Positions 1 to 41,645 of a stretch of DNA of 41,645 nt are shown in pieces. The number at the start of each line of letters is the position of its first letter. The first letter of the stretch is position 1. This stretch comes from Elusimicrobiota bacterium. Lineage in GTDB: Bacteria; Elusimicrobiota; Elusimicrobia; UBA1565; UBA9628. The DNA is taken from positions 1 through 41,645 of the forward strand of contig JACQPG010000082.1 in NCBI GenBank assembly GCA_016207665.1, given 5' to 3'. Under the pieces are notes generated by a model. That model was not told the origin of the DNA and did not search any database. It worked only from the letters and a program-made list of their open reading frames with translations. Position numbers and translations under genes: made by a program.

Positions 1-302
1 AAGGCGATGTTTTCGAAGACGTTATAATGCGGAAACAGCGCGTAATGTTGAAATACGGTATGGATATCGCGCTGATGAGCCAAAAGCTCGGTGATGTCCC
101 TCCCGTCGAGACGCACTCGCCCGCTGTCGGGGGCCTCGAAACCCCCGATGATGCGCAGGAGAGTGGTCTTGCCGCAGCCGGAAGGACCCAGGAAAGTCAG
201 GAACTCGGATCGGCCGACCGACAGCGAGAGTCCCTTGAGGATCCTGTTTTCGCCGAAAGACTTGGTGATTCCCTCTAGCTCGAGGAGAGTTTCACCGCCC
301 AT
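1..302 (-). CDS. potA: Spermidine/putrescine ABC transporter ATP-binding protein PotA, N-terminal part
   Basis: This is the first 100 residues of an ABC transporter ATPase that runs off the left edge. The start is the ATG at 302; an in-frame stop lies at 332-330, so no much longer start exists. A complete Walker A motif (GPSGCGKTT) is visible near residue 40, followed by the DSGRVRLDGRDIT stretch and the Q-loop region ending in VFQHYALFPH. The wording of these blocks matches the PotA branch (polyamine import) better than sugar or phosphate importers. It would energise an inner-membrane permease in the cytoplasm. Permease and binding-protein genes would be expected beyond the edge. Family assignment is firm; polyamine specificity is an inference, but fits the putrescine catabolic genes at 14619-20000. 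Confidence 0.85.
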   Translation of the reverse strand, partial: MGGETLLELEGITKSFGENRILKGLSLSVGRSEFLTFLGPSGCGKTTLLRIIGGFEAPDSGRVRLDGRDITELLAHQRDIHTVFQHYALFPHYNVFENIA

Positions 303-366
303 GATCTCGTTTACCTGGACGATATGATATCAAATGCCTCGCGAATCACCAAACCGCCGGGTGGAG

Positions 367-2073
367 TCACTTCTTGAGAGGCAAAAGGAAGTAAAATTCG
401 CTGCCCTTGCCGGGCTCGGATTTGAGGCCGACCTTCCCCCCATGGGCCTCGACCACGTTCTTGACGAAGGCCAGGCCCAAGCCGAAGCCCTGTATCTGTC
501 CCGTGAAATGCTCGTCGATCTGATAGAACCGGCGGAACAGCTTGGGGTGCTCCTCGCTGGGTATGCCCGGCCCATTATCGACGACGGCTAGCCTCACATG
601 GGAGTCGTCCAGGGCGACCGACAGGGACACGGTCTTGGGGTCCGCGGGATTGAACTTGACCGCGTTTTCCACCAGATTGGAGAAACACTCCTTCAGGAGC
701 AGCGGGTCGGCATTGATCTTCGGCAGCTTCTCGAAGTGTGCGCGATCCCAGGAGACGGAGACCTTCTTGTCCTCGATCAGGGAGGACAAGGCCTTGAGCG
801 CGGTCTCAACGGCCTCGGCGATCGAGGTCTCGGTCCTTTCCAGCACTATATTCTCCGGACTTTGCACCGTCGAGAACGTGATCAGTTTCTCGACCAAGGA
901 TCGGAGCTTCTCGTCCTCGTCGCGCACCTTTTTCAGGGCGTGCTTGTGGAAATCGCTGAGTCCTTGGGGCTCGCCAAGCACCAACTCGACGAATCCCAAG
1001 GCCACGGCGAGCGGCGTTCTCAGCTTGTGCGAGACCAGGGACAGGAAGTTGCGGGAGAGGGTCTCGCCGCGCTTCTCCAAGGTCGCGTCATGGAAGACGA
1101 AAAGGAAGCCGGAGGGATCGTCCGGCCGCCCGAGCCGGTCGCAGACGCCGCTGAGCACGAGCAGCTTGGGCTCCTTTCTTTGGAATTCGATCGGCATGAT
1201 GCGGACGCGCCCGGCCAATATCTCCGCGAGACCGGGACGGATCGCGAAATGGGAGAGCACCTGGCCGATGGTGTCGACGGCCTGTTCGTGGCAGCCGAGC
1301 AAGGTGCGGGCCGACGGGTTGATCAGCAGTATGCGGCCCTTCGGATTGGTCCAGATCATCCCCTCCTGCGTGTCATGGAAAATGGTCTCGAGCTTTTCCT
1401 TCTCCTGGGTGATGGTCTTGAACAGCAGGGCGTTGGCCACGGCCATCTCGTTGAAGGCCTTGGCGAGCAAGCCGATCTCATCCTGGCTTCGCAGGTCCAC
1501 CTGCACGCTGAAATTCCCCTTCCCGATCTGGCGCGCCGCGGCCGCCAGTATCGGCAGCGGCCTCATGATCCAGCCCACGATCAAGATGGTGCCCACGATG
1601 GCCAGAGTGGTCGAGCCGGCGGCGATGAGCAGTATCTGCTCTTTCTGGTCCCGCAGCGCCTCCTCGATCGAGGAGCGCGAATAGCCGATGCGCACGCTGC
1701 CCAATTGTTTGGAGCCGACGGTGATGGGCGCCACGATCTCGTAGGCCGTGGGCGCCGGTAGGGTCTCGCCCAATAGTTTCGGATCCGAGTGGGAAAGCGC
1801 CCTGTCGCCCTCATCGAGCACGGCCGCGTGGGTGACGCCTTTCTCCTTGAGAAGCTCCTGCACCTCCGTATGGAGGGCCAGGGGATCGACCTTGGGGAAT
1901 ATGGCCTCGCGCGCGGAACGCGCGAAAAAGCCCGCTCGCACCTTCATCTCCGCGACCAGGCCCTCCTCGGTCTTTTGGAGCAGGCGCTGGGCCATCAAAG
2001 CGATGACGAAGAGCACGAACAGGCAGGATAACGCGGCCAGCTTGACCGGCACCGAGCGCCAAGGTTTGAGCAT
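367..2073 (-). CDS. Membrane sensor histidine kinase (HAMP-PAS-HisKA-HATPase)
   Basis: A 568-residue sensor kinase. One membrane segment lies at about residues 8-30, an extracytoplasmic sensor region at 31-145, a second membrane segment at 147-170, and a HAMP linker at about 171-225. A PAS-like domain covers about 230-335, a dimerisation/phosphoacceptor domain about 340-410, and an ATPase domain about 455-568. The phosphoacceptor is His349 (SHKLRTPL). The N box (NLVENAVKFNP), G1 box (DNGPGIP) and G2 box (GFGLGLAF) are intact. The residue after the histidine is Lys where Glu or Asp is usual. The ATG lies one base after the stop of the glycine-rich surface protein gene, so it is the last gene of that operon. 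The OmpR-type regulator at 6447, at the other end of the locus, is the likely partner; that pairing is inferred from position. Confidence 0.9.
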   Translation of the reverse strand: MLKPWRSVPVKLAALSCLFVLFVIALMAQRLLQKTEEGLVAEMKVRAGFFARSAREAIFPKVDPLALHTEVQELLKEKGVTHAAVLDEGDRALSHSDPKLLGETLPAPTAYEIVAPITVGSKQLGSVRIGYSRSSIEEALRDQKEQILLIAAGSTTLAIVGTILIVGWIMRPLPILAAAARQIGKGNFSVQVDLRSQDEIGLLAKAFNEMAVANALLFKTITQEKEKLETIFHDTQEGMIWTNPKGRILLINPSARTLLGCHEQAVDTIGQVLSHFAIRPGLAEILAGRVRIMPIEFQRKEPKLLVLSGVCDRLGRPDDPSGFLFVFHDATLEKRGETLSRNFLSLVSHKLRTPLAVALGFVELVLGEPQGLSDFHKHALKKVRDEDEKLRSLVEKLITFSTVQSPENIVLERTETSIAEAVETALKALSSLIEDKKVSVSWDRAHFEKLPKINADPLLLKECFSNLVENAVKFNPADPKTVSLSVALDDSHVRLAVVDNGPGIPSEEHPKLFRRFYQIDEHFTGQIQGFGLGLAFVKNVVEAHGGKVGLKSEPGKGSEFYFLLPLKK

Positions 2074-2074
2074 G

Positions 2075-4522
2075 TCAGTAAAGCACGGCGATCTTGAGCT
2101 TCTGCACTTCCCGGCGGCTTCCGTAGCGCTTCTCGATCCTGCCGATATAGCCGCCCGGAGCCACCTTCACCCCGGATTTGTTGCCGCCGTTCCAGCTGAT
2201 GATCTGATTGCCCGGCCCAAGAGCGAAGGACTGCTCGTGCACGAGCTCTCCTTGAAGGGTGAATATCCGGAGCATCACGGTCGCGGCCTCCTCCAGGAAT
2301 AGCCCGATCTGGGTCGGCCCCTGGGCCGGGTTGAAGGGGTTCGGCCAATTGATGGGCTTGGAAACGGGCGCGGTCTGCGCCGGGATGAACACGGGAACGC
2401 CCGCGCTGATCTCCGAGAACGGTCCGAGCACCCCCGCGTTGCTGCGGGCCTGGACTCGCGCGTAATAGCTGCGGCCCGTGGCCAAGCCGTAGACGGTATA
2501 AGAGCTCGCGGTCACGGTGTGGCTTGACAGCACGTCATTGCCGCCCGGAGTGCTGCCCACGATGAAATTGTAATTGAATATGCCCACCGGGCTTTGGGCC
2601 TCGCTCCAGGAGAATGTGACGCTGCCGTCGCTCGAGAAGGAGCGATCGCTCTGGGGCCTGCCCGGCTCGCCGGGTTGGGCGGTGTTGGTGAGTATGCCGG
2701 GCGTGGTCGAGATCACGGCGGTGTAGGCCGTGAGCACGGAGTTGCGATTGATCGCCGCGGCTCTGAGCGAATACTGCGTTCCCGGAGAGAGGTTGAAAAA
2801 AGTCGCCGAGCGCGAGAGAGTCCGGGTCGAATCCGTGACGCTCAAGAAATTATCCGAGGAGATCTCCACCGTGAAAAGGGTGTCCGAGGGATTGGCCCCT
2901 GCGGACCAGGCGAAGGAAAGGCTGGTCACGAACACCGAGCCGAGGCCCGGGCTTGCGGGAGCCGAGGCCAAGGTGGCCGTGCCCGCGACGGCCGTGAATT
3001 CGCTCGGCACGTTTCTCAGGTTGATGGCCCGGGACCTGAAATAATAGGTGGTGTTGGGCAATAGGCCCGCGGGAGCCGAGGACAGGCTCGAGCCGAAGCT
3101 CGAGGCCGCCGCCGCCATCCCGGCGTCGGTGGAGCGTTGCAGCTCATAGAGCGTATAGTCGGGGTTGGCCGGAGTCCCGGAAGTCCATTGGAAGGACAGC
3201 GTGGCATCTCCCATGGAGGAGAACGGCGCGGCGGCCGGAGCCGGAGGGCTGGCCAGGGTATGGGTCGAGAAGATGTTGGAGGGCAGGCTATCTCCCCAGG
3301 CCGTGAAGGCCGTCACCATGCGTTGATAGGTGGTGTTGGGCGTCAGCCCCGTGGTATCGACCGTGTTCACCCCAGAGGCGACCGTGGTGTCCGGCGAGGG
3401 ATATGGGGCGGTGATGGTCGCCGGGAAAATCCGGTAGAGCTGCTGTCCCGGAGCGTCCCCGAAGCTCGGGCTGGCCGTCCATGACCAGGAAATGGACGAG
3501 ACGAACACCCCCGCGGCCGCGAAATTCGAGGCCGGCGAGGCGATGATCCCGAAGCTGGCCGTGCCTGTAGAGCCGAACTGTGGATCGACGGCATCTACAA
3601 CAATGCCCGGGAATCCTCCGAATCGCCCTGGCTTCCCACCACCGGTCGAAATACTCATGGTGAAGGGCGCACCAGGCCGATAAAATGCCTTGACCCTGCC
3701 TCCAGCGCCACCTCCTCCGGGGTCGACAGTACCTCCCGCTGGGATCAGAACGTCCCCGCCCGCGCCGCCCTGGGCCAAAAATATGGCGTTCCCTAGATTA
3801 AGGACTCCAGGGGCACGAACCACTATTGTTCCGCCACCACCTCCTCCGCCACCCCCTGGATGTGTTCCAACCGAGCCTTCGCTTACTGTCGGTGCGGTTG
3901 AGCCATTGACAATAAGTTGGCCCGTAATTGTAATCGAGCTGGCCTCTAAATAGATGGCGCCTCCGCCGTTGCCTCCGCTTCCCCCGGATGTGTTGGAATC
4001 TCCTCCTCCCCCGCCGCCCCCCGAACCTTGGAAGGAGTCATCCGAGGAGATCGGTGAGGTCACGGTGCCTGTGGAACCATAGAAAGTGCCTCCTGGAGCG
4101 CGTCCTCCAGGTCCTCCGAGTCCGCTATTGCCGGCCCCAGCCCCGCCATCGCCCCCGCTACCTCCCCCGCCTCCTCCCATTTCCGCGGCCCCTCCGGAAC
4201 CGCCACCAGAGCTGGATGGCCCGCCGCCGAAACCGGAGAATCCCGCGCTATTGATCTCGCCCCCGCCTCCTCCTGCCTGTCCACGTCCTGCACCATTGAG
4301 CTTTCCCGCCAGATTAATAGTGGATGCATAAACCTCGAGATTGATTCCCGGCGCCACGAAGACGGTCACGGAACCAGGTTCTACACGAAACTGGCCTACG
4401 TTGGTGAAGACTCCGGATAGGACATCTCCGTCAGCGGGCACGAGATCCCGGCCGGAATAGTCCCCGCCCATCCAGGTGGCGGCCTTGAGCGAGCCGGCGA
4501 GCAGCCAGATCAATATCTTCAT
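2075..4522 (-). CDS. Glycine-rich surface protein with fibronectin type III repeats and FlgD-like/type IX-like C-terminal domain
   Basis: An 815-residue secreted protein. It starts with a short signal peptide (about residues 1-14, MKILIWLLAGSLKA). Residues about 80-300 are very rich in glycine, with runs of six or more Gly alternating with short beta-type segments (AIYLEASSITITG, TIVVRAPGVLNLG). Three or four fibronectin type III modules follow between about 310 and 720, recognisable by repeated GLTPNTTYQ / LLPNTTYYFRSRA / LSPGTQYSLRAAA motifs. The last 90 residues hold the PNPFNP motif, a beta-sandwich pattern and a Gly-Gly-Tyr turn, typical of FlgD Ig-like or type IX secretion sorting domains. 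Its ATG overlaps the stop of the upstream PorV-like gene by four bases. It is probably a cell-surface adhesin or matrix protein. Domain calls are by motif only. Confidence 0.85.
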   Translation of the reverse strand: MKILIWLLAGSLKAATWMGGDYSGRDLVPADGDVLSGVFTNVGQFRVEPGSVTVFVAPGINLEVYASTINLAGKLNGAGRGQAGGGGGEINSAGFSGFGGGPSSSGGGSGGAAEMGGGGGGSGGDGGAGAGNSGLGGPGGRAPGGTFYGSTGTVTSPISSDDSFQGSGGGGGGGDSNTSGGSGGNGGGAIYLEASSITITGQLIVNGSTAPTVSEGSVGTHPGGGGGGGGGTIVVRAPGVLNLGNAIFLAQGGAGGDVLIPAGGTVDPGGGGAGGRVKAFYRPGAPFTMSISTGGGKPGRFGGFPGIVVDAVDPQFGSTGTASFGIIASPASNFAAAGVFVSSISWSWTASPSFGDAPGQQLYRIFPATITAPYPSPDTTVASGVNTVDTTGLTPNTTYQRMVTAFTAWGDSLPSNIFSTHTLASPPAPAAAPFSSMGDATLSFQWTSGTPANPDYTLYELQRSTDAGMAAAASSFGSSLSSAPAGLLPNTTYYFRSRAINLRNVPSEFTAVAGTATLASAPASPGLGSVFVTSLSFAWSAGANPSDTLFTVEISSDNFLSVTDSTRTLSRSATFFNLSPGTQYSLRAAAINRNSVLTAYTAVISTTPGILTNTAQPGEPGRPQSDRSFSSDGSVTFSWSEAQSPVGIFNYNFIVGSTPGGNDVLSSHTVTASSYTVYGLATGRSYYARVQARSNAGVLGPFSEISAGVPVFIPAQTAPVSKPINWPNPFNPAQGPTQIGLFLEEAATVMLRIFTLQGELVHEQSFALGPGNQIISWNGGNKSGVKVAPGGYIGRIEKRYGSRREVQKLKIAVLY

Positions 4523-6339
4523 GGATTATATTTGAGCGCGGCCTGCACCTTTTCCTTGAGCTTGGCGCCCGCCTCAGACGAAGGGTCGAGGGTCAGCACC
4601 TGATCCACCAGTTTGTCCGCGTTCTGATATTGGCCCTTCAGATATTGCTCGACCGCGCGATAATAAAGCTGCTCTATCTCCTTGCGGCGATCGGGGCTGG
4701 CCTGCTCGGAAAGCAAGGCTCGGATTTGGGCGGCTTTCTCGGATAGGCCTTGATGCTCCGGCTCCTCGCGCAACGCGGCCGTAAGCAGCTTCAACGCCTG
4801 GCCATGCTCCTTGAGATTGACGAGGCGATCGGCCTCCTTGAGGCTTTCCGCCACGTAATCCCGGGCGCGGCGGTTGAGATCTTTCTCGAAGTCCCGAAGC
4901 TCGGCATTGTCCGGATAGATGCGCCGCACTCTCTCCGTCTCGGAGCGGGCCAGCCGGAAGTTGTTGCGCGAAAGATGGGCCTGGGCGGGCAGAAGGGCCT
5001 GCTTGATGTCGATGGCCGATTGGGCCTTGCGCATGGAATCGAGCCGCTGCCTTTCCTCCTGGGACAGGGCCCGCTCGAGCTTGGCGATCTGGGACATGGC
5101 CTCGGGATGAGAGCCGTCGAGCTCGAGCACGCTCCTCCAGTACTGGAGGCTGGCCAGGAGACGCCCTTGCGCGGCTTGCTCCCGCGCCAGGCTCATGTTG
5201 CGCTCGACCATCTGTTTCTTGAGCGATTGATCCCATTGCGTGTTGGCTTGGCGTATCTTGTCGGTGATCGAGCGATTGCCGGGATCGAGCAAGGCGGCGG
5301 CTTCGAGGTCGCGTAGGGCGTCGCCGATGCGTCCCTGTTGCAGCTCGCCCTCGGCCTTTTGATAATAGGCGCGAGCCAGGCGCACGGCTTGGCCGCGGTT
5401 GAGTTGCGTGATCCCACGGCGTATGGTCTCTTCCAGCTCCTCGGCGGTATGGCCGAAGCGCTGGGTGAGGCTGATGATATGCACCAAGCCCAACTGATGC
5501 AGCAGCACCGCGTAATCGATCTGGGTATTGCCCAGGCGCAGCCCCAAGCCCGTGGAAAGGCCCTTGTCCTGCATGCCGGCGCGTACGGCCGCCAGTTTCC
5601 CGTATTGGAGTTCGGCGCCTCCGGACATCTGCCAGTTCTCATCCTGGACCTGATAGAAACGCGCGGTCAAAAGGGACTTCCAATCGCTCGATAGCCGCCA
5701 TGAGAAGGCCGGCGACAGGCTCAGCACTCGGCTGTACCTCACGGGCTCCGAGACGAATCGAAGCCGAGGCGCCAGCGCGTTGTGCCAGGTGGCCGCCAGC
5801 GAGAATTCCTCGCGGGGCTGCAGGATCAGGCCCGCGTCGCCTCCCGTGCCGGAGCCCGCGGTCTGATCGATCGATTCGCGCACTGTCTTGACCGCGGCCC
5901 CCAGCGCCAATGGCCGAGGATGCGAGACCCATGGCGGGCGGAGGGCTGCCGGCAGCGGCAGAGAAGCCCCCCAGCCTCCGAGAAGGGCCGTCTGCGTGAT
6001 CGAGAAGTTGACGGCCGTGTCGTTGGGGCCGGTCCGGCGCTCGAAATCGGGGCTGGCCTGGTAGACGAAGCCGGCCGAGAATGCTCCCCAGCGCGTGGGC
6101 AATCCGGCGCTGAAGAAATTATAGTTGGTCTCTTCGAAAAGCCTCACATAGGTGGCCGAGAGCTCGGGCTTGGCCAGCCGGCCCAGGCCGGCCGGATTCC
6201 AGATCAAGGAGCTCGAGCCGTCGCTGACGGCGCCCATCGCCCCCGCCATGGCGGCGCCCCGCGCCTCCGGCTCCTGATGTAGAAAGGCCCCGGCCTGGCT
6301 GGCCGCCTGCGCCGCCGGCGCGAATAAACCGAAGAACAA
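4519..6339 (-). CDS. PorV/PorQ-family outer-membrane barrel fused to TPR repeats
   Basis: About 606 residues. The N-terminal half resembles the PorV/PorQ (UPF0164) barrel family: the mature start has an AFLHQEPEARGAAMAGAMGA segment followed by the WNPAGLGRL motif characteristic of these proteins. The C-terminal half (from about residue 310) is helical with TPR-like units such as LARAYYQKAEGELQQGRIGDA and ALRDLEAAALLDPGN, probably in the periplasm. PorV proteins shuttle or anchor cargo that carries a type IX C-terminal domain, and the next gene encodes such a cargo-like protein. The start is uncertain. The TTG at 6339 gives only a 12-residue leader. A textbook signal peptide would begin 6 codons upstream at 6357, where the codon is ATA. 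A strong promoter lies just upstream (6375-6403). Confidence 0.8.
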   Translation of the reverse strand: MFFGLFAPAAQAASQAGAFLHQEPEARGAAMAGAMGAVSDGSSSLIWNPAGLGRLAKPELSATYVRLFEETNYNFFSAGLPTRWGAFSAGFVYQASPDFERRTGPNDTAVNFSITQTALLGGWGASLPLPAALRPPWVSHPRPLALGAAVKTVRESIDQTAGSGTGGDAGLILQPREEFSLAATWHNALAPRLRFVSEPVRYSRVLSLSPAFSWRLSSDWKSLLTARFYQVQDENWQMSGGAELQYGKLAAVRAGMQDKGLSTGLGLRLGNTQIDYAVLLHQLGLVHIISLTQRFGHTAEELEETIRRGITQLNRGQAVRLARAYYQKAEGELQQGRIGDALRDLEAAALLDPGNRSITDKIRQANTQWDQSLKKQMVERNMSLAREQAAQGRLLASLQYWRSVLELDGSHPEAMSQIAKLERALSQEERQRLDSMRKAQSAIDIKQALLPAQAHLSRNNFRLARSETERVRRIYPDNAELRDFEKDLNRRARDYVAESLKEADRLVNLKEHGQALKLLTAALREEPEHQGLSEKAAQIRALLSEQASPDRRKEIEQLYYRAVEQYLKGQYQNADKLVDQVLTLDPSSEAGAKLKEKVQAALKYNP

Positions 6340-6374
6340 GGCGATAGCCGCTCTTATATAGGGCCCCCGGCGTG

Positions 6375-6403
6375 TATATAACAGGGGGTATAATTCTTGT
6401 CAA
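6375..6403 (-). promoter_or_regulatory. Sigma-70-type promoter of the PorV/glycine-rich protein/kinase operon
   Basis: On the minus strand a perfect -35 box TTGACA (6403-6398) is followed by a 17-base spacer and TATATA (6380-6375). Transcription would start near 6368, about 29 bases before the TTG start at 6339. AAGAG, 11 bases before that TTG, is the only ribosome-binding-like sequence. Confidence 0.75.
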
Positions 6404-6426
6404 GCATTACAAAGATTTTCTACAAC
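6389..6426 (+). promoter_or_regulatory. Candidate promoter of the response regulator gene
   Basis: Two overlapping possibilities exist on the plus strand. A perfect TATAAT at 6389-6394 has no good -35. TTGTCA at 6397-6402 is followed by an 18-base spacer and TACAAC at 6421-6426. The TTGTCAA sequence is the reverse complement of the minus-strand -35, so the divergent promoters share bases and would compete for polymerase. Confidence 0.4.
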
Positions 6427-6446
6427 AAAGGGGTCTTATACCTCCG

Positions 6447-7121
6447 ATGGCCAAGATACTGATCATAGAAGACGACGGCGGTTTGCAGCAGTTGCTCAGC
6501 TTGAGCTTCAACATGGAAGGCTATGAGGTGCACTATGCCTTCAATGGGAAGGAGGGCTATGAGAAGATACTCTTGGTCCAGCCTGACGTGGTATTGTTGG
6601 ACTTGATGATGCCCGTGCTCAACGGGGTCGAGGTGATCAAGCTGGTCACCAGCAATACGCTTACGCGAGACATCCCCATCATCGTGATGACCGCGCATAG
6701 CGACAAGGCCGACATGCTCGAGCATTCGATCAAGGCTCATGGGGTGCGCGAATACGTGCGCAAGCCCTTCGAGATAGCCATGATGAAAAGCCTCGTAAAA
6801 CGCATGCTAAACCAGTATCCCCGCAAGAGCGTCCCCAGCTCGCAGGTGGCCAAGGGCGAGGTGCGCCTGGACGTCAAATTCCGCACGGTTTGGATCAGCG
6901 ACAAGATGATCGGAACTCTCTCCCCCACCCGCGCGGAGGTGCTGCGCATGCTCATCGAATCCAAGGGACCGGTCAAGCGGGAAAAGTTGATGCAGGCCGT
7001 TTGGGGCGACGGCTCCCGGCATTCCGCGCTGGAAAAGACCATACAAAGGTTGCGCGAGGATTTGGGCTCGGATTCGCAGCGGATACAGACCACTTCGGAC
7101 GGCTACGAGCTCGTCGGCTAG
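6447..7121 (+). CDS. OmpR/PhoB-family response regulator
   Basis: A 224-residue two-component regulator. I chose the ATG at 6447 because receiver domains start with the MAKILIIEDD pattern; no strong ribosome-binding site precedes it. The receiver domain (about 1-120) has the acidic pair Glu8/Asp9-Asp10, phosphoacceptor Asp52 (VVLLDLMMP), conserved Thr82 and Lys106 (YVRKPFE). A winged-helix DNA-binding domain of OmpR type covers about 130-224 (LSPTRAEVLRMLIESKG, RLREDLGS). It is transcribed away from the PorV operon on the left and towards the surface-protein/PorV pair on the right. It most likely controls one or both, with the kinase at 367-2073 as partner. Three CTGAC repeats that could be its binding site begin eight bases after its stop. 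Confidence 0.93.
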   Translation: MAKILIIEDDGGLQQLLSLSFNMEGYEVHYAFNGKEGYEKILLVQPDVVLLDLMMPVLNGVEVIKLVTSNTLTRDIPIIVMTAHSDKADMLEHSIKAHGVREYVRKPFEIAMMKSLVKRMLNQYPRKSVPSSQVAKGEVRLDVKFRTVWISDKMIGTLSPTRAEVLRMLIESKGPVKREKLMQAVWGDGSRHSALEKTIQRLREDLGSDSQRIQTTSDGYELVG

Positions 7122-7128
7122 CCCCTTT

Positions 7129-7153
7129 CTGACCAGTCCTGACACCCCCTGAC
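7129..7153 (+). repeat. Three CTGAC direct repeats at exact 10-base spacing, possible regulator binding site
   Basis: CTGAC occurs at 7129, 7139 and 7149, one per helical turn on the same DNA face. OmpR-family regulators bind tandem direct half-sites spaced about 10-11 bases. The repeats lie between the response regulator stop (7121) and the surface protein start (7241), upstream of TATA-rich sequence at 7210-7219. The role is inferred. Confidence 0.4.
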
Positions 7154-7240
7154 TTCCTCGACCTTGTTTTAGCCTGCCGCTCTGTTACCCTTTTGTAATC
7201 GAGAGCCGGTATATATACAGGTAAATACCCTCTCTTCCCT

Positions 7241-10200
7241 ATGTTAAGAACTCGCGGCTTGGTCGGTTTGCTTTTGGCTCTGGGCGTCGCGGTTCCAGGG
7301 CCTGCCGCCGAGCTTTCGCCCACCACGGAGCTTCCCGAGCCGTTTATAGGCCATTCGCTTCTCTCCCATGGCTCATTTCTCTATCACGTAGGCGGTCTCG
7401 GGGGCGGAGGGGTCGCCAGCGCGCACAAGGTCTTTTTCGCCCCCATACAGGCCTCGGGCGCTCTCGGCGACTGGACCGAGGGCGAATCGCTGCCGGAAGG
7501 GGTGTTCTTCCATTCCGGAGTCAGCGCCAACGGGGCGTTATACGCGTTGGGCGGATTCCACTTCACCGAGGGCATCGAGATTTCCAACCAGGTGCTTTTC
7601 AGCCGCATCGGACCGGATGGCCGGCCGGGTCCGTGGTCCTTGACCCAACCCTTGCCCCAGGCGGTGTTCTTCCTGAGCGCAGCCGCCTATGGCGGCCGCA
7701 TCTACGCCACGGGGGGTTGGGATGGGACGGCTCTCAGCCAGGGAGTGGTCTCCGCCCGAATGCGCGAGGACGGATCCTTGGATCCGTGGAGGGCCGAGCG
7801 CGATCTGCCCGAGGGAGTCTACACCCACGCGGCGGTGTCCGACGGCACGCTTTATGTGCTGGGCGGAGCCATCAGCGGCGGGTCGGTGATACACGACTCG
7901 GTCTACGCCGCGGGCATTCAGGCCGATGGCACGCTCTCCCCGTGGGCGCTGGCCAGCCGCCTTCCCTCGCCTTTGGCCAATCACGCGGCCAGCGTGGCCA
8001 ACGGCCGCATCTGGGTCTCGGGCGGCTGGAACGGCAGCTCTCCCACCTCCTCGATCTATGAGGTGCCGGCAAGCCTCGGGGTGCTGGGCGAGTGGAGCGT
8101 GGCCGCCACATTGCCTCGCCCGCTCTATTTCCTGTCCCAGACCGCGACCGCGCGGCATCTTTATATCAGCGGAGGCAGCGACAACGTCAATCCGCAGAGC
8201 GGCGTGTTCTACATGCCACTGCCCGATCCGCCTCGCCCGGCCGATCGCTTGGCTCCGCGCACGGAGCTGGCGATCGGAGAGCCGCGCTTCGGCGGCGCGC
8301 CGGTGTTCGTCTCGAGCAGGACCGAGTTTTCGCTATCGGCGGTCGATGACCGGCAGGAGATCGGCGACGGCGCCGGCGACGGCGTCGCTTTCACTCTCTA
8401 CGCGGTCGATGGCACCGAGTTGGCCGCCTACACCGCCCCTTTCAAGATCGATTCGGAGGGAGCGCGGGCGGTCCGCTTCCTGAGCGAGGATCGGGCCGGC
8501 AACCGCGAGCTGGAACGCTCCGCCTTCGTCTCGGTCGACCGCACCGCTCCGGTCTCCAGCCTCGTGGCCGGCTCCCCGCAGGCCCGGCTCGTCTCGGGAG
8601 AGCTCATAGTCAGCTCTCGCACTCAGTTGGCCGTCTCGGCCGATGACCCGGTTTCAAACGGCGTCTCCTCTGGCCTGGATCGCGTGATCTTCGCCGTGGA
8701 TGGAGGCCCCTGGAGCCCATACTCTTCTCCCTTCGCCCTGTCCGGCGATGGGTCTCATGCGATACTCACCCAGGGCCATGATCGCGTGGGCAATGCCGAG
8801 GCGGTCCGCTCCACGACGCTGTTCGTCGACGCGAGCGCTCCCGCCTCCGATATAGCGGTTTCCCCTCCCCCCTATCAGCCCCAGGACGGCGGCTCGCCGA
8901 TCTTGGGCCAGTCCTCGGATCTGTCGTTGTCGGCCCAGGACCCGGTGGTCGGGGGCATCGCCTCGGGAGTCAGCCAAATCCTTTACTCGGTGGACGGCGG
9001 ATCGAGGACCGCGGCTCAAGGCCCATTCACCCTGGCCGAGGGATCCCATCAGCTGTCCTTCGCGGCCGTCGATCATGTCGGCAATCAGGAGCCCGAGAAC
9101 AATCGCTCGTATCGGGTCGACGCGACGGCTCCGGTCAGCGCTCTCGAGCTTGGGGATCCCGTGATCTCGCTTTTCGGCGTCAGCTGGGCCAGTCCCCGGA
9201 CCCCGATCATGATCTCGGCCGTGGATCCCGTCTCCAACGGGGTATCGGCCGGCGTGGCGGGGATCCTCTATAGCGTGGATGGCGGAGCCGATCAGCGGGT
9301 CGGCGGATCATTCACCCTGCCCGCCGGACGCCATGCGGTGAGTTTCGGAGCCCTTGATAATGCCGGCAACGCCGAGGAGCGGCAATCGGTGCTGGTCACG
9401 GTGGACAGCTTTCTCAGCGACTCGTTGGCGGGCATAGATTCGATCACGCTTTCAGGAGGCGCGCAGGCCAGCGGGGTCTTGCGCACCAACGGCCAATTCG
9501 TGGCCAATGGCAAGTCCTCGGTGGAGGGCGATGTTTGGGCCATGAGCGCGGTATTGACCGGCAAAAGCAGCGTCAGCGGCGAGATACATGAGGGGCAGGC
9601 GAGCTTGCCGGAAAATCCCCTCGATATCGCCGCTGCGCAGGCCTGGGCCGAGTCCCATCATGACAATTCCTCCATACCGCCGGCCTACATCAAGGAGGGC
9701 GCGCTGGTCCTCGAAAGCGATGAAACGCTGACTCTCGGCGCCGGGGTCTATTTCTTCAGCGGCATCAAGATGTCGGGCAAGTCGAGCCTGGCCGTCTCGG
9801 GGCAAGCCCAGGCTTTCGTGACGGGCTCGATCGCGATCAGCGGCTCGGCCTCGATCAACGGCTCGGGCAAGGCCTCGGATCTCTGGATCGCGGCGATGGG
9901 AGACTTCGATCTTTCTGGCAAGGGCCGCGCCGCGCTGCATATTTACGCCCCTTCCGGCAGGCTGTCGCTTTCCGGCGGCGGCCTGTTCGCCGGGCGAGCC
10001 TTCGCCCGAGCGGTGTCGCTCTCCGGGCACAGCGCCCAGCCCTCCACCGAGTCGTTGCCGCCGGTCCGGCACCGGGGCAAGGGCCGCCTGGTCGTCAAAA
10101 CGCGCGATCCAGAGTCCCGGGAGGATAAAGAGGAGGGCGCCGAGCTCAATGGCCGGAAGATCGACGTGGTCTTGAGCCGGATCGAGCCCATGGCGCCCGA

Positions 10201-11083
10201 GGTCCAGCCTGACGATTCCTCCGTGAGCGGCGTTCCCGGCCGGTTTGATCAGGCCGGGAACGCCGGAGGAGGAGCCTCGGATCGCCCCGAGTTGGAGAGG
10301 CAGCCCAAGACTGCATCCGGGTCCGTTTTGGCTAATGCCCTGCGCTTTTCATCCTCGGCGGCCTGCGGCTTCGTGGGAACATCAGGCAACGCCGTGCGCT
10401 CCGCGGACCAGTCGGCGGTGCTGATTCCCGAGGGAGCCGTTTCGGGCGGCGCCGCGGTGACCATCGCCCCGGCGAGGGCCGATCAAATCGAGCGATCGCG
10501 TCGCCAGGAATCCATCGAGAAGCAGAACCTGCGCGCCGCGGGGCCGGGCGTCGAATTCGGCCCGGAGGGCATGCGATTCCAAAAGGCCGTGACCTTGGAG
10601 CTTCCGTACGATCCGGCCAATCTTCCTGAGGGTTGGACCGAGGCGAATCTGGCCGTCCACTATTGGAACCCCGCCAAGGGCGATTGGGAGACCTTGGAAT
10701 CGAGCGTGGATACCCAGGCGCGAGTGGTGCGGGCCCAGACCGAGCATTTCTCGCTCTATCAGGTGTTCGCCGCGCCTCAGGCGCCTTCAGTGGCGGCCGG
10801 GGAGTTGGCCTTCGGGGAGGTTTATGCCTATCCCAACCCGGCTCGCCGGGGCCGCAACCCGGTGATACACGTGGAGGCAGGCTCGGCCGATTCCGTGCAA
10901 ATACGCGTCTATGACTCGGCGGGAGAACTCAAGCACAGCGCCGAGTTGAGCGGCCCGCGCTCCGCCTTCGAATACGCCTGGGACGTCGGCGGGGCGGGCA
11001 GCGGGGTCTACATTTTCGTGGTCAACGCCTCCAAAGGAGGCTCGAGCATACGCCGCTCGGGCCGTTTCATGGTGATCAAATGA
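7241..11083 (+). CDS. Large modular surface protein: kelch-like, Ig-like repeats, polymer-forming-like, ZU5-like and FlgD-like C-terminal domains
   Basis: A 1280-residue secreted protein with a clear signal peptide (about 1-23, ending GPAAE). Residues about 40-330 hold six kelch-type units with the Gly-Gly pattern (LYALGGF, IYATGGW, LYVLGGA, IWVSGGW, LYISGGS). About 340-725 contains four copies of an Ig-like module of OmpL47/Big type. Later copies start VDRTAPVS/VDASAPAS/VDATAPVS near 431, 528 and 625 and carry the YSVDGG turn and VGNQE-like ends. About 726-930 is a beta-solenoid-like region rich in LSGKSS/SGSAS repeats, recalling polymer-forming adhesins. About 1030-1180 looks ZU5-like (VLIPEGAV, HYWNPAKGDWETL). 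The last 85 residues form a FlgD/type IX-like terminal domain (YPNPARRG, GSGVYIF, final FMVIK). It overlaps the next PorV-like gene by ATGA. Confidence 0.87.
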   Translation: MLRTRGLVGLLLALGVAVPGPAAELSPTTELPEPFIGHSLLSHGSFLYHVGGLGGGGVASAHKVFFAPIQASGALGDWTEGESLPEGVFFHSGVSANGALYALGGFHFTEGIEISNQVLFSRIGPDGRPGPWSLTQPLPQAVFFLSAAAYGGRIYATGGWDGTALSQGVVSARMREDGSLDPWRAERDLPEGVYTHAAVSDGTLYVLGGAISGGSVIHDSVYAAGIQADGTLSPWALASRLPSPLANHAASVANGRIWVSGGWNGSSPTSSIYEVPASLGVLGEWSVAATLPRPLYFLSQTATARHLYISGGSDNVNPQSGVFYMPLPDPPRPADRLAPRTELAIGEPRFGGAPVFVSSRTEFSLSAVDDRQEIGDGAGDGVAFTLYAVDGTELAAYTAPFKIDSEGARAVRFLSEDRAGNRELERSAFVSVDRTAPVSSLVAGSPQARLVSGELIVSSRTQLAVSADDPVSNGVSSGLDRVIFAVDGGPWSPYSSPFALSGDGSHAILTQGHDRVGNAEAVRSTTLFVDASAPASDIAVSPPPYQPQDGGSPILGQSSDLSLSAQDPVVGGIASGVSQILYSVDGGSRTAAQGPFTLAEGSHQLSFAAVDHVGNQEPENNRSYRVDATAPVSALELGDPVISLFGVSWASPRTPIMISAVDPVSNGVSAGVAGILYSVDGGADQRVGGSFTLPAGRHAVSFGALDNAGNAEERQSVLVTVDSFLSDSLAGIDSITLSGGAQASGVLRTNGQFVANGKSSVEGDVWAMSAVLTGKSSVSGEIHEGQASLPENPLDIAAAQAWAESHHDNSSIPPAYIKEGALVLESDETLTLGAGVYFFSGIKMSGKSSLAVSGQAQAFVTGSIAISGSASINGSGKASDLWIAAMGDFDLSGKGRAALHIYAPSGRLSLSGGGLFAGRAFARAVSLSGHSAQPSTESLPPVRHRGKGRLVVKTRDPESREDKEEGAELNGRKIDVVLSRIEPMAPEVQPDDSSVSGVPGRFDQAGNAGGGASDRPELERQPKTASGSVLANALRFSSSAACGFVGTSGNAVRSADQSAVLIPEGAVSGGAAVTIAPARADQIERSRRQESIEKQNLRAAGPGVEFGPEGMRFQKAVTLELPYDPANLPEGWTEANLAVHYWNPAKGDWETLESSVDTQARVVRAQTEHFSLYQVFAAPQAPSVAAGELAFGEVYAYPNPARRGRNPVIHVEAGSADSVQIRVYDSAGELKHSAELSGPRSAFEYAWDVGGAGSGVYIFVVNASKGGSSIRRSGRFMVIK

Positions 11084-12006
11084 ACGGGCAGGGGATCGCC
11101 GCGCTGGTCTTGGCCTTGGGCTCCTGGGCCTCGGCTCAGGAAACGGGGAGCTTTTTGCGCATCACCCCCGGCGCGCGGCCCATGGCCATGGGCGAGGCCT
11201 TCACGGCCGTGGCGGGCGATCTCAACGCCCTTGCGGCAAACCCGGCCGGACTGGCTCAGATCTCGGGCCGGCACGCCGCCTTCATGCACGCCGAGCTCTT
11301 CGAGGGCTCGCGCTACGATTTTCTGGGCTATGGCCAGAATCTGAGCGGCGCCGGCCCTTTCTCGGGCGGGGCGGTGGCGGTCGGCGCGCAGAGGCTGTCT
11401 TACGCGGATATGGAGGCCAGGGACGAGCAGGGCCAGTCCGCGGGCTCATTGTCCGCCTCGGACTCGGCTTTTTCCTTGGCCTATAGCCGCTCGCTTTTGG
11501 GCTGGGATTGGGGCTTGGGCGTCAAATGGATCGAGAGCCGTCTGGCTGATTCCTCGGCGAGAGGCGCGGCCTTCGATCTGGGCTTGGGCCATTCGCTTTC
11601 CGCGGCGAGCCTGCCCTTGCGCGTCGGTATGGCCGTGCAGAATTTGGGTCCCGGAGTGCGATTCGAGCAGGAACGCGAGAATCTGCCCCTGGCCGTCTCC
11701 TTCGGAGGAGCCGCGCGAGTGGCCGGCTCGCTGCTGATCTCCGCGGACATAAAGCATCGCCCGCATAGCGCCAAGACCTCATTCGGCGTGGGCACGGAAT
11801 ATGCCGTGCTGCCCGCCCTGTCCTTCAGGGCCGGCTATTCCGCCTTGAGCGCCTCTGCCCGATCGGGAAGCGACTTCGCCGGCCGGCTTGGCGGCTTGGG
11901 CCTGGGATTCGGCTTCAAGCTGAGATCCCTGTCGCTGGACTACGCTTTCTCGCCCTACGGAGAGCTCGGCAACGCTCAGCGAGTCTCGCTCGGAATCCGG
12001 CTCTGA
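11080..12006 (+). CDS. PorV/PorQ-family outer-membrane protein
   Basis: A 308-residue barrel protein with a signal peptide (about 1-19, cleaved after SWASA). The mature start (GSFLRITPGARPMAMGEAFTA) and the LNALAANPAGLAQ motif are hallmarks of PorV/PorQ (UPF0164) proteins. Alternating amphipathic strands run to the C-terminus, which ends in an aromatic-poor IRL. Unlike the copy at 4519-6339 it has no TPR extension, so this is the usual family length. Its ATG overlaps the stop of the 1280-residue surface protein, suggesting the two are made together as carrier or anchor and cargo. Its last 31 bases overlap the 3' end of the convergent YihY-like gene. Confidence 0.85.
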   Translation: MNGQGIAALVLALGSWASAQETGSFLRITPGARPMAMGEAFTAVAGDLNALAANPAGLAQISGRHAAFMHAELFEGSRYDFLGYGQNLSGAGPFSGGAVAVGAQRLSYADMEARDEQGQSAGSLSASDSAFSLAYSRSLLGWDWGLGVKWIESRLADSSARGAAFDLGLGHSLSAASLPLRVGMAVQNLGPGVRFEQERENLPLAVSFGGAARVAGSLLISADIKHRPHSAKTSFGVGTEYAVLPALSFRAGYSALSASARSGSDFAGRLGGLGLGFGFKLRSLSLDYAFSPYGELGNAQRVSLGIRL

Positions 12007-12851
12007 GGCCTCCTGGAGCCGCGGTTCTTGGAAAAGACCTGAGTGAATTCCGCGCCGAAATAGAATATCTGGGCACAATAATAGGTCCACAACAGTATCA
12101 AGATCACCGAGCCGGCCGCGCCATAGGCGCTGGAAGCCCTCTTGCCGAGATAGATGCCGAGCAGGAAGTTGCCGAGAGTAAAGAGCAAGGCCGTGACCAA
12201 TGCCCCTATCCAGACGTCATGCCAGGAGATCCTGGCGTCCGGCAGGAATTTATAGATGACGGCGAACAAGAGCGTGATCGTCCCGATGGAGAGAAGAATG
12301 TTCAGCCCTTGAAGAACGAGCTCCGGCACGGGGAGGAACGCCGTCAGATATTTTCCCGCCGCGGCGATGGCGATGCTGGCGCCGAGCGAGAGCAGAAGCA
12401 ATAGGCCGACGAAGAGCACGAAGGCCAGGGAAATGAGCCGGCCCCAGAGATAGCCAAGCCAGCCCCGGCGTCGCGGCGATACCTCCCATATCTGGTTGAG
12501 CGAGACCCTCAGCTCGTTGACCACGGCGCTGGCCCCGGCCAGCAATGTCCCCAGGCCGAAAAGCGTGGCCAGCAGCCCGGAGCGCGGACGATAGAGAGCA
12601 TGCTGGAGCAAATTCTGCACCGCCTCCGCCGCTGAAGGCCCGATCAATTCCTGCAATTGCTGGGCCACCAGGCCTTGAGCCGCGCGCGAGCCGAAAAAAA
12701 GGCCTACGATGCTGATGGCGATGACCAGCAGCGGCGCCAGTGAAAAGACCATGTAATAAGCCAGGGCCGCTCCCAGGCGCTGAACGTTATCGCGGCTCCA
12801 CTCGCGATAGGACTCCCAAAGCAAGGTTTTGAGGTCGGAGCGCGTGTCCAT
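11976..12851 (-). CDS. YihY/BrkB-family inner-membrane protein
   Basis: A 291-residue membrane protein of the YihY/virulence factor BrkB family, often misnamed ribonuclease BN. The family signature near the N-terminus is present (RLGAALAYYMVFSLAPLLVIAI). So are the GASAVVNELRVSLNQIWEV segment and the late SAYGAAGSVILILLWTYYCAQIFYFGAEFTQ motif. About six membrane segments are predicted by eye. Its molecular function is not established in the family. It starts with ATG at 12851, 50 bases after the stop of the histidine kinase gene upstream, so it may be co-transcribed with it. Its 3' end overlaps the convergent PorV-like gene by 31 bases. Confidence 0.92.
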   Translation of the reverse strand: MDTRSDLKTLLWESYREWSRDNVQRLGAALAYYMVFSLAPLLVIAISIVGLFFGSRAAQGLVAQQLQELIGPSAAEAVQNLLQHALYRPRSGLLATLFGLGTLLAGASAVVNELRVSLNQIWEVSPRRRGWLGYLWGRLISLAFVLFVGLLLLLSLGASIAIAAAGKYLTAFLPVPELVLQGLNILLSIGTITLLFAVIYKFLPDARISWHDVWIGALVTALLFTLGNFLLGIYLGKRASSAYGAAGSVILILLWTYYCAQIFYFGAEFTQVFSKNRGSRRPQSRIPSETR

Positions 12852-12901
12852 GGCGAATCTTCTAGCACATTGATCGGGAAAAGGCCATGAACGCGGTGTA
12901 G

Positions 12902-14548
12902 TTAGCGGGCGGCCAGCGGCAGCACGAAGAAAAACTCAGAGCCCTTGCCTTCCTGGCTCCTGACCTGGAGCCGGCTGCCTTGCTTGTTCAAGAGCTGCTG
13001 CACCGAGTACAGGCCCACTCCGGTGCCTCGGGCCATCGCCTGGCTCTTCTCGGTGCGATAGAGCCCGGCAAGCGCCTGGCGCAAATCCTCTGGGCTCATG
13101 CCGATGCCGGTGTCCTTCACGTAGAAACGGATAAAACCGGGAGAGTCGATCTCCACCCCGGCCGAGATCCGTCCGCCCTCCGGCGTGTATTTGACCGCGT
13201 TGCTCAGGAGATTTTCCATGATCCGGATCAGGGCCAACGGATCGGCGCGCACGAGGGTCGGCTGGGATGGGAGATGAAGGCGGATTCCGAGCTTCTTGGC
13301 TTCGGTGGCGTGGGCTTGCGTATGGGACGCCTGGAAAAAAACCTCGTTGGCGTCGACCAAAGCCGGAGAATTCCCGGCCGTGGCCATGGAGTCGATGTTC
13401 AACCTGAGCCGGCGGATATTCCGGTCCATGGTCTGGAGAAAGAGCTCTTCCTTCTCCGGAGCGTGGATGTTTCGAGCGAGGAGCTGAGAATAACCCAGTA
13501 TGGGCGCTAGAGGCGTCCGCAGATCATGCACCCTCTCGATGAATTCGTCGATCCGCCCTTGAGGTTCGCGCCGTTCGTCCCGAGCGCGGGTGGCCTGGCC
13601 TGGCGCGGTCCTGCCGAGGAAGAACGAGCGGGTGACCCGGCCTTGGGCGGAGCGGCTTTCAACCAGCGAGGCCCCGGAGCGCGAAAGCTTGAACTTGGCG
13701 GCCTGCAGGCGAAGCAGGCTCTCTGGACGGGCTGCCGTGGAGGTTAGGGCCTGATGCCGCACTGTCACCGCCACCATGGATGTCGTGGGTTTCATCTCGA
13801 TCCAAATCCGGCCGCCCTCGGGGGTTTCCTCGATCGCTTCTCGGATCAGATAACCGAGAGCGGACTCCAACGAATTCTCATTGCTCGATGCCGACATTTC
13901 CAAAGGAGGTAGGTCGATGTTCAGTTCGACATTTTTGCGGGCGGCCAGCGCCTTTTGACTTGCAAAAGCCCTGAGCGCGGGTATCCGGACGTCGTCGATC
14001 GCTTTGAGCGATAGGGCGCTTCCCCGAGCGATGCTCATGACGCTGTCGACGGCGCCGTTCATGGTCTCGATCCGGGCCTGGATCGCTCGATAAACGCGTT
14101 CATCCCGTTTCGAAACGAGCTCGGGGATAAGCCGTTCGATCTCATCGAGGCTTGATGAGAAGACAGCTTTGACGGCCTCGGAGCGCTCCCTGTGGGCCGA
14201 GCCCGCGTAGCCGAAAACGCGATTGGCGAGCCCTTCCCAGTTGAGGCTGGAGGCGATGTCATGTCCCGAGGTCCAGAGCTGCGAGTCGGAGGGCTCGCGC
14301 AGCCCTTGATGTTCTCGCAGGGCCAGCTCCACCTCTCCAAGGGGCATTCGAGGGATAATCGCGGGGAGCGTGGCGCCGAGCTTGGGGGGCAACGCGGCTC
14401 TAGGCGTCGTATCGGCGCGGCGCAGAGTCCAAGTCGCCAGGCGGCCTAGCCGGGAGACAACGCCGATGCGTTGAACCGGCCTCCTCTCTGAAGCGGAGGC
14501 CTCCTGGGGGAGCGATAAGGCCAGGACAAGAATCAGCCCCAAGCGCAT
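12902..14548 (-). CDS. Histidine kinase with signal peptide and a degenerate second kinase module
   Basis: A 548-residue protein. Residues 1-20 look like a cleavable signal peptide (MRLGLILVLALSLPQEASAS) and no other membrane segment is seen. The C-terminal half is a complete kinase core: phosphoacceptor His341 (VHDLRTPLAP), N box with Asn450 (NLLSNAVKYTPEGG), G1 (DTGIGM, about 479-484) and G2 (GTGVGL, about 508-513). The N-terminal half contains a weaker copy: GHDIASSLNW near 95 and YLIREAIEETPEGGRIW near 233-249. The latter matches an N box in shape but lacks the key Asn and has no glycine boxes after it. There is no receiver domain, and no response regulator gene beside it. A cleaved, exported kinase would lack ATP, so the leader may act as a membrane anchor or the true start may lie downstream. 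Confidence 0.85.
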   Translation of the reverse strand: MRLGLILVLALSLPQEASASERRPVQRIGVVSRLGRLATWTLRRADTTPRAALPPKLGATLPAIIPRMPLGEVELALREHQGLREPSDSQLWTSGHDIASSLNWEGLANRVFGYAGSAHRERSEAVKAVFSSSLDEIERLIPELVSKRDERVYRAIQARIETMNGAVDSVMSIARGSALSLKAIDDVRIPALRAFASQKALAARKNVELNIDLPPLEMSASSNENSLESALGYLIREAIEETPEGGRIWIEMKPTTSMVAVTVRHQALTSTAARPESLLRLQAAKFKLSRSGASLVESRSAQGRVTRSFFLGRTAPGQATRARDERREPQGRIDEFIERVHDLRTPLAPILGYSQLLARNIHAPEKEELFLQTMDRNIRRLRLNIDSMATAGNSPALVDANEVFFQASHTQAHATEAKKLGIRLHLPSQPTLVRADPLALIRIMENLLSNAVKYTPEGGRISAGVEIDSPGFIRFYVKDTGIGMSPEDLRQALAGLYRTEKSQAMARGTGVGLYSVQQLLNKQGSRLQVRSQEGKGSEFFFVLPLAAR

Positions 14549-14565
14549 AAGCCTATTTTAGGCTT
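14549..14565 (-). repeat. Inverted repeat abutting the kinase start codon
   Basis: AAGCCTA and TAGGCTT form 7-bp arms around a 3-base loop, ending directly at the ATG at 14548. A run of seven T (minus strand, 14572-14566) precedes it. No ribosome-binding site is visible, so the hairpin occupies the place where one would be. It could be an operator or a translational control element. Confidence 0.5.
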
Positions 14566-14605
14566 AAAAAAACGGGACTTTGAGGGCCTTTTGGGCGAAA
14601 GGGAT

Positions 14606-14622
14606 TAGGCCTAAAGACCTAA
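14606..14622 (+). repeat. TAGGCC(T/A)AAAGACC(T/C)AA motif, copy 1
   Basis: A 17-base motif beginning with the 8-base palindrome TAGGCCTA. A close copy occurs at 23044-23060 in another intergenic region; about 15 of 18 aligned bases agree. This copy covers the stop codon of the aldehyde dehydrogenase gene and the start of the 70-base gap before the kinase gene. Function unknown. Confidence 0.35.
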
Positions 14623-16127
14623 GAGGGATCCCCGAATACCGAGTAATGCCAGGGTTTGCGAGCCGCGCCGGTGGTCTCGATCATCACATGCTTGGCCACG
14701 GTATATTCCTCGAGGGCGTATTTCGACATGTCCTTGCCCGAGCCCGACTGCTTGAAGCCTCCATGCGGCATCTCGGAGCAGAGCGGCAGATGGTCGTTGA
14801 TCCAGACCGTGCCGAAACGCAGCGCCGAGGAGACCCGGAAAGCCTTGTGCACGTCCTTGGTCCAGACGCTGCCGGCTAGGCCGTAGGGAACGTCGTTGGC
14901 CAGCGCCACGGCCTCGCCCTCGTCCTTGAAGGGAAGGAGGCAAACCACGGGGCCGAATATCTCCCTTTGGACCAGCTCCGAGTCCTGCGCGGCTCCCTGG
15001 ACCACGGTCGGCTCCATATAAAATCCCTTCTTCAGGCTCTTAGGCCGGCCGCCTCCCGCCAGTATCTTGGCCGTTTTCGCCCTCTGCAGGAATCCCTCGA
15101 CGCGATCGCGTTGCTCCGAGCAAACCAGCGGTCCCATGTCGGTCTCGGGCTTGGAGGGATCGCCGACGCGTATCTTGCCCACTTCCCTCAGGAAAGCCTC
15201 GGAGAATTTCTTGAGCGCTCCCTCCTGGACATAGAGGCGAGTGGCGGCCGTGCAATCCTGACCGCAGTTGACGAATGCGCCCACCACCGCGCCCTGCACG
15301 GCTGCCGCGATATCGGCGTCCTCGAACACCACGAAGGGCGCCTTGCCGCCAAGCTCGAAGTGGAGTTTCTTGACGCTGGGAGCCGCCTGCGTCATGATCT
15401 TCTTGCCGGTCTCGGTGTCTCCGGTAAATGAGATCATGCGAATGTCCGGATGGGAGGTGAGCAGGCGGCCGGTCTCTTCCGCCCCGGTCAACACGTTGAT
15501 GACGCCTTCCGGGATGCCCGCCTCCAAGGCGAGCCTGGCCATCTCGAGGGTCGTCAGCGGCGTGAGCTCGGACGGCTTGATCACGGCCGTATTGCCGGCC
15601 GCCAAGGCAGGTCCCAGTTTCCAGGCGGCCATCATCATCGGGTAATTCCAGGGCGCGATCAAGGCCACGGGCCCGACCGGCTCCCGTCGCAACAGCGAGG
15701 TATAGCCGGCGCTGTACTCCGAGGACGCCGCGCCCTCGAGCAGACGGCAGCCTCCGGCGAAAAAACGTAGATTGTCCACGGCGAAAGGGATGTCCCCATC
15801 CTTGGCCAGCTTCATCGGCTTGCCGGTATTGGCCGACTCGAGCGCGGCCAGCTCGGCGAGATGTTCCTCGATCAACGAGGACCACTTGAGCAATAACCCG
15901 GCTCTTTCGGCGGGCGATTTGCCGGACCAAGCGCCGGATTCGAAGGCCTTCTTGGCGGCCGCCACGGCCTGGTTGACCTCCAATGGGCTGGCGTCGAAGG
16001 TCTCGGCGATGATCTCCTCGTTCGCCGGATTGATGATGTCGCGCGTATGACCCTTGGCGGAGGTGATCCATTTCCCTCCGACCATCATCTTGGCTGTCCT
16101 GCTCTTGGCGGTGGCGGTGGTGGCCAT
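14619..16127 (-). CDS. patD: Aldehyde dehydrogenase, gamma-aminobutyraldehyde dehydrogenase (PatD) type
   Basis: A 502-residue NAD(P)-dependent aldehyde dehydrogenase. The start is the ATG at 16127, two bases after the stop of the aminotransferase gene, with GAGGA as ribosome-binding site; the open frame upstream of it is not coding. The catalytic Cys lies in GQDCTAATRL, the general-base Glu in HFELGGKAP, and the cofactor loop is FTGDTETGK. PatD-like features are WNYPMMMAAWKLGPALAAGN, CTAATRLY and SEMPHGGFKQSGSGKDMS. It would oxidise 4-aminobutanal to GABA, or 5-aminopentanal to 5-aminovalerate, straight after the putrescine aminotransferase encoded next to it. The family is certain; the exact substrate is inferred from sequence style and context. 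Confidence 0.88.
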   Translation of the reverse strand: MATTATAKSRTAKMMVGGKWITSAKGHTRDIINPANEEIIAETFDASPLEVNQAVAAAKKAFESGAWSGKSPAERAGLLLKWSSLIEEHLAELAALESANTGKPMKLAKDGDIPFAVDNLRFFAGGCRLLEGAASSEYSAGYTSLLRREPVGPVALIAPWNYPMMMAAWKLGPALAAGNTAVIKPSELTPLTTLEMARLALEAGIPEGVINVLTGAEETGRLLTSHPDIRMISFTGDTETGKKIMTQAAPSVKKLHFELGGKAPFVVFEDADIAAAVQGAVVGAFVNCGQDCTAATRLYVQEGALKKFSEAFLREVGKIRVGDPSKPETDMGPLVCSEQRDRVEGFLQRAKTAKILAGGGRPKSLKKGFYMEPTVVQGAAQDSELVQREIFGPVVCLLPFKDEGEAVALANDVPYGLAGSVWTKDVHKAFRVSSALRFGTVWINDHLPLCSEMPHGGFKQSGSGKDMSKYALEEYTVAKHVMIETTGAARKPWHYSVFGDPS

Positions 16128-16129
16128 GG

Positions 16130-17506
16130 CTATTTCCTCACTGGAAGCTTCTTGGTCTCGAAATGCCTCGCGTTGACTTCCTTGAAAACCTTCTCGATGG
16201 TGTCTATGGCCATGTTCATCTCGGCCTGGCTGATGGTCAGCGGAGGCTCGATGCGCAGGGTCTTGGCCGAGAACAGCGTCCCGGCCACCAGGACGCCGCG
16301 GTCGAAAAGCCCCTTGGCGACCTCGTAGCCGATGGCATCGGTCGGAAATTCCATGCCGATCATCAGCCCTTTGCCGCGCACGTCGATGCAAAGCTTGGGG
16401 AAGCGCCGGCGCAGGCCCTTGAGCTTGGCCATCAGGTCATTGCCCATCTTGTCGGCGCGCTCGGGAAGCTTCTCATCAAGCAGCACATGGATATTGGCTA
16501 TGGCCGCGACGCAGGCCAAGGGGTTTCCCCCGAAAGTGGTCGAGTGCAGCCAGGGCTCGGGGAAAAGCTGCTCCCAAATGGTCTTGTTGGAGACGAAGGC
16601 TCCGATGGGCATCACCCCGCCGCCCAAGGCCTTTCCCAGGCACATGATGTCCGGCACCACGTTCCAATGGTCCACGCAGAACATGCGTCCGGTCCTTCCC
16701 ATGCCGGTCTGCACCTCGTCGACGATGAGCAGGGCCCCGTAGCGGTCGCAGAGATCGCGCACGCGCGGCAGATAATCGTCGGGAGGGACATTGATGCCGC
16801 CCTCGCCTTGTATCGGCTCGAGTATCACGCCCGCGATGTCGTTGCCCACCTCGTCGGCCGAGCGCAATGCCGATTCGATCACGTCCGCGTCGCCATAGGG
16901 CACGTGATAGCAGTCAGGCAAAATAGGCAGGAAAGGCTGGCGGAACTTGGCCTTGGCCGTGGCCGACAGGGCGCCGAGAGTCTTGCCGTGGAAGCCGGCG
17001 GTGGCCGCCACGAAGGACTTGCGGCCGGTGTGCAGCATGGCCAATTTCATGGCGCCTTCGATGGCCTCGGCGCCGGAATTGCCGAAAAAGCTGTATTGCA
17101 GGTCTCCCGGAGTGATGTCGTGGATCAATTTCGCCAGAATGGCGCGGAAGGGCTCGAGCAGCTCCTGGGAATGGAGGGCCTGCCTCTTGAGCTGGTTCTG
17201 CACGGCTTCGACTACCTTGGGATGGCGGTGGCCTACGTTGAAAATACCATAGCCGCCCAGCAGATCCAGGTATTTCTTGCCCTTGAGATCGGTGAAGGTG
17301 TTGGCCGTATCCGCCCATTCGATGGAGACATAGTCCGTGGAGACGGATTTGCGATATTCCAATATGCCGGGGTTGACATGATTGGAATAATAATTGGCGG
17401 TCGCCTCGCTGATATAGTTCTTATCGTCTTCAGAGAGCTCGTTTTTACCTATTAATTGAAGGGTCTTTTCGGTTTCTTTGAGAATGTCCTGGGCCGGGAT
17501 CTTCAT
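16130..17506 (-). CDS. patA: Putrescine aminotransferase, PatA type
   Basis: A 458-residue class III PLP-dependent aminotransferase. The N-terminal block (NHVNPGILEYRKS), the FNVGHRHPKVVEAVQNQL segment, LHSQELLEPFRA and the end VAGTLFSAKTLRIEPPL closely follow Escherichia coli PatA (YgjG). The PLP-binding Asp is Asp263 (VDEVQTGMGRTG) and the Schiff-base Lys is Lys292 (CLGKALGGGVMPIGA). The enzyme transfers the terminal amine of putrescine, and in E. coli also cadaverine, to 2-oxoglutarate, giving an aminoaldehyde for the following dehydrogenase. The ATG overlaps the stop of the lysine dehydrogenase-like gene by four bases, so the two are translationally coupled. Substrate assignment is by similarity to a characterised enzyme recalled from memory. 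Confidence 0.9.
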   Translation of the reverse strand: MKIPAQDILKETEKTLQLIGKNELSEDDKNYISEATANYYSNHVNPGILEYRKSVSTDYVSIEWADTANTFTDLKGKKYLDLLGGYGIFNVGHRHPKVVEAVQNQLKRQALHSQELLEPFRAILAKLIHDITPGDLQYSFFGNSGAEAIEGAMKLAMLHTGRKSFVAATAGFHGKTLGALSATAKAKFRQPFLPILPDCYHVPYGDADVIESALRSADEVGNDIAGVILEPIQGEGGINVPPDDYLPRVRDLCDRYGALLIVDEVQTGMGRTGRMFCVDHWNVVPDIMCLGKALGGGVMPIGAFVSNKTIWEQLFPEPWLHSTTFGGNPLACVAAIANIHVLLDEKLPERADKMGNDLMAKLKGLRRRFPKLCIDVRGKGLMIGMEFPTDAIGYEVAKGLFDRGVLVAGTLFSAKTLRIEPPLTISQAEMNMAIDTIEKVFKEVNARHFETKKLPVRK

Positions 17507-18678
17507 GACTTTCTCCTCCCAGAGTGTTCGGCCAAGACGAAGCCTTGGCGCTCGAGTTCCGCGATAAAAGGCCGCGCGTCCAACGCGCTTTCCGGACCCA
17601 TCACGCCGGCGCGGGCTCTCGCCCGTCCGGTCATGAGTGCGAGGGCTGCCACGGCCACGGGAATCCCGACCCCGGCCGTGCCGGCCGACAGGCGTCCCGC
17701 GGGCCTCAACTGGCAGTCCAGGCTGGCTGTTACGGCCTGTTTCCCCTCCCGGCCCGAGGCCTTCACCCGGAGTATCTCAAAATCCCTCGGCCTCTGCCAA
17801 GGGGTTTCCTGGAGGCTTTTGCGAGCCAGGGAGGTGAGCAGGTTCCTGGGCGAGATCTCCGCGCCATTGACCTGTATCGGACTCTCGGCGGCCAGGCCGA
17901 GGCTGACCAGCCATGAAAGCTGGCGCTCCACCGGACCGGGATAGGCGATCTTGAAGCAGAGATTCTTGAGCCCCTTATCCCTCAAAAATCGCGGGAGAGT
18001 CGCCAACTCGGAATGGATGGCGGATACGAGTCTTGCCCGTCCGATAGGAGGGTCGAACTCGTCCTCCTCCGCTTCGGATCTCGCCGGGATGAAACGTATC
18101 GCTCCATTCCTATACACCGGCACCGGGCTTTGGAATTCCTCGAGAAGAGTCCTGATCGAGAACGGCGGCATGAAGCGGGAGTCCGATAGATCCGGATCAT
18201 GGCTGGCGTCGAAAATGGAGACCGACTCCACCTTCTCGAGCTTGCCGGCCAGCCGCGCCGTCATCAAATTGGTGATACCCGGAGTCGAGCCGATCCCCAA
18301 TACGGCGAGTCGCTCGATGGCCTTGAAGCGCGTATCGAGCCGCAGCTGTCTCAAGGTCATGTGATAAAGGCCCCCCAAGTCCACGTAATGCGACTTCAAG
18401 GCCAAGGCCAATTCCATGGCCTTGAGATTGTGCTCGTACCAGGCGCAATTGATGACGCAGTCCGAGTCTTTAAGAACGCGGAGCGCCTGATCGATCCTGG
18501 TGAAATCCAGCCTCAGGGGCCTGATCTTCTTGGCGCCGGGGATGCGGGAAAGCAATTCCTTGGAGCGCGAGAGGTCCAGATCCACGCAAAAGACCTGGCT
18601 TACCTCAGTCCTGGCGCCCAAGTGAACGAGCACCGCCTCGGCCATCTGGCCAAATCCGCCCAGTACGGTCAATCTCAC
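17503..18678 (-). CDS. Saccharopine dehydrogenase-family protein, probably lysine 6-dehydrogenase-like
   Basis: A 391-residue oxidoreductase. It begins with a Rossmann fold (MRLTVLGGFGQMAEAV). The central YHMTLRQ...GIGSTPGITNLM segment and a C-terminal substrate domain follow. The VNGAEISPRNLLTSL block and the end pattern GVMGPESALDARPFIAELERQGF line up with lysine 6-dehydrogenase of Geobacillus better than with true saccharopine dehydrogenase. It would oxidise the epsilon-amine of lysine to an aldehyde that cyclises to piperideine-6-carboxylate. Both ends overlap neighbours by ATGA, placing it firmly in a four-gene operon with the GABA-type and putrescine aminotransferases. The family is clear. 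Lysine specificity is inference; carboxynorspermidine or other amino-acid dehydrogenation is an alternative. Confidence 0.75.
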   Translation of the reverse strand: MRLTVLGGFGQMAEAVLVHLGARTEVSQVFCVDLDLSRSKELLSRIPGAKKIRPLRLDFTRIDQALRVLKDSDCVINCAWYEHNLKAMELALALKSHYVDLGGLYHMTLRQLRLDTRFKAIERLAVLGIGSTPGITNLMTARLAGKLEKVESVSIFDASHDPDLSDSRFMPPFSIRTLLEEFQSPVPVYRNGAIRFIPARSEAEEDEFDPPIGRARLVSAIHSELATLPRFLRDKGLKNLCFKIAYPGPVERQLSWLVSLGLAAESPIQVNGAEISPRNLLTSLARKSLQETPWQRPRDFEILRVKASGREGKQAVTASLDCQLRPAGRLSAGTAGVGIPVAVAALALMTGRARARAGVMGPESALDARPFIAELERQGFVLAEHSGRRKS

Positions 18679-20000
18679 GATTTGAGAGCGGATTCGAGCA
18701 CGTCGAGCCCTCGCTCGAGCTCCGAGTCCGGTATGGTGAGGGGCATCAAGGTCCTGATCACGTTGTCGAAACCGCCGGCTTTGATCACGATCAGGCCGCC
18801 CTCCTCGCAGCGCGAGATGATCTCCTTGACCCTGGCTGGAGGCAGCGGAGCCTTGCTCCTCTTGTCGCTGACCAGCTCTATGGCGCGCATGGCCCCCAAA
18901 CCCCGGGAGTCCCCCACCAAAGGCGAGCGGTCCCGCCAGGAGTCGAAACGCTGCGCCACGACGCGGCCGATGCGCCGGCCGGCGTCGACCAGCCTTTCAT
19001 CCTTGAATATCTCGAGCACGGCCAGGGCAGCGGCGCAGGACATGGGATTGCCGCCATAGGTGCCGCCGATGGACCCGACGGGCGCCGAATCCAATATTTC
19101 GGCGCGGCCGATCACCCCGGAGAGCGGCATGCCGGCTCCCAGCGACTTGCCCACCACCATGAGATCAGGAACCACCTCGTCATGCTCGATGGCGAACATC
19201 CGTCCCGTCCGGCCGAAGCCGGTCTGCACCTCGTCGATCACGAGCATCATGCCGTGCTGGTCGCAAAGCTTGCGCAGGCCCTTGAGGAAGCCGGGGGTGG
19301 GCACGATGAAGCCGCCCTCCCCTTGCACCGGCTCGGCGATGATCGCCGCCACGTCCTCCGGCGCGACATCGTTGCGGAAAAGGCGATCGAGCTCCTCCAG
19401 GCAGTACTCCGTCAAGTCCTCGGGCTTGATCCCGGAAGGCGGCCGGTACGGATAAGGATAGCGGGCGCGGTAGAACTCCGCGGGACTGGGCCCGAAATGC
19501 TGGCGCAGGGGTTTGTACTTGCCGTCCAAGGTGAGGCATACAAGGGTGCGTCCGTGGAAGGCGTTGTCGAAGCTGATCACGCCCTTGCGCCGGGTATGCG
19601 CCCGGCTGAACTTGATCGCGTTCTCGATCGCCTCCGAGCCGCTGTTGAACAGGATCGCCTTCTTCCTCCCCGGCCCGGGCATGAGCTCGACGAGTTTCCC
19701 GCAAAGCCGGATGTAATTCTCGTAGGCCGCGACGTGGAAGCTGGTATGCAGAAGCTTGCCCGCCTGCTCGCGCAGGGCCGATACCACCCTGGGATGGCAA
19801 TGCCCGACGTTCAAGGCGCCGATGCCTCCCGCGAAATCGATATAGCGCTTGCCGTCCGCGTCCCAGACCGAGGCGTTCTCGGCGCGCTCGATCACCACAT
19901 GGGTATAGGCCGCGCTGCCGGAGGACACCAGCTGTTCGCGTTCAGCCCAAAGGGAGCCGGAACGGCTTGATTTTGAGACGGGTTTTCTCTTCGTTAACAT
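18675..20000 (-). CDS. gabT: 4-aminobutyrate/5-aminovalerate aminotransferase, GabT type
   Basis: A 441-residue class III aminotransferase. I chose the ATG at 20000 because AGGGA precedes it at good spacing and the promoter lies at 20023-20031. GabT-like features are FAGGIGALNVGHCHP, FNSGSEAIENAIK, FHGRT and IIAEPVQGEGGF. The PLP Asp is near 256 (IDEVQTGFGRTG) and the Schiff-base lysine is Lys285 (VVGKSLGAGMPLSGV). It would convert GABA to succinate semialdehyde or 5-aminovalerate to glutarate semialdehyde, the step after the PatA-PatD pair at the other end of the operon. It is first in the operon and overlaps the lysine dehydrogenase-like gene by four bases. Confidence 0.87.
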   Translation of the reverse strand: MLTKRKPVSKSSRSGSLWAEREQLVSSGSAAYTHVVIERAENASVWDADGKRYIDFAGGIGALNVGHCHPRVVSALREQAGKLLHTSFHVAAYENYIRLCGKLVELMPGPGRKKAILFNSGSEAIENAIKFSRAHTRRKGVISFDNAFHGRTLVCLTLDGKYKPLRQHFGPSPAEFYRARYPYPYRPPSGIKPEDLTEYCLEELDRLFRNDVAPEDVAAIIAEPVQGEGGFIVPTPGFLKGLRKLCDQHGMMLVIDEVQTGFGRTGRMFAIEHDEVVPDLMVVGKSLGAGMPLSGVIGRAEILDSAPVGSIGGTYGGNPMSCAAALAVLEIFKDERLVDAGRRIGRVVAQRFDSWRDRSPLVGDSRGLGAMRAIELVSDKRSKAPLPPARVKEIISRCEEGGLIVIKAGGFDNVIRTLMPLTIPDSELERGLDVLESALKS

Positions 20001-20022
20001 AAGTTTTCCCTGAGCTCGGCGC

Positions 20023-20031
20023 AGTATATCA
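20023..20031 (-). promoter_or_regulatory. Extended -10 promoter candidate for the gabT-led operon
   Basis: The minus strand reads TGATATACT, an extended -10 element (TG-N-TATACT), with no recognisable -35. Transcription would begin near 20016, leaving a 16-base leader with AGGGA before the ATG at 20000. Confidence 0.45.
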
Positions 20032-20070
20032 GATTGCAATTGGGGCTAGGAAGGCTGGGACGGGCGACTC

Positions 20071-20595
20071 TTAGGGAAGCAGTTTGAAGCTGGAAGCAAC
20101 TTTCTCGAACTCAGGCCGGGCCTGGCGGACCGATTCCCCGACGCCGCTGAGGCTGAGCACGTAATAGTCGCGGCCGGCGTCGACGATGAGGAATGTTTCC
20201 TCGAGCGGGCCGGGCAACCATTCCCCGTGCTCGCCTCTCAGGCGCTCGGTCTCGATAAGTTCCAGGAGCAATGCCTTGCGCCCCCCCACCATGACGTGCT
20301 TGCGCTTCTTGAGCGATTTGACGGTCCCTATGGGCTCGAGCAGGCGCTCTACGAACTGCTCCTTCGTCGATGGAGCATCCTGGCCCACAGGCAGCCGCTC
20401 TAACGTGATCCTGGCGCCGGAAATCCTTTGCGGCGGCCTGATATCGATAAGTCCTAATCCATCGGAGCGCTTCCAATTCGAGGGATGCTCGATGGAATAC
20501 CGGCGTGCGGGATCGGAATAGCGGACATAATCCAGGCTTGAGCGCCCGGAGGAGGCGCCAAAGAGCAAGGCTATCGCGAACAGACTCGATCTCAT
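20071..20595 (-). CDS. Exported PsbP/DcrB-like protein of unknown role
   Basis: A 174-residue exported protein. Residues about 1-18 (MRSSLFAIALLFGASSGR) look like a signal peptide. The mature part begins with YVRYSDPARRYSIEHPSNWKR, the pattern of PsbP/DcrB-like folds that open with 'sieyPsgW'. It continues through ITLERLPVG, GRKALLLEL and DYYVLSLSGVGE to a terminal FEKVASSFKLLP, also typical of that fold. No catalytic residues are apparent. Its ATG overlaps the stop of the HEXXH protein gene by four bases, so the two are probably made together. Function is unknown; the fold call is by motif only. Confidence 0.7.
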   Translation of the reverse strand: MRSSLFAIALLFGASSGRSSLDYVRYSDPARRYSIEHPSNWKRSDGLGLIDIRPPQRISGARITLERLPVGQDAPSTKEQFVERLLEPIGTVKSLKKRKHVMVGGRKALLLELIETERLRGEHGEWLPGPLEETFLIVDAGRDYYVLSLSGVGESVRQARPEFEKVASSFKLLP

Positions 20596-22106
20596 GGCTT
20601 GAAAAAGTCCTCGTCCACCTGCAGGCTCAGATCATAGGGCTCGCTCTCGCCCTTGGTCCGGTTGAGCCATTCCAGATTGGCCCGCAGGCGACTGAGCCTC
20701 AGGGCCTTGATGGCGACCTCATGCTCGTAATGAGCCACGCGGGCCCGAGCCACGCGCAGGTCGTTGGAGGCCTTCTCCAGATCGTTTTGAAGACGACGGC
20801 TCTCCTTGCCTTCCAGGGCCTTGAGCAGATTCGTGTGCTTTTGCGAGGCCGAGGCCTCATCGGCTCGCGCCAACTCGAGCTGCCTTTTGCTCGATGCCAG
20901 CTGATGGATGGGGCCCGATTCCTGGATCTCGGGCTCGCGCAGCGTCTCCCGCAGCGAACGGCGGCCGTGAAACCAGCCGGAATCTTCCTTCACATATCGG
21001 TGGCCATTGGCGATCCGTTGTCCGAACTCCCGGGTGCCGATCCGATATTCTGAGGCCGCCTTTCTCTTGTCCTCCATAAAACGCCGTAAATCGTCATTAT
21101 TGCTGTTCTCCAACTGCTTGAGCTTTTCCGGCGCCTCTCGGGCCAGTATCTCATAGAGCAATACGCCCACCTTGAAGCCTCTCAGTTCCATGTCCAAGGT
21201 GCCGGGCCGGCCCACGTAGAAATCGTAGATATGCTCGATCTCATGCCCGAGCGTGGTCGGCGTCGCCGCGGGATCGAAGTCGAGAAGCTTCCGGTTGATG
21301 GACAATTCAGTGGCCTGATCATAAGGCCCTCTAATGACAAAGGCATTCGTGCCCCGGTTGTCGTCGCCGAAGTCCTTGACCGGCTTCTTGTCCAAGATGA
21401 ACTTGACCAGCGTGGGCATGATGTGGGAAAGATCGGCGCGCTCCTGGTCGCTGGCCCTCGAGACGAGTTGATAAAGGCTTGAGAAATGAGGGACAGTCCT
21501 CGCCGGGACGCCATAATTTTTGAGGAATTTCTCGAATTTTTCCCTGCTCTCCAGATGCTTGAGCACCAGGGGCGATTTGAGCTCTTGGAGAAAGCTGCTC
21601 TCAGGCTCGGGCTTGAGGAAGTCCTTGGCCGCGGGTTCATCGACCTCCGCGAGTTCCCTGCCCTTGTCCACCGCTCCATCGAAGAAGTCGTCGAGGGAAA
21701 CGCCGGCGAGCTTGCCGGCCATGGTTTTAATGGACTCCTTGGTCCTTTCCGCCGCATGTTGGACCTGCTTGGGATCCTTGGTGATATAAGCCTTGGACAA
21801 TTTGCGCAGGGAGTCCAAGACGGCGTCACCCCATACCGCGCGTATCAGTTCCTCGACATCCTTGCGCTCGATCAGTCCGGGATTGGCTATCACTTCCTCG
21901 AGTTTTCTCTTGAGGTGCTTCTCGGTCAGGGCGATGGCCTTGAGTTGATCCTCGGAGGACTTCTTTGCCCATGTCTCGGGAGTCTCCGCCTCCAAGGCCT
22001 GGGCCGCCAAATAGAGATGGTAGTTGAAAAAAGGCTTGTGGCCCGGATCATTGAAAGGAATGGCCGCGGCCGCGAGTGAGGCGAGCAGCCCTAAGAGAGC
22101 GGTCAT
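20592..22106 (-). CDS. Exported putative zinc metalloprotease (HEXXH)
   Basis: A 504-residue protein with a short signal peptide (about 1-15). The middle carries TTLGHEIEHIYDFYVG near residue 285, a complete HEXXH zinc motif. A candidate third ligand Glu lies about 19 residues after the first His (TLDMELRGFKVG). Before it is a helical region of about 200 residues and after it, from about 400, a charged coiled-coil-like tail (LASSKRQLELARADEASAS, LEKASNDLRVARARVAHYE). I do not recognise the family outside the motif. It sits second in a three-gene operon of exported proteins, coupled by ATGA to the PsbP-like gene and five bases behind the gene at 22112. A periplasmic or cell-surface protease is the likely role; substrate unknown. 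Confidence 0.65.
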   Translation of the reverse strand: MTALLGLLASLAAAAIPFNDPGHKPFFNYHLYLAAQALEAETPETWAKKSSEDQLKAIALTEKHLKRKLEEVIANPGLIERKDVEELIRAVWGDAVLDSLRKLSKAYITKDPKQVQHAAERTKESIKTMAGKLAGVSLDDFFDGAVDKGRELAEVDEPAAKDFLKPEPESSFLQELKSPLVLKHLESREKFEKFLKNYGVPARTVPHFSSLYQLVSRASDQERADLSHIMPTLVKFILDKKPVKDFGDDNRGTNAFVIRGPYDQATELSINRKLLDFDPAATPTTLGHEIEHIYDFYVGRPGTLDMELRGFKVGVLLYEILAREAPEKLKQLENSNNDDLRRFMEDKRKAASEYRIGTREFGQRIANGHRYVKEDSGWFHGRRSLRETLREPEIQESGPIHQLASSKRQLELARADEASASQKHTNLLKALEGKESRRLQNDLEKASNDLRVARARVAHYEHEVAIKALRLSRLRANLEWLNRTKGESEPYDLSLQVDEDFFKP

Positions 22107-22111
22107 GATGT

Positions 22112-22984
22112 CTAGGGCTTGAGACCTTCCAGGGCTTTCCGCTTGATCGCCGCGTCCTGAGCCGGGTCGTCATGCGCCAGTGGCGCGATCTGGCCGGGCA
22201 AAGCCGGTCGCAGCCAGGGATCGCTCTTGCCGGCGGGAACGGGCAGACGCTGCTCCTTTCCCTTGGCGCGCCGGCATTCCGCCTCTAGCGCCGGGTCGTC
22301 GCTGCAAGCCAAATAGTTCTGGCCGGCGACGGCCGGCGAGATGTCCGTCTTATCTCCCGAAAGGCCGGTCCTGCCCTCTTCGGCGCTGCGACCCGCCGCC
22401 TCCATGCGCTGCTTGCGATCCGCGGCTTTTTGTAGTCCGCGTCCGGAGATCTCGGCCAGTGCCGCGTTGATCGAGGCAGGTATCACGAAGTCCGAGCTCT
22501 TTGCCAGCCGGACCGCCTCGTCCAAATGACTCTTGTATTGCTCCGACCCTTCCTTGGCGAATTTAAGGGAAAGATCGAGCTTGTTCTTGGATCTATCGAG
22601 GTCGAGAGCCCTCTCGATGCGTACGCGGAGCCTGTCGCGTTCAGGCTCCTCCTTGAATGCGCCGAGCATAGCGGCCTTTTCGGGGAGAGAAAGGCCCATA
22701 AAGGCCAAGGAGTGGCTGGTAGGCATCCGGGCCTCGAGAGCGGTATGCAGCCTGGGGTTGATGGCTTGAATGCTGTTCAAGTTAAGAGGCTGATTACGGC
22801 CGATCAGTTCGCTAAAGAGTCTGTTGACCGCTCTTTCCTCGGATTGATAAGCGGTTTTAATCTCGCCGATGGTTTTCTTGACCTCGGCCTCGGGATCGTG
22901 GACGGGGGTGGCCATAGCCCCGTTGCCCGTGAGGGCTAGCATCGCGGCCAAGGCGAAGATGCGGCTCAATCGTGTCTTTTCCAT
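22112..22984 (-). CDS. Exported protein of unknown function
   Basis: A 290-residue protein I do not recognise. Residues about 1-25 form a signal peptide (LSRIFALAAMLALTGNGAMA). The mature part is largely helical and charged. It holds one Cys pair (YLACSDDPALEAECRR) near 227-238 that could form a disulfide. A proline-rich tail follows. It is the first gene of the operon leading to the HEXXH protein; only five bases separate them. Its upstream region contains nested inverted repeats and the second copy of the TAGGCC motif. A substrate, chaperone or inhibitor of the protease is possible but unsupported by sequence. Confidence 0.65.
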   Translation of the reverse strand: MEKTRLSRIFALAAMLALTGNGAMATPVHDPEAEVKKTIGEIKTAYQSEERAVNRLFSELIGRNQPLNLNSIQAINPRLHTALEARMPTSHSLAFMGLSLPEKAAMLGAFKEEPERDRLRVRIERALDLDRSKNKLDLSLKFAKEGSEQYKSHLDEAVRLAKSSDFVIPASINAALAEISGRGLQKAADRKQRMEAAGRSAEEGRTGLSGDKTDISPAVAGQNYLACSDDPALEAECRRAKGKEQRLPVPAGKSDPWLRPALPGQIAPLAHDDPAQDAAIKRKALEGLKP

Positions 22985-23020
22985 AATCGGAGTTTAACAG
23001 CGCCCGGGTATTTTTTCCAG

Positions 23021-23059
23021 GGGTCTAGAGACCTATTGTAAATATAGGCCAAAAGACCC
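23021..23059. repeat. Nested inverted repeats in the divergent promoter region
   Basis: Outer arms GGGTC (23021-23025) and GACCC (23055-23059) enclose inner arms CCTAT (23032-23036) and ATAGG (23044-23048). A competing hairpin, GGTCT with AGACC (23022-23033), uses some of the same bases. Copy 2 of the TAGGCC-AAAGACC motif occupies 23044-23060. The element lies between the divergent starts at 22984 and 23119, so it may be an operator for both directions. Confidence 0.4.
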
Positions 23060-23067
23060 AATTTTGC

Positions 23068-23096
23068 TTGACAGCTCGGAGGCCATGCGCTAGAAT
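23068..23096 (+). promoter_or_regulatory. Sigma-70-type promoter of the small cysteine-rich protein gene
   Basis: TTGACA at 23068-23073, a 17-base spacer and TAGAAT at 23091-23096. Transcription would start near 23103. The same TTGACA-N17-TAGAAT layout is found before preT. Confidence 0.8.
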
Positions 23097-23118
23097 CACC
23101 CCACTGAAAGGGGGTGCT

Positions 23119-23280
23119 ATGAAGAAAATCGCCTTGATCGCGGTCGTGATAGCCGCCGGAATCGCGGGTTTTGTCCGGATGGGACAATCTGAAGACTGCG
23201 GGCGCTGCTCCTTCGATTCGGATTGCCCCGGCGGGCAGGTATGCCGCGCGGGCTATTGCGAGACTCCGCAGGCGCCCTAA
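23119..23280 (+). CDS. Small exported cysteine-rich protein
   Basis: A 53-residue protein. The ATG at 23119 follows AAGGGGG at proper spacing and a near-consensus promoter, so it is very probably a real gene. The N-terminus (MKKIALIAVVIAAGIAGFV) is a signal peptide or membrane anchor. The rest has five cysteines in the pattern DCGRCSFDSDCPGGQVCRAGYC. The Asp-Cys-Pro-Gly-Gly-x-x-Cys-x-x-Gly-x-Cys part resembles small disulfide modules of Dickkopf-like N-terminal type found in secreted bacterial proteins. It is divergent from the operon of three exported proteins. Three bases after its stop a 40-bp palindrome begins. Function unknown. Confidence 0.75.
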   Translation: MKKIALIAVVIAAGIAGFVRMGQSEDCGRCSFDSDCPGGQVCRAGYCETPQAP

Positions 23281-23283
23281 AAG

Positions 23284-23323
23284 TTATCCACATTACTGCC
23301 AACGTTGGCAGTAATGTGGATAA
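23284..23323. repeat. Perfect 40-bp palindrome with two DnaA-box sequences
   Basis: The two 20-base arms are exact reverse complements with no loop. Each end is the strong DnaA-box consensus TTATCCACA (23284-23292, and inverted at 23315-23323). The core is TGCCAACGTTGGCA. It fills the gap between two convergent genes, three bases after one stop and six bases before the other. It is not followed by a T-run in either direction, so it is not an ordinary intrinsic terminator. Confidence 0.9.
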
Positions 23324-23329
23324 GTCGGG

Positions 23330-24529
23330 TCAGAATCGGGACAGGGCTCGGGCGATAAGGCCCAGCGCCTGCTTGATTTGCGCCTCGCTGATAATGAGAG
23401 GCGGGGCGAAGCGCACCGTCTTGCCGTGTGTGTCCTTGGCTAAGACCCCCTGACGCAGGAGAAGCTCGCAAAAAGGCCTGGCTTCCCGGTTGAAATCCAT
23501 CGCCAGGAGCAGGCCTCGGCCCCGAACTCCTTCTATGGCCGGATGCTTGAGACTCCCGAGGCCCTCCAGGAATATCCGTCCGAGCTTATCCGCCTTTTGG
23601 ACCAGCTTGCCTTTCAGCAGCACGTCGAGAGCGGCTTCTCCGATGGCGCAGGCCAAGGGATTTCCCCCGAAGGTGCTGCCATGGGTGCCGGGCTTGAACA
23701 GGCCGAGAACGTCGTCGCGTGAGAGCAGCGCGGATATCGGATAGAGCCCTCCCGACAAGGCCTTTCCCAAGATCAATAGATCGGGCTTGATGCCTTCATG
23801 ATCGAGGCCGAAGAGCCGGCCGGTGCGCCCGAGCCCCGTTTGTATCTCATCGGCGCAGAACAGCACGTTGCCTTCGGCGCAAATCGAGCGGGCCGCCCCG
23901 AGATAGCCCTCGGGCGGGATGCGCACTCCGGCCTCCCCCTGTATAGGCTCGACCAGGAAGCCGCAGGTATTGGGCCCTATGGCCCTTTGCAGGGCATCGG
24001 CCGAGCCATAGGGTATTTTCCGGAAGCCTGGAGTGGCCGGTCCAAAGCCGTCATAGGAGTCTGGATCCGAGGAGAACCCCACGATCGTGGTGGTCCGGCC
24101 GTGGAAATTGCCCTCGCAAACCAGTATCTCGGCCTGATTTTCCGGTATGCCCTTCTTGCGATAGCCCCATAGGCGCATGGCCTTGATGGCTGTTTCCACC
24201 GCCTCGGCGCCCGAGTTCATCAGCAGGGCCCGATCTTGGCCGGTCAACGCGCATAAACGGCCGAGAAAAGGGCCCAGCCGGTCGTTATAAAAAGCCCGGG
24301 AGGTGAGCGTCAATCGGGACATCTGGGCGCGAGCCGCGGCTATGATGGCGGGATGGTTATGCCCCTGATTGAGGGCTGAGTAGGCCGAAAGCATGTCGAA
24401 ATAGCGGCGGCCCTGCACATCCCAAGCGAACACGCCCTTGGCTCGCTTGAGCACCACGGGCAAGGGCGCGTAATTCTGGGCCCCGAAACGTCTCTCCAGG
24501 CCCATCAGTTTTTCAGCCGAGCTCTTCAA
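23330..24529 (-). CDS. rocD: Ornithine aminotransferase, RocD type
   Basis: A 399-residue class III aminotransferase. I chose the TTG at 24529: it is preceded by GGAG at seven bases and gives the family's usual N-terminus (helix, then RRFGAQNYAPLPVVL). The first ATG, eight codons later, has no ribosome-binding site. Diagnostic ornithine aminotransferase blocks are DMLSAYSALNQGHNHP, ADEIQTGLGRTG, LGKALSGGLYPISALL, HGSTFGGNPLACAI and the end LAKDTHGKTVRFAPPLIIS. It converts ornithine and 2-oxoglutarate to glutamate semialdehyde and glutamate, linking arginine/ornithine breakdown to proline and glutamate. It is divergent from the CaiB-like gene, with 15 bases between the starts. Confidence 0.9.
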   Translation of the reverse strand: MKSSAEKLMGLERRFGAQNYAPLPVVLKRAKGVFAWDVQGRRYFDMLSAYSALNQGHNHPAIIAAARAQMSRLTLTSRAFYNDRLGPFLGRLCALTGQDRALLMNSGAEAVETAIKAMRLWGYRKKGIPENQAEILVCEGNFHGRTTTIVGFSSDPDSYDGFGPATPGFRKIPYGSADALQRAIGPNTCGFLVEPIQGEAGVRIPPEGYLGAARSICAEGNVLFCADEIQTGLGRTGRLFGLDHEGIKPDLLILGKALSGGLYPISALLSRDDVLGLFKPGTHGSTFGGNPLACAIGEAALDVLLKGKLVQKADKLGRIFLEGLGSLKHPAIEGVRGRGLLLAMDFNREARPFCELLLRQGVLAKDTHGKTVRFAPPLIISEAQIKQALGLIARALSRF

Positions 24530-24538
24530 TGGTATACT
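24530..24538 (+). promoter_or_regulatory. Extended -10 element before the CaiB/BaiF-like gene
   Basis: The plus strand reads TGGTATACT, an extended -10 box ending six bases before the ATG at 24545. Transcription would start at or next to the start codon, and there is no ribosome-binding site, so the message may be leaderless. Confidence 0.4.
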
Positions 24539-24544
24539 CCAGCC

Positions 24545-25621
24545 ATGCCCGCGCTTCCAGGACGGCCGGTGGGAGGGATCGGTATTCCGTTCAAGGGCCT
24601 CTCCCGGTTGCGTGTGCTCGATTTTAGCAAATTGCTTCCGGGTCCCTACGCGACCCAGATCTTGGCGGACATGGGCTGCCGGGTGACGCGCGTGGAGCTG
24701 CCTTATTTCGGGGACCTGGCCCGTGAGCTGCCGCCCAAGATCGACGGCGTCGGGGCGACTTACTGGATGGTCAATCAGGGAAAGAAACAGCTCTGCTTCG
24801 ACTTCCGAAAGCCGCCCGGACAGCGCCGGCTCCAGGCCCTGATACGAAAGGCCGACGTGCTCGTCGAGGGCTTCCGGCCGGGACTCATGGATCGCATCGG
24901 CTTCGGCTTCGCGCAGGCCCGGCGCCTCAACCCGAAGCTGATCTACTGCTCGATTACGGGCTTCAATCCGGAAGGGGATTGGGGCCGCAAGGCGGGCCAT
25001 GACTTGAATTTCCTGGCCGTCAGCGGCTTTCTGGGCATGGGCGACTCCGAAGGCCGCATCGCCTTTCCTTCCGCCCAGGTCGGCGATCTCAACGCGAGCA
25101 TGGCCGCGGTGAGCGGGATATTGGCCGCCCTGCTCGAGCGGCAGGACACGGGCCGCGGCCGGCACGTCAGGATCTCGGCGACCGACGCCCTCCATTCCTG
25201 GCTGGCCATCGGCTTGGGCCATTTGCGGGCGACCGGGGAGGATCCAAGCCTGGGCCGGCATTGGTGGAATGGGGCGCAGCCGTTCTACCGGCTCTATGAA
25301 ACCCAGGATGGCCGCAAGATCGCGGTCGGCGCGGTGGAGAAGGGATTCGCGATCGCGCTCTTGGACGCGCTCGGTCGGGGCGAGCTGCGGGATCTGGCCG
25401 ATGATCCCATGGCCAACGCCGAACGTTTATCGGCCGAGCTCGGCAAGGTATTCGCCTCCGCGAGCTTCGCCGAGTGGGAGCGGCGCCTGGCTTCCAGGGA
25501 TTTCTGCGTGACTCCGGTTTACAACCTGTCGGAGGCCGTCGCCTTCCTCTCTAGAAGAAACCGAAACGCCGTCCGCGCCAAAGCCCCCAACCGTAAGCCA
25601 ATAGCCAAAGCCCGGGAATGA
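24545..25621 (+). CDS. CaiB/BaiF (class III) CoA-transferase family protein, racemase-like, short C-terminus
   Basis: A 358-residue protein. The N-terminal block (LRVLDFSKLLPGPYATQILADMGCRVTRVE), FDFRKPPG, DVLVEGFRPGLMDRIG and SITGFNPEGDW are standard for the family. The AGHDLNFLAVSG motif, with its His-Asp pair, is typical of the alpha-methylacyl-CoA racemase branch rather than formyl-CoA transferases. Family members continue about 60 residues past the CVTPVYNLSEA region. Here the protein switches after about residue 335 to a basic tail (RRNRNAVRAKAPNRKP) and ends, overlapping the convergent gene by 71 bases. It may be an active shortened form or a decaying gene. It shares no pathway with its neighbours that I can see. 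Confidence 0.8.
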   Translation: MPALPGRPVGGIGIPFKGLSRLRVLDFSKLLPGPYATQILADMGCRVTRVELPYFGDLARELPPKIDGVGATYWMVNQGKKQLCFDFRKPPGQRRLQALIRKADVLVEGFRPGLMDRIGFGFAQARRLNPKLIYCSITGFNPEGDWGRKAGHDLNFLAVSGFLGMGDSEGRIAFPSAQVGDLNASMAAVSGILAALLERQDTGRGRHVRISATDALHSWLAIGLGHLRATGEDPSLGRHWWNGAQPFYRLYETQDGRKIAVGAVEKGFAIALLDALGRGELRDLADDPMANAERLSAELGKVFASASFAEWERRLASRDFCVTPVYNLSEAVAFLSRRNRNAVRAKAPNRKPIAKARE

Positions 25622-25925
25622 GCCCAGCCTGGGGCCGGGACCGAGCCCAGGCGCCCGCCAGGGACAAGGCCAGCACGTAGCAGCCTATGGCCACCAGATG
25701 CTCGGAAAGCGCCCGATAGTCGATCTCTCCCCGGGAAAAACGCCAGGCCAGCAATCCCATCCCGCCCAGGATCAAGGCCAGGAAATGCGCGAAAAAGAAC
25801 CAGCTCCAGGCGGCGGGAGAAAGGCCCGTCGCAAGACCGGACAGGGCCAGGGCGCAGGCCAGGAGATTGAGGCCGCCTAGCATGAGTATGAGAGCGCCCA
25901 GCGCGGCGCTATCGCTCGAGCTCAA
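25551..25925 (-). CDS. Small four-helix membrane protein of unknown function
   Basis: A 124-residue hydrophobic protein with about four membrane segments (ALGALILMLGGLNLLACALAL, WSWFFFAHFLALILGGMGLLAW, LVAIGCYVLALSLAGAW, LIPGLWLLAYGWGLW). It ends in a basic tail. The start is TTG at 25925, overlapping the stop of the AGXT2-like aminotransferase gene by four bases, so it is probably the last gene of that operon. I do not recognise the family. Its 3' end overlaps the convergent CaiB-like gene by 71 bases. Confidence 0.6.
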   Translation of the reverse strand: MSSSDSAALGALILMLGGLNLLACALALSGLATGLSPAAWSWFFFAHFLALILGGMGLLAWRFSRGEIDYRALSEHLVAIGCYVLALSLAGAWARSRPQAGLIPGLWLLAYGWGLWRGRRFGFF

Positions 25926-27262
25926 AGTCCAGCGATCGACTCGGATAGGGCCGCGACCACGGCATCAGCGTCTTGGCGCGTGATGCAGAGCGGCGGCTTG
26001 ACGCGCAGCACGTTGCCCGCCATTCCTCCCTTGCCGATGAGCACGCCGCGTTCCTTGCAGGCGTCGAGTATCTTGAGCGCGAGCTCGGGGGCGGGCTCCT
26101 TGCTCTTCTTGTCCTTGACCAGCTCTAGGCCGATCATCAGGCCCTTGCCGCGCACCTCCCCGATGCAGCCCGAGCGCTCCGCCAGCTTGCCGAGGGCGCC
26201 CAATAAATAGCCTCCGACTTGATGGGCGTTCTCGGAGAGATTCTCGGAGTCGAACACGTCCAGCACGGCCGAGGCGGCGGCCATCTGGGCCGGGGACCCG
26301 CCGAAGGTGTTGTAATGGAGCTTGCCCTTGACCGCCGCCGCGATCTCGCGCGTGGTCACCACCGCGCCGATGGGATAGCCGTTGCCCAGGCCCTTGGCCA
26401 TGGTCACTATATCGGGCTTGACCCCCCACTGTTCTATGCCTAAGAATTTCCGGCCGGTGCGTCCCAAACCGGTCTGCACCTCGTCGGCGATGAACAATCC
26501 GCCATGGCGTTTGATCGCCTCATAGGCGCCCGGGAAGTACTCCGGTTCCGGAGTGATCACGCCGCCGACGCCGTTGATCGGCTCGGCATAAAATCCGGCG
26601 ATCTTGCCGCTCGTGGAGGCGTTGATCGCGTCCTCGAGCTCGCCCACGCACCATTGGGTGAATTGCCGTGCGTCCATGGAGTCGGGCTTGCGATAGACGT
26701 AATTGGCCGGGGCGAAAGAGACGCCGTAGACGTAGGGCATGGAGTGGCGCCAATTGGCCTGCCCGGTCAGCGCCATAGCCATCAACGTGCGGCCGTGATA
26801 GGAATGCCGCATGGCCACGAACTCGTGGCTGCCGGTGAAATTCTTGGCGATGAGCGCGGCCAGCTCGTTGGCCTCTGAGCCGGAATTGGTGAAGAAACAG
26901 GCTTCCAAGGCGGGATTGGCGGTTTTGAGCTTGGCGATCAGCCTTTCCGCATAACGCGGCAGCGAAGGATGGAGATAGAGCGCGGGGTTGTGGAGATACT
27001 CTCCGATCTGCTCGCTCAGCTTCCGGACGAAATGCGGATGGCTGTGCCCGATGGAAACGGTCGCGACCCCGGCGAAGGCGTCGAGATAACGCCGGCCGGT
27101 CTCGTCGAACACGTATTGCATGCGGCCCTTGACGATCTGCAAAGGCTTGGAATACATGGGCCCGGGCAAGGGCAGGATATAGCGCTCCCGCAGCTTGGCG
27201 GTCTCATCGGGGCTAGGCCAGGGACCGGTCGCGGCCGGCTCCATCAACTCGGTTTCTTTCAT
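25922..27262 (-). CDS. AGXT2-like class III aminotransferase (beta-alanine/3-aminoisobutyrate type)
   Basis: A 446-residue PLP enzyme. Its start (YILPLPGPMYSKPLQIVKGRMQYVFDETGRRYLD) and the blocks FAGVATVSIGHSHP, FFTNSGSEANELA, RHSYHGRT, GFYAEPINGVGG, ADEVQTGLGRTG and MAKGLGNGYPIGAVV follow mitochondrial AGXT2 and bacterial beta-alanine/3-aminoisobutyrate-pyruvate aminotransferases. The Schiff-base Lys lies in MAKGLGNG. In this context it would transaminate beta-alanine (from uracil) or 3-aminoisobutyrate (from thymine) to malonate or methylmalonate semialdehyde. It overlaps small membrane-protein genes on both sides by four bases and lies in the block just downstream of the pyrimidine-degradation operon. 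Confidence 0.88.
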   Translation of the reverse strand: MKETELMEPAATGPWPSPDETAKLRERYILPLPGPMYSKPLQIVKGRMQYVFDETGRRYLDAFAGVATVSIGHSHPHFVRKLSEQIGEYLHNPALYLHPSLPRYAERLIAKLKTANPALEACFFTNSGSEANELAALIAKNFTGSHEFVAMRHSYHGRTLMAMALTGQANWRHSMPYVYGVSFAPANYVYRKPDSMDARQFTQWCVGELEDAINASTSGKIAGFYAEPINGVGGVITPEPEYFPGAYEAIKRHGGLFIADEVQTGLGRTGRKFLGIEQWGVKPDIVTMAKGLGNGYPIGAVVTTREIAAAVKGKLHYNTFGGSPAQMAAASAVLDVFDSENLSENAHQVGGYLLGALGKLAERSGCIGEVRGKGLMIGLELVKDKKSKEPAPELALKILDACKERGVLIGKGGMAGNVLRVKPPLCITRQDADAVVAALSESIAGL

Positions 27263-27810
27263 GTCGCCTCCGTCTTTCTAAGAGAGAACCATATTCCCAA
27301 GCCCATGCCGGCTCCATTCATGAGCCCGTCGAGCAGCGCTACCGGCGGGGGCCAAAGGGATCGCATCGGCCAGGGCCATGCGGCCATCCCGCTCAGACGC
27401 AGTATCGCCGACAAGGCCAGATAAGCCGAAAAGGCGCCGGCGATCGAGCCGAGGCCGCTGCGCCAAAGCCTCGGCTTGGGCAAGAGGGCTCCTACGGCGA
27501 AAATGCTGGCCCAGATAGAGATGATATACGCTCCCGCGATCAGCTGATCCGGACCGAAGCGAACGGTCTCGAAGCGGCTGGCGATCCCCAAAGGGAGGGC
27601 GATACCGAAGAAGGGCAGGGCGAATCCGACCAAGCCCAGCCCCGCCCGGCGGGAGAGTCCGGTCGCGATGGCGCCATAGAGCAGCCCGGTCGACAGCGAC
27701 AATCCGAACACCGTGTCGTCGAACCCCAGTCCCGTGACCAGGACATGGGCCAGGGCGGCTCCCAAAAGGCCAGCGACCCCTCCTCCTACTCCCAACGAGA
27801 ACGCGCTCAA
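27259..27810 (-). CDS. Small polytopic membrane protein of unknown function
   Basis: A 183-residue protein with about six hydrophobic segments (for example VAGLLGAALAHVLVTGLG, GLVGFALPFFGIALPLGIA, LIAGAYIISIWASIFAVGALL, ALLDGLMNGAGMGLGIWF). The start is TTG at 27810, overlapping the stop of the aldehyde dehydrogenase gene by TTGA. Its own stop overlaps the aminotransferase ATG. I do not recognise a family. Being locked between two catabolic enzymes suggests a role in transport of the substrate or an intermediate, but no transporter motif is visible. Confidence 0.65.
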   Translation of the reverse strand: MSAFSLGVGGGVAGLLGAALAHVLVTGLGFDDTVFGLSLSTGLLYGAIATGLSRRAGLGLVGFALPFFGIALPLGIASRFETVRFGPDQLIAGAYIISIWASIFAVGALLPKPRLWRSGLGSIAGAFSAYLALSAILRLSGMAAWPWPMRSLWPPPVALLDGLMNGAGMGLGIWFSLRKTEAT

Positions 27811-29324
27811 TAGAGATTCGACTCCCGGCGCTGGCCCGTGTAATCCAGGAACACGGTCTTGAGCTCCGTGAAGAAATGGAGCCCCTCCTTGGCCATCTCC
27901 CGCTCGCCCACCCCGGAGCCCTTGATGCCTCCGAAGGGAACCTGCGCCTCGCCCCCGATGGTGGGGCTATTGACGTGCACCATGCCGGCCTCGATCTTAT
28001 CGACGAAGCGCATGGCCAGGGAGATGTCTTGGGTGTAGATCGCGGAGGTCAGGCCGAACTCCACTCCGTTGGCCAGCTCCACGGCCTGGCCGAAATCTCG
28101 GACCCGGGACACCGCAAGCACGGGGCCGAATACCTCCTCTTTGAAAAGGCGCATGGAGGGTTTGACCCCATCGAATATGGTCGGTTCGACGAAATAGCCG
28201 TGCTTGAGTTCTCCCTGCTCCAGGCGCCGCCCGCCATAGGCGAGCTTGGCCCCTTCCTTGCGCGCGATCTCGATATAATCGAGGTCGGTCTTGAGCTGGG
28301 ACTCGTCCACGGCCGGACCCATTCCTACCGCGGGATCGAGTCCGTCGCCGACCTTGATCTTGGCGATCTCCGAGATCAGTTTCGAAAGGAACCCGTCCGC
28401 GATCTTCTCATGGAGGATGAGTCGGCTGGTGGCCGTGCAGCGCTGGCCGGTCGAGCCGAAGGCGCCCCGAAGCACTCCCCCCATCGCCAGCTCCAGATCC
28501 GCGTCCTCCCAGATCACGGCGGGGTTCTTCCCCCCCATCTCGCAGGTCACCTTGATGCCGCGTTTGCCGCAAAGCGTGTGCACCTGCTTTCCTATCTCAT
28601 TGGAGCCGGTAAAAGAGACCGCCTTTATGCGCGGCTCGTCGACCAGCATGTCGCCCAGGGCCGAGCCCGAGCCTATGACCAGATTGAGAACCCCGGGCGG
28701 CAGCCCGGCCTGCTCGAAGATCTTGACCAGCTCGACCGCCATGGCGGGAACCAGCGAGGCGGGTTTGAACACCACCGCGTTGCCCGCCACGAGCGCCGGG
28801 CATATCTTCCATACCGGAATGGCCCAGGGAAAATTCCAGGGCGTGATCACCGAGACGACGCCCAGCGGTTGGCGGACGGTATAGAGCAGATTCTTGGGCA
28901 GCTCGGAGGGAGCGGTCTGTCCCATGAGCCGGAACCCCTCGCCCGAGAACCAGTCCATCAGGGCGATCCCCTTGTCCATCTCGCCCTTGGCCTCGGAGAG
29001 TATCTTCCCCTCCTCGCGCGTCATGAGGGCGGCGAGCTCGTCGCGCCGGGCTCTGGCGATCTCCGCGGCCTTGGCTAGGATGCGGCCCCTAGCCGGAGAT
29101 GAAACGGCCCGCCATTGGGGCCACGCCATTTGCGCGGCCTCTATGGCTGAGAGAGCGTCCTGGCGGCTGGCGGATCTGAAGCGCGCGATAATCTTTCGCG
29201 TGTCAGCCGGATTGGTGGAGACGATCTCTCGATCCCCGGAGCCATGCACCCATTTGCCGCCTATGTATTGCTTGAGCTCGGCAGCCTTGGGCTCGGCCGA
29301 TTTGCTCTTGGTCAAAGTGCTCAT
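27807..29324 (-). CDS. NAD(P)-dependent aldehyde dehydrogenase, probably for malonate semialdehyde
   Basis: A 505-residue aldehyde dehydrogenase. The ATG at 29324 follows GGGGGA at five bases. The catalytic Cys is in FGSTGQRCTATSRL, the Glu in CEMGGKNP and the cofactor loop is FTGSNEIGKQ. The style (WNFPWAIPVWKICPALVAGN, TIGGEAQVPFGGIKGSGVGERE) is that of the 2-oxoglutarate-semialdehyde/GucD-like branch, not the CoA-acylating methylmalonate-semialdehyde branch. It is followed with overlaps by a membrane protein and the AGXT2-like aminotransferase, whose product it would oxidise. A free-acid product such as malonate is therefore predicted, but the substrate is inference. Confidence 0.85.
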   Translation of the reverse strand: MSTLTKSKSAEPKAAELKQYIGGKWVHGSGDREIVSTNPADTRKIIARFRSASRQDALSAIEAAQMAWPQWRAVSSPARGRILAKAAEIARARRDELAALMTREEGKILSEAKGEMDKGIALMDWFSGEGFRLMGQTAPSELPKNLLYTVRQPLGVVSVITPWNFPWAIPVWKICPALVAGNAVVFKPASLVPAMAVELVKIFEQAGLPPGVLNLVIGSGSALGDMLVDEPRIKAVSFTGSNEIGKQVHTLCGKRGIKVTCEMGGKNPAVIWEDADLELAMGGVLRGAFGSTGQRCTATSRLILHEKIADGFLSKLISEIAKIKVGDGLDPAVGMGPAVDESQLKTDLDYIEIARKEGAKLAYGGRRLEQGELKHGYFVEPTIFDGVKPSMRLFKEEVFGPVLAVSRVRDFGQAVELANGVEFGLTSAIYTQDISLAMRFVDKIEAGMVHVNSPTIGGEAQVPFGGIKGSGVGEREMAKEGLHFFTELKTVFLDYTGQRRESNLY

Positions 29325-29354
29325 AAATCCCCCGAAATTCGACGTTAAAAGGCG

Positions 29355-29360
29355 ATTATA
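29355..29360 (-). promoter_or_regulatory. Candidate -10 box before the aldehyde dehydrogenase block
   Basis: A perfect TATAAT on the minus strand 31 bases before the ATG at 29324. The matching -35 position reads TATTCA, a poor box, so this promoter may need an activator, or the block may be read through from dihydropyrimidinase 70 bases upstream. Confidence 0.4.
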
Positions 29361-29394
29361 TTTAAACTCGGGCGTCCTGAATAGGGAGCCCGCG

Positions 29395-30795
29395 CTAATT
29401 GGGGCTTACGGGAGAGCGCCGCAGGAATCGGCCCTCGCTCGGCCGGCCGGTCAACCTATCGCCGTCCACCATCTGCTTGCCTCTCAGGAACACATGCCTG
29501 ATCGAACCGTCCACCGTGCGGCTCTCATAAGGGTTATAGTCGACGCGGGCGTGATGGGTCTTGGCCGAGATGGTGTGCTTCTTCTTCGGGTCGATGAGCA
29601 CGATGTCGGCATCGGCTCCCGGCCCGAGATGTCCCTTGCGGGGATAGAGCCCGAAGAGCTTGGCCGGCGCCGTGGCCGTGATCTCGACGAAGCGATTGGG
29701 CGATAATCGGCCCTTTTGCACCGCATCCCAGAGCAGGAGCATGCGCGTCTCGACGCCCGGGGCGCCGTTGGGTATCTTGGAAAAATCCTTCTTGCCCAGC
29801 TCCTTGCCCGGCTTGCCTCCGCCGCTTTTCATGCAGAAGGAGCAATGGTCGGTCGACACCACCTGCAGCCAATTCTGGGCCAGCCCTTTCCAAAGCCTTT
29901 CCTCGTTGCCCTTGGGCCGCAAAGGCGGCGACATCACGAATTTGGCGCCTTCAAAGCCCGGCCGTTCATAGTCCTCGTAGGATAGATACAGGTATTGAGG
30001 GCAGGTCTCCGCGAAGACTGGCAGGGCCCGTTCGCGGGCCCTGCGCACCTCGTCCATGGCGTCGCCCGCGGAGAGATGGACGAAATAGATGGGCACCCCC
30101 GCGATCTCGGCCAGGGCTATGGCCCGGCGCGTGGCCTCGGCCTCCGCGGACATGGGCCTGGTGAGGGCGTGATATTTGGGCTCGATCCGGCCCTCGGCGA
30201 GGGCCTTCTTGACCAGCACGTCGATCACTCCGCCGTTCTCCGCGTGCATGCAGACCATGCCCCCGTTTTCCTTGGTTCGCGTCAGAGCCCGGAATATGGT
30301 CGCGTCGTCCGACATGAATATGCCGGGATAGGCCATGAACAGCTTGAAGGTGGAAACCCCTTGGTCGACGATCCTGTCCATCTCCTTCAAGCCTTTCTCG
30401 GGGAGGTCCACCACGATCATGTGAAAGGCGTAATCGACCGCGGTCTTGCCTTCGGCCTTCTCATGCCAGGTGTCGAGCGCCTCTTGAAGGGGCTTGCCCC
30501 GCTTCTGTATGGCGAAATCGATCACGGTGGTGGTGCCCCCGAAGATGGCGGCCGCCGATCCGGAAGTGAAATCGTCGGCGGTGGTCGCGCCCATGAACGG
30601 CATGTCGAAATGCGTGTGCACATCGATGCCGCCGGGCACGGCCACCAAGCCGCGCCCGTTCACGGTCTTGACGTCGTCGGCGGAATGGATATGTCCCACG
30701 GCCGCGATCCGGCCCTTTTCGACCGCGATGTCCGCGACGAAGGTGTCGGAGGCCGTGACGATCGTGGATCCCCGGATGATCAAATCGTAACCCAT
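29395..30795 (-). CDS. hydA: Dihydropyrimidinase/D-hydantoinase
   Basis: A 466-residue cyclic amidohydrolase. The ATG at 30795 overlaps the transporter stop (TAATG) and is preceded by GGAGAAG; the ten codons upstream are not needed. Metal ligands are visible: His-x-His in GIDVHTHFD, the carboxylated Lys in STFKLFMAYPG, later His in HAEN and HLSAGDA, and Asp in STDHCSF. It hydrolyses dihydrouracil or dihydrothymine to N-carbamoyl-beta-alanine or its methyl analogue in the cytoplasm, the second step of the reductive pathway. The length is at the lower end of the family's usual range of about 460-500. It is the last gene of the preT-led operon. Confidence 0.93.
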   Translation of the reverse strand: MGYDLIIRGSTIVTASDTFVADIAVEKGRIAAVGHIHSADDVKTVNGRGLVAVPGGIDVHTHFDMPFMGATTADDFTSGSAAAIFGGTTTVIDFAIQKRGKPLQEALDTWHEKAEGKTAVDYAFHMIVVDLPEKGLKEMDRIVDQGVSTFKLFMAYPGIFMSDDATIFRALTRTKENGGMVCMHAENGGVIDVLVKKALAEGRIEPKYHALTRPMSAEAEATRRAIALAEIAGVPIYFVHLSAGDAMDEVRRARERALPVFAETCPQYLYLSYEDYERPGFEGAKFVMSPPLRPKGNEERLWKGLAQNWLQVVSTDHCSFCMKSGGGKPGKELGKKDFSKIPNGAPGVETRMLLLWDAVQKGRLSPNRFVEITATAPAKLFGLYPRKGHLGPGADADIVLIDPKKKHTISAKTHHARVDYNPYESRTVDGSIRHVFLRGKQMVDGDRLTGRPSEGRFLRRSPVSPN

Positions 30796-32276
30796 TATCT
30801 TCTCCAGAGGCTCATCAAGAGCCAATAAACGGCGAAGGACGTCGCGAAGCTGATGAACCAGGCGTAATGATAGAGCGTGACCCAGAACGGCGCGACCGAG
30901 GCGGCGCCGATCGTTCCCAGGAAGCCCGGGATCAAGGGGGCGATGCCCGCGCCCAGGGCGATCAGGGCTCGGGGGTTGAAGCCGCCGTTATACCAATAGG
31001 GACCGCGGGCGGCATAAAGATCGGCCGTCTCCAATCGGCAGCCCCGGATCAGGAAATAATCGCAAATGAGTATGCCGCCGATCGAGCCGAGCAGGGAGGA
31101 ATAGGCGACAAGCCACTTGAATATATAGCCGGTCGGATCGGCCACCAATTTCCAAGGCTGCATCAATATCCCCACCACTCCCGTGATATAGCCGCCCATG
31201 CGGAAATCGATCTTCTTGGGCCAGAGGTTGGCCAGGTCATTGGCGGGGCTGACCACGTTGGCCGCGATATTGGTCGCGAGCGTGGCGATGCATAGGGATA
31301 CGAGCGCCACGGCGAGCACCAGGGGGTTGGTGAATTTGCTCACCAAAACGACGGGATCCCAGACGCTCTCTCCGTAGATGACCACGGTCGCCGAGGTCAC
31401 GGCCACGCCGATGAATGAGAACAGGCCCATGGTTGTGGGTAGTCCGAGGGCTTGCCCTAACACCTGATCCCTTTGCGAACGGGCGTAGCGGGTGAAATCC
31501 GGTATGTTCAGCGACAGGGTGGCCCAGAACCCTATCATGCCGGTCAGCGCGGGAAAGAAGAAGGCCCAGAACTGACCGGCCTTGGGCTGGCCCGGCGCGA
31601 AGGCCGAGGGCGCCTGCAGCATGGGGCCGAACCCACCCGCCCTCTGATAAGCCCAGGCAAGCAGGCCCAAGCCGAGGGCGATCAAGAGCGGCGCCTTGAT
31701 GTTGAGCAGAACGCGTATGGACTCGATGCCCTTGTAAATCACCAGCATGTTGACGCTCCAGAACAGCAGGAAGCAAACCAGTTGCGGAAGGCTGATGCCG
31801 GCGATGGACGCGGGCCAGGCCTCGAGCGAAGGGATGTAGATCGCTGTCAGCTTGTAGATGGCCCACCCCCCTATCCAGGACTGGATGCCGAACCAGCCGC
31901 AGGCTACCAGGGCGCGCAGCAAGGCCGGCACATTGGCTCCCAGCATGCCGAAGGAAGGCCGGCAATAGACCGGGAATGGGATGCCGTACTTGGTGCCCGC
32001 GTGGGCATTGAGCACCATGGGGATGAGCACGATGCAATTGCCTAGGAAGATGGTGAGCACCGCCTGCCACCAGTTCATCCCTTCGGCGATGAGCGAGGAG
32101 GCGAGCATATAGGTCGGCACGCAGGCGCACATGGATATCCACAGCACCATCACGTCCTTGAGCCCCCAGCCGCGGTCCTTCTTGGCCGTCGGCGCTATAT
32201 CATGGTTCCAGAAGGGCGAGGAGGAGAGGTCCCCCGAGTGCTCCCTGATGTCGGGATCGAGCAGCGCGCTGATCAC
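30795..32276 (-). CDS. NCS1-family nucleobase/hydantoin transporter
   Basis: A 493-residue membrane protein with about twelve membrane segments. The N-terminal NHDIAPTAKKDRGWGLKDVMVLWISM, the Trp-rich GWFGIQSWIGGWAIYKL and the middle NIPDFTRYARSQRDQVLGQ are hallmarks of the nucleobase:cation symporter-1 family (Mhp1, PucI and relatives). It would bring uracil, thymine, dihydropyrimidines or hydantoins across the inner membrane with a cation. It overlaps the beta-ureidopropionase gene upstream by ATGA and the dihydropyrimidinase gene downstream by TAATG. The transported base is inferred from the operon. Confidence 0.92.
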   Translation of the reverse strand: MISALLDPDIREHSGDLSSSPFWNHDIAPTAKKDRGWGLKDVMVLWISMCACVPTYMLASSLIAEGMNWWQAVLTIFLGNCIVLIPMVLNAHAGTKYGIPFPVYCRPSFGMLGANVPALLRALVACGWFGIQSWIGGWAIYKLTAIYIPSLEAWPASIAGISLPQLVCFLLFWSVNMLVIYKGIESIRVLLNIKAPLLIALGLGLLAWAYQRAGGFGPMLQAPSAFAPGQPKAGQFWAFFFPALTGMIGFWATLSLNIPDFTRYARSQRDQVLGQALGLPTTMGLFSFIGVAVTSATVVIYGESVWDPVVLVSKFTNPLVLAVALVSLCIATLATNIAANVVSPANDLANLWPKKIDFRMGGYITGVVGILMQPWKLVADPTGYIFKWLVAYSSLLGSIGGILICDYFLIRGCRLETADLYAARGPYWYNGGFNPRALIALGAGIAPLIPGFLGTIGAASVAPFWVTLYHYAWFISFATSFAVYWLLMSLWRR

Positions 32277-33148
32277 GGCAGCTGTTCGATCAAAGGCTGG
32301 TATGTTTCCGGCCGGCGGTCGCGGAAGAATTGCCAGACCTTGCGCACCTCGAGTATCTGGTCGAGATCGAGATCAGCCGTCACCAAAGCGTCCTTGTGTC
32401 GCGGGCCGACGGCGAGCATCTGGCCCCGAGGGTCGCAGAAATAGGATTGCCCGTAAAATTCACCGATATTCCAGGGTTTCTCCTTGCCTACCCGGTTGAT
32501 GGCGCCCACGAAGTATTGGTTGGCGACCGCGTGGGCGGGCTGCTCGAGCTTCCAAAGATATTCCGAGAGCCCGGCCACGGTGGCCGAGGGATTGAAGACG
32601 ATCTCGGCTCCATTGAGTCCCAAGATGCGCGCGCCATCGGGGAAGTGCCGGTCATAGCAGATATAGACGCCGACCTTGGCGTACTTGGTCTGGAACACGG
32701 GGTAGCCCAGGTTTCCCGGTTTGAAATAGAATTTTTCCCAGAAGCCGGGAGCGCAATGCGGTATGTGGTTCTTGCGGTATTTCCCCAGGATCTGACCGTC
32801 GGAGTCGATGACCACGGCGGTGTTGTAATAGGTGCCTGTCGACGGCGTCTCGTAAAGGGGAACGACCAGGACCATCTTATGCCTCTTGGCCAGCTTCTGC
32901 ATGAGCTGGGTGGTCGGCCCGGGGATGGGCTCGGCGGTCTCATACCATTTGGCGTCCTGCTCCGCGCAGAAATAGGGGCCGTAAAATATCTCCTGGAGGC
33001 AGGCGATCTGCACACCCTGCTTTCCCGCCCTCTCGATCAGCGGCACATGCTTGTCGATCATCTTCTTCTTGATCTCGACCAAGCCGTGCTTGGGGGTATG
33101 CCAGTCGCACGATGTCTGTATCAAACCGCAGCGGACGATTCTAGACAT
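32273..33148 (-). CDS. pydC: Beta-ureidopropionase (N-carbamoyl-beta-alanine amidohydrolase), nitrilase family
   Basis: A 291-residue carbon-nitrogen hydrolase. The Glu-Lys-Cys triad is Glu53 (CLQEIFYGPYF), Lys126 (KYRKNHIPH) and Cys164 (YICYDRHFP). FYGPYF and the RHFPDGAR segment are typical of the beta-ureidopropionase/N-carbamoyl-amino-acid hydrolase branch. It releases carbon dioxide, ammonia and beta-alanine (or 3-aminoisobutyrate) from the dihydropyrimidinase product, the third step of the pathway. The ATG at 33148 is preceded by GGAG and lies 14 bases after the DUF6624-like gene; its stop overlaps the transporter gene by ATGA. Confidence 0.92.
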   Translation of the reverse strand: MSRIVRCGLIQTSCDWHTPKHGLVEIKKKMIDKHVPLIERAGKQGVQIACLQEIFYGPYFCAEQDAKWYETAEPIPGPTTQLMQKLAKRHKMVLVVPLYETPSTGTYYNTAVVIDSDGQILGKYRKNHIPHCAPGFWEKFYFKPGNLGYPVFQTKYAKVGVYICYDRHFPDGARILGLNGAEIVFNPSATVAGLSEYLWKLEQPAHAVANQYFVGAINRVGKEKPWNIGEFYGQSYFCDPRGQMLAVGPRHKDALVTADLDLDQILEVRKVWQFFRDRRPETYQPLIEQLP

Positions 33149-33162
33149 GGGGATTCTCCAAT

Positions 33163-33687
33163 TTAGGATGACTGTTTTCGATCTTCCTTCCGGACTCCGA
33201 TCCGGCCGTTGAGCTGGTTGAGGCGCTCGGCTACTCCGGGGACGTTCAAGATCATCTTCTCGAAGGAGAGTATTCCGCGGTCATCGATCGGCAACCGGAG
33301 TTGATAGCGGTTTTCTTCCGGATTGTGCTCGAACTGGGTTCCATAGAATTGAGGCAGCCCGACCGACATGAGGAAGCGATCCAAGGTGGCGGCGCACAGC
33401 CAGCGGGCCTTCTTGTGCTCCTTGATGGCGGCCAGCACGGCCAGCCTATGCGCGGTCAGGAAGTCCCGCGGCTCGCGTCCATGCTGGAAGATGACGCTCG
33501 CGTGGTAGAGGTCGTTGGGCGTGTTGACCTGCGCCGCGTCGATCATTTCGGAGACCAGTCGCCGGCGCATGGCGTCGCGATGCTGGAGGTCCTTGACGGC
33601 CTCGACCGAGTCATAGATCCTCTGCCTGTCCTTTTGGTCCGCCTCGAAGAGCTCCTGGAGCTTGAGATTATCGGTCTCAGGCGGCAT
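33163..33687 (-). CDS. DUF6624-like protein of unknown function in the pyrimidine-degradation operon
   Basis: A 174-residue soluble protein without signal peptide. The start is the ATG at 33687, overlapping the preA stop (TAATG). Motifs of the DUF6624 family as I remember them are present: an N-terminal LFEADQKDRQ, a central VIFQHGREPRDFLTAHRLAVLAA with its Gln-His pair, LDRFLMSVGLPQFYGTQF, and then a regular beta-type tail. The family has no established biochemical role. Its place between preA and beta-ureidopropionase suggests a regulatory or accessory part in pyrimidine breakdown, but nothing in the sequence shows which. Confidence 0.7.
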   Translation of the reverse strand: MPPETDNLKLQELFEADQKDRQRIYDSVEAVKDLQHRDAMRRRLVSEMIDAAQVNTPNDLYHASVIFQHGREPRDFLTAHRLAVLAAIKEHKKARWLCAATLDRFLMSVGLPQFYGTQFEHNPEENRYQLRLPIDDRGILSFEKMILNVPGVAERLNQLNGRIGVRKEDRKQSS

Positions 33688-34982
33688 TATCCGTGCATCC
33701 TCTTGTAGACTTCCTTGTGGCCTTTCATTCCCGAAGCGGTATACTCCTCCCATGAGAGTGGCTTATGGCCGGTTTTCACGTTATTCATAGTGATGCAGGC
33801 ATCCACCGGACAGACCAAGGCGCAGAGATTGCAGCCCACGCAATCCGCCTCGATCACGTGCGGCTTGCGGTTGCCTTTGCGGCGATCGATGGCGATGCAT
33901 TGGTGGGCGGTGTCGTTGCACGCCACGTAGCAAAGATCACAGCCTATGCATTTTGAGTGATCGATGGAGGCCACCGTCTTATGATGGAGGTTGAGCTTCT
34001 TCCAGTCCACCACGTTGACGGCCGCCCGGCCGATGAACTCCGAGGTCTTGGAGAAGCCCTTGCCCTCCATCCAATCCGAGAGCCCGGCGTTAAGCTCCTC
34101 GATGATCCTGAAGCCGTAGTGCATGACGGCCGTGCAAAGCTGCACCGAGGTCGCGCCCAGCAGCATGAATTCGACCGCGTCGGCCCAGGTGGAGATGCCG
34201 CCGATCCCGGAGATGGGAAGCCCCCGCGTCGGCGGGTCGGTAGCGATCTGGCTCACCATATTGAGGGCGATGGGCTTGACCGCCGGGCCGCAATAGCCGC
34301 CGTGGGCGACCTTGCCTCCTACCGAGAACTTGGGAGCCAGGGTGTTTAGATCGACGCCCATGATCGAGTTGATGGTGTTGATCAAGGAGACTCCATCGGC
34401 CCCCCCTTCCCTGGCCGCTCGGGCCGGAAAGCGGATATCCGCCACGTTCGGGGTGAGCTTGACCAGGACGGGAACCTTGGAGCGCTCCTTGGCGAATTCG
34501 GTGACCATCCTCACATAGTCCGGGACCTGTCCCACGGCCGAGCCCATGCCGCGCTCGCTCATGCCATGGGGGCAGCCGAAATTCAGCTCGATGCCGTCGC
34601 AGCCCGTGTCCATCGCGCGGTCGATGATCTCGTGCCAAGCGCTTCTTTCGCAGGGCACCATGAGCGACGCGATCACGGCATGTTTCGGGAAGCGCTTCTT
34701 GACCTCGTAGATCTCGCGAAGATTATCCTCAAGGGGCCTGTCGGTGATCAGCTCTATGTTGTTGAAGCCGGCCATTTTTTGGCCGCCGATGTCGATGGCT
34801 CCGTAACGCGATGTGGTATTGATGACCGGAGGATCCTGTCCCAGCGTCTTCCAGACCGCGCCTCCCCAGCCGTATTCGAAGGCCCGCATCACCTGCTCGC
34901 CCGAATTGGTGGGCGGCGCGGAGGCGAGCCAGAAAGGGTTCGGGGACTTGATACCCGCGCAATCGGTCGAAAGGTCGATCAT
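33687..34982 (-). CDS. preA: NAD-dependent dihydropyrimidine dehydrogenase, subunit PreA
   Basis: A 431-residue FMN and iron-sulfur protein. The start is the ATG at 34982, overlapping the preT stop by ATGA; the long open frame upstream is the shadow of preT. Residues about 1-300 form a dihydroorotate-dehydrogenase-like barrel (NPFWLASAPPT, GIELNFGCPHGMSERGMG, LVKLTPNVADI, ISGIGGISTWADA). The C-terminus has two 4Fe-4S ferredoxin motifs (CIGCDLCYVAC and CVGCNLCALVCPVDAC). With PreT it reduces uracil and thymine to dihydro forms using NADH. The position of the mammalian enzyme's catalytic Cys (GMGxxCGQ) is Val here (GMGSAVGQ); I believe bacterial PydA proteins share this. Confidence 0.93.
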   Translation of the reverse strand: MIDLSTDCAGIKSPNPFWLASAPPTNSGEQVMRAFEYGWGGAVWKTLGQDPPVINTTSRYGAIDIGGQKMAGFNNIELITDRPLEDNLREIYEVKKRFPKHAVIASLMVPCERSAWHEIIDRAMDTGCDGIELNFGCPHGMSERGMGSAVGQVPDYVRMVTEFAKERSKVPVLVKLTPNVADIRFPARAAREGGADGVSLINTINSIMGVDLNTLAPKFSVGGKVAHGGYCGPAVKPIALNMVSQIATDPPTRGLPISGIGGISTWADAVEFMLLGATSVQLCTAVMHYGFRIIEELNAGLSDWMEGKGFSKTSEFIGRAAVNVVDWKKLNLHHKTVASIDHSKCIGCDLCYVACNDTAHQCIAIDRRKGNRKPHVIEADCVGCNLCALVCPVDACITMNNVKTGHKPLSWEEYTASGMKGHKEVYKRMHG

Positions 34983-36370
34983 GCGCGGTCTTGGAGGGGC
35001 GCTACCCGCCGTCCTTCGATGGTCGAGACCCAATACTCGTCGCCGGGCGGAAGCTCGGCATCCGGCTGGAGCCGGCGATGGATGGCGTGGGCCGCGCGCT
35101 TGCCGTCGGCGGCGGCATGCACGACCTCCTTGCCGCCGTTGATCGCGTCGCCGCCCGCGAAAACTTTGGGATGCGAGGTCTGTAGGGTCTTGGGCGCGAC
35201 TTGGATCCGGCCGTCGGAGGCGAGCTTGAGCCCCAGGGCCTTGGAGAGGCTGTAATGCTTGGTCTGCCCGATGGCCTTGATCACGCGATCGCAGGGCAGG
35301 TTCCAGCCGGATCTCGGGATCTCCACTAGCTTGCCTTGGGATATCTTGGTCCCGACCAGTCGAATCCCCTCCACCTTGCGGGTCCCGAGTATCGTGGCTA
35401 CCTTCACATTCCAAAGGAACTCGACGCCGTCGGTCTGGGCGAGCTCGAGTTCGAAGCCGTAGGCGCTCATGTCGGCCCGGCCGCGCCGGTAGGCCATGAC
35501 GACCCGTTCGGTCCCTATTCTTTTGGATTGGGTGCTCGCGTCGATGGCGGTGTTGCCGGCTCCGACGACCACCGTTGTCCGGCTTCGGCCCAACGGCTTG
35601 AGGTTCCGATCCTTGACGTGACGGATGAATGAGAGGGCGTCCCATACGCCGGCAAGATCCTCGCCCGGCACTCCCAGCTTATGCGTGCCGGCCAGTCCGA
35701 TGCCGATGAATACGGCGTCGAATCCGGACAGCAAATCCTCGGCCGGAATGTCCTTGCCGACCTCCACTCCCAGCTTGAGCTCGGCGCCCAGAGCGAAAAT
35801 CCGTTCTAGCTCTTCCAAAGAAACCTTCTGTTGCATCTTATACTCGGCGATACCGAAAGTATTGAGACCGCCGGGCAGCTTGTTCTTCTCGAACAGCGTC
35901 ACTCGATATCCCAGTCGCCGAAGATAGGTGGCGCAGGCGGCGCCCGCCGGTCCCGCGCCGATCACCGCCACTTTGAAACCATTGTCCGGGCCCGGCTTGA
36001 AGGGTTGTATCCCGTTATCCTGCAGGGTCTGGGTCGCGTGGCGCTGGAGCTTGGCGATATCGATGGGCCTTTCCTGCCATTGATGATAGACGCAGGCTCC
36101 CTCGCAAAGCACCTCGACGGGGCAAGCCCGAGCGCAGGAATGGCCCAAGGCGTTGGCTTCGAGGATGGTCTTGGCGGAGCCCAGTATGTTGCTCGAGGAA
36201 ATCTGCTTGATGAAGCGGGGAATGTCGATTTTGGTGGGACAGGCCGTCACGCAGGGCGCGTCATAACAATAGAGGCAGCGATGAGCCTCGATGCGCGCTT
36301 CCTCCGGCGTCAAGGCTGGAGAGATTTCCTTGAAATTCTCGCGATAAATCTTCGCAGTGGCGGAATCCAT
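34979..36370 (-). CDS. preT: NAD-dependent dihydropyrimidine dehydrogenase, subunit PreT
   Basis: A 463-residue flavoprotein of the glutamate-synthase small-subunit type. N-terminal Cys motifs (CLYCYDAPCVTACP and CARACPVEVLCEGACVY) bind two 4Fe-4S clusters. An FAD-binding fold (VAVIGAGPAGAACATYLRR) is followed by an NAD(P)H-binding fold (VVVGAGNTAIDAS), and the protein ends with VFAGGDAINGGKEVVHAAADGKRAA. It passes electrons from NADH to PreA. It is the first gene of a six-gene operon behind the promoter at 36403-36431. The GGAG ribosome-binding sequence lies ten bases before the ATG, inside a small hairpin. Confidence 0.93.
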   Translation of the reverse strand: MDSATAKIYRENFKEISPALTPEEARIEAHRCLYCYDAPCVTACPTKIDIPRFIKQISSSNILGSAKTILEANALGHSCARACPVEVLCEGACVYHQWQERPIDIAKLQRHATQTLQDNGIQPFKPGPDNGFKVAVIGAGPAGAACATYLRRLGYRVTLFEKNKLPGGLNTFGIAEYKMQQKVSLEELERIFALGAELKLGVEVGKDIPAEDLLSGFDAVFIGIGLAGTHKLGVPGEDLAGVWDALSFIRHVKDRNLKPLGRSRTTVVVGAGNTAIDASTQSKRIGTERVVMAYRRGRADMSAYGFELELAQTDGVEFLWNVKVATILGTRKVEGIRLVGTKISQGKLVEIPRSGWNLPCDRVIKAIGQTKHYSLSKALGLKLASDGRIQVAPKTLQTSHPKVFAGGDAINGGKEVVHAAADGKRAAHAIHRRLQPDAELPPGDEYWVSTIEGRRVAPLQDRA

Positions 36371-36380
36371 AGGTGGGCGT

Positions 36381-36391
36381 CTCCGACGGAG
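36381..36391 (-). promoter_or_regulatory. Leader hairpin over the preT ribosome-binding site
   Basis: CTCCG and CGGAG pair around one base. The right arm contains the only GGAG before the preT ATG, so the hairpin would hide it. It lies wholly within the predicted leader of about 26 bases. Confidence 0.4.
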
Positions 36392-36431
36392 AATCCCCTC
36401 GGATTCTAGCTTATCACCGAGGGGGTGTCAA
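36391..36431 (-). promoter_or_regulatory. Sigma-70-type promoter of the pyrimidine-degradation operon with overlapping inverted repeat
   Basis: On the minus strand TTGACA (36431-36426), a 17-base spacer and TAGAAT (36408-36403). An inverted repeat, GAATCC-N4-GGATTC (36391-36406), overlaps the -10 box and the predicted start near 36396, the usual place for a repressor operator. The operator role is inferred. Confidence 0.75.
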
Positions 36432-36442
36432 ACGAGCAGGGA

Positions 36443-38713
36443 TTAAAGCCTAAGGTGGGCGACGCGATCCACCATGGCCGCGAAGTCCTTTTCCACGGAT
36501 TTCCAGAAAGACCGATCGATCACATAATTGTCCAGTTTTTTGGCCGATTCTTCGGCGAACCGAAGCATCTCCGCCTCCTCGGCGGCCGTCAGGGCCTTCT
36601 CTGCGGGAGTCAGGGTTGAAAGGGGCTTGCCCAAGGCTTGGGCCTTCGCTTGAAGCCACGGCGCGATTTTCCTGCTGATCCGCTCATTGAGAATGGCGTT
36701 GCGAATCATGTTCTGTTTCTCAGGACCCCATTCGAGCCGCTGGAAATACTTCAACACATTGGGATCGGTTTTCAAGACGAAGTTCATGAATCCCCATGAA
36801 CCAGCGACGGTCACCATGGGATTTCTGAACTCGTCTTGCAAGGCGATATTGGCCGGGAGCCAACGGCTTGGCGGCCGGACAAAGGCGTTGGTGACGTCGG
36901 CGGCCGCGCCCTGCTTGCCCTGCTCTTGAGCGAGCTTGATTATGAGATCGGCGTCGTCGGGGTAGAGGCGCCGGATTTGCTCCTTGAGCCCTCCCTTGCC
37001 GTTGACCAACTTGTCGCAAAAAGCGACTTCATGGGGACCGAAGGCGGTGGCGCAGGCTCCGAGCTGGATAAAGGGGTCGTTCTTGGCCTCGGGCAGATAG
37101 CGGTTCAGGGTGCGCATGGTGGTATCCAGGGAGGAGCGCGAGCCGGGCAATTTGGGGAACACCAAATCCCCGTTATCGAGAGCATGAAGGGGCTCGCCAA
37201 GCTTTTGCACAAAATCAGGGCTGAGTCTTTGGAATTGTCCCTTACTTGGATCCTTGCCCGTGATCAGGACGAAATCATCGCCAACCTTGCGCAGGATGCT
37301 CACCTCGGCGTCGTGCAAAAGCAGTCCGCCGTAGCCGGCCTTCACCAGCAAATCCTCGCGCGCGGCTGGAGAGAGCTTGGCTAAATCATCCGAGTGCTCC
37401 TTGATAAAATCTTGCATCCCGGTCTTGAGGAACACGCCCGCGACGGACTCCGGGCCGCATTGATGTGTGGCGTCATGATAGCCCTTGGCGTAGAGCTTGC
37501 TGAATTTCTGGCAGGCCTCCTCCAGTTGCCGGACCAGACCCTCGTGCCGGGAAAGGTTTACGCCGAGCTTCTTCAGCATGGAAACGCCGAAGTCCGCGGC
37601 CTCAGCCTTGGCCGAGGCCTTGAGGGTGATGCGAAGAGCCTTCTTGCCTAAAGTCTTCGCGCCTTGGCCCAGTGGCCCCAGGGGAAGCGTTAGCGCGTCC
37701 GCGCCCACGGCGACGGCCCCTAATAGTGATAGGCCGTCATTATGCAAGGCTTTGAGGCTCTGCACGGCGGAACAAACAGAGCTGCCGACTTCGCAGGTTT
37801 GCAGCACGCAGTCCGTAGGGTGGGCGCCGCAATAGCTGGCCAATCGTAGCGCCGCTCGGTGGGCATTATTGGCCCGCACCTCTCTTTCGGCCTCCTGGCA
37901 GACGGCGCTGCCTACGCCGAAACGGGCGCAGAGCAACTCCATGCGTTCATGTCTCATCTCAGCCTGCGCGGACAAACGTTCGATTTGAAGCTCCAGGCCT
38001 ATTGGGTCGCCGGAATTCCCGGGAACCGGCACATCCGTCTTGTCGATCGAAAGGGGCCTAGGCTGGGCTCCCGGAAGAGACTTAGCCGAGGCTATGCGCT
38101 GGTCTATCGCCTCGCCGCCCCCCGCCTTGCCCGGGCGGGCAGGCACGCCTGATGGGCCTGAAGGTTCGGTCTGCGAGAATATTTTGACGCTGCCGAGCCG
38201 TTTAAGGGTGTCTCTGATGCGCTGATAATCCTCATGAGTGAGGCTCGGCTCATTGTATCCTCTTAGAACCAGCTCATAATCCGCTTTGAGAGACTCTGGG
38301 GATCCACGCTCCTGCGGACGAGAATGCCCTTTCTTGAGGTAAATTTCCAGGACTTTCTCGGGGTCGAAGGAAGGCCTTTCTCGAGAGCTCAAATGGTTGA
38401 TCGCTCGTTGGAAGGCTTGCCGAACGAGTCGGGGGCCATGAGGACTTTCATCCGGGCCCTCCTGGACTATGGCAATTTTATAGGCCGACTCGACGGATTG
38501 GCGGAACATCTCGATGTGCATGGGTTTGGGCGGCGAAGGCATGGCGGAGGCGAGCGCCGCCAGCGGTCCGGCGGGATTCTGATCCTTGATCAGCGCCTCC
38601 CAAAGCCCGCGCTGACAGAGACGAAGTTGATCATCGAAGCTTTGGGGGGCGGACGGCAGCGCCAGGGACATGAGAAGTCCCATCAGTCCATAGCGTCTAG
38701 GGCCTCCACGCAT
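36443..38713 (-). CDS. Large exported protein of unknown function
   Basis: A 756-residue protein I do not recognise. An N-terminal signal peptide is likely (about 1-24, RRYGLMGLLMSLALPSAPQS). Residues about 60-240 are charged and proline-rich, with SIDKTDVPVPG near 227. A cluster of cysteines follows (LCARFGVGSAVC, YCGAHPTDCVLQTCEVGSSVC), suggesting disulfides outside the cytoplasm. Then comes a hydrophobic stretch (LSLLGAVAVGADALTLPLGPLG) and a long helical C-terminal half. The hydrophobic stretch recalls spacer segments of large secreted effectors, but no toxin or enzyme motif was found. The gene stands alone between the preT and nuoN operons, with a weak promoter at 38723-38751. Confidence 0.7.
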   Translation of the reverse strand: MRGGPRRYGLMGLLMSLALPSAPQSFDDQLRLCQRGLWEALIKDQNPAGPLAALASAMPSPPKPMHIEMFRQSVESAYKIAIVQEGPDESPHGPRLVRQAFQRAINHLSSRERPSFDPEKVLEIYLKKGHSRPQERGSPESLKADYELVLRGYNEPSLTHEDYQRIRDTLKRLGSVKIFSQTEPSGPSGVPARPGKAGGGEAIDQRIASAKSLPGAQPRPLSIDKTDVPVPGNSGDPIGLELQIERLSAQAEMRHERMELLCARFGVGSAVCQEAEREVRANNAHRAALRLASYCGAHPTDCVLQTCEVGSSVCSAVQSLKALHNDGLSLLGAVAVGADALTLPLGPLGQGAKTLGKKALRITLKASAKAEAADFGVSMLKKLGVNLSRHEGLVRQLEEACQKFSKLYAKGYHDATHQCGPESVAGVFLKTGMQDFIKEHSDDLAKLSPAAREDLLVKAGYGGLLLHDAEVSILRKVGDDFVLITGKDPSKGQFQRLSPDFVQKLGEPLHALDNGDLVFPKLPGSRSSLDTTMRTLNRYLPEAKNDPFIQLGACATAFGPHEVAFCDKLVNGKGGLKEQIRRLYPDDADLIIKLAQEQGKQGAAADVTNAFVRPPSRWLPANIALQDEFRNPMVTVAGSWGFMNFVLKTDPNVLKYFQRLEWGPEKQNMIRNAILNERISRKIAPWLQAKAQALGKPLSTLTPAEKALTAAEEAEMLRFAEESAKKLDNYVIDRSFWKSVEKDFAAMVDRVAHLRL

Positions 38714-38722
38714 GGCTCTTGA

Positions 38723-38751
38723 AGCTTAGCCCCGGGTCTGGTTCACGTCAA
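38723..38751 (-). promoter_or_regulatory. Weak sigma-70-like promoter before the unknown exported protein
   Basis: TTGACG (38751-38746), a 17-base spacer and TAAGCT (38728-38723) on the minus strand. The predicted start is near 38716, almost at the ATG at 38713. Either the message has no leader or translation starts at an internal ATG such as the one ten codons in. Confidence 0.35.
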
Positions 38752-38770
38752 GGGCTCTAAACTGCCGGAG

Positions 38771-40219
38771 TTAAGGCAGATAATGCGCCGAGGCCTGGAC
38801 GCTGGAGACCAGGGGCTCTGGATATATCCCGAAGAGCAGCACGGAGACTACGGCTACGGCCAGGCTCCCGTAGATATAGGGCCCGATCGAGAGCCTCGCG
38901 CCCTCCTCGGCTGGCATGAAGAACATGTGATAGACGATGCGCATGTAATAGTAGACCGAGACCACGCTGTTGATCACCCCCAGAGCGGCGAGGCCGTAAT
39001 GACCTGATTGCACGGCCGCGGAGAAGATGTAGAACTTGCCCAAGAATCCGGCCAAGGGCGGAATGCCCGATAGCGAGAGCAGGAAGAAGGCCATGGCCAG
39101 GGACAGTCCAAAAGAGCGTTGGGACAGGCCGTTGAAGGAATCGAGCGAATAGGGATCGCGTCCGGCCTTGGCGTTTCCGTCAGCCAAAACCTGGGCCACC
39201 GCGAAGGCGCCGAGGTTCATCGTGACGTAGATGAAGGAGTAGAGCATCACGCCCTCGATGCCGAGAGTGCTCCCGGAGACTATGCCGATCAAGATATAGC
39301 CGGCCTGGGCGATGGATGAATAGGCCAGCAGTCTTTTGACGTTATTCTGGAAAAAGGCCGTGAAATTGCCTACGGTCATGGTGAGTCCCGCGATCATCGC
39401 CAAAAGCGCCGTCAGCTTGATATCGAGGGCCACGTTGAGCAAAGAGGCGGGAAGTAGAACGCTGAAAAGCCTGACCATGGCGCCGAGCGTCGCGATCTTG
39501 GGTGCCAGCGATAGATAGGCGGTGACGGGCGTGGGAGCGCCCTCGTAAGCGTCAGGCACCCAGAAATGCATGGGCACCAGCGAGGCCTTGAAGCCCAGCC
39601 CCAGCAAGATCAGGAGCACGGAAAGCACCAGCAACGGACCGCCGGTCTGGGATATTCCGATGAGCTTGGTCGTGCCCGCGAAGCCGTAGAAGAGGGATAT
39701 TCCGTAAGCCATGATGGCGGCGGAAAAAGTGCCGAAAAGAAAATATTTGACCGAGCCCTCGTTGGATTTGGGATTGGCGCGTTCGAATCCGGTTAGGATA
39801 AAGGAGGTGATCGAGATCAATTCGATGGACAGGAAGGTCAGAAGCAGGTCAACCGAGGAGACCAGGAGCATCATCCCCATCGACGACAAGAGAAGGAGGC
39901 AGACGAAGACGCCGGAATGCTTGGGAGGCAAGGAGCGGTATTCCAAGCCTAGCAACAGGCATAGGACCGTGGTCAGGAGTATCAGCATCTTGAAGAACTG
40001 GCTCATTGGATCGACGGCCCATAGCGTTCCCAATCCCTGGTAGTGAGGCGCGTCTGAGAGAGTGAGGCCGACCAGGCATAAGCCTATGATGGAGGTCACG
40101 CAGGCCAGATGATAAAGCAGCCGGCTATGTTTGGCCGCCACGAAAAGTTCCACGATCAATAGGCCTAGCGCCAGAATGCTGATGGCGATCTCGGGATAGA
40201 TGAGCTGGAGATTGAGCAT
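38771..40219 (-). CDS. nuoN: NADH-quinone oxidoreductase subunit N
   Basis: A 482-residue integral membrane protein of the antiporter-like subunits of respiratory complex I. The start is the ATG at 40219, five bases after the nuoM stop. About fourteen membrane segments are visible. The conserved LLTFLSIELISITSFILTGF segment carries the functional Glu of the fifth helix, SVKYFLFGTFSAAIMAYG follows, and GFKASLVPMHFWVPDAYEGAPTPVTAYLS holds the conserved Lys and the antiporter signature. It takes part in proton translocation and quinone reduction. It is usually the last gene of the nuo operon, as seems true here. Confidence 0.95.
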   Translation of the reverse strand: MLNLQLIYPEIAISILALGLLIVELFVAAKHSRLLYHLACVTSIIGLCLVGLTLSDAPHYQGLGTLWAVDPMSQFFKMLILLTTVLCLLLGLEYRSLPPKHSGVFVCLLLLSSMGMMLLVSSVDLLLTFLSIELISITSFILTGFERANPKSNEGSVKYFLFGTFSAAIMAYGISLFYGFAGTTKLIGISQTGGPLLVLSVLLILLGLGFKASLVPMHFWVPDAYEGAPTPVTAYLSLAPKIATLGAMVRLFSVLLPASLLNVALDIKLTALLAMIAGLTMTVGNFTAFFQNNVKRLLAYSSIAQAGYILIGIVSGSTLGIEGVMLYSFIYVTMNLGAFAVAQVLADGNAKAGRDPYSLDSFNGLSQRSFGLSLAMAFFLLSLSGIPPLAGFLGKFYIFSAAVQSGHYGLAALGVINSVVSVYYYMRIVYHMFFMPAEEGARLSIGPYIYGSLAVAVVSVLLFGIYPEPLVSSVQASAHYLP

Positions 40220-40224
40220 CGCGG

Positions 40225-41645
40225 TTATTTGAAGAGGCCAGCCATGTGTATCATGGTCGTGTTCATGAGATCGAGCGCCCAGCGCGGCCAGATCCCGAGC
40301 GCCACGGTTAGCGCCGAGAGGGGCAGTATGGCGACCAGCTCGCGCGTGTTCATGTCGGGGAGTTCGGCCCATCGCGCGTTAAGCGGGCCCAAGAAGACCT
40401 TCTCGAGCATCCGCAGGAAGAACGCCGCGGTGGCCAATATCCCGAGCACCGAGACCGCCGTGTAGATCTTCCATCTGGGGAATGCGCCCAGGAAGCAGAA
40501 AAATTCGCTCACGAAACCGGCCAATCCGGGCAAGCCCAGCGAGGCGAAACAAGCCAGGGACATGAGCCCGGCATAAACGGGGACGCGCAGGGCCAGGCCG
40601 CCGAAGGCCGAGATGTCGCGCGTATGGGCTCGGTCATAGATGACGCCGACGAGCAAGAACAGGGAGCCAGTGATGATGCCATGGTTGATCATCTGGAGAA
40701 CGGCGCCAGAGAATCCCGTCGCGGTCAAGCCGGCAATGCCGAGCAGGCAGTAACCCATATGATTGACCGACGAATAAGCGACCATCTTCTTCATGTCGGT
40801 TTGCGCCATCGCGCAGAGCGCCCCATAGACGATGTTGACGGCGGCGATGATGATGAGCAAGGGCAGGAACCACTCGAAGCCCTGGGGCAGCATGCTGTAA
40901 GAGACGCGCAAGAGCCCGTAAACCCCCATTTTGAGCAGCACGGCGGCCAGGATGACGCTCACGGCCGTGGGAGCCTCCACATGGGCCAGTGGCAGCCAGG
41001 TGTGGAACGGGAAGGCGGGGATCTTGATGGCGAAGCCCAGATAGAAGCCCAGGAACACCAATATCTGGAAACGCAGGCTCCAATTGGGGTGGGCCTTCAT
41101 GAGCGCCAGCATATCGAAGGTATGGGGAGTCGTGTTGAAATAGACGGCCAGGATGGCCAGCAACATGAATACCGACCCGGCCAACGTGTAAAGGAAGAAC
41201 TTGATCGCGGCGAACTCCTTCTTGGGGCCGCCCCAGATGCCTATCAAGAAGTACATCGGCACCAGCGTCAGCTCCCAGAAGACGTAGAACAAGACCATGT
41301 CCAAAGCCTCGAACACTCCCAGCATGCCCGTCTCGAGAATGAGGAACCAGAAGAAATACTCCTTGATCCGTTCCTTGACTCCCAGGGAGCCGATCAAGGC
41401 GACAAGGGTCATGAAAGTGGTCAGCAGGAGCAGGGGATAGGACAGTCCATCTACCCCAAGCGTGTAGTTGATGTCCATGGACGGTATCCAAGGAAGGCGC
41501 TCGACGAACTGCATGGCTGGCGTGCTCCTGTCGAACACGAAATAAAGATACATGGACAGGACGAAAGAAAGCCCGGATGAGACCAGCGCTACCCATTGGA
41601 TGGGCTTCTCTTTATCCTTGGGCAGCGCCAGGATGACCAGCGCGC
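40225..41645 (-). CDS. nuoM: NADH-quinone oxidoreductase subunit M, N-terminus beyond the window
   Basis: About 473 residues of the antiporter-like NuoM subunit; the frame stays open through the right edge. The sequence before the internal Met at 41553 continues as plausible protein (ALVILALPKDKEKPIQWVAL), so only a short N-terminal part is missing. Conserved blocks are LGVDGLSYPLLLLTTFM, FYVFWELTLVPMYFLIGIWGG with the functional Glu, IKFFLYTLAGSVFMLL, KIPAFPFHTWLPLAHVEAPTAVSVILAAVLLKMGVYG with the conserved Lys residues, and MKKMVAYSSVNHMGY. It pumps protons in the membrane arm of complex I. Confidence 0.95.
   Translation of the reverse strand, partial: ALVILALPKDKEKPIQWVALVSSGLSFVLSMYLYFVFDRSTPAMQFVERLPWIPSMDINYTLGVDGLSYPLLLLTTFMTLVALIGSLGVKERIKEYFFWFLILETGMLGVFEALDMVLFYVFWELTLVPMYFLIGIWGGPKKEFAAIKFFLYTLAGSVFMLLAILAVYFNTTPHTFDMLALMKAHPNWSLRFQILVFLGFYLGFAIKIPAFPFHTWLPLAHVEAPTAVSVILAAVLLKMGVYGLLRVSYSMLPQGFEWFLPLLIIIAAVNIVYGALCAMAQTDMKKMVAYSSVNHMGYCLLGIAGLTATGFSGAVLQMINHGIITGSLFLLVGVIYDRAHTRDISAFGGLALRVPVYAGLMSLACFASLGLPGLAGFVSEFFCFLGAFPRWKIYTAVSVLGILATAAFFLRMLEKVFLGPLNARWAELPDMNTRELVAILPLSALTVALGIWPRWALDLMNTTMIHMAGLFK

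Follow-up and report, generated by a model that had tools for sequence, protein, structure and literature searches.

The DNA analysed here (the window) is a stretch of 41,645 nucleotides that forms the entire contig G000:C55 of a metagenome assembly (G000; 2.78 Mb, 161 contigs). Positions 23284-23323 form a perfect 40-bp palindrome, TTATCCACATTACTGCCAAC followed by GTTGGCAGTAATGTGGATAA, which is the strongest inverted repeat of the window; about 4e-8 perfect palindromes with 20-bp arms are expected per window by chance (4^-20 x 41,645). The box TTATCCACA was found in the window at the two ends of the palindrome only (0.09 expected). The flanking genes are convergent (Table 1), and the stop of the minus-strand aminotransferase ORF at 23330 is 6 bp from the palindrome. 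Since the two stop codons are only 49 bp apart, the palindrome occupies most of the gap between them. An earlier note on this DNA had described the perfect palindrome, its two box ends and its convergent setting correctly. It had also considered an assembly artefact, which the palindrome is not, because its relatives are present in independent assemblies, including the complete one-contig genome G230 (3,802,950 bp).

When folded as RNA, the window copy gave a hairpin of -33.7 kcal/mol (z -8.3). No T-run follows this hairpin: the window copy continues with GTCGGGTCAG, and the opposite strand has only CTTTTAGGG. An Rfam search of the window returned no matches, and the window contains no HNH gene.

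Four class-III-aminotransferase-like ORFs (16130-17506, 18675-20039, 23330-25261, and 25922-27262) are clustered in the window within 16130-30825, together with an aldehyde-dehydrogenase-like gene and a dihydropyrimidinase-like gene (29395-30825). These genes probably constitute a cluster for amino-acid/amine breakdown.

Table 1. Location of the window palindrome, the genes beside it and its near copies in G000
Feature	Location	Strand	Description
Dispersed 40-bp perfect palindrome	23284..23323	.	Ends TTATCCACA, inner stem TTACTGCCAAC
53-codon ORF (MKKIALIAVV...CRAGYCETPQAP)	23119..23280	+	Stop TAA 23278-23280, 3 bp before the palindrome
Ornithine/acetylornithine aminotransferase ORF	23330..25261	-	TIGR01885 over the C-terminal ~390 residues
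G000 copy	C71:1238-1277		Perfect 40-bp palindrome, one compensated base-pair difference; just upstream of HNH endonuclease gene
G000 copy	C105:13167-13211		One arm with 5-bp duplication
G000 copy	C19:3706-3742		Diverged
G000 copy	C92		Perfect 42-bp TTATCCACC-type palindrome; end type shared, stem different

Copies in the same genome and in relatives

The window palindrome represents a repeat dispersed in uncultured Elusimicrobiota genomes. The exact 40-mer occurs once in its own genome, its arm recurs there, and at least four near copies are present. The pattern TTATCCNCA-N8-38-TGNGGATAA was matched in 8 of 57 related genomes; its backward control gave no matches. The genome G002 contains 26 exact-pattern copies, and a covariance model gave 142 strand-matches in it, corresponding to ~70 places. 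This model was run on 14 genomes that had partly been picked for carrying palindromes, so the split of the search results (10/10 versus 0/4) is not independent evidence. A class-wide pattern search yielded single sites in other families, the interior of which is not palindromic; they are most likely oriC boxes. Between genomes, the ends TTATCC(A/C)CA are constant, and the inner stem is replaced yet self-complementary. The stems of the G002 copies had 94.4% of cells paired, as against 34-56% with slid partners, and five pairs were altered on both sides, a number reached in 6 of 500 shuffles.

The several intergenic copies differ from the single origin-linked site that the earlier note had named as one outcome of a copy count. 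Its suggestion of a repeat or miniature element is supported and refined. IS ends were also tried as a candidate and rejected, as the half-sites at the ends of contigs C44 and C130 adjoin rho and a RidA-like gene and no transposase was seen beside them. The first ~150 bases of these two G000 contigs are almost identical and include TTGTGGATAAGACACCC, perhaps representing a duplicated or strain-variant region.

The exact 40-mer was absent from the viral collection, where 66 stretches had the same ends and spacing and only one was palindromic inside; these stretches serve as a control. A similar palindrome, GTTATCCACAGAAATTCCACGTGGAAAATCTGTGGATAAC, was observed in frame within a ParB-like gene of a viral contig (L387:12414-12451; IMG/VR contig 3300010158_000667). 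A separate palindrome family with the ends GGTGYCAGGC...GCCTGRCACC and unrelated stems of 40-50 bp occurs in G030 (L274:6379-6443, L277:4217-4288, and L278:18536-18595).

The 26 exact-pattern copies of G002 were distributed as randomly chosen intergenic points would be, with 7 in convergent, 7 in divergent and 12 in tandem gaps, and 15 of them lay near a 3' end, with 52% expected by chance; genes were called here as the longest ORFs, and single positions may be off. Given this random-like placement, the repeat does not as a rule sit between convergent genes as it does in the window, and a role as terminator is unlikely.

Comparisons of G014 and G230 with their congeners showed lineage-specific gain of palindromes. 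The G014:C13 palindrome lies in a 200-bp gap, whereas these two genes are ~3-15 bp apart in most congeners; the copy at G230:C1:435611 lies in a gap of 306 bp, against 5-18 bp in congeners whose two genes align adjacent to each other. The copy at G230:C1:1052438 is in frame within a conserved membrane-protein gene. The loop that contains it has 47 residues, 14 codons of which are the palindrome, and the homologues of the congeners have 38-41 residues; the excess of 6-9 residues is thus smaller than the 14 codons. No site showed the palindrome by itself as a clean insertion, the extra DNA at the two gap sites exceeding the palindrome, and the flanks of the copies, read by eye, shared no direct repeats that would indicate target-site duplication. 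The lineage-specific copies and the in-frame copy in a conserved gene argue further against a terminator.

The HNH endonuclease gene beside the palindromes

Comparison of neighbouring genes across genomes revealed one recurrent neighbour. The protein it encodes, of a little-studied type, is 350-390 aa long; its C-terminus is an HNH domain, and its N-terminus matches DUF222 weakly. In four genera this gene is located directly 3' of the palindrome (G000:C71, G005:C311, G009:C101, and G044:C88). A profile search found the HNH family in 35 of the 57 genomes, all of them from three families of the order, and a scan of named genomes returned chiefly Elusimicrobia/Elusimicrobiota records, so that the group can be assigned to Elusimicrobiota.

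A collection-wide scan gave 80 HNH loci, and the 70 genes with an intact 5' end were counted. Of these genes, 25 had a palindrome (score >=10) in the 200 bp upstream, compared with ~1.1 expected from the surrounding DNA (17 hairpins in 244,928 bp); by this score, ~60% of the HNH genes lacked a strong palindrome upstream. No upstream palindrome accompanied the HNH homologues in Anaeromyxobacter and Eisenbacteria. At three loci (L184, L226, and G000:C134), matching palindromes were found on both flanks of the HNH gene. The sequence TTATCCNCA was present within 250 bp upstream of 7/70 HNH genes and in 0/775 background windows. Palindromes with TTATCC ends occurred in 8 of the 35 genomes with the HNH family and in none of the 22 without it, a comparison of 57 genomes that ignores their kinship.

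The palindromes of a genome also resemble the one beside its own HNH gene. When the dispersed copies were scored against six HNH-linked TTATCC palindromes, 26 of 31 copies over five genomes best matched the palindrome of their own genome (G002, 20/21; G000, 3/4; G005, G009 and G044, 1/2 each). In G002, a decayed palindrome lies 60 bp upstream of the HNH gene, and its stem AACTTCGCGGCGAAGTT is that of the dispersed copies. In 400 kb of G030 that were scanned de novo, we found dispersed palindromes with cores that recur upstream of HNH genes of the same genome or of relatives.

Within 160 bp upstream of 46/70 HNH genes (e.g. L182, L195, and L209) we found the motif GGAAC-N15-17-CGTA, which was absent from all 2298 background windows and which we take to resemble an ECF sigma promoter. 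The palindrome is mostly located just upstream of this motif.

The HNH domain (PF01844) scored above the cut-off at the C-terminus of most of the proteins. The DUF222 N-terminus gave E values of 4e-5 to 3e-3 in three proteins, just under the cut-off, and was absent in others. In the AlphaFold model of the G005 protein (mean pLDDT 83), residues 3-133 are predicted with high confidence to be helical, followed by a disordered linker, a small domain and the C-terminal HNH domain. A Foldseek search of the PDB with this model gave no matches at E <= 0.001; the matches obtained were colicin/pyocin HNH DNases and, weakly, Spo0J/ParB and Noc (E > 1 for the latter two). With E > 0.5 throughout, binding of the palindrome by the N-terminal part would be only a lead. 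A sequence search of the PDB gave a single chance-level match (E 0.063), and thus no close solved structure, and PADLOC returned no defence matches.

Readings of the palindromes

We account for the family, its HNH-gene link, the sequence matching within genomes and the presence or absence of copies between related species by a REP/RPE-like palindromic repeat that has a DUF222-like HNH nuclease as its partner in place of a RAYT transposase, a reading to which we assign a probability of roughly 0.6. The HNH protein would recognise the palindrome that belongs to it, in the form of duplex ends or of an extruded hairpin, and would cut DNA; through repair or strand transfer, new copies of the HNH unit, or of the palindrome by itself, would then arise in other, mainly intergenic places. 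The window copy may be a bare palindrome of this kind, non-autonomous and inserted between the stop codons of two convergent genes. The proximity and matching of gene and palindrome suggest that the HNH protein recognises, cuts and copies the repeat, and hence that the repeat is mobile. More tentatively, these elements may be selfish palindromic repeats of a class not previously recognised in bacteria. An HNH endonuclease, in which a DUF222-like domain recognises the palindrome, would spread them, and every nuclease lineage would co-evolve with the palindrome belonging to it.

Counting against mobility, the upstream palindrome could simply be the operator of the HNH gene. On this view, a dimer of the HNH protein, or of another regulator, would occupy the palindromes and control its own gene and, via the dispersed copies, others. 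The location directly upstream of the ECF-sigma-like motif and the weak fold likeness of the model to the palindrome binders Spo0J/ParB and Noc are consistent with this, but the G002 copies show no preference for divergent gaps and are near 3' ends about as often as by chance, the window copy has a 3' end on either side, a coding sequence contains one copy, and the perfect arms are longer than usual for an operator. We therefore consider an operator function unlikely.

Alternatively, the palindromes might be RNA hairpins under selection as bidirectional terminators, an option of the earlier note, or as stabilisers of mRNA 3' ends. The strong fold of the window copy, its flanking convergent stop codons and the paired changes in the stem fit such a role, but a T-run is lacking, 3' ends are not enriched over chance, 7/26 copies are between divergent genes, and one copy is in frame inside an ORF. 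Moreover, a terminator has no need of the fixed ends TTATCC(A/C)CA, and the inner stem matches the HNH-linked palindrome of the same genome. This role is thus quite improbable, and the terminator option is left unsupported.

The earlier note had also suggested a DnaA-titrating or replication-linked site. The oriC of the organism is located on another contig, between the 3' end of dnaA and dnaN (G000:C77, ~50,100), and carries TTATCCACA boxes; the box type is therefore the correct one for this organism. Both boxes were exact in 34 of 43 copies, and the ~70 copies of G002 could titrate DnaA incidentally. However, 9/43 copies had at least one changed box, a lower-bound view of the variation since the count left only position 7 free, and in four of the 43 the identical change, to TTATCCCCA, was on both arms. 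Arm matching was kept in the copies with changed boxes, many HNH-linked palindromes have no box whatever, and the copies are spread over many contigs, with few copies in most genomes. Free variation of the boxes, which the note had held to speak against its box idea, was thus observed in part. The boxes are probably not the purpose of the palindrome, and a DnaA-binding or DnaA-titrating function is very unlikely.

Mobilisation as REPs by the Y1/RAYT transposases of these genomes is likewise highly improbable and largely contradicted: RAYT-like genes (PF01797) are present in 44/57 genomes, but no TTATCCNCA was found within ~1.5 kb of 20 RAYT regions, mostly from palindrome carriers, and G001, G008 and G013 have RAYTs yet no model matches. 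The integron attC core GTTRRRY/RYYYAAC, compared by eye, misfits the ends of the palindrome and was rejected.

Comparison with known repeats

REP-like palindromes are common in bacteria, and RAYT is the one mobilising partner that is well described. DnaA box clusters (oriC, datA-type) have exact TTATCCACA boxes in common with our palindromes, which unlike them are dispersed and multi-copy, have a palindromic spacer and HNH linkage, and do not always keep their boxes.

DUF222/HNH genes are known as the mycobacterial repeat REP13E12 (PMC10589994). The likeness consists in repeated genes that encode a DUF222-like and HNH protein, the DUF222 match being weak here. We know of no palindrome link for REP13E12. 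In the literature searched, with subscription papers mostly outside its scope, we found no link of HNH genes to dispersed palindromes, and DUF222/HNH appeared only as REP13E12.

The nearest analogue is the REP elements with RAYT transposases (GTAG REPs; PMC2817692, PMC3733652). Both are short dispersed palindromes, largely intergenic and varying within and between genomes, and in both, palindromes of the kind dispersed in a genome also flank its enzyme gene. Here, however, the partner is an HNH nuclease, and no Y1 transposase gene among the RAYT regions examined is flanked by the repeat; the stem has no GTAG at its end, the ends being AGTTATCC.../...GGATAACT, and the palindrome is perfect and near-gapless, with the fixed TTATCC(A/C)CA. 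Separately, a 54-bp near-perfect palindrome, CTCGAGCAGGGGACTTAGTCCGGCGCCAGCGCCGGACTAAGTCCCCTGCTCGAG, lies near a Y1-transposase-like gene in G009:C22 (L116:2406-2459), possibly forming a REP/RAYT unit.

CGTC REPs are reported to lack a dedicated transposase (PMC3733652), and RPEs (Rickettsia palindromic elements; ~150 bp) insert in frame in protein genes (PMC10969869). Our repeats resemble these in being palindromic without a RAYT. A possible parallel with RPEs is the in-frame position of one clear copy in G230, where the loop excess is smaller than the palindrome, and of one copy in the viral contig. They differ from RPEs in their length of ~40 bp and from CGTC REPs in the linked HNH partner, and their flanks have no CGTC (or TGTC/CCTC) terminal motif. 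The interest of a second nuclease family lies in the fact that these whole groups have been reported without a dedicated partner. Such a family, unrelated to RAYT and with a genome-specific palindrome, would make repeat spread directly testable, and likewise the function of the DUF222-HNH genes, dozens of natural enzyme-site pairs being available from the loci analysed. If our reading is true, an HNH nuclease might also be the missing partner of other REP families without RAYT.
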